Part shown: positions 1-22,162 of the stretch, one piece after another
Numbering within the stretch: position 1 is the stretch's first letter
Layout of the letters: every line of letters begins with the position of its first letter
Origin: a virus
Direction: 5' to 3' (one strand)
Length of the DNA: 22,162 bases
Virus record (IMG/VR): IMGVR_UViG_3300009419_000115
Span: 1-22,162 of that record
Position numbers and translations under genes: made by a program
The notes under the pieces: model-generated
What the model was told of the DNA's origin: nothing
The model's input: the letters and a program-made list of their open reading frames with translations, nothing else
Databases searched by the model: none

Positions 1-1
1 C

Positions 2-2962
2 TACGCCAAACTAGCTTCAGTAAAAGAAAAAAATACCGAGTCAATGATCGAGGCGAATAATCGCCTCAAGGACGCGCAACTTGAACTTACAAAAGCATTG
101 GAAGATGGCCGTGAAGAAATTCAGCAGATTGGCTTTGACGCAGAAGATGCGGCGCTTTCAGAGAAGCGCGCATCTATTACTCTTGAAAAGGCTCGTGAGA
201 CATTACAGCGTACTCAAGATCTACCTCCAAATTCCCGTGCTCGTCGTGAAGCACAACTTGCGTTTGCTGAGGCTGAACTTGGTTTACGCCGTGCTAAGGA
301 TAAGAATCAAGATCTTCAAAAAGAGCAAGACAAGTTAGCAGGAGACCCTAAAAATACTGCTGGGTACATCAATGCACTAGAGCGCCAAGAAGAGGCACAA
401 GCCAACGTCGCTCAAACTGCGCGTGACGCACTGCGTAGCCAGCAAGAGGCTGAAGCAAACATTACAGCTGTTAAGCTTGAAAACACTCAAAAGATTCTTG
501 ACGCAGAAAAGAAAATTGAAGAAACTAGACAGAAGTACGCAGACCGACAAGAAGACATTATTCGTCAAATTCAAGATGCGTACGATGATCTTGAAAGAGC
601 ACTAGAAGACCAGGCAAAAGCAAATAAAAGTGCTGCTGCCGGCGTTGACGCATACGCAGATGCTTTAGCGGGTCTTTCTCCAGCTGCCCGTGAATTTGTA
701 AAGTATATGGTTGGTACATTTATACCAGCACTTAAGAAAATTAGAGACGCCGTAGCCGAGACGCTACTGCCAGCAGTGCAAGAAGGTTTAGAAAAACTTC
801 GCACTAAGCTGTTCCCCGCGCTTGCTCCTATGATGGCTCAATTAGGAACTTCTCTAGGAAAAGCATTTAACTCTGTTATCGATGTGATTGTTGATCCAAA
901 GAATATCAAAGACCTTGGTAAAGTTTTTGAGCAATCAGGGTATGTTGTCGAAGGTCTTGGTAAGACAATCGGCAATGTGTATGATTCTATTCTTTCTACT
1001 CTTGTAGGCGCTGATCCTCTTATTCGCAAATTTACTGATTTTCTTTCTAAGAAAACAGGCGACTTTGCTAAGTTCTTAGACACAAAGCAAGCCTCTGGCG
1101 AGCTTGAAGCGTTCTTTAATAAGGCAGGAGATATTGCCGCCAAGTGGGGCGAAATTTTTGGTAACGTATTTAGCGGTGCGGTAAATATCGTAAAGTCAAT
1201 CTTTGCTCCAGGCGGCGCAGGAGACTTTATCCTTACGTGGTTTAGAGATGCTACCGCAGAGTTTGAAAAGTTTTCTGGATCTGCTGCAGGACAAAATGAA
1301 CTTGCAACATACTTTAAAGACGTTGCTGTCAACTCTCGCGCGGTTCTTGGCTCGCTAGGCGCTTTTGTTAAAGAAATTCTAAAGGCGGGCGCTGACCCTA
1401 ACGTTAAATCCTTTTTTGACATACTAAAAGAAGCAGCACCATCTTTTGGTGAAATTTTAAGGCAAGCAAACGCGGCTGCACCTTCACTTGCAAAGTTCGT
1501 TGTTTCGCTTACTAAATTTGCTGCCGTAACTCTTTCTACTGGCGCTATTCAAACCTTTTTTGGCATCTTAACAAAGGCCATGGACGCTTTAACTAAGGTT
1601 ATGGAAAATCCCACTGTTAAAAAAATATTTGATGTTACAGCAAGAATATTTGCAGCATTTTCTGCTATTGGACTTATCGGCACCGTAGTTGGAATAGGCA
1701 TAAAAGTTGTTGTTGGAAGTTTTCTTGCATTTATTGGCGTAGTAGCTAGGGTTATTAAATTCGGAGGATTTTTGCTAAAAACACTAGGACTTTTACTAAA
1801 AGGACTAGGATTTTTAGCAAAGCTTATAGCCGGAGTAATAGTAAAGGCAGTAGTAGCTTTTATAAAAGTCCTTAATCTTTTAAGAATAGCATTACTCGCA
1901 AATCCCATTGGAGCAGTGGTTATAGCAATAGCTGCGTTAGTTGCAGCTTTTGTAATTCTTTATAAGAAAAACGAAGCGTTTAGAGAATTAGTGCAGAAAG
2001 TTTGGGCGGCAATAAAAGACGCGATAGGATCAGTAATTGATTTTCTTATCCCTATATTTAAGACCCTCTGGGACGGACTAAGTAAGGGACTTGAACTCGC
2101 ATGGGCAGGAATACAAAAAGTCTGGGATTTAATAGTTGCAGGAGTTAAGATCTATATAGGTCTTATAACGACTGTAATTAAATTTGTATGGGACATCCTT
2201 AAAAAGGGACTTGAACTTGTCTGGGCCGGAATAAAAATTGTTTGGGATTTAATTGTTGCTGGAGTTAAGATCTATATAGGTCTCATAACAACCGCAATTA
2301 AGTTTGTATGGGATATCCTTAAAACGGGACTTGAACTAGCCTGGACAGGAATACAAAAAGTCTGGGACACAATTGTTTCAGGAGTTAAGGGCCTAGCAAC
2401 AAGAATTAAAGACGCTGGCGTTGCCATGTGGACGTGGCTAACTACCGGTCTAGGAACCGCATGGACCTCTGTGCAAGCTAAGTTCACTGAAATTGTTACA
2501 GGTGTTAAAGCACTGCCTGGAAAAATCACAAGCGGCCTTAGCAGCTTATGGGACGGTCTAACTGAAGGCTTACAGACTGCATGGAAAAATGCAAAGGCTT
2601 GGTGGAACGCAAACGTAGCAAGTAAGACATTAAAAATTGGTGGAGCAACTGTTCTTGGGAAAACTCTTCCAAGTTTCACATTAGGATTTCCTAAGCTAGC
2701 AGAAGGCGGAATTATTTCTCCTTCGCGCGGTGGCACCCTGGCGGTTATTGGAGAAGCTGGACGCTCAGAGCGCGTTGAGCCTCTTGATCCACAAGGCTTG
2801 TCTAATCGAGATCGCGCTATGATTCAAATGCTAGCTGGCAGCTCTACTAGCGGCTCTAGCAATGTTATTAACGTCTACCCATCGCAGGGTATGAATGAGG
2901 CAGAGCTTGCATCTATGATTTCACGTCAAATCGCATTCCAACTTCGTCGCGGAGGAGCATAA
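2..2962 (+). CDS. Tail tape measure protein (C-terminal part, 5' end outside window)
   Basis: The reading frame is open from base 2 with no stop, so the gene begins before the window; the ATG at 44 is only an internal Met. About 986 residues are visible. The order is: a charged coiled-coil-rich N-terminal stretch (to about base 620), an amphipathic helical middle, a strongly hydrophobic block at about 1630-1965 that could form several membrane segments, tandem 40-residue helical repeats (2086-2389), and a C-terminal tail with GGIISPSRGGTLAVIGEAG. Such C-terminal ends are common in actinophage tape measure proteins. Great length, helical and hydrophobic content, and a position directly before the distal tail gene all fit. 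The family sets tail length and helps DNA entry. Codon use from about 1740 to 2350 shifts to AGA, ATA and GGA, unlike the flanks. The following gene starts one base after the stop. Confidence 0.9.
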   Translation, partial: YAKLASVKEKNTESMIEANNRLKDAQLELTKALEDGREEIQQIGFDAEDAALSEKRASITLEKARETLQRTQDLPPNSRARREAQLAFAEAELGLRRAKDKNQDLQKEQDKLAGDPKNTAGYINALERQEEAQANVAQTARDALRSQQEAEANITAVKLENTQKILDAEKKIEETRQKYADRQEDIIRQIQDAYDDLERALEDQAKANKSAAAGVDAYADALAGLSPAAREFVKYMVGTFIPALKKIRDAVAETLLPAVQEGLEKLRTKLFPALAPMMAQLGTSLGKAFNSVIDVIVDPKNIKDLGKVFEQSGYVVEGLGKTIGNVYDSILSTLVGADPLIRKFTDFLSKKTGDFAKFLDTKQASGELEAFFNKAGDIAAKWGEIFGNVFSGAVNIVKSIFAPGGAGDFILTWFRDATAEFEKFSGSAAGQNELATYFKDVAVNSRAVLGSLGAFVKEILKAGADPNVKSFFDILKEAAPSFGEILRQANAAAPSLAKFVVSLTKFAAVTLSTGAIQTFFGILTKAMDALTKVMENPTVKKIFDVTARIFAAFSAIGLIGTVVGIGIKVVVGSFLAFIGVVARVIKFGGFLLKTLGLLLKGLGFLAKLIAGVIVKAVVAFIKVLNLLRIALLANPIGAVVIAIAALVAAFVILYKKNEAFRELVQKVWAAIKDAIGSVIDFLIPIFKTLWDGLSKGLELAWAGIQKVWDLIVAGVKIYIGLITTVIKFVWDILKKGLELVWAGIKIVWDLIVAGVKIYIGLITTAIKFVWDILKTGLELAWTGIQKVWDTIVSGVKGLATRIKDAGVAMWTWLTTGLGTAWTSVQAKFTEIVTGVKALPGKITSGLSSLWDGLTEGLQTAWKNAKAWWNANVASKTLKIGGATVLGKTLPSFTLGFPKLAEGGIISPSRGGTLAVIGEAGRSERVEPLDPQGLSNRDRAMIQMLAGSSTSGSSNVINVYPSQGMNEAELASMISRQIAFQLRRGGA
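2086..2389 (+). repeat. 120-bp (40-aa) tandem repeat inside tape measure gene
   Basis: The sequence GGGACTTGAACT recurs at 2086, 2206 and 2326, exactly 120 bp apart. The flanking sequence is nearly identical and differs mostly at third positions. Each unit encodes a 40-residue helical segment containing GLELAW.GIQKVWD and KFVWDIL. About 2.5 copies are present, and more degenerate copies extend on both sides at protein level (LWDGLSKG before, LWDGLTEGLQTAW after). The exact period suggests recent in-frame duplication. Confidence 0.9.
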
Positions 2963-2963
2963 T

Positions 2964-4601
2964 ATGGCGAGAAATAACCTAATCGTCAACCCTTCGTTTA
3001 AGACAAATACGACAGGTTGGTCTGTTACAGGATCTTCAACTATCGCGCGTATTACTACCGACGCATTCTTTGGTTCTTCCTGCCTTGAGGTTACAAAGGC
3101 AGCAAGCGCAAACTCAGGCGTGTCCATTGCGTCTCGTATTTCTGTAACCGCCGCAACATCGTACGCGGTTGCTGCATACGTAAAGGTGCCTGCGGGAGAA
3201 GAAACTGGCACCTTCCAAATTAACGTTAGCTGGTATACCGCCTTGACAGGCGGTAGCCTTATCTCCACAACGTCCACGATCGGTTTAGAGACCACTCCAG
3301 GCGATGACTGGATAAGACTAATGGGCGTAATGACAGCCCCTTCTTTAGCCCTTGGAGCGTTAATTTCAGTTGTTCAGCCAGTGGCTGGAACAACAGGTAA
3401 AAAATTCTACGTAGATGCGACCATGTTCGAGGCTGCAACGTACGTAGGCGAGTATTTTGACGACGTAACACAGGCAGCCGAGAACAAGTTCGTTAACCTA
3501 GGGCTTACACCTTTACCTTTCCCTAAGATCACAGGAATGCAGCTTAATGCTGACGTTTCTATCGGAAGCCTTATTCTTAACACGGTAGATGAAAACGGCG
3601 TTGTTTGGGTGTGCACGGACATTGAAGGCTGGTGGGTTCATCCTGAGCCTGAGGTACGTGATATTCCTCGCGGTTGGGGAGACGGATCCTACGACGTGCG
3701 CGGACGCTATCAAGCTCGTCAAATTACGCTTAACGGAGTCTTCCTTACACCAGACCCATCGCTAGTTCCGGTGTCACGCGATAAACTTATTCAAGAGACA
3801 GATCTTGTATACGTTGGCGGTTGGCTAAAGACAAACGAAAATCCTACCAAGGCTTCCTTTGTTCGCCTATCTGGTCAGCCAGATATTCAAACTGTAAACG
3901 CTCGTGGGCGCACAGAGTTTTCTATCGGGCTACGTGCACCAGACCCTCTCAAGTACGAGTGGTACGAAGGACATGAACTAGGTTTCCGCGCGGTGACGAT
4001 TGCAGGAGAAGATTCAGGAACTCCCGGATCTGGCACAGGTACGGTTGTAAATACAGGAAACGCATACGCACCTGTTGTGTTTGAAGTTACAGGGCCTATC
4101 GTTGGCCCCGCGACTATTCTTAACGAGACAACTAACGAGTCTATTACTATCATCGGCGCGTTGCGTGGAGTCTTAACACCTACCGTTTCTAACAAGGCTT
4201 TAACAGGAAACATTGCTACGCTAACTACGTCGGCAGCGCATGGGCTTCTCGAAGGCGATGTGGTAGTCGTATCAGGTGTTGACTCTACATTTAACGGTAC
4301 CTTTACAATATTAACTGTTCCGACAACTACGACGCTTACCTATGCTAAAACCGCTACCAACGTAGCGTCTGAAGCTTCCTCTGGCACAATTACGTCTACA
4401 GCAGATATTCTTGAAATTGATACACGAGATCATGAGGTTGCTCTTAACGGAGACGCGGTCGGTAAGCGTAGTCTTATCGATGTTCTTGCAGAGTGGACAT
4501 TGCTAGCTCCTGGCGCAAACGTATTTAGTTTCTATGATGAAGGAGATCTAACAAGCTCTGCTTCTTTGACTGTATATTACCGCTCTGCATGGCTTGGATA
4601 G
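2964..4601 (+). CDS. Distal tail protein (Dit-like) with N-terminal carbohydrate-binding-like domain
   Basis: This 545-aa protein starts one base after the tape measure stop, with GGAGGAG six bases before its ATG. Residues 1-160 begin NLIVNPSFKTNTTGW and end in KKFYVDATMFEA, the pattern of CBM4/9-type beta-sandwich carbohydrate-binding domains. Residues about 175-330 resemble siphovirus distal tail proteins (VRGRYQARQITLNGVF). The C-terminal domain begins at NTGNAYAPVVFEVTGP and resumes at ADILEIDTRDHEVALNG after an inserted module of about 65 residues containing AHGLLEGDVVVVSGV. Dit proteins form the ring joining tail tube and baseplate. The CBM-like domain suggests contact with host surface glycans (inferred). 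The stop TAG overlaps a promoter-like element. I am fairly sure of the Dit role and less sure of the CBM label. Confidence 0.78.
   Translation: MARNNLIVNPSFKTNTTGWSVTGSSTIARITTDAFFGSSCLEVTKAASANSGVSIASRISVTAATSYAVAAYVKVPAGEETGTFQINVSWYTALTGGSLISTTSTIGLETTPGDDWIRLMGVMTAPSLALGALISVVQPVAGTTGKKFYVDATMFEAATYVGEYFDDVTQAAENKFVNLGLTPLPFPKITGMQLNADVSIGSLILNTVDENGVVWVCTDIEGWWVHPEPEVRDIPRGWGDGSYDVRGRYQARQITLNGVFLTPDPSLVPVSRDKLIQETDLVYVGGWLKTNENPTKASFVRLSGQPDIQTVNARGRTEFSIGLRAPDPLKYEWYEGHELGFRAVTIAGEDSGTPGSGTGTVVNTGNAYAPVVFEVTGPIVGPATILNETTNESITIIGALRGVLTPTVSNKALTGNIATLTTSAAHGLLEGDVVVVSGVDSTFNGTFTILTVPTTTTLTYAKTATNVASEASSGTITSTADILEIDTRDHEVALNGDAVGKRSLIDVLAEWTLLAPGANVFSFYDEGDLTSSASLTVYYRSAWLG
4195..4395 (+). 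repeat. HGL-type beta module inserted in Dit protein
   Basis: This stretch encodes about 65 residues with the pattern TLTTSAAHGLLEGDVVVVSG, FNGTFTI, VPTTTTLTYA. It interrupts the C-terminal Dit domain between ALRGV and ADILEIDTRDHEV. Related modules occur three times in the next gene. I infer a small beta-rich insertion domain. Confidence 0.7.
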
Positions 4602-4633
4602 TATACAATGTATTCAACGACGAATCTACTTAG
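4599..4633 (+). promoter_or_regulatory. Promoter-like element with shared leader motif, upstream of gp37-like gene
   Basis: TAGTATACAAT (4599-4609) overlaps the stop codon of the Dit gene and looks like a -10 box. It is followed 17 nt after TAGTATA by AATCTACTTAG (4623-4633) and then a GAGGT ribosome binding site. The same pair recurs before the glycosyltransferase gene near 21157. No -35 match is seen at normal spacing. Confidence 0.4.
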
Positions 4634-4646
4634 TGAGGTATAACCA

Positions 4647-6614
4647 ATGGCACTGTATCCATCAGACGCAGCCGTATATAGGTACTTTACTACCGATCTT
4701 TTAACTAACCAGGTACTTGCAGAAATTCCTTTTAAGGGTGTTTCTTTCGAGCGCTCCATCAAGGCAGCAGGGAGCTTTAACGGTAACATACCAGTTATCC
4801 CAGAGACAGCCTCAATGGATCTTTACAACAGTACCATGCCAGGAAAAACAGGACTATACGTTGTGCGCGATAGCGAGTGCGTATGGGGCGGAATTATCTG
4901 GAACCGTAACTACAACGTCGTTGAGCGTGAACTAAGTGTTAGCGCGTCAGAGTTTACTAGCTACTTCTACCACCGCAACATCTGGAAGACATGGACACAT
5001 GATTTTGGCGCGACCATTGTTGCGTCTGGCGGGACATTGACTGGAACCTTAGAAGCCTTAGAGTACGACTTCCCTGTCGGCTCATCAGTGCGCCTTATAT
5101 TCCCAGAGGTTTCTGACTTTCAATACAACGCGTACTACACAATTGCGTCATCTCCTACAAACACAACATTTACGATTACTGGAACCTCAGTGCCTAACGG
5201 TACATATGTCGGTGTAACAGTCTATGCTCGCGTAGATACGTATGACTACGTGCGCCAGCTACTCGATGAGATCCTCGTTGACTTTAGCGGAATAACATTT
5301 CCTAACACGGACATCGAGCCTGCACTTACTAATAGTTTACGTATTACATCTATTACCGCGCCGTCAAGTATTACTACAATCACTACTGCAACCCCACACG
5401 GGCTGATACCTACTCAAACAACAGAGATCTATAACGTATCCGAGGCTCTTAACGGCTTGTGGGATGTTACCGCAGTGCCAAGCGACACTACGTTTACTAT
5501 TGCGTCTGCCTTAACAGCGTCTGTTAAAAACCTAACAAGAACTGTTACCTCTAAGTCTATTGCCGACTTTACCGCAACGATTACTACGAGCAGCGCTCAC
5601 GGTTTCGCGCAATATGACACGGTTGTTCTTTCTGGTGTAGATGACCCTGCCTCTCTTGTTATCGTGTTTGACGGCGAGTACCAAATCGTTGATGTGCCAA
5701 GCGCTACTACGTTTAGGGTGTACGTTGCGGATAGCGACATGGTTGCAACAGCGGTAAACGGCGGAACGGCAGTCGTTCAATCAACTGCTAACGTTGGAAC
5801 ATACGGACCGTTTCCTGGAAACTCTGACATTGACATCGCGTACTCCACAGAAGCGTACAGTGGTAAGAACGTGCCTAACAACTCTTACCGTGGTTTTGAG
5901 CTGCGCTCCGTAGGCGAAGAGCTTGACGAGTATTCTGACACTGTAGACGGTTTCGAGTATCGTGTTGACTGCGAGCTTGTTTATATCGGAGACATTCCTA
6001 CGTTTACACGTACGTTTGTTCTTATACCTATTGACTACCCGAATCCTCCAGCAGAAGGAGAAGTTTCGCCACCAAGTCGCTACGGTGCAGATCAACTTGT
6101 ATTCGAGTACCCTGGGAGTATTATTGACGTGACGATGGAAGAGTCTGCCGAGGACGCGGCAACGCGTTTCTTTGTAGTTGGAAATATCCCAGATCTTGGC
6201 GAGGATATTAGCCAGCCATACGCGGTTGCGTCTGCGACTGATCTTTTACTAGCAGGTTGGCCTATCCTTGATGGAGAAGAAACTCGCAGTGAAGAGTCTG
6301 AAGAGTCTGCCTTGTATGGTCATGCGCAACGCTATCTTGCGGAGTCACGTCCACCTATCTCAGACATTAAGGTAAAGGTTAATGGATCTCTATCTCCAAA
6401 GATCGGCGAGTTTGTCCCAGGAGACTGGTGCTCAATTATCGTTGAAGACGAATTTGTAAGAATGCGTCTTGCAAGTGATCTTGAAGTTCGCGACACTGTA
6501 ATCGTTCGTAAGATCGAAGGATTTAAGGTTTCAGTCCCAGATACACCAAGTTTCCCAGAGGAGACTGAGCTTCTACTAGTTACAGAGCCGGAGGTTGACA
6601 AGATTGGCCAGTAG
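4647..6614 (+). CDS. ReqiPepy6 gp37-like minor tail protein (tail-tip/baseplate)
   Basis: This 655-aa protein has GAGGT at about -10. Its N-terminus (LAEIPFKGVSFERSIKAAG, GKTGLYVVRDSECVWGGIIW, FTSYFYHR) matches the gp37-like tail family named from Rhodococcus phage ReqiPepy6, which follows the distal tail protein in many actinophages. The family is thought to form the hub or tip of the tail. The middle is expanded by three beta modules (about 5020-5235, 5335-5515 and 5545-5790) of the same HGL type as in the preceding gene. The C-terminal part (about residues 480-655, from DQLVFEYPGSIIDVTMEES) has family-like features including a dense acidic patch and a final beta-rich domain. No peptidase or lysozyme motif was seen. 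The stop lies inside the next gene. Confidence 0.75.
   Translation: MALYPSDAAVYRYFTTDLLTNQVLAEIPFKGVSFERSIKAAGSFNGNIPVIPETASMDLYNSTMPGKTGLYVVRDSECVWGGIIWNRNYNVVERELSVSASEFTSYFYHRNIWKTWTHDFGATIVASGGTLTGTLEALEYDFPVGSSVRLIFPEVSDFQYNAYYTIASSPTNTTFTITGTSVPNGTYVGVTVYARVDTYDYVRQLLDEILVDFSGITFPNTDIEPALTNSLRITSITAPSSITTITTATPHGLIPTQTTEIYNVSEALNGLWDVTAVPSDTTFTIASALTASVKNLTRTVTSKSIADFTATITTSSAHGFAQYDTVVLSGVDDPASLVIVFDGEYQIVDVPSATTFRVYVADSDMVATAVNGGTAVVQSTANVGTYGPFPGNSDIDIAYSTEAYSGKNVPNNSYRGFELRSVGEELDEYSDTVDGFEYRVDCELVYIGDIPTFTRTFVLIPIDYPNPPAEGEVSPPSRYGADQLVFEYPGSIIDVTMEESAEDAATRFFVVGNIPDLGEDISQPYAVASATDLLLAGWPILDGEETRSEESEESALYGHAQRYLAESRPPISDIKVKVNGSLSPKIGEFVPGDWCSIIVEDEFVRMRLASDLEVRDTVIVRKIEGFKVSVPDTPSFPEETELLLVTEPEVDKIGQ
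5020..5790 (+). repeat. Three HGL-type beta modules in gp37-like protein
   Basis: Three divergent copies are visible at protein level. Copy 1 (about 5020-5235) has VGSSVRLIFPEV, NAYYTIASSPTNTTFTITG. Copy 2 (about 5335-5515) has ITTATPHGLIPTQTTEIYN, LNGLWDVTAVPSDTTFTI. Copy 3 (about 5545-5790) has ITTSSAHGFAQYDTVVLSGV, FDGEYQIVDVPSATTFRV. They share the order strand, AHG[LF], hydrophobic strand with SGV, NG-x-[FY]-x-[IV], VPS-x-TTF. DNA identity is low, so the duplication is old or selected at protein level. Confidence 0.65.
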
Positions 6615-8112
6615 ACGTAGACGCCGTAAGAGTATCGGCAAGGTAATTGTTGACGTTGAGCGTCGCGTTCGTCGTGTAGAAAAACGACCTGGTGCAAAGC
6701 GTCTTAAGACTAACGTTGTAACAACTGAGAAGCTCGGCTATCGCGCAGTTACTACAAAGGTAATCCAAGTCGATGCTGTTGCTACAGAAAACATCGCAAC
6801 AGATGCGGTAACTGCAAACGAAGCAGCATTCGGAGTTACGGTAGTCTCTGACACAGATCCAGCCATTACAAAAGAAGGTACAACTGTTGTTGATCCAACT
6901 ACAGGTTCTACAAAAGTCTATAGTACAGATATAGACGACTTCGTAACACTTACAGACCCGGCCGCGCAAGCATCTGCAGATAGTAAAAACGCAACGTACT
7001 ACCAAGATAACGAGCCAACAGGCGGAACGTACGAAGTTGGCGACATGTGGGTTGACACTAACGATAATAATAAGTTATACACCTGGGACGGCACGGATTG
7101 GGTTTTAACGCAGGACTCTGCGACTGCGCAGGCAACTGCTGACGGTAAGGCAAAAACATATGTGCAGGATAATGAGCCTACCGGCGGTGCGTACAATATT
7201 GGTGATCTTTGGATAGATACTAATGACGGAAATAAGCTATATAGGTACAATGGCACCGCGTGGGTTTCTGCACAAGATGGCGCAATTTCTACCGCGCAGG
7301 CAACAGCGAACGGAAAAAATAAAGTTTACTATGACACTGCCGCACCAGGCAGCACACCTAACACCGCTGGAGATATCTGGTGGCAATACTCTAGCGGAGT
7401 TGTAGTAGGGCAGTTCGTAGGCGGCGGTGGTACTACGTGGACTTCTGCGCCTATAGGCAACGCAGTAATTGCAAACCTTGACGCTGGAAAGATTACAACT
7501 GGCTTTTTAGACGTGGCAGGTACTGTTGCAATTACCACTGACAAGACGAAATCAGGTAATCAGGCTCGTATTGAGATAAACTCTTTAGGATTCTTTGCGT
7601 ATAACGGTACTACAACAACCGTATCTATCACTAACAGCGGAACAGCTGTGTTTACTGGATCTATCACTAGTTCTACTATCACTGGTGGAACTATTAGAAC
7701 TTCTGCAACCGGAAGAAGAATTGAAATAACAACTGCTAGCTCTGGAGCTATATATTTTTATGACGGAAATTCTACATATAATGGCATTATCAGCGCTACA
7801 GACTACGGTATGTACTTTTATGGACCTGGCAGTGATCTAGGCCTGGGCGCAAGAATGCAGCTGTACTCTGACCAAAACCCTTTATCTTCTTTGGCGGGGT
7901 TGGCAGCTATACAAGCTGGCGGAACAGGTGATGTGACGCTTACAACAACTACAAACGTTTTTAGAATTGATGGAGCTAGCACTACCGTATCGTTAACTGC
8001 ATCTACACCTATAGGTACTTATGGTTTGCGAAACATCAGAGGGTTTACTATATTTGACCCGGCGACTAACTCGTCAGGAGTTGACGGCGACATAGCGGTT
8101 GTGTACTCGTAA
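6604..8112 (+). CDS. Tail fibre-like / receptor-binding minor tail protein
   Basis: The start chosen is TTG at 6604, nine bases after a clean GGAGG (6590-6594); the TTG at 6595 directly abuts that site. The protein is then about 502 aa and begins MASRRRRRKSIGK, a very basic N-terminus. It overlaps the gp37-like gene by 11 bases. Residues about 123-280 hold three copies of a 54-56-residue unit (EPTGG, GD.W.DTND.NKLY, WDGT.WV). Next comes NLDAGKITTGFLDVAG, a motif seen in tail fibre and baseplate proteins of many siphoviruses. A long Ser/Thr/Gly-rich beta region follows, with ITSSTITGGTI and GFFAYNGTTTT as expected for a trimeric fibre shaft. Role inferred: host recognition. No catalytic motif was seen. 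Confidence 0.7.
   Translation: MASRRRRRKSIGKVIVDVERRVRRVEKRPGAKRLKTNVVTTEKLGYRAVTTKVIQVDAVATENIATDAVTANEAAFGVTVVSDTDPAITKEGTTVVDPTTGSTKVYSTDIDDFVTLTDPAAQASADSKNATYYQDNEPTGGTYEVGDMWVDTNDNNKLYTWDGTDWVLTQDSATAQATADGKAKTYVQDNEPTGGAYNIGDLWIDTNDGNKLYRYNGTAWVSAQDGAISTAQATANGKNKVYYDTAAPGSTPNTAGDIWWQYSSGVVVGQFVGGGGTTWTSAPIGNAVIANLDAGKITTGFLDVAGTVAITTDKTKSGNQARIEINSLGFFAYNGTTTTVSITNSGTAVFTGSITSSTITGGTIRTSATGRRIEITTASSGAIYFYDGNSTYNGIISATDYGMYFYGPGSDLGLGARMQLYSDQNPLSSLAGLAAIQAGGTGDVTLTTTTNVFRIDGASTTVSLTASTPIGTYGLRNIRGFTIFDPATNSSGVDGDIAVVYS
6970..7450 (+). repeat. Three ~54-aa repeats in the fibre-like protein
   Basis: Units begin at 6970 (ASADSKNATYYQDNEPTGG), 7132 (ATADGKAKTYVQDNEPTGG) and 7300 (ATANGKNKVYYDTAAPG), so the spacing is 162 then 168 bp. 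Shared residues are GD.W.DTN, NKLY, and an aromatic .WV/.TW near the end. DNA copies are diverged at third positions. The third is the most changed (GDIWWQYSSG). They look like small sugar-binding-type units (inferred). Confidence 0.8.
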
Positions 8113-10385
8113 TGCCAGCGTACATTAAGAAGACAGGTGGAACCTGGAGCAGCGCTATATCTGCTTTTTATATAAAAAGTAGTACCTGGAGAACTATAAG
8201 TGCTGGATATATAAAGGTTGCAGGAGTATGGAGACCGTTTTTTACAAGCTCACTTACACCTTCTATTCAATTTCCCGTAGAGATTTCTCGCAATAACGCA
8301 ACATACCCTTCAACTCTTACAGGCACTAACTATTTCTGGAGCAACTCTACATCATTAACATATGTCTTTCAAAAATCTTCTGATAACGTTAACTTTACAG
8401 ACATAGGCTCTGCAGCATCTATTAACAACCCCTCTTCAGGTTCTTCAAACACTGTAACCTACGCGCTCACACTTTCAGACTTTCCTGCGTTTACATCCTA
8501 CTTCCGCTTTGTAGTAACTGCGGTGAACTCTACGTTTTCTACCTCAGCTACATCAACTAGCGCATCTGTATCGGTAAATCGCCCTGCGCCAATTAACACT
8601 GTAGCTCCTGTAATTTCTCCTACCTCTGGCACAGAAGGCGTCACACAATACAGCGTGACAAGTAACGGCACTTGGGACCCTGTTGATGCAGACGGTACGT
8701 ATCAATATTTATGGCAGTCCTTTGACACTCCAACGTACGTTAGCGCTCCTGGTACTAATACCTTATCTACTTATACTCCGCCAGCTAACTTTTTAGCTTC
8801 AGGCTACCTAAGCCCAATCCGTTGTCGTGTTACTGCAGTAAATGCTAGCGGATCTACAGATGCGTTCTCTAACACGGCTACTGTAGCTTCTGCCGCGCCT
8901 ACGGGTGGATCAGTTACACTGTCTCCTTCAGGCTCTCAGTTTCAAGGAACTACTCTTACCGCGAGCACGACTGGCTGGTCTGGATCTCCTAGCTCTTTCA
9001 ATGTGCGTATTTTTGCTTCAGCCTCTAATCCGCCTACAACTTCAAGCACTCTTAAGGCAAGCTCCGGCGGATCAAGCTCCGTGACATACACTATTTCACC
9101 TTCAGACGCTTCGTCGGGATTATTTTTTAGAGCGTTTGCCACGGCAACCAATGGATCAGGAGCTTCCGCGGAGGTTGCATCTAACGTAGTTACATCGGTG
9201 GCGTTTACCGCACCGTCTGCTCCACAAAACCTTTCTCGCACTACAGGCAACGGCGGTTCAAAGACGTTTACATGGTCCGCGCCAGCGTCTAACGGCGGTG
9301 CGGCGATTACGTCTTATCAATACAACCTCAACAACACTGGATGGTTTACAACGTCATCAAGCACTAGCCAGTCTCTTACGTTGGCAGCAGGCTCTAATGT
9401 GTTTCAAGTCCGTGCAGTTAACTCTGTAGGCGGTGGAACAGCGGCGTCTACAGGCATATTTGTTGTTCCTACGATTAACTCTGGGCCTTCTGCTTCTTCT
9501 ATCACTACGACAAGCGCAACTATCTCATGGTCATCGTCTAACCAAGAGTCGTATTCTTTGTCTATTCCAGGAGCACCTGCAACACCTTACGGTGGGTCTA
9601 CTACCACAAGTAGATCTATTACAAGTTTATCTTCTGGCACTAGCTACACTCCTACTCTTACAATTACATCTTCTACTGGAGATACAGCAACAACTACAGG
9701 CGCTGCCTTTACTACTTCTACCGCCCCTCCAGTTAACATTTCTGCACCGACTATCTCTCCGACGTCTGGAACTGCAGGTGTAACTACTTACAGTGTTACT
9801 AGTAATGGATCTTGGAGCCCAGCAGACTCTGATGGAATCTATGAGTATCAGTGGCAGTACAACGACCAGGGCGCGACGTTCTTAAATATATCTGGTGCTA
9901 CTAGCTCTTCCTACTTTGCGCCATCAAACTTTTTCTCTTTCTATGTAAGCCCTATTCGCTGCCGCGTGACTGCGACAAATGGCGGAGGGTCAGTTGCCGC
10001 GTTCTCTAACACGGCTACAGTCTCAGCGCCTGTCCTAACTGTCCCCGGTACTGTTAACTCACTTACAGCTAGCTCTGCACTTAGTGGCACGAACTTAAAC
10101 TGGTCTGCGTCATGGTCTGCGCCTTCAAGCGATGGCGGCTCAGCTATTACTGGATATAGAATTTACGTAGAAAGAGCCGGATCTAGCTCTGGCCCTTGGT
10201 TAGCGACAACTACGCAGAGCCCAGCGGGAACAGGAGCTTTTACCCAGGCTTCACCACGCCTTGTATCTTCTGCTACAACAAGTGTCACCGGGCGTGTTAC
10301 AGGCACATCCGCTACGTGGATTCGTGTCTGGGTTGCAGCGGTCAACTCTGTCGGCACTGGTACGTACACATCGGCAGTAGGCTAA
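8112..10385 (+). CDS. Large FN3/Ig-like domain minor tail protein
   Basis: This 757-aa protein has an ATG that shares one base with the stop of the fibre gene (TAATG), implying translational coupling. Residues 1-45 hold three short YIK-x-GG-x-W-type units (YIKKTGGTW, FYIKSSTW, GYIKVAGVW), common at the start of actinophage tail proteins. Beta-sandwich domains follow. Two Ig-like copies (8588-8893 and 9726-10029) share ISPTSGT.GVT.YSVTSNG.W and SPIRCRVTA.N. There are fibronectin type III domains (PSAPQNLSRTTGNGG, TWSAPASNGGAAITSYQY; and at the C-terminus WSAPSSDGGSAITGYRIYV, WIRVWVAAVNSVGTG). Such domains on phage tails bind weakly to cell-surface carbohydrates. No enzyme motif is present. It could be a fibre or a tail-decoration protein. 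Confidence 0.75.
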   Translation: MPAYIKKTGGTWSSAISAFYIKSSTWRTISAGYIKVAGVWRPFFTSSLTPSIQFPVEISRNNATYPSTLTGTNYFWSNSTSLTYVFQKSSDNVNFTDIGSAASINNPSSGSSNTVTYALTLSDFPAFTSYFRFVVTAVNSTFSTSATSTSASVSVNRPAPINTVAPVISPTSGTEGVTQYSVTSNGTWDPVDADGTYQYLWQSFDTPTYVSAPGTNTLSTYTPPANFLASGYLSPIRCRVTAVNASGSTDAFSNTATVASAAPTGGSVTLSPSGSQFQGTTLTASTTGWSGSPSSFNVRIFASASNPPTTSSTLKASSGGSSSVTYTISPSDASSGLFFRAFATATNGSGASAEVASNVVTSVAFTAPSAPQNLSRTTGNGGSKTFTWSAPASNGGAAITSYQYNLNNTGWFTTSSSTSQSLTLAAGSNVFQVRAVNSVGGGTAASTGIFVVPTINSGPSASSITTTSATISWSSSNQESYSLSIPGAPATPYGGSTTTSRSITSLSSGTSYTPTLTITSSTGDTATTTGAAFTTSTAPPVNISAPTISPTSGTAGVTTYSVTSNGSWSPADSDGIYEYQWQYNDQGATFLNISGATSSSYFAPSNFFSFYVSPIRCRVTATNGGGSVAAFSNTATVSAPVLTVPGTVNSLTASSALSGTNLNWSASWSAPSSDGGSAITGYRIYVERAGSSSGPWLATTTQSPAGTGAFTQASPRLVSSATTSVTGRVTGTSATWIRVWVAAVNSVGTGTYTSAVG
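8588..10029 (+). repeat. Two diverged Ig-like domain copies within the FN3 protein
   Basis: Copy A spans 8588-8893 and copy B 9726-10029; an unrelated stretch of about 830 bp (one further Ig-like and two FN3-like domains) lies between them. Both encode P.N..AP.ISPTSGT.GVT.YSVTSNG.W.P.D.DG.Y.Y.WQ near the start and SPIRCRVTA.N..GS..AFSNTATV at the end. Codons differ widely, so similarity is kept at protein level. Confidence 0.85.
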
Positions 10386-10388
10386 AAC

Positions 10389-10586
10389 ATGTCAAACGAA
10401 TTAACGCGGGAAGAAAAGATTGCTCAAGTTGAAAGCAAAATTCGCACCTGCGCTTCTATGCAAGAAAGCATGGAAGTCTACGCGCTAGAAGAAACTGACC
10501 TAGAGATTGCGCAGCAATACAGAGACAAAGTAGAAGACTATAAAAATATAATAAATGTTCTTAAAGTATTTAAAGAAACATGTTAG
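10389..10586 (+). CDS. Small helical protein, unknown
   Basis: This 65-aa unrecognised protein follows the tail gene stop by three bases. No strong Shine-Dalgarno is visible, so it may rely on translational coupling. It is highly charged and predicted helical (LTREEKIAQVESKI, VEDYKNIINVLKVFKETC). The beginning LT-x2-EKIA-x3-S-x-I matches the start of the next small gene, so the two may be distant paralogues. Position after the tail genes might suggest an assembly role, but that is only a guess. The stop codon overlaps a promoter-like element. Confidence 0.6.
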   Translation: MSNELTREEKIAQVESKIRTCASMQESMEVYALEETDLEIAQQYRDKVEDYKNIINVLKVFKETC

Positions 10587-10619
10587 AATAGCACGCAATA
10601 CAGCAGTAAATGTTATACA
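10581..10619 (+). promoter_or_regulatory. Two extended -10-like boxes before small gene 10662
   Basis: TGTTAGAAT (10581-10589) and TGTTATACA (10611-10619) both fit an extended -10 (TG-N-TAnnnT-like) and lie in the 75-bp gap. The first overlaps the preceding stop codon and continues as AGCA, like the TAGTATAGCG element near 17001. Neither has a good -35 at 17 bp (TTAAAG is the nearest for the first). Confidence 0.4.
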
Positions 10620-10644
10620 ATTTAGCGTTACAAGGACGCTAAAT
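10620..10644 (+). repeat. 8-bp inverted repeat (hairpin) in leader of gene 10662
   Basis: ATTTAGCG (10620-10627) and CGCTAAAT (10637-10644) are perfect inverted repeats around the 9-nt loop TTACAAGGA. There is no T-run after it, so it does not look like an intrinsic terminator. It lies directly after the -10-like box at 10614 and could be an operator or a leader hairpin. The loop holds an AAGGA that could serve a tiny 8-codon frame at 10643-10669. Confidence 0.6.
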
Positions 10645-10661
10645 GGACGCAAGGAGACACA

Positions 10662-10880
10662 ATGGCTGACTACGATCTAACCGCGGCTGAAAAAATCGCG
10701 GTTATCAACTCACACATCAAGAACATCAACTACAATAAGTTTAATGCCGAGTTGGTTATTATTGAAGAAAACGCTTCATCTTCACCAGACGCTACAAAGA
10801 TCTCAGACGCTAACGCGAACATAGCAGAGGCTGACGCGCAGGTTGCGGCACTAGAAGCACAAATCGAAGCCCTTTCATAA
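10662..10880 (+). CDS. Small coiled-coil-like protein, unknown
   Basis: This 72-aa protein has a good AAGGAG seven bases before its ATG. It is mostly Ala, Glu, Asp, Ile and Asn, and ends in a heptad-like stretch (DAQVAALEAQIEALS). It contains one short Ser/Pro loop (ASSSPDATK). No Cys, signal peptide or membrane segment is present. The N-terminus DLTAAEKIAVINSHI resembles that of the small gene just upstream. No function can be assigned. It is preceded by candidate promoters and a hairpin, so it may open a transcription unit. Confidence 0.7.
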   Translation: MADYDLTAAEKIAVINSHIKNINYNKFNAELVIIEENASSSPDATKISDANANIAEADAQVAALEAQIEALS

Positions 10881-10908
10881 TAACTAATAACTAAAGGACA
10901 CTTACTTA

Positions 10909-11097
10909 ATGGACAAGCCAAAGACTAAAGACGAGCTGATTATCATTGCGCTTCAACAGCGCATTGGTGAGATGGCTATGCAGTACGAAGGCGCTATCGC
11001 GTCTCTTCGTGCAGATCTAACTCAGCTCCAAGATGTCCTTGATATAGTCAATGGCGATAACATCAAGAAGATCGAGGGAGAGACGCCAAGTGCATGA
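10909..11097 (+). CDS. Small helical protein, unknown
   Basis: This 62-aa protein has an AAAGGACA ribosome binding site about ten bases before the ATG. It is predicted helical throughout (ELIIIALQQRIGEMAMQYEGAI, LRADLTQLQDVLDIV) and heptad-like, so a coiled coil is likely. It ends in a polar tail (KKIEGETPSA). It overlaps the next gene by eight bases, implying coupling. The ordering hydrophobic-charged resembles small tail or regulatory coiled-coil proteins of phages, but I recognise no family. Confidence 0.7.
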   Translation: MDKPKTKDELIIIALQQRIGEMAMQYEGAIASLRADLTQLQDVLDIVNGDNIKKIEGETPSA

Positions 11098-11560
11098 AGT
11101 AAAAGATGGCTCGCGAACTCTACAGTTTAGCGGAAAACTTCTTGCTGAGTCTTCATCCTGGCGTAGAGGAACATACCGTTGGATCGAGTTTAAGCTCTAC
11201 AAAACGGATAATGGCTCTTATATTCTTTCCCGCGTCGGTGTGTCTTTAATTTTCCACGGCGCAGCCTGTCCTCTAGTAAAAAGATATGGTCTTACAGAGA
11301 TGCCAACCACTTCGCTAGTAGATGACGCGCTGCCTTGTGAAGAGTGCAGACCTACACGCACCGTTGCAATTATCTTCCCCGAGAAACATCGTCATTGGGC
11401 ACAGGTATCCGAGGAACCAACTCCGGTGCTTGAGGCTTTATATAAATACGATCAGTCTGGCGCACGATACCTCACAAACGTTGCTCAGAGACTGTTAGAG
11501 GATGCTTCGGAAGTAGATAAGGGTATTGAGTCGGTATACAGAATAGAGCTTATTCCGTAA
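11090..11560 (+). CDS. Unknown 156-aa protein with possible Cys/His metal site
   Basis: The frame is open from an ATG at 11051, but I choose the GTG at 11090. It lies nine bases after GGGAG (11076-11080) and gives the natural start MHEVKDGSRTLQF; the longer version would overlap the upstream gene by 47 bases. The protein is mixed alpha/beta. It has FHGAACPL and ALPCEECRP, giving one His and three Cys that could bind a metal. The CEECRP end of such a segment is seen in other actinophage hypothetical proteins as I recall. The C-terminal half contains YKYDQSGARYLTNVAQRLL. No function is assigned. It is the last gene before the nucleotide-metabolism block. Confidence 0.7.
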   Translation: MHEVKDGSRTLQFSGKLLAESSSWRRGTYRWIEFKLYKTDNGSYILSRVGVSLIFHGAACPLVKRYGLTEMPTTSLVDDALPCEECRPTRTVAIIFPEKHRHWAQVSEEPTPVLEALYKYDQSGARYLTNVAQRLLEDASEVDKGIESVYRIELIP

Positions 11561-11572
11561 ATTAGGTTTTGA

Positions 11573-11581
11573 TGTTATAAT
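11573..11581 (+). promoter_or_regulatory. Extended -10 promoter before kinase gene
   Basis: TGTTATAAT at 11573-11581 is a perfect extended -10 (TG-N-TATAAT) in the 47-bp gap before the kinase fusion gene. The ribosome binding site AAAGGA follows at about 11595. No convincing -35 lies 16-18 bp upstream, as is usual for extended -10 promoters. It would drive the kinase, TS-like, small and deaminase genes. Confidence 0.55.
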
Positions 11582-11607
11582 TTTCTTAGAGACAAAGGAC
11601 GCAAAAG

Positions 11608-12624
11608 ATGTTTATAGTAATTGAAGGTACAGACGCCTCAGGTAAATCTACTCTTGTGTCTGAAGTTCAAAAGCAACTTGCTGATAAGTTTCCTAATAAG
11701 GAAATCGAGTTCTACCACAAATCTAAGCCAGAAGAGATGTCTCGTCGTTGGGTTCTATACGACTATGTTACATCTATTGAAAAAGCTGACTGGTCTCAAC
11801 GTGTTGCTATCGCAGACCGTTGGCACTGGGGCGAGGTAACATACGCCGCCATCAAACGTCCTGAGACTGGCACAGGCGACGGATACGGTCTCCTTGGTAA
11901 AGCTGGTTGGCGTTGGACAGAGCTCTTCCTTCAATCACGCGGTGTTGCTCAATTTTGGCTCTATCAACCTCTTGATGTTATCACCCGTCGTCTTAATGCT
12001 CGCGGTGACGATTACATACAGGCAAGCGAGCTTGAAGAAATCCTAGAGATGTACCATCTTGCGGCGGCAAACTCTGCAGGTCTTGCAGGGCGCTTAACTC
12101 CAGGCGCAGATTCGCTTGACGCGGTTGGGCACCTTGCGTCTCACATTATCAACGTTGCCGAGGCAATAGAAGATGAAACGCGCGAGCTTGCAAAGTTTCC
12201 GGAGTATATAGGTCAACGCTATCCTCGCACGTTACTTGTAGGAGATACACGCAACATTACAAAGAAATACGGCGAGGAAACTATCCTACCTTTCATGCCT
12301 GTTGACGGCAACTCCGGCGAGTATCTACTAACCGCGCTTGAATCTGAAAAATGGAAATCTATGGGTGTCGTCAATATAAATGACATGTCGCCAGAGCGTT
12401 TTCACGCGCTATGGGCAATGTTGCGTCGTCCTCCTATAGTTGCCCTTGGGCGCTTGGCTGAAAAAGGACTTATACGCGCAGGAATACCTGAGTATCAATA
12501 CACGGTAACCTCTCATCCGCAACATGTGCGTCGATTTTTTAATTCTAAGAAAGAAGAGTATGGTCAAGCCATATCTCGCTTTGCCACTACAAAAGATAGG
12601 ACAGACCCATGGATACTGCGATAA
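11608..12624 (+). CDS. P-loop (thymidylate-kinase-like) nucleotide kinase fused to UDG-like domain
   Basis: This 338-aa protein has AAAGGA before its ATG. Residues 1-200 form a thymidylate-kinase-like P-loop domain with Walker A GTDASGKST (7-15) and DRWHWGE (70-76, the DR motif of TMP kinases). RRLNARGDD near 130 could be the lid region. Ordinary TMP kinases end at about 210 residues; here about 130 more follow. That part (LLVGDTRN, PFMPVDGNSGEYLLTALE, IVALGRLAEKGL, SHPQHVRRFF) has the layout of the uracil-DNA-glycosylase superfamily: a GD/GE motif, a PF..G.SG segment, a V.LG.xA strand and an HPQ/HPS loop (303-305). I infer the fold; activity is unknown. The gene overlaps the thymidylate-synthase-like gene by 16 bases, so the kinase likely phosphorylates that enzyme's product. 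Confidence 0.72.
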   Translation: MFIVIEGTDASGKSTLVSEVQKQLADKFPNKEIEFYHKSKPEEMSRRWVLYDYVTSIEKADWSQRVAIADRWHWGEVTYAAIKRPETGTGDGYGLLGKAGWRWTELFLQSRGVAQFWLYQPLDVITRRLNARGDDYIQASELEEILEMYHLAAANSAGLAGRLTPGADSLDAVGHLASHIINVAEAIEDETRELAKFPEYIGQRYPRTLLVGDTRNITKKYGEETILPFMPVDGNSGEYLLTALESEKWKSMGVVNINDMSPERFHALWAMLRRPPIVALGRLAEKGLIRAGIPEYQYTVTSHPQHVRRFFNSKKEEYGQAISRFATTKDRTDPWILR

Positions 12625-13475
12625 TCAACTTACCTGACGCGGTTAACGGCTACGTTAATCTTGTGCAGCACGTACTCAAGTACGGTAAGGAGGCAGCTCC
12701 TCGCGGTATGAAGACGCGCGAGATCGAGGATGCAATTATTCGCATTAACGATGTGCGACATACGCTTCCTTTAGGCGTTGGGCGTGGGACTGTTCCTGGC
12801 ATCGGTGCGGTTGAAGCTTGCCAACTACTTGCAGGCGCTGCAACTCCTAAGCTTGTTATGGCAGTCGGTCCTATGTTTAAGAACTACGCAGAAGATAACG
12901 GAATGTTTCACGGAGCATACGGTGCGCGTACGCAGGATCAATATGGGCCAGTTATCGAGCGTCTTAAGAAAGACCCTGACTCACGACAGGCGGTTGTAAC
13001 TATCTGGGATCCAGTTTTAGATCTATTGCCGGATAAGCGTGATTACCCTTGTACAGTTTTGCATCAGTTTAGAATTCGCGACAACAAGCTTAACATGAGC
13101 GTTTACATGCGCTCAAATGACGTATGGCTTGGAGCAGCATATGACTTCTTCCAGTTTACTCGCGTGCAAATTGCTATGGCGTCTGTTTTAGGAGTTGCTC
13201 CCGGATCCTATGCTCATCACGTTGGATCTCTTCACATCTATGAGCAGCACTACGACGCGGCAGAGAACCTAAAGTACACCACCGAGCCGTATGAGGATAT
13301 TCCTGCTATTACAGGATTTAACTGGCGTCAAGTGCAGGATCGCGCGCTTTCTTCCTTAACCGCTGCAATGCATATCGACGAGCCTATGCTTCTCAATAGC
13401 CTTCACCCGTTTGAAGGCTGGTATGCCCGCGCCATGATTACTGCAATCAAAAAGAACGAGGCTAAGAATGTCTGA
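12609..13475 (+). CDS. Thymidylate-synthase-family enzyme, putative dCMP hydroxymethylase
   Basis: This 288-aa protein overlaps the kinase gene by 16 bases, with ATAGGAC six bases before its ATG. Family landmarks in order are: Glu69 (VEACQLLAG, the E58 position of E. coli ThyA), YGAR (104-107), DPDSR (122-126, phosphate-binding Arg), YPCTVLHQF with catalytic Cys148, YMRSND (166-171), LGAAYDFFQFT (174-184) and GSLHIY (206-211). Thymidylate synthases have Asn in LG.PFN (N177 in E. coli), which reads dUMP; here it is Asp179. T4 dCMP hydroxymethylase also has Asp there, and changing that Asn to Asp in thymidylate synthase shifts preference to dCMP. The His after the catalytic Cys is Thr149. I therefore favour dCMP hydroxymethylase, although an atypical thymidylate synthase remains possible. 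The product would be 5-hydroxymethyl-dCMP made with methylene-tetrahydrofolate. Confidence 0.75.
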   Translation: MDTAIINLPDAVNGYVNLVQHVLKYGKEAAPRGMKTREIEDAIIRINDVRHTLPLGVGRGTVPGIGAVEACQLLAGAATPKLVMAVGPMFKNYAEDNGMFHGAYGARTQDQYGPVIERLKKDPDSRQAVVTIWDPVLDLLPDKRDYPCTVLHQFRIRDNKLNMSVYMRSNDVWLGAAYDFFQFTRVQIAMASVLGVAPGSYAHHVGSLHIYEQHYDAAENLKYTTEPYEDIPAITGFNWRQVQDRALSSLTAAMHIDEPMLLNSLHPFEGWYARAMITAIKKNEAKNV

Positions 13476-13644
13476 TCTTGAGAAAGAGTTTGGCAACAGC
13501 CCTCTACGCGAATCAATGTTGCAGCTTCATGAAATGTATCTAGAGTTGCGCGCGTCTGGCTTTAGCAAGAAACAGTCTTTGTATTTAGTATCTAAGGTCT
13601 TAACAACTGCAGTGTCAGGAAGCATGGACGATTTGAATGACTAG
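13468..13644 (+). CDS. Small 58-aa protein, unknown
   Basis: This short gene fills the gap between the thymidylate-synthase-like gene and the deaminase. It overlaps the former by eight bases and the latter by eight. GAGG lies six bases before its ATG. The product begins MSDLEKEFGNSPLRESM and has a hydrophobic helical core (LQLHEMYLELRASGFSKKQ, LYLVSKVLTT) followed by an acidic end (MDDLND). Similar short proteins with a GF.K.QAL-like helix occur in actinophage genomes, with no known function. The tight overlaps on both sides support it as a real gene. Confidence 0.7.
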   Translation: MSDLEKEFGNSPLRESMLQLHEMYLELRASGFSKKQSLYLVSKVLTTAVSGSMDDLND

Positions 13645-14113
13645 TAGACCTTCTTGGGACGAGGTATGGATGCAGGTTGCAGATGCAATCTCGCAAAGAT
13701 CCCGCTGTAGCCGCGCACAAATTGGCGCTGTTGTTGTGTCTAAGGACCAACGCATTAGCTCCACCGGCTACAACGGTCCTGCTTCCTTATTTCCTACCGA
13801 GGAGGAATGTATGTCTTGGTGCCCACGCGCTCAAGGTTTAACTACATTAGATAACACATATGACTCTTGCCCATCAATCCATGCGGAAGCAAATGCGTTG
13901 CTATACGTTGACCGTTCTCGCGTAGAAGGTGGTACCATATACATTACAGACGCAGCTTGCTACCAATGCGCAAAGTTAATTTCTAACTCTGGAATTACCC
14001 GCGTTGTTATGCGAATTGGTACGCGTGCAGCTCATCGCTTGCCGGATGCTACTGTTGAGTATTTTAAGAAATGCAATATTGATGTAGTAATAACAGAGGA
14101 CGTGGAAGCTTGA
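13637..14113 (+). CDS. Deoxycytidylate (dCMP) deaminase
   Basis: This 158-aa protein is close to the usual length of dCMP deaminases. It shows TGYNGP (43-48), the zinc motif HAE (His82, Glu84 as proton shuttle) and CYQC (Cys108, Cys111). The residue before the first zinc Cys is Ala107 where Pro is usual (PCxxC). Further Cys at 58, 62 and 78 fit the extra-Cys pattern of phage dCMP deaminases. The enzyme converts dCMP to dUMP and so feeds thymidylate synthesis. Beside a putative dCMP hydroxymethylase it would compete for or balance the dCMP pool; T4 encodes both too. It overlaps the small gene before it by eight bases and the homing endonuclease after it by four. Confidence 0.88.
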   Translation: MTSRPSWDEVWMQVADAISQRSRCSRAQIGAVVVSKDQRISSTGYNGPASLFPTEEECMSWCPRAQGLTTLDNTYDSCPSIHAEANALLYVDRSRVEGGTIYITDAACYQCAKLISNSGITRVVMRIGTRAAHRLPDATVEYFKKCNIDVVITEDVEA

Positions 14114-14685
14114 GCTGCGTATATGCGCTAGTCGCAGAATCAGACCAGGGCAACATAAGATATATCGGCCGTGCAAAAAACCCTAACGGACGTCTAAGAA
14201 ATCATTTACGTTTTGCTGAAAAAGGCAGAAAAGAGCACGTCTATAACTGGATAAATAAAGTAAAAGACAGCGGCGATAAAGTAAAGTTAATTATTGTTGA
14301 AGACAATCTTTCGTGGGAAGAGTCTGCCGCGAGAGAAATACATTACATAGCGTATTATAGGTCTTTAGGATTTGATCTAACAAATATGACCTCTGGCGGT
14401 GACGGAAGACCAGGATACGTTATTTCTAAAGAAACTAGAGAAAAAATTGGAAAATATCACAAGGGCAAAGTTCTTTCTGAAGAGACAAAGCAGAAGATAC
14501 GCGATGCAAAGATTGGTAAAAAGGTCTCTGATGAGACAAAGGCAAAAATAAGTAGTTCAACAAGAAATATTAGTCCAAAAGGCAATAGCAGACAGAAACA
14601 TGCAATGACTGATGAAGTAAAGGCAAAGATCAGCCAAACCCTTACTATCAATAACAAAAAGAGAAGAGAATCTAATGACAAATGA
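14110..14685 (+). CDS. GIY-YIG homing endonuclease with NUMOD3 repeats
   Basis: This 191-aa protein is translated from TTG, nine bases after GAGGA (14096-14100). The N-terminal GIY-YIG nuclease domain has CVYAL and IRYIGRAKNPNGRLRNHL, then REIHYIAYYRSLGFDLTN with the conserved Glu. A GGDGRPGY linker follows. The C-terminal half has several NUMOD3-type DNA-binding repeats (SKETREKIGKYHKGK, SEETKQKIRDAKIGK, SDETKAKISSS, TDEVKAKISQT). It is Lys-rich and uses AGA and ATA codons more than its neighbours, suggesting separate acquisition. It is free-standing: no intron is visible in the deaminase before it or the polymerase after it. It likely cuts a related phage genome and spreads itself with flanking genes. 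It overlaps the polymerase gene by 11 bases. Confidence 0.88.
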   Translation: MSCVYALVAESDQGNIRYIGRAKNPNGRLRNHLRFAEKGRKEHVYNWINKVKDSGDKVKLIIVEDNLSWEESAAREIHYIAYYRSLGFDLTNMTSGGDGRPGYVISKETREKIGKYHKGKVLSEETKQKIRDAKIGKKVSDETKAKISSSTRNISPKGNSRQKHAMTDEVKAKISQTLTINNKKRRESNDK

Positions 14686-16498
14686 CGCTTTAAGTGATGT
14701 CAAGCTTCATTTAGTCAATAGCACAGAAGAAGCTACTAAATTTCTACAATGGCTGGGCGAGCGTCGTCCTCACAATGCTGTGGCGATTGACACTGAAACA
14801 GGCGAAAAACCTGGAAGAGATCGAAAAGATGCACTATCGCCATGGCACGGACAATTAAGACTTATACAAGTAGGAGACGGGCAGCAAGGCTGGGCTATCC
14901 CGTGGGATCAGTGGAAAGGAGTGTTCTATGAAGGAATGGAACGCTTCGATGGACCTATAGTATGTCACAATATTGCGTTTGAAGCGCGCTGGCTTGAACT
15001 TCATTCTGAATGGAAAATGCCATGGCACAGAGCGCACGACACTATGATACAAGCGCACATCATTGACCCACTTGGCGTCGGTGCGTTAAAACGTCTTGCA
15101 GCTTTGTACGTTGATGGGCGCGCAGTCGCCTTACAAGACACATTAGACGAAGAACTAGTAAAAAATGGTTGGACATGGGGTACCGTTCCAACTAATTTTC
15201 AACCCTACTGGGCATACGGCGCGTTAGACTGTGTTCTAACTATGCGCCTGTGGGAACAGTTTAATGTAAAGTGCGGTCCTGATGGTCCATACAACAGAGC
15301 ATACGAACTAGAAATGGCAACACGTCGCATCGTTACCCGTATGGAAATTAACGGCGCGCGTATTGACCTAGACTACTCCAAGAAAAAGTTCGACGAGCTA
15401 ACAGAGTACGCAGACTCAGTTAAGACATGGGCTAAGCAAAAGTATGACGGTGTTTCTATTAGTAGTAACATTCAATTGGTTCGTCTGTTTGAGAGCCTTG
15501 GCGCAGAGATTAACGAATACACTCCTTCGGGACAAAAATCAGCTTCTAAGGATCAACTTAAGCTTCTTTCTATTGAAGGAAACGACGAGGTAAAGGCTTT
15601 AGCAGAAATCGTATTAAAGCAACGCAAGGCAGATAAGCTTGCTAATACGTATTTCTCTAACTTCTTAAATGATAACGTAAACGGATTTGTTCACCCATCT
15701 GTAAAAACGCTTGGCGCTCGTACTTCGCGTATGTCAATCCAAAACCCAGCACTGCAAACATTGCCTAAGGGTGATGATGTTGTGCGCCGTGCGTTTATCC
15801 CAAAAGATGAAGATCATGTCATCGTTACCTCAGACCTTGACCAGGTCGAGTTTAGAATGTTCGCATCACTCTCACAAGATACAAATCTTATCTCGCTTTT
15901 CAACAAAGCTGACGCGACGGGGTCAGATCCGTTCACTGAAATTGGTCGTGAAATCTACAACGACCCGAACATGCAACGGTCGGACAAGCGCCGTAACCTC
16001 ATTAAGGGAACTATCTACGGTCGTCTCTACGGCGCAGGAGTCTCTAAGCAAGCTCTAACAGCAGGCGTTCCTGAAAACCAGATGCGCACGGTATCGGATT
16101 CACTTGATACGCGATTCCCAGGTATGGCTCTATTTCAACGACAGATTGAAGACGTTGGAATGCGTCGCCTAAAGGCAGAAGGGCAAGGATATGTTTACAC
16201 CTGGACAGGTCGTCGTCTTCCTTGTGATGAAGATCGTGCTTACACATTATTAAATTATTTGATCCAAGGAGGTGCGGCTGAGGTATTTAAGTCTAACCTT
16301 GTAAAACTAGATCAGGCAGATTTAACCGAACTGCTAATCGTCCCTGTACACGATGAAATTGTTCTTAACGCACCGCGTAAGGACGTTGAAGAAATTAAAC
16401 GTACTGTTAAAGAGTGCATGACAACTACCGAAGGCTGGGCTGTGCCTCTTACGTCTGGCATTGACGGTCCTATGGAAAACTGGGGAGAAAAATACTAG
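14675..16498 (+). CDS. DNA polymerase I-family replicative polymerase (Pol A)
   Basis: This 607-aa protein has AGAAGAG before its ATG. The N-terminal 3'-5' exonuclease domain shows Exo I AIDTETG (Asp39, Glu41), Exo II HNIAFEARWL near residue 100, and Exo III YGALDCVLTMRLWE. Exo II carries Glu where most family members have Asp. There is no 5' nuclease domain, as is usual in phage enzymes. The polymerase domain has motif A SDLDQVEFRMFA near 385-395, motif B RRNLIKGTIYGRLYG near 440-453, and motif C PVHDEIVLNAP near 556-566. In motif B the residue equal to E. coli Phe762 is Tyr, as in T7 polymerase. It copies the phage genome with the helicase and recombination genes downstream. The stop overlaps the next start by one base. 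Confidence 0.95.
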   Translation: MTNDALSDVKLHLVNSTEEATKFLQWLGERRPHNAVAIDTETGEKPGRDRKDALSPWHGQLRLIQVGDGQQGWAIPWDQWKGVFYEGMERFDGPIVCHNIAFEARWLELHSEWKMPWHRAHDTMIQAHIIDPLGVGALKRLAALYVDGRAVALQDTLDEELVKNGWTWGTVPTNFQPYWAYGALDCVLTMRLWEQFNVKCGPDGPYNRAYELEMATRRIVTRMEINGARIDLDYSKKKFDELTEYADSVKTWAKQKYDGVSISSNIQLVRLFESLGAEINEYTPSGQKSASKDQLKLLSIEGNDEVKALAEIVLKQRKADKLANTYFSNFLNDNVNGFVHPSVKTLGARTSRMSIQNPALQTLPKGDDVVRRAFIPKDEDHVIVTSDLDQVEFRMFASLSQDTNLISLFNKADATGSDPFTEIGREIYNDPNMQRSDKRRNLIKGTIYGRLYGAGVSKQALTAGVPENQMRTVSDSLDTRFPGMALFQRQIEDVGMRRLKAEGQGYVYTWTGRRLPCDEDRAYTLLNYLIQGGAAEVFKSNLVKLDQADLTELLIVPVHDEIVLNAPRKDVEEIKRTVKECMTTTEGWAVPLTSGIDGPMENWGEKY

Positions 16499-16950
16499 TG
16501 AAGATGATCTTATCGGTAGACCCAGGCAAGGCAACAGGTATGACCTTGTTCTCATTTGAAAGAGGGCAGGAGCCAGTCCTAGTCTGGGCAGGTGAGTACC
16601 AACAAGAAGAATACGCTAAGCCTATTCGTGACACTCTTGTTGAATACCCTGACGTGACTGTTGTCTGCGAGCGCTTTATCATTAACGCTCAGACTGCAAA
16701 AAAGAGTCAAGCTCCGTACAGCCTCGAGCAGATTGGAATTCTCAAGCAGTGTCTTATGGACGCAGGAAGAAAGGTAGATGACATCATCTTCCAATCACCT
16801 TCTGACGCTAAGGCAATGTTTGATAATCCTAAACTTAAGAAGCTTGAGTATTGGTACGTAGGTGGTGAAGGACACGCACTAGATTCAATACGACACGCCC
16901 TCTTACAGTGCGTAAAGCTAGGATGGATCCCTAGAAGGCTCCTACAATAA
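16498..16950 (+). CDS. RuvC-like Holliday junction resolvase
   Basis: This 150-aa protein starts at GTG 16498, one base into the polymerase stop (TAGTG). GGGGAG lies ten bases upstream; the ATG at 16504 would sit too far away. It shows the RNase H-fold nuclease core: ILSVDPGKATG with Asp8, VVCERFI with Glu58, and a C-terminal GHALDSIRHALL carrying the further acidic residues. This is the pattern of phage RuvC-like resolvases, which cut four-way junctions made in recombination and replication. The length (150-170) is normal for the family. It lies with a helicase, a nuclease and a Sak4-like ATPase. Confidence 0.82.
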   Translation: MKMILSVDPGKATGMTLFSFERGQEPVLVWAGEYQQEEYAKPIRDTLVEYPDVTVVCERFIINAQTAKKSQAPYSLEQIGILKQCLMDAGRKVDDIIFQSPSDAKAMFDNPKLKKLEYWYVGGEGHALDSIRHALLQCVKLGWIPRRLLQ

Positions 16951-16966
16951 ATAAAGTAGATACTAA

Positions 16967-16990
16967 GCAGAAACAATAGACAATTTCTGC
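16967..16990 (+). repeat. 7-bp inverted repeat overlapping a -35 element
   Basis: GCAGAAA (16967-16973) and TTTCTGC (16984-16990) are perfect inverted repeats with a 10-nt spacer. The spacer contains the likely -35 (TAGACA, 16977-16982) of the promoter before the helicase gene. No T-run follows, so an operator is likelier than a terminator. Confidence 0.5.
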
Positions 16991-17006
16991 AAAATCCTGT
17001 TAGTAT
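16977..17006 (+). promoter_or_regulatory. Promoter before SNF2 helicase gene
   Basis: TAGACA (five of six of TTGACA) at 16977-16982 is separated by 18 bp from TAGTAT (17001-17006), which is preceded by TG at 16998-16999 as an extended -10. It lies in the 87-bp gap before the helicase gene. The -10 continues as AGCG, like the element at 10584 and similar to AGTG at 21163. Confidence 0.55.
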
Positions 17007-17037
17007 AGCGAAGTAATGACGAAAGGAATGACAAACA

Positions 17038-18840
17038 GTGCCAGTTGTAGTAGAGCTTGATGAATCAGGCAAGCACGTAGTTATCAATACTGAGTGGCGT
17101 CTTAAGGAACTATGCAAAAGTATTCCTGGAGCAAAGTGGGACGCAAAGACTCAGGTTTGGAACGTGCCTACAAGTTGGGCAACATGCTTAGCATTACGCA
17201 GTACCTTTAAGACTGACCTGCAAATTGGCCCTAGATTGACCGCCTGGGCAACTAACGAAGTTACCACACGTATTACCCCGGCGAACACATTACGTGACCT
17301 AGAAACCCTGGAAGAGGGCAACGAGGACCTGTTCCCACATCAGCGCGCAGGTGTGAAATTCTTATCGGTTGCCCGTAGAGCATTACTAGCAGACGAGCCT
17401 GGTCTTGGTAAAACAGCACAGGCAATTAGAGCATTAAAGCAACTTCAAGATAACGGGGAAGATGTATTCCCTGCGCTTATCGTTTGCCCTAACACATTGA
17501 AGAAAAACTGGAAGCGCGAGTTTGATATGTGGTGGCCTGGAGTTGATGTTGAGGTTATCAAAGGATCAGCAACTCAACGTAGGAAGATCTTTGAGAACGA
17601 AGCTGACGTATACGTTATTAACTGGGAGTCCTTGCGCTCACACTCTCGACTTGCTTCCTACGGGTCTATAGCCCTTGCGCGGTGTCAAGAATGCGGCGGG
17701 CATGATGAGAGGGTTACTGTAAACCGCTGCGAGGTTCACAAGCGAGAACTTAACGAGATTGATTTTAAGGCAGTTATTGCTGACGAGATCCACCGCTCTA
17801 AGGAGCCAAAATCTAAGCAATCACGTGCCCTGTGGGCTGCAACTGGCAACGCAGATATTAGGTTTGCCCTAACAGGTACGCCTATTGCAAACAACGTTTT
17901 AGATCTATGGTCAATCCTTCACTGGTTATCACCTGAAGAGTGGCCAAGCAAGACACGCTGGGTTGACCGTATGGTTAACGTAATGTTGAATGCCTTTGGC
18001 GGCATGATGGTGTTAGGTGTAAAGCCTCACATGGAGGAAGAGTTCTACGCAACTATAAATCCACGCATGCGTCGTATGCTCAAGGCAAAGGTATTGCCTT
18101 GGCTACCTGAAATGATGTTTGAACGTCGTGATATTGAAATGTCTGCTAAGCAAAAGAAAGCTTATGACCAGATGCGCGACACGATGATTGCAGAGCTAGA
18201 ATCTGGAGAAGCGATTACCGCACCTTCAGCGTTGACGCAGACAATTCGTCTACTTCAATTTGCAAGCTCATACGCCGAGATGGACGTAAACGAAGAAACT
18301 GGTGAGATGCGTGCGATTCTTGCCGAGCCTTCTTGTAAGGTTGATTCTCTTATGGACGACATTCAAAACGGCGACTTTGGAGATGATTCGGTCGCGGTGT
18401 GCGCGGTGTCGCGTCAGTTGATTGATTTACTTAGTGCAGAAATGACTAAGGCTAAGATTCCACATGGTCTCATCACTGGTGCTCAGGATGAAGATGAACG
18501 TCAACAAGCGGTTGACGATTTTCAATCTGGCAAGATCAAGTGGATACTTTTTACAGCTCAGGCTGGCGGTGTCGGTATTACGCTTACCGCTGCTCGTCGT
18601 CTAGTGATGTTGCAACGTCCATGGTCACTTGTAGATCATAAGCAAGCGCTTGACCGTGTACACCGTATCGGATCTGAAATCCATGACTCGATCATCGTTA
18701 CAGACTACGTTACAGATGGTTCTATCGAGGAAAGAGTTATCCAAGTCTTATCAACTAAGGCTGATAACTTTGAACAAATTGTAAAAGATAAAGACAAGCT
18801 TCTCACACTACTCAAAGACGATAAGGCAGGAAAGCTATGA
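17038..18840 (+). CDS. SNF2-family DNA helicase/translocase
   Basis: This 600-aa protein starts at GTG 17038 after AAAGGA. Residues 1-60 contain WDAKTQVWNVP, like the short accessory domain before phage SNF2 helicases. ATPase motifs: I DEPGLGKT (119-126), II DEIH (249-252), III TGTPIANN (near 279), V AGGVGITLTAA and VI QALDRVHRIG (536-545). DEIH rather than DEAH/DEGH is within family range. Between motifs I and II is an insertion with CQEC and CEVH (about 216-233) that could bind zinc. Such phage proteins translocate on double-stranded DNA and take part in replication restart and recombination. It overlaps the next gene by four bases (ATGA). Confidence 0.9.
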   Translation: MPVVVELDESGKHVVINTEWRLKELCKSIPGAKWDAKTQVWNVPTSWATCLALRSTFKTDLQIGPRLTAWATNEVTTRITPANTLRDLETLEEGNEDLFPHQRAGVKFLSVARRALLADEPGLGKTAQAIRALKQLQDNGEDVFPALIVCPNTLKKNWKREFDMWWPGVDVEVIKGSATQRRKIFENEADVYVINWESLRSHSRLASYGSIALARCQECGGHDERVTVNRCEVHKRELNEIDFKAVIADEIHRSKEPKSKQSRALWAATGNADIRFALTGTPIANNVLDLWSILHWLSPEEWPSKTRWVDRMVNVMLNAFGGMMVLGVKPHMEEEFYATINPRMRRMLKAKVLPWLPEMMFERRDIEMSAKQKKAYDQMRDTMIAELESGEAITAPSALTQTIRLLQFASSYAEMDVNEETGEMRAILAEPSCKVDSLMDDIQNGDFGDDSVAVCAVSRQLIDLLSAEMTKAKIPHGLITGAQDEDERQQAVDDFQSGKIKWILFTAQAGGVGITLTAARRLVMLQRPWSLVDHKQALDRVHRIGSEIHDSIIVTDYVTDGSIEERVIQVLSTKADNFEQIVKDKDKLLTLLKDDKAGKL

Positions 18841-19766
18841 CCCAGCCGATAAGAATCTCTAACTCCGAGATCCAAACCTTCAAGGATTGTCGCAGACGAT
18901 GGTGGCTTAGCTACTACCGTCGCCTACAACCTAGAACTCAACAGATGACGGGTGCACTTGCTCTTGGTTCTCGTGTTCACGAGGCACTTGACATGTACTA
19001 CGGCAAAGGTATTCCGCTTCTTGACGCTCATGCGGAACTTGTCGTAAAGGATAAGCTCATTCTTGAGGAATCCTTCCGCGATACATACGATTTAGACTCT
19101 GAGGCAGAGCTCGGGCGCATCATGCTTGAAGGCTATCTACAGTGGGTTGATGAAAATGGCATTGACGCGGAACTAGAAATGATTTCAACTGAAGAGATCA
19201 TTGAGATGCCTTTGCTTAATGGCGAGGTTATCCTACAAGGTAAGATTGATATGCGTGTACGTCGCAAGGCAGACGGAGTACGTATGTTTAGAGACTTTAA
19301 GACAGTCGGCGGCTCATTTACAGACTTCTCTGCTATGGCGCACATGAACGAACAGATTCTTACCTACATGATGTTAGAGACAGCGCAGAACAAAGAAGGC
19401 GAACGCTCTGAAGGCGGAATCTTTACTATGCTCAAGAAGGTAAAGCGCTCTGCAAATGCAAAGCCTCCGTTCTACGAGCAAATTGAAGTTCGTCACAATG
19501 TTTTTGCCTTGCGCTCGTTTTGGCAACGTATCCACGGCGTTTTAACAAACATGATGGGTGCACGCAAGGCGCTTGATGAAGGCGGGGATCATCGTTTTAT
19601 CGCGTACCCTAGTCCTTCGCGTGATTGCAAATGGAAATGCTCATTCTTCTCAATATGTCCGATGTTTGATGACGGGTCTGCGGCTGAGGCTGCACTTGAA
19701 GACGCGTTCCAACCGTCAGATCCTTATGCCTATTACGGTGTAGAAGAGAAGAAGGGTAACGCTTAA
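18837..19766 (+). CDS. Cas4/RecB-like PD-(D/E)XK exonuclease with Fe-S-type cysteines
   Basis: This 309-aa protein overlaps the helicase stop by four bases. It has Cys18 in FKDCRRRWW, GSRVHEA with His48, then the nuclease core GKIDMRV (Asp138), FRDFKTVG (Asp153, Lys155) and NEQILTYMML, the QxxxY motif. The C-terminus has Cys264, Cys268 and Cys274 (C-x3-C-x5-C), which together with Cys18 gives the four-cysteine set that binds a [4Fe-4S] cluster in Cas4, AddB and related nucleases. It likely resects DNA ends to feed the Sak4-like recombinase two genes down. No CRISPR array is nearby, so it is a recombination nuclease, not an adaptation Cas4. Confidence 0.85.
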   Translation: MTQPIRISNSEIQTFKDCRRRWWLSYYRRLQPRTQQMTGALALGSRVHEALDMYYGKGIPLLDAHAELVVKDKLILEESFRDTYDLDSEAELGRIMLEGYLQWVDENGIDAELEMISTEEIIEMPLLNGEVILQGKIDMRVRRKADGVRMFRDFKTVGGSFTDFSAMAHMNEQILTYMMLETAQNKEGERSEGGIFTMLKKVKRSANAKPPFYEQIEVRHNVFALRSFWQRIHGVLTNMMGARKALDEGGDHRFIAYPSPSRDCKWKCSFFSICPMFDDGSAAEAALEDAFQPSDPYAYYGVEEKKGNA

Positions 19767-19805
19767 TAATGTTAAACAAACACAAAGAGATGAAAGGAAA
19801 CAGTG

Positions 19806-20582
19806 ATGTCTGACGTACAACGTTCGTTGACTATCATGGTTTACGGCGAATCAAAGGTTGGTAAATCAACCTTCGCGGTAACCGCACCATATCCACGTCT
19901 CATGCTTGACGTTGAGGGTGGGCATCGATTCCTACCTATCACCGTTAAGTACTGGGACCCTATTAGAGAAGAACCTCCAGTTGCTGATGGCACCTGGGAC
20001 ACTGTAGTCGTTAACGTTCGCGACTACGATGTTGTTCTTAAAACATTCCAGTGGCTACAAACTGGAAAGCATCAGTTCAAGTCGCTTATCATTGATTCCA
20101 TCTCTGAACTTCAAGTGAAGTGCATGGATTCAATCGCAGGCACTGAACAAATGAAGATGCAACAATGGGGCGAGCTGCTTCGTCACATGGGTGCGCTATT
20201 GCGTGACCTGCGTGACTTAACAATGCACCCTACACAACCATTAGAAGCTGTTGTATTGACTGCTATGGCGCGTCCTGGAGCAGACGGTCGTTCACGTCCG
20301 TACCTACAGGGTCAGCTTGCAATTCAAGCACCATACTTCTATGACATCCTTGGCGCAATTACAGTAGAAACGTTTCCTAATCCGGACCCACTGCAATCAC
20401 CGTTTAAGGCACGTCGTATGTACGTAGAACGCACAGACGAATACGAAGCAGGCGAGCGAGTACAAGGTCGACTTGGAAAGATCGTTGAACAAGAAAACCT
20501 TGGTATCGAACGCATGCTTGACATGATTTTCGGTCCAACTACACCAGCAGTAACACCACCAACAACTAAGTCAGGAGAATAA
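19806..20582 (+). CDS. Sak4-like RecA-fold ATPase (single-strand annealing/recombination)
   Basis: The ATG at 19806 is chosen, seven bases after AGGA; a GTG at 19803 in the same frame lies only four away. The 258-aa product has Walker A GESKVGKST (14-22), LDVEGGHRF, Walker B SLIIDSI (about 93-99) and the segment VLTAMARPGADGRSRPYLQG. This is the layout of Sak4-type RecA/Rad51-core ATPases of phages, which lack most of RecA's extra domains and work with an SSB. It is followed four bases after its stop by the SSB-like gene, as is usual for Sak4 loci. It lies in line with the resolvase, helicase and nuclease. Confidence 0.82.
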   Translation: MSDVQRSLTIMVYGESKVGKSTFAVTAPYPRLMLDVEGGHRFLPITVKYWDPIREEPPVADGTWDTVVVNVRDYDVVLKTFQWLQTGKHQFKSLIIDSISELQVKCMDSIAGTEQMKMQQWGELLRHMGALLRDLRDLTMHPTQPLEAVVLTAMARPGADGRSRPYLQGQLAIQAPYFYDILGAITVETFPNPDPLQSPFKARRMYVERTDEYEAGERVQGRLGKIVEQENLGIERMLDMIFGPTTPAVTPPTTKSGE

Positions 20583-20586
20583 CCAG

Positions 20587-21123
20587 ATGAGTTCACTCAA
20601 TTGGGGCGATCTTGTAAAAGACGCCGGAGATGTAGGCAGTTATGAACCACTACCAGACGGTGACTATGATCTCGTAGTTCAAGAAATCGTTGCAAAGGTT
20701 TCACAATCAGGCAAGACTATGTTCTCGCTTAAAGCACAGGTCCAGGGCGGCGCTCATAACAAGCGTCTTGTTTGGGATAACTTAGTTGTTACTCCAGAAT
20801 CACCTGCTGCTCTTGGTATGTTTTTCCGCAAGATGGCAGCTCTCGGTTTAGGCCGCGAGTTCTTTGCAACAAGTCCTTCTAACGCTGCAATCGAGCAAGC
20901 TGCTAAGGGACGCGCGTTTCGTGCACAGGTTGGCTCGCGCACATGGCAGGGCCAAAAGAAGAACGAAATCAAGATGTACTATGTTGCAACAGGTACAGCT
21001 GCTCCAGTGGCAGCAGCGGCAGCGCCTGCACCTGCTCCAGCACCTGCCCCTGCACCAGCGCCCGCGCCTGCAGCAGCTCCAGTAGCAGAAACTCCTGCAG
21101 CTCCACCATCAGCACCGTTCTAA
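20587..21123 (+). CDS. SSB-like single-stranded DNA-binding protein (DUF669-like)
   Basis: This 178-aa protein has AGGAG nine bases before its ATG. Residues 1-135 look like a DUF669-type phage ssDNA-binding fold: PDGDYDLVVQEIVAKVSQSG, then MFSLKAQVQGG, and a strand-rich LVWDNLVVTPES. A long Pro-Ala tail follows (about 138-178; alternating AP units encoded at 21025-21080), ending in SAPF. The C-terminal Phe recalls the tip of bacterial SSBs, but the acidic residues are missing. It directly follows the Sak4-like gene, its usual partner. The tail length probably varies among relatives because the codons are repetitive. Confidence 0.72.
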   Translation: MSSLNWGDLVKDAGDVGSYEPLPDGDYDLVVQEIVAKVSQSGKTMFSLKAQVQGGAHNKRLVWDNLVVTPESPAALGMFFRKMAALGLGREFFATSPSNAAIEQAAKGRAFRAQVGSRTWQGQKKNEIKMYYVATGTAAPVAAAAAPAPAPAPAPAPAPAPAAAPVAETPAAPPSAPF

Positions 21124-21143
21124 TCGACTAAGTAAGTCTGGTT

Positions 21144-21177
21144 TATCATCTATTCCTAGTATAGTGAATAGATGATA
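21144..21177 (+). repeat. Perfect 12-bp inverted repeat with -10 box in the loop
   Basis: TATCATCTATTC (21144-21155) is perfectly inverted as GAATAGATGATA (21166-21177) around the 10-nt spacer CTAGTATAGT, which contains the TAGTATA promoter-like element. There is no T-run, so it is a better operator candidate than a terminator, although it also follows the SSB gene stop. Confidence 0.75.
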
Positions 21178-21193
21178 TTCCAAATCTACTTAG
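21157..21193 (+). promoter_or_regulatory. Promoter-like element with shared leader motif, upstream of glycosyltransferase gene
   Basis: TAGTATA (21157-21163) is followed 19 nt later by AATCTACTTAG (21183-21193) and a GAAGGG ribosome binding site. The same pair, 17 nt apart, lies before the gp37-like tail gene at 4599-4633. The first half sits inside the palindrome at 21144-21177. No -35 match is seen. Confidence 0.45.
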
Positions 21194-21206
21194 AAGGGTA
21201 GTGGGC

Positions 21207-22162
21207 ATGAAGGTATTGATGAGTGGTTTTACCGCGTTGCAAATCAACACGGAAAAACGTACAATACAAAAGATTGACGTACCTGCGTCTATCGCAAAAG
21301 CTTTGCGCGAAGCTGGACATGACGTTGACTGGCGTAAAATTACTCCAGGTGAGGATCTTTCTGGCTATGACGTTTTATGGATCAATCTTGCTCCACTCAA
21401 CTCATTAAATGGTCGTCAAGGTGCGATGGGTGCACTTTATGCTTTGTCCTCAGGCATCCCTTGCGTAGGATTCTTTGATGATTGGCAATTCAATACTGTA
21501 TTCAACGGAGCACGCGCGCTAATTCGCAAGCCTGCTATGCTTTATAAGCATCTGCTTGTTGGAACAGAGCATCGCGGTGAAGAGGGCGCGACTTACTTTA
21601 GTCGTGCAGATATTGAGGCAGCGCTTGAGCGTGTCAGAGAATTGAACCCAGCGGCTGCTAAGAAGTGTTATATCGAACGCTACTACATGATGGATACAGA
21701 CGAAAACGTTCAGCCTTACGAAAAGCGTCTTGTTGAAGCAGCGCGTGATCTTTTAGCAGATCGTTGGACTGCAGGTATGGTTCCAGTTTGCCCTATGTAC
21801 TCATTTGGCGACAGAGCTATCGTGCGTAAGCGCATGCCTGATGAGGTAGGACCTATTGAAGCTCTTGACCCAACGTCAACTGTTGTGCCAACACTTCAAC
21901 CAATAACTGCGCTCGCGCCAGAGCACAAGAAAAAGGCTTGGGTGCTTGGAGCTCTTATGCCACATGATACTTGGCTAGAAAAGAAAAATCCAGACTGGCC
22001 AGTTGAGATTGTTGGAAGTCGTAAGCTTATTAAGAAACTTGGCGGACAAAGATTTGATACAGAGCAGGACGTTTTAGAGTTCTACAATCATCACTGGGGA
22101 ATTCTTTCTCCACCGTATCCACACGCTGGTTCAGGCTGGTGGCGTAGTCGTTTCCTATACGC
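21207..22162 (+). CDS. GT-B-like glycosyltransferase (N-terminal 318 residues; 3' end outside window)
   Basis: The frame is open from ATG 21207 to the window end. GAAGGG lies eight bases before the ATG. The N-terminus MKVLMSGFT, ASIAKALREAGHDVDW and GYDVLWINLAP is a Rossmann-like fold as in GT-B enzymes, followed by SGIPCVGFFDDWQF. A helical middle follows. The second half has AWVLGALMPHDTW, VEIVGSRK and then WGILSPPYPHAGSGWWRSRF at the cut end, the type of donor-site segment seen in GT-B glycosyltransferases. The family resembles glycosyltransferases of actinophages. It may glycosylate hydroxymethylated bases made by the putative dCMP hydroxymethylase at 12609, or another acceptor; the sequence does not say. 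The fold assignment is moderately sure and the substrate unknown. Confidence 0.62.
   Translation, partial: MKVLMSGFTALQINTEKRTIQKIDVPASIAKALREAGHDVDWRKITPGEDLSGYDVLWINLAPLNSLNGRQGAMGALYALSSGIPCVGFFDDWQFNTVFNGARALIRKPAMLYKHLLVGTEHRGEEGATYFSRADIEAALERVRELNPAAAKKCYIERYYMMDTDENVQPYEKRLVEAARDLLADRWTAGMVPVCPMYSFGDRAIVRKRMPDEVGPIEALDPTSTVVPTLQPITALAPEHKKKAWVLGALMPHDTWLEKKNPDWPVEIVGSRKLIKKLGGQRFDTEQDVLEFYNHHWGILSPPYPHAGSGWWRSRFLY

Follow-up and report, generated by a model that had tools for sequence, protein, structure and literature searches.

The thymidylate synthase (TS)-fold enzyme encoded in a 22,162-nucleotide virus contig (the window, meaning the whole stretch of DNA that was analysed) is very probably a folate-dependent dCMP hydroxymethylase that would act by a mechanism like that of T4 gp42 and feed the formation of DNA carrying glycosylated 5-hydroxymethylcytosine (5hmC). 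This kind of enzyme is known from T4, and the rule that Asp at position 177 marks cytosine modification in phages is given in the available text of PMC8670742. What is new is the assignment to a clade of actinophage-like viruses, the use of Asp145 and of the folate-binding residues as tests, the case against a 5-hydroxylase, and the exchangeable sugar genes found behind the enzyme. Modified cytosine is accordingly predicted in many uncultured actinobacteriophages, and in some that are cultured, whose gene is filed as thymidylate synthase; since the Gordonia phages GodonK, Sixama and GMA2 share the residues, nucleoside mass spectrometry could test this. The papers searched, largely outside the subscription journals, describe no hydroxymethylcytosine for this group. 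If the prediction is true, it bears on restriction escape and on which enzymes cut or tag the phage DNA, and puts new hydroxymethylases and glycosyltransferases on offer.

Active-site residues of the TS-fold enzyme

The enzyme gene, the only one with a TS fold on the contig, starts at an ATG codon and spans its open reading frame exactly; its features are as follows.

12609..13475, plus strand: TS-fold enzyme, predicted dCMP hydroxymethylase, 288 aa (PF00303, E 3.4e-28; MilA the nearest solved structure; D179, D145, T149, R126 and S169)
13041..13043, plus strand: codon of Asp145, three residues before Cys148, at the position of the water-activating residue in T4 dCMP hydroxymethylase (from the alignment; role from PMC6400193)
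13050..13055, plus strand: codons of catalytic Cys148 and of Thr149 (ThyA C146 and H147; from the alignment)
13113..13121, plus strand: codons of Ser169-Asn170-Asp171 (from alignments; roles from PMC5175136 and PMC6400193)
13143..13145, plus strand: codon of Asp179, the cytosine-reading position (ThyA N177, T4 gp42 D179; from the alignment, 80/80 relatives)

In a MAFFT alignment with ThyA and T4 gp42, Cys148, Arg126, Arg168, His209 and Tyr211 pair with ThyA C146, R126, R166, H207 and Y209, and with Glu69 these residues give the enzyme the catalytic and substrate-binding set of a TS fold. Asp179 pairs with N177 of E. coli ThyA and with D179 of T4 gp42, at a Cys-to-Asp spacing of 31, as in the family, and Thr149 stands in place of ThyA His147. 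The alignment confirms what the initial annotation had read at each of these positions: the Asp at the nucleotide-reading site and its spacing, the five retained residues, and Thr for His. The available text of PMC8670742 reports that at position 177 Asn reads uracil and Asp reads cytosine, that positions 177 and 147 show the strongest association with modified DNA among 433 environmental TS sequences, and, citing earlier work, that the N177D change in ThyA permits dCMP methylation. The residue after the catalytic Cys and that at position 177 pair up across the alignment: Thr with Asp in T4, MilA and the D-type phages except DLP4, Asn with Asn in three uracil-type phage enzymes, His with Asn in two ThyA, and Pro with Asp in DLP4.

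Asp179 alone would fit a dCMP methylase, a dCMP hydroxymethylase or a flavin-dependent dCMP 5-hydroxylase, so other residues must decide. More telling than Asp179 is Asp145, which the initial annotation did not mention. The residue three before the catalytic Cys is Asp in the query, Leu in ThyA (L143), Asn in DLP4 and Glu in RB69 ORF048; in T4 dCMP hydroxymethylase the Asp at this position activates water, and the D145N enzyme is dead (PMC6400193, available in part). A base-reading Asp together with Asp or Glu at Cys minus three characterizes dCMP-type hydroxymethylases, and the query has both. Ser169 is aligned with the deoxyribose determinant (Ala176 in MilA), and Asp171 with the folate-binding D169 of ThyA.

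By analogy with T4 gp42, Cys148 would attack C6 of dCMP while Asp179 binds and protonates N3 of the cytosine; C5 would then attack methylene-tetrahydrofolate activated through Glu69, tetrahydrofolate would leave, and water activated by Asp145 would add to the exocyclic methylene to give 5-hydroxymethyl-dCMP.

Compared with T4 gp42 (1b49, 6a9b), Cys148, Asp145, Thr149, Ser169, Asp171 and Asp179 align one to one, at about 30% identity over the matched part, but the C-terminal part of the query is longer and one signature residue speaks against the assignment. The T4 gp42 subgroup is described (PMC6400193, in its available part) as having Ser or Thr two residues ahead of the Tyr that abstracts the proton, a position at which the query has Gly102 for the T4 Ser94 and at which Gly is found in 80/80 best relatives. 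In T4 Ser94 helps catalysis, yet the S94A enzyme retains about 25% of activity (PMC6400193), and SPO1 gp29, annotated as a dUMP hydroxymethylase, has Ala there, so Gly102 is a departure rather than a disproof. Thus the query is not filed in the T4 gp42 subgroup, and may still work like gp42.

Conservation, fold and phylogeny

A scan of IMG/VR with the query protein returned 115 relatives, the best 80 of which were retained; these comprise 55 distinct sequences and 34 representatives under 90% identity. D179, D145, C148, T149, R126, S169, D171, G175, H209, Y211 and E69 are kept in 80/80 of these best relatives. Because one search peptide contained D179 and so biased this count, a recount was made on the 45 of the 80 relatives that contain a search peptide free of the sites in question, and D179, D145, T149, S169 and D171 are present in 45/45. 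Asp179 is not a sporadic change. A second profile scan of viral contigs gave the same contigs among its best 80.

A close named relative is the 'thymidylate synthase' of Actinomycetia phage DSL-LC01 (WJZ48532.1), which is 61.5% identical, lies in a collinear operon and has Asp181, Asp147 and Thr151 at the corresponding positions; it differs in the name it was given and in the UDP-galactopyranose mutase gene that follows its glycosyltransferase. The DSL-LC01 paper, which predicts infection of Actinomycetia, names no hydroxymethyl function (0 occurrences). The window, whose relatives carry WhiB, comes from a virus of bacteria, with actinobacteria as the probable host. The GC content of the window is 45 to 47%.

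In a maximum-likelihood tree of 31 rows, including 14 of the 80 relatives, the query clade groups with Gordonia phages GodonK, GMA2 and Sixama at a support of 100/99, apart from two ThyA that group with DLP4 (100/98). The alignment and tree proposed in the initial annotation thus place the query outside ThyA, with D179 opposite ThyA N177. T4 gp42 does not group with the query, but it and several others sit on very long branches and their placement is unsure; because its branch is so long, the tree shows no close kinship of the query to T4 gp42.

An AlphaFold2 model of the query (mean pLDDT 91.7, from 40 sequences) has MilA, a CMP hydroxymethylase, at Foldseek ranks 1 to 7, and MilA is also the nearest solved structure by sequence among the matches listed. 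VIA-align superposes the model on MilA with a Z of 26.4 and an rmsd of 2.8 over 275 residues, on the phage HY126 dCMP hydroxylase (9iqc, 9iqu), the second-best solved family, with a Z of 20.7 over 221 residues, and on the best ThyA with a Z of 19.2 over 234 residues. T4 gp42 structures are absent from the 50 fold matches listed and from 60 of 132 matches in another listing, an absence that does not point to a different fold.

The fold and Asp179 would also suit a flavin-dependent dCMP 5-hydroxylase of the TS superfamily, of the type of Mosigvirus RB69 ORF048 and HY126 AfhB, that feeds glycosylated 5-hydroxycytosine; Mosigvirus DNA carries arabinosylated 5-hydroxycytosine from an enzyme of this type, and its phages also pair the enzyme with glycosyltransferases (PMC13390438, available in part). 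RB69 ORF048, nearly identical to 9iqc, keeps the Cys, the Thr and the cytosine Asp, and therefore Asp179 does not separate the two activities. However, in ORF048, the one sequence of that family aligned, the residue at Cys minus three is Glu, and ThyA D169, G173 and Y209 are replaced by Asn, Val and Phe, whereas the query and 80/80 relatives keep the equivalents Asp171, Gly175 and Tyr211. Retention of these residues, of which D169 binds the pterin (PMC6400193, in its available part), speaks for a folate enzyme, and MilA is closer to the query than the 5-hydroxylases are; a 5-hydroxylase is therefore improbable.

The operon and the genes of a proposed 5hmC pathway

The enzyme gene lies in a tight operon in the order kinase, TS-fold enzyme, dCMP deaminase, family A polymerase, recombination genes and GT-B glycosyltransferase.

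11608..12624, plus strand: thymidylate-kinase-like P-loop protein, candidate (hm)dCMP kinase (phrog_761, E 2.1e-13; DSL-LC01 homologue 50% identical)
13468..13644, plus strand: 58-aa ORF between enzyme and deaminase (homologue in 73/80 relatives)
13637..14113, plus strand: dCMP deaminase (PF00383, E 2.5e-18; phrog_174, E 5.6e-47; HAE and CYQC motifs)
14675..16498, plus strand: family A DNA polymerase (PF00476, E 9.6e-54)
21201..22160, plus strand: GT-B enzyme, candidate 5hmC glycosyltransferase (truncated where the window stops; model of the homologue at locus L004)

Of the 80 loci, which are clipped by contig ends, 78 have the kinase, 78 the dCMP deaminase, 77 the polymerase and 57 a single-strand-binding protein. 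The C-terminal domain of the kinase is conserved and weakly UDG-like (Pfam UDG E 0.072, below the cut-off), and its profile found no UDG match in the PDB; the likeness is presumed from motifs and weak scores. In eight long relatives that were read past the glycosyltransferase, the order continues with its paralogue, a PF08761-type pyrophosphatase (7/8, recognized from its resemblance to that of DSL-LC01), small genes, a C5-cytosine methylase (6/8), a pyrimidine dimer glycosylase and WhiB.

Pathway genes were searched for in thirteen long relatives (65 to 136 kb, possibly fragments) and, in full, in four named relatives (GodonK, GMA2, Sixama and DSL-LC01). A T4-gp56-like pyrophosphatase (PF08761) is found in 12/13 and 4/4, respectively; T4 gp56, the dCTPase, itself passes the PF08761 cut-off, and phrog_173 and phrog_18650 are common to it and to the PF08761-type protein of one relative. 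T4, too, has its gp42 accompanied by the gp56 pyrophosphatase and by a glucosyltransferase; the query virus differs from it in its family A polymerase and tight operon. The gp56-like pyrophosphatase would convert dCTP to dCMP, which the TS-fold enzyme would then hydroxymethylate; the neighbouring kinase and the host would raise hm-dCMP to hm-dCTP, which the phage family A polymerase would have to accept and incorporate, and one or two GT-B glycosyltransferases would then add sugar to the 5hmC.

One gene fits this scheme poorly: 9/13 long relatives encode a C5-cytosine DNA methylase downstream, at a distance of a few genes, and its GCPPC motif is intact in the six copies that were read and in that of DSL-LC01, which is odd if all cytosine is replaced. 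Confinement of 5hmC to part of the DNA, or action of the methylase before replacement, would reconcile the two.

Dihydrofolate reductase (DHFR) is found in 0/13 long relatives and 0/4 complete named ones, a result that bears on the idea that the TS-fold enzyme methylates dCMP to 5-methyl-dCMP, the activity of ThyA N177D and the one proposed for Xp12-like phages. A hydroxymethylase leaves tetrahydrofolate and a methylase leaves dihydrofolate, so the missing DHFR fits a hydroxymethylase; DLP4, a stand-in for Xp12 from the same phage group (PMC9206674) whose 5mC assignment is putative, has DHFR one gene away from its TS. The base-reading Asp, and the methylation of dCMP that an Asn-to-Asp change allows in ThyA (PMC8670742), are what a methylase would predict, but Asp145 stands where ThyA has Leu and DLP4 has Asn, and ThyA W80 and W83 are lost (Phe90 and Tyr93), all of which makes a methylase quite improbable.

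An ordinary thymidylate synthase converting dUMP to dTMP is what the relatives in DSL-LC01 and the Gordonia phages are annotated as, and the gene does have a dCMP deaminase, a source of dUMP, as its neighbour; in 13/13 long relatives it is the sole PF00303 gene. Yet the query lacks each of the canonical ThyA residues Asn177, His147, Leu143, Trp80 and Trp83 (Asp179, Thr149, Asp145, Phe90 and Tyr93 in their place), reaches the cut-off of none of the eight NCBIfam ThyA models that it matched, and falls outside ThyA in the tree. Furthermore, ThyX, found in 0/13 long relatives, is present in one of the four named ones, GMA2 (E 2.1e-48), beside the D-type gene, which fits a different job for the latter, and a thymidylate synthase is very unlikely. 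The deaminase remains a point against hydroxymethylation: as 13/13 long relatives have no other TS for its dUMP, the host ThyA or ThyX must use it in most relatives.

Nearest of the solved proteins, MilA (5b6d, 5jnh) shares the Asp-x-x-Cys-Thr motif and the cytosine Asp, and would suggest a CMP hydroxymethylase engaged in ribonucleotide or small-molecule chemistry. MilA and BcmA, however, carry Lys133 and Ala176, the source of the CMP preference of MilA, and deoxyribonucleotide users carry Arg and Ser (PMC5175136, available in part); the query and 80/80 relatives have Arg126 and Ser169, and therefore use of a deoxyribonucleotide is predicted. With the gene set in a DNA replication operon besides, CMP chemistry is hardly probable at all. 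A dUMP hydroxymethylase was rejected on Asp179, since the (d)UMP enzymes of the SPO1 gp29 and Kuttervirus type, which share the Asp three before Cys, have Asn both at the base-reading position, which an additional residue precedes, and after the Cys.

The dCMP hydroxymethylase was preferred because Asp145 is present, Asp171, Gly175 and Tyr211 are kept, and Arg126 and Ser169 are those of a deoxyribonucleotide enzyme; the operon, the missing DHFR and the nearness of MilA in fold agree. The candidate function put forward in the initial annotation is, on these grounds, very probably the right one.

Glycosyltransferases and an exchangeable cassette

The glycosyltransferase at the end of the window matched no Pfam family, and its profile found no sequence match among solved structures; it is 29% identical to the DSL-LC01 'glycosyltransferase'. 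A model of the full-length homologue at L004 (AlphaFold2, pLDDT 83.5) is matched by VIA-align to SenB (Z 16.5), T4 beta-glucosyltransferase (Z 16.4 over 304 residues) and T4 alpha-glucosyltransferase (14.9). The modelled fold is that of GT-B, a fold that does not fix the acceptor, and 5hmC is a candidate for that role. A phage collection of 50,697 records has 53 that match the glycosyltransferase, all under 60% identity, and these include 14/14 of the records with the 14 closest TS homologues. Those 14 records come from nine phages, of which eight are Gordonia phages; for four of the nine the TS was aligned, and each has Asp at the base-reading position. Galactofuranose was considered as the sugar and dropped, as the UDP-galactopyranose mutase of DSL-LC01 is absent from 13/13 long relatives.

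The glycosyltransferase and its paralogue belong to related families (hhalign probability 98.6). Two of the 57 loci with a single-strand-binding protein end at that gene; in the remaining 55, the glycosyltransferase comes next in 46, its paralogue in two, and neither family in seven, which counts against the glycosylated 5hmC reading. A wider interpretation, offered tentatively, is that a widespread clade of actinobacterial phages replaces cytosine with 5hmC made by the TS-fold enzyme and then adds undescribed DNA sugars, with the kinase-UDG-like protein as gatekeeper for the modified nucleotide. The sugars might be added by two tandem paralogous GT-B enzymes, perhaps as a disaccharide, or by an exchangeable cassette at the same place, in which a 415-aa candidate glycosyltransferase, an APH-like kinase, a HAD-like hydrolase and a nucleotidyltransferase could supply another activated sugar. 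Three of the seven loci with neither family were read (L061, L069 and L075), and these have instead a protein of 415 aa (416 in L075) followed by proteins of about 255 and 172 aa. For L061 and L069, the first of this trio has no Pfam match, the second is APH-like (below the cut-off in L069), and the third is HAD-like (below the cut-off in both). A nucleotidyltransferase comes after the trio in L061, and on the L069 contig the trio is followed by proteins that, by comparison of their first residues, begin like the L061 nucleotidyltransferase and like the 340-aa paralogue.

Genes neighboring the predicted dCMP hydroxymethylase

Window 12196-12624, + strand: C-terminal domain of the thymidylate-kinase-like protein (conservation among relatives)
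Window 13468-13644, + strand: 58-aa ORF (homologues in relatives)
Window 14110-14685, + strand: GIY-YIG homing endonuclease with NUMOD3 (domain matches)

The thymidylate-kinase-like protein ends in a domain that is well conserved among relatives, resembles uracil-DNA glycosylases only weakly, and is similar to the C-terminal part of the Stenotrophomonas phage AXL3 protein. Between the hydroxymethylase and deaminase genes lies a 58-aa ORF that is present in 73 of the best 80 of 115 IMG/VR relatives, and for which a PHROG search returned no match. The homing endonuclease, flanked by the dCMP deaminase and DNA polymerase genes, has a homologue in only 8 of those best 80, and no match in the collinear stretch of the Actinomycetia phage DSL-LC01 (L002).

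Methylase and glycosyltransferase slot

DSL-LC01 98374-99618 (also loci L114-L117, L120 and L121): C5-cytosine DNA methylase
L061 10160-13144, L069 18168-20697, L075 18131-20660: cassette replacing the glycosyltransferase

The C5-cytosine DNA methylase, found in 9 of the 13 long relatives, is retained downstream of the predicted hydroxymethylase operon. At the glycosyltransferase slot, the replacement cassette of three relatives would encode an APH-like kinase and a HAD-like hydrolase, with an additional nucleotidyltransferase in L061.

Phage enzymes resembling thymidylate synthase

L097 14817-16707: region of the phage DLP4 thymidylate-synthase-like protein

The DLP4 protein carries Asp at position 177, with Asn three residues before the Cys and Pro after it, and its gene lies beside those for dCMP deaminase and DHFR; within the Xp12 group, it is a candidate for a dCMP methylase. 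GodonK, GMA2, Sixama, Phendrix and Forza are among the phages with genes annotated as thymidylate synthase; the so-annotated genes of GodonK, GMA2 and Sixama carry the cytosine-reading Asp in our alignment and probably need a new name.

Follow-up and report, generated by a model that had tools for sequence, protein, structure and literature searches.

A predicted cytosine-hypermodification operon and a variable glycosyltransferase slot in freshwater phages

The gene block described here is probably a phage cytosine-hypermodification operon, which would synthesize 5-hydroxymethyl-dCTP and subsequently glycosylate the DNA; both the chemistry and the sugar are what we infer. A preliminary description had proposed a T4-like cytosine hypermodification carried out by different protein families. 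This proposal is now supported by the residue code of a thymidylate synthase (TS)-like enzyme, by the fold of a glycosyltransferase (GT), by gene co-occurrence and by a pyrophosphohydrolase gene found downstream in relatives, all of which point to a modification of this kind.

In the pathway that we propose, an all-alpha pyrophosphohydrolase of the dUTPase_2 family would remove dCTP, giving dCMP, which the TS-superfamily enzyme would turn into 5-hydroxymethyl-dCMP, the step most strongly indicated by residues. The product would be phosphorylated by the overlapping kinase-UDG protein, and its triphosphate would be completed by host enzymes and inserted by the phage family A DNA polymerase (PolA). 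Finally, GT1 and then its paralogue GT2 would put one or two sugars on hmC in DNA, as fold, position and co-occurrence suggest. The dCMP deaminase would divert dCMP to dUMP for dTMP supply, the established function of its family. We found no nucleoside chemistry for any close relative and, in the papers searched, none linking these actinophages to hmC.

Gene content and order

The window, meaning the whole stretch of DNA analysed, is IMGVR_UViG_3300009419_000115 (22,162 nt). Based on the ORF list, its pathway genes are all on the + strand in a single tightly packed block (Table 1). The source is a freshwater phage fragment. The genes named in the preliminary description (TS-like, overlapping kinase, deaminase, PolA and GT) are all present according to the ORF list, Pfam and PHROG. 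The synteny of the block is kept in about 100 metagenomic relatives, which rules out a chance arrangement.

Table 1. Features of the block, in window coordinates
Feature	Position	Strand	Evidence
P-loop (TMK/YorR-like) nucleoside-monophosphate kinase domain, residues 1-195 of 338-aa fusion	11608..12192	+	phrog_761, YorR matches
UDG-superfamily C-terminal domain of fusion (predicted), residues 197-338	12196..12624	+	PF03167 in relatives, phage G gp315
Predicted TS-superfamily dCMP hydroxymethylase	12609..13475	+	PF00303, residue code
58-aa ORF between TS and deaminase genes	13468..13644	+	ORF list
dCMP deaminase	13637..14113	+	PF00383 2.5e-18, phrog_174 5.6e-47
GIY-YIG/NUMOD3 homing endonuclease	14110..14685	+	PF01541 and PF07460
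Family A DNA polymerase (PolA)	14675..16498	+	PF00476 1e-53
RuvC-like resolvase, conserved replication block	16498..16950	+	phrog_1981; syntenic DSL-LC01 gene annotated RuvC-like
SNF2-type helicase, conserved replication block	17038..18840	+	PF00176 2e-39
PD-(D/E)XK exonuclease	18837..19766	+	PF12705 1e-20
Sak4-like recombinase	19803..20582	+	phrog_124 2e-29
Single-strand DNA binding protein (SSB); variable sugar cassette comes next	20587..21123	+	phrog_378 3e-9
GT-B glycosyltransferase GT1, cut by contig end after about 320 of 403-405 aa	21201..22162	+	full-length relatives, AF2, Foldseek

The Zn site of the deaminase is intact (H82-A-E84, C108 and C111), with ligands that are invariant across 57 relatives. 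The homing endonuclease is an insertion whose site is empty in 98/98 relatives, and it stands outside the modification pathway. For the 58-aa ORF, family searches returned no significant Pfam or PHROG family.

Predicted pathway enzymes

The TS-like protein matches PF00303 (E=3e-28), and its best solved relative is the CMP 5-hydroxymethylase MilA (5b6d, E=1.8e-23). Its key residues are E69, R126, C148, S169, D179, H209 and Y211. According to a code defined on MilA, T4 gp42, TS and SPO1 enzymes, Asp at the base position (T4 D179, MilA D186) reads cytosine and Asn reads uracil, while a Ser/Arg pair selects deoxyribose and CMP enzymes carry Ala/Lys (PMC5175136). The catalytic C148 and E69 are found in 55/55 distinct relatives, and the base-reading D179 as well as S169 and R126 are invariant in the window and the same 55. 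Among controls, the base-reading position is N in the SPO1 dUMP hydroxymethylase gp29 and in Aeromonas td, and D in T4 gp42. This residue code is the one expected of the cytosine-type hydroxymethylase suggested earlier, and it argues strongly for an enzyme making 5-hydroxymethyl-dCMP from dCMP. Because of D179, the enzyme is not expected to use dUMP, and S169/R126 rule out a MilA-like specificity for ribo-CMP. Support in the TS tree is too weak to bear on an independent origin of D at the base-reading position.

The kinase gene (11608-12624) overlaps the TS-like gene by 16 bases. Its product matches the thymidylate kinase family phrog_761 (E=2e-13), the solved SPbeta YorR by profile (2axp/3kb2, E=4.5e-9) and 3kb2 by structure (Foldseek, E=1e-7); P-loop residues G7, G12 and K13 are conserved in relatives together with D70-R71. 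We propose that this domain is a (hm)dCMP kinase.

The preliminary description mentioned a kinase fusion but not the nature of the partner domain, which we predict to belong to the UDG superfamily because of the Pfam hits of relatives and of Bacillus phage G gp315. PF03167 hits (E<=10) come from 17 of 39 relatives, the strongest at 3.9e-4; the window protein itself scores 0.077, under the Pfam cut-off, and the C-terminus of gp315 reaches 1.5e-12, above it. The AF2 model has a pLDDT of 93, and the structural match to gp315 is full-length (Foldseek, E=3e-16). Intact UDG motifs such as GxNPG and HPS are missing from the window group, which reads GDxRN and HPQ; in gp315, which reads AQNPG and HPA, a canonical-looking NPG survives that is gone from the window protein. 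A profile search of the UDG-like domain alone against solved structures gave nothing useful, and the best 50 PDB matches of the whole model (Foldseek) were to kinases only. More tentatively, the fusion may screen or edit the nucleotide or base.

GT1 has no match in Pfam, PF11440 (AGT) included, and its profile found no relative among solved structures. With T4 AGT/BGT it shares the GT-B fold only, with no sequence similarity. The GT-B-like character first suspected from the truncated gene is borne out on L002, a full-length relative (405 aa, 99% identical, AF2 pLDDT 85), whose model matches GT-B enzymes, with T4 BGT at rank 4 (Foldseek, 1qkj, E=4e-5; 1c3j, TM 0.49/0.57) and T4 AGT 1y6f also matched. 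GT-B folds act on a wide range of acceptors. A GT homologue and a TS-family gene occur together in 10/11 GT-bearing phage records from four unrelated lineages, and these TS-family genes carry the cytosine code wherever read; the exception is cyanophage C48C1, which has the GT homologue and no TS-family gene. Such co-occurrence had been named beforehand as a check, and its lack together with a grouping among cell-surface sugar transferases as a refutation. A scan of 84,980 genomes, limited to two peptide patterns, confirmed no cellular or bacterial relative of GT1. Fold, position and co-occurrence thus suggest GT1 as a candidate DNA hmC glycosyltransferase.

The slot after the SSB gene

In 94/101 relatives with downstream sequence, the paralogues GT1 and GT2 follow the SSB gene. 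Where relatives are long enough, a dUTPase_2 gene (PF08761, 1e-10) and a C5-cytosine DNA methyltransferase gene (C5-MTase, PF00145) come next, the latter conserved in the same module. The dUTPase_2-family NTP pyrophosphohydrolase is absent from the window and is encoded just past the contig-end position in near-identical relatives. This family includes the T4 dCTPase gp56. A dCTP-removing enzyme had been expected, if at all, outside the window, which agrees with this dUTPase_2/MazG-like gene, a family match only, directly downstream in relatives. The conserved C5-MTase would be odd if all cytosine were replaced, and counts against our explanation.

Other cassettes occupy the same slot. For example, DSL-LC01 carries GT-UDP-galactopyranose mutase (UGM)-GT, and freshwater relatives carry an APH-like kinase, a HAD protein, an NTP-transferase and a new GT. 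UGM adjoins a GT1 homologue in the four Tulanevirus records examined (phage 25 by position only). As a fixed part of the pathway UGM was rejected, being absent from 16/16 metagenomic relatives searched. Separately, an insert lies directly after the TS gene in 14/95 relatives, and is a GT2-family transferase where read. Beyond what was noted before, the post-SSB slot is modular and its swaps bring in sugar-nucleotide enzymes. We propose that the sugar varies among relatives because this slot carries interchangeable transferase and donor-sugar genes. More tentatively, freshwater actinophages may combine a constant hmC-making core with an exchangeable slot whose genes decorate the DNA with different sugars; in the UGM forms, one of these could be a furanose, for instance galactofuranose. 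To our knowledge, galactofuranosylated DNA has not been described so far.

Alternative readings and known systems

An enzyme that makes 5-hydroxy-dCMP, with the sugar ether-linked at C5 without a methylene as in Mosigvirus, is a very improbable alternative. Arabinosylation of RB69/NP DNA resembles the window group in its TS-superfamily cytosine enzyme, phage-encoded sugar-donor genes and sequential transferases, and it also relies on a sugar-gene cluster (PMC13390438). RB69 ORF048c, taken as the 5-hodCMP synthase of that study, likewise has D at the base position, S and R. Against this, the window enzyme keeps RSND and H209-x-Y211 like T4 gp42, and the RSQN and Phe of ORF048c are missing from it, residues whose use as activity markers we infer. 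Its best structural relative is a hydroxymethylase, and the enzyme at the same locus in phage Kurnik is 51% identical to T4 gp42. Mosigvirus further differs in its 5-hydroxy-dC linkage and in having no detectable GT1 homologue.

We consider it very improbable that the block is a nucleotide-metabolism operon that boosts pyrimidine supply, with a GT acting on the host envelope or another target. TS, TMK and dCMP deaminase are indeed common phage nucleotide genes, and C48C1 has its GT without a TS. D179 nevertheless predicts no dUMP use (PMC5175136), the GT adjoins replication genes and a pyrophosphohydrolase gene, and both the 10/11 co-occurrence in four lineages and the pattern-limited scan argue against this reading. 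A thymidine (hmU) hypermodification, by a dUMP hydroxymethylase and a kinase-UDG acting as a 5-hmdU DNA kinase/pyrophosphorylase-like pair, is the least credible. A kinase with a glycosylase-fold partner next to a TS homologue does resemble the M6/ViI pathways, and SPO1 gp29 is the nearest functionally characterised phage enzyme among those compared (34%, BLAST). A uracil enzyme would be expected to have N at position 179, though, where D is invariant in 55 relatives, and the matches of the kinase are to nucleotide kinases, YorR among them; we rejected the hmU pathway on D179.

The proposed hypermodification shares a set of roles with the T4 hmC glucosylation system (gp56, gp42, gp1, cd, AGT/BGT): a predicted dCMP hydroxymethylase of the TS superfamily that carries the residue code of gp42, an NMP kinase, a deaminase and GT-B transferases, to which relatives of the window add the all-alpha pyrophosphohydrolase and two transferases. 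The window TS lineage is nonetheless far from T4 gp42 (about 30% over 165 aa). Also unlike T4, its kinase has a predicted UDG-superfamily domain as fusion partner, its replisome is of PolA type, its GTs are not sequence-detectable and its relatives' hosts are actinobacterial. Bacillus phage G gp306-gp319 similarly combines a kinase-UDG fusion (gp315), a deaminase (gp317) and a D-type TS (gp319) with an AGT-family (PF11440) transferase (gp313), an annotated alpha-GT (gp306), an NTP-transferase, a HAD and an APH-like protein; phage G differs in being a jumbo phage with AGT-family transferases instead of the GT1 family.

The cultured Micrococcus phage Kurnik (OR756649) has the order of the window group (kinase, hydroxymethylase, deaminase, PolA, RuvC, helicase, nuclease, Sak4, SSB, GTs, MazG and C5-MTase), but with a T4-gp42-type hydroxymethylase in the TS slot, a kinase without UDG domain and different GTs. 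This T4-gp42-like enzyme within a conserved gene order adds to the preliminary description. The closest annotated relative, Actinomycetia phage DSL-LC01 (OQ999401; kinase 50%, TS 61% and GT 29% identical), has the same synteny and differs from the window group by the UGM inserted between its two GTs. Its genome is metagenome-assembled, and its UGM was published as a cell-wall auxiliary gene, not as DNA modification (PMC10611076).

Should our reading be correct, these freshwater phages, a large, widespread group with >100 metagenomic relatives, conceal their DNA with sugar-modified cytosine, which would shield it from bacterial defences. They would also provide a new GT family and a new kinase-UDG architecture, the latter shared with Bacillus phage G. 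Relatives with named hosts, namely Kurnik on Micrococcus and GMA2 and Boopy on Gordonia, allow direct checking. The sugar module is not constant even among close relatives, a pattern that an arms race against type IV restriction enzymes and DNA-glycosylase defences would be expected to produce.

Residue code of the TS-superfamily enzyme and its kinase partner

The preliminary description proposed a DNA cytosine hypermodification pathway, and this reading is supported. What is demonstrated below is the gene content, the residue code, the fold, the synteny, the exchange of cassettes in one slot and the co-occurrence of genes. The thymidylate-synthase-superfamily (TS) product of 288 aa matches PF00303 (Pfam, 3e-28) and has as its top solved relative the CMP 5-hydroxymethylase MilA (profile E = 6e-29). 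In the three-residue code of MilA, Asp reads cytosine and Asn uracil, while Ser and Arg specify deoxyribose and Ala and Lys ribose (PMC5175136). Aligned with MilA, the window enzyme has C148, D179, S169 and R126; like E69, H209 and Y211, these residues are unchanged in all 55 distinct relatives compared. Controls at the base-reading position behave as expected, with D in T4 gp42 and N in both SPO1 gp29 (a dUMP hydroxymethylase) and Aeromonas td. RB69 ORF048c, taken here to be the 5-hydroxy-dCMP synthase of PMC13390438, shares the D but departs from the window at two further active-site positions, with RSQN where the window has RSND, and F in place of Y211. Given the code, the controls and these active-site differences, dCMP hydroxymethylase is the best prediction from sequence, as the preliminary description had it.

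Micrococcus phage Kurnik (recorded host Micrococcus) has the gene order of the window group: TMK-like kinase, hydroxymethylase, deaminase, PolA, RuvC, helicase, exonuclease, Sak4-like and SSB, followed by three GT-like genes, MazG and a C5-MTase. Over 208 aa, its hydroxymethylase shares 51% identity with T4 gp42; identity to the window enzyme is just 39%, over 119 aa. That a T4-type enzyme occupies this slot argues strongly, if circumstantially, for 5-hydroxymethyl-dCMP as the product of the slot, which would then be the precise C5 product in the window.

The overlapping kinase, which would act on this product, is TMK/YorR-like with an intact P-loop (residues 1-195). For the previously unassigned residues 197-338, the uracil-DNA-glycosylase (UDG) superfamily is the commonest family match among relatives (17/39, best E 4e-4), and the AlphaFold2 model is confident (pLDDT 93). 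The best viral structure match, spanning the whole protein, is gp315 of Bacillus phage G (E = 3e-16), whose C-terminus matches PF03167 at 1.5e-12, exceeding the curated cut-off. The window group has GDxRN, not the usual GxNPG-type catalytic motif, so this domain may bind instead of cutting. In phage G, gp315 is accompanied by gp317, a dCMP deaminase; by gp319, a TS homologue that shares the cytosine code; by gp313, of the AGT family (PF11440, 3e-9); and by gp306, annotated as an alpha-glucosyltransferase.

Glycosyltransferases and their co-occurrence with TS-family genes

The window GT1 protein has no Pfam match and is truncated by the contig end. A relative's locus, L002 (97% DNA identity over 3.3 kb), supplies the full 405-aa protein, and its AlphaFold2 model (pLDDT 85) sits among GT-B enzymes in Foldseek, including T4 BGT (1qkj, E = 4e-5) and T4 AGT (1y6f, 3e-4). 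Against the T4 BGT structure 1c3j the TM scores are 0.49/0.57 with a large inter-domain rmsd. These model matches support the GT-B fold previously suggested for GT1, not its choice of acceptor.

To set the scale, 3,047 of 50,697 phage records contain a tblastn match to the window TS. In a profile search of 13 phage records, the GT was found in 11; T4 and RB69, which have their own GTs, gave no match. Ten of the 11 carry a TS-family gene, with the cytosine code in every candidate read at residue level, and span four lineages: DSL-LC01-type actinophages, Gordonia phages, Tulanevirus and a spring-water siphovirus. The sole exception is cyanophage C48C1, where no TS-family gene was found; the GT may thus act on another acceptor too. 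A scan of 84,980 genomes, limited to two peptide patterns, confirmed no cellular relative of the GT.

Exchangeable slot after SSB

Among 101 loci with sequence past SSB, 94 have GT1 followed by GT2, a shorter paralogue (BLASTP 3e-7). The others have GT-UGM-GT (2, both DSL-LC01), a single GT (1) or another cassette (4). One such cassette, followed further in L147/L231, contains a different large GT-like protein, a weakly APH-like kinase, a HAD-family protein and an NTP-transferase, with GT2 and the pyrophosphohydrolase coming after it. Its GT-like protein has a single homologue among public phages, in Kurnik. AGT-family enzymes of phage G are likewise accompanied by gp309, from the sugar-nucleotidyltransferase family, the HAD hydrolase gp310 and the weakly APH-like gp311; sequence similarity is detectable for the NTP-transferases only. 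An insert of the size found in L028 lies directly 3′ of the TS gene in 14 of 95 relatives; the one read, that of L028, encodes a GT2-family transferase (PF13704, 5e-14). In Aeromonas/Stenotrophomonas Tulanevirus phages, UGM lies immediately upstream of the GT1 homologue (in phage 25, by position only). All four examined have a second, gp42-like TS-family gene, its D read directly in 60AhydR15PP.

In relatives, GT2 is followed by a dUTPase_2-family all-alpha pyrophosphohydrolase, more small genes and a C5-cytosine methyltransferase. T4 gp56 dCTPase is a member of this dimeric dUTPase family. The pyrophosphohydrolase is a candidate for the dCTP-removing enzyme that the preliminary description missed and placed possibly outside the window. 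We infer the substrates of this enzyme, of the kinase and of the GTs, and the identity of the sugar. The methyltransferase has PPCS and ESV/ECV where PPCQ and ENV are usual. Its conservation may point to a predicted replacement of cytosine that is only partial, or to other DNA as its substrate.

Features of the window and of relatives' loci (L numbers; L162/L163, DSL-LC01; L197, cyanophage C48C1)
Feature	Location	Strand	Remark
Tail genes	2-2962 (tape-measure-like) and proteins downstream		window left side; ORF listing
Tightly packed gene block	from 11608 onward	+	
Kinase with fused putative UDG-superfamily domain	11608-12624	+	338 aa
TS-superfamily enzyme	12609-13475	+	
GIY-YIG/NUMOD3 homing endonuclease	14110-14685		inserted between deaminase and PolA
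GT1	21201-22162	+	after SSB
Post-TS insert	L028:1775-2818		
Alternative cassette	L231:12181-15435	-	415-aa GT-like protein, APH-like kinase, HAD hydrolase, NTP-transferase
C5-cytosine DNA methyltransferase (PF00145)	L002:6034-7284; L162:38375-39619; L235:15465-16847		kept after pyrophosphohydrolase
DSL-LC01 extras	L163:5802-6620, 7451-8332; L162:41149-43793		TauD-like dioxygenase, beta-mannosyltransferase-like gene, another glycosyltransferase, tryptophan halogenase
GT homologue, C48C1 (Kyanoviridae)	L197:5001-6035		

Host and meaning of the locus

The window is a 22.2 kb metagenomic virus record in which no tRNA genes were found. Its homing endonuclease is an insert at a site where 0 of 98 relatives carry any insert. 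Annotated close relatives are Gordonia phages and Actinomycetia phage DSL-LC01, whose genome was assembled from a metagenome and whose host is predicted to be an actinobacterium (PMC10611076). Such a host would fit with the WhiB-like protein that DSL-LC01 is annotated to encode and with a similar ORF downstream in L002.

Taken together, the locus is supported as a probable variant of phage hmC glycosylation, notable for its putative kinase-UDG fusion, its GT1/GT2 family and an exchangeable sugar slot. Such DNA would be expected to resist restriction or CRISPR.
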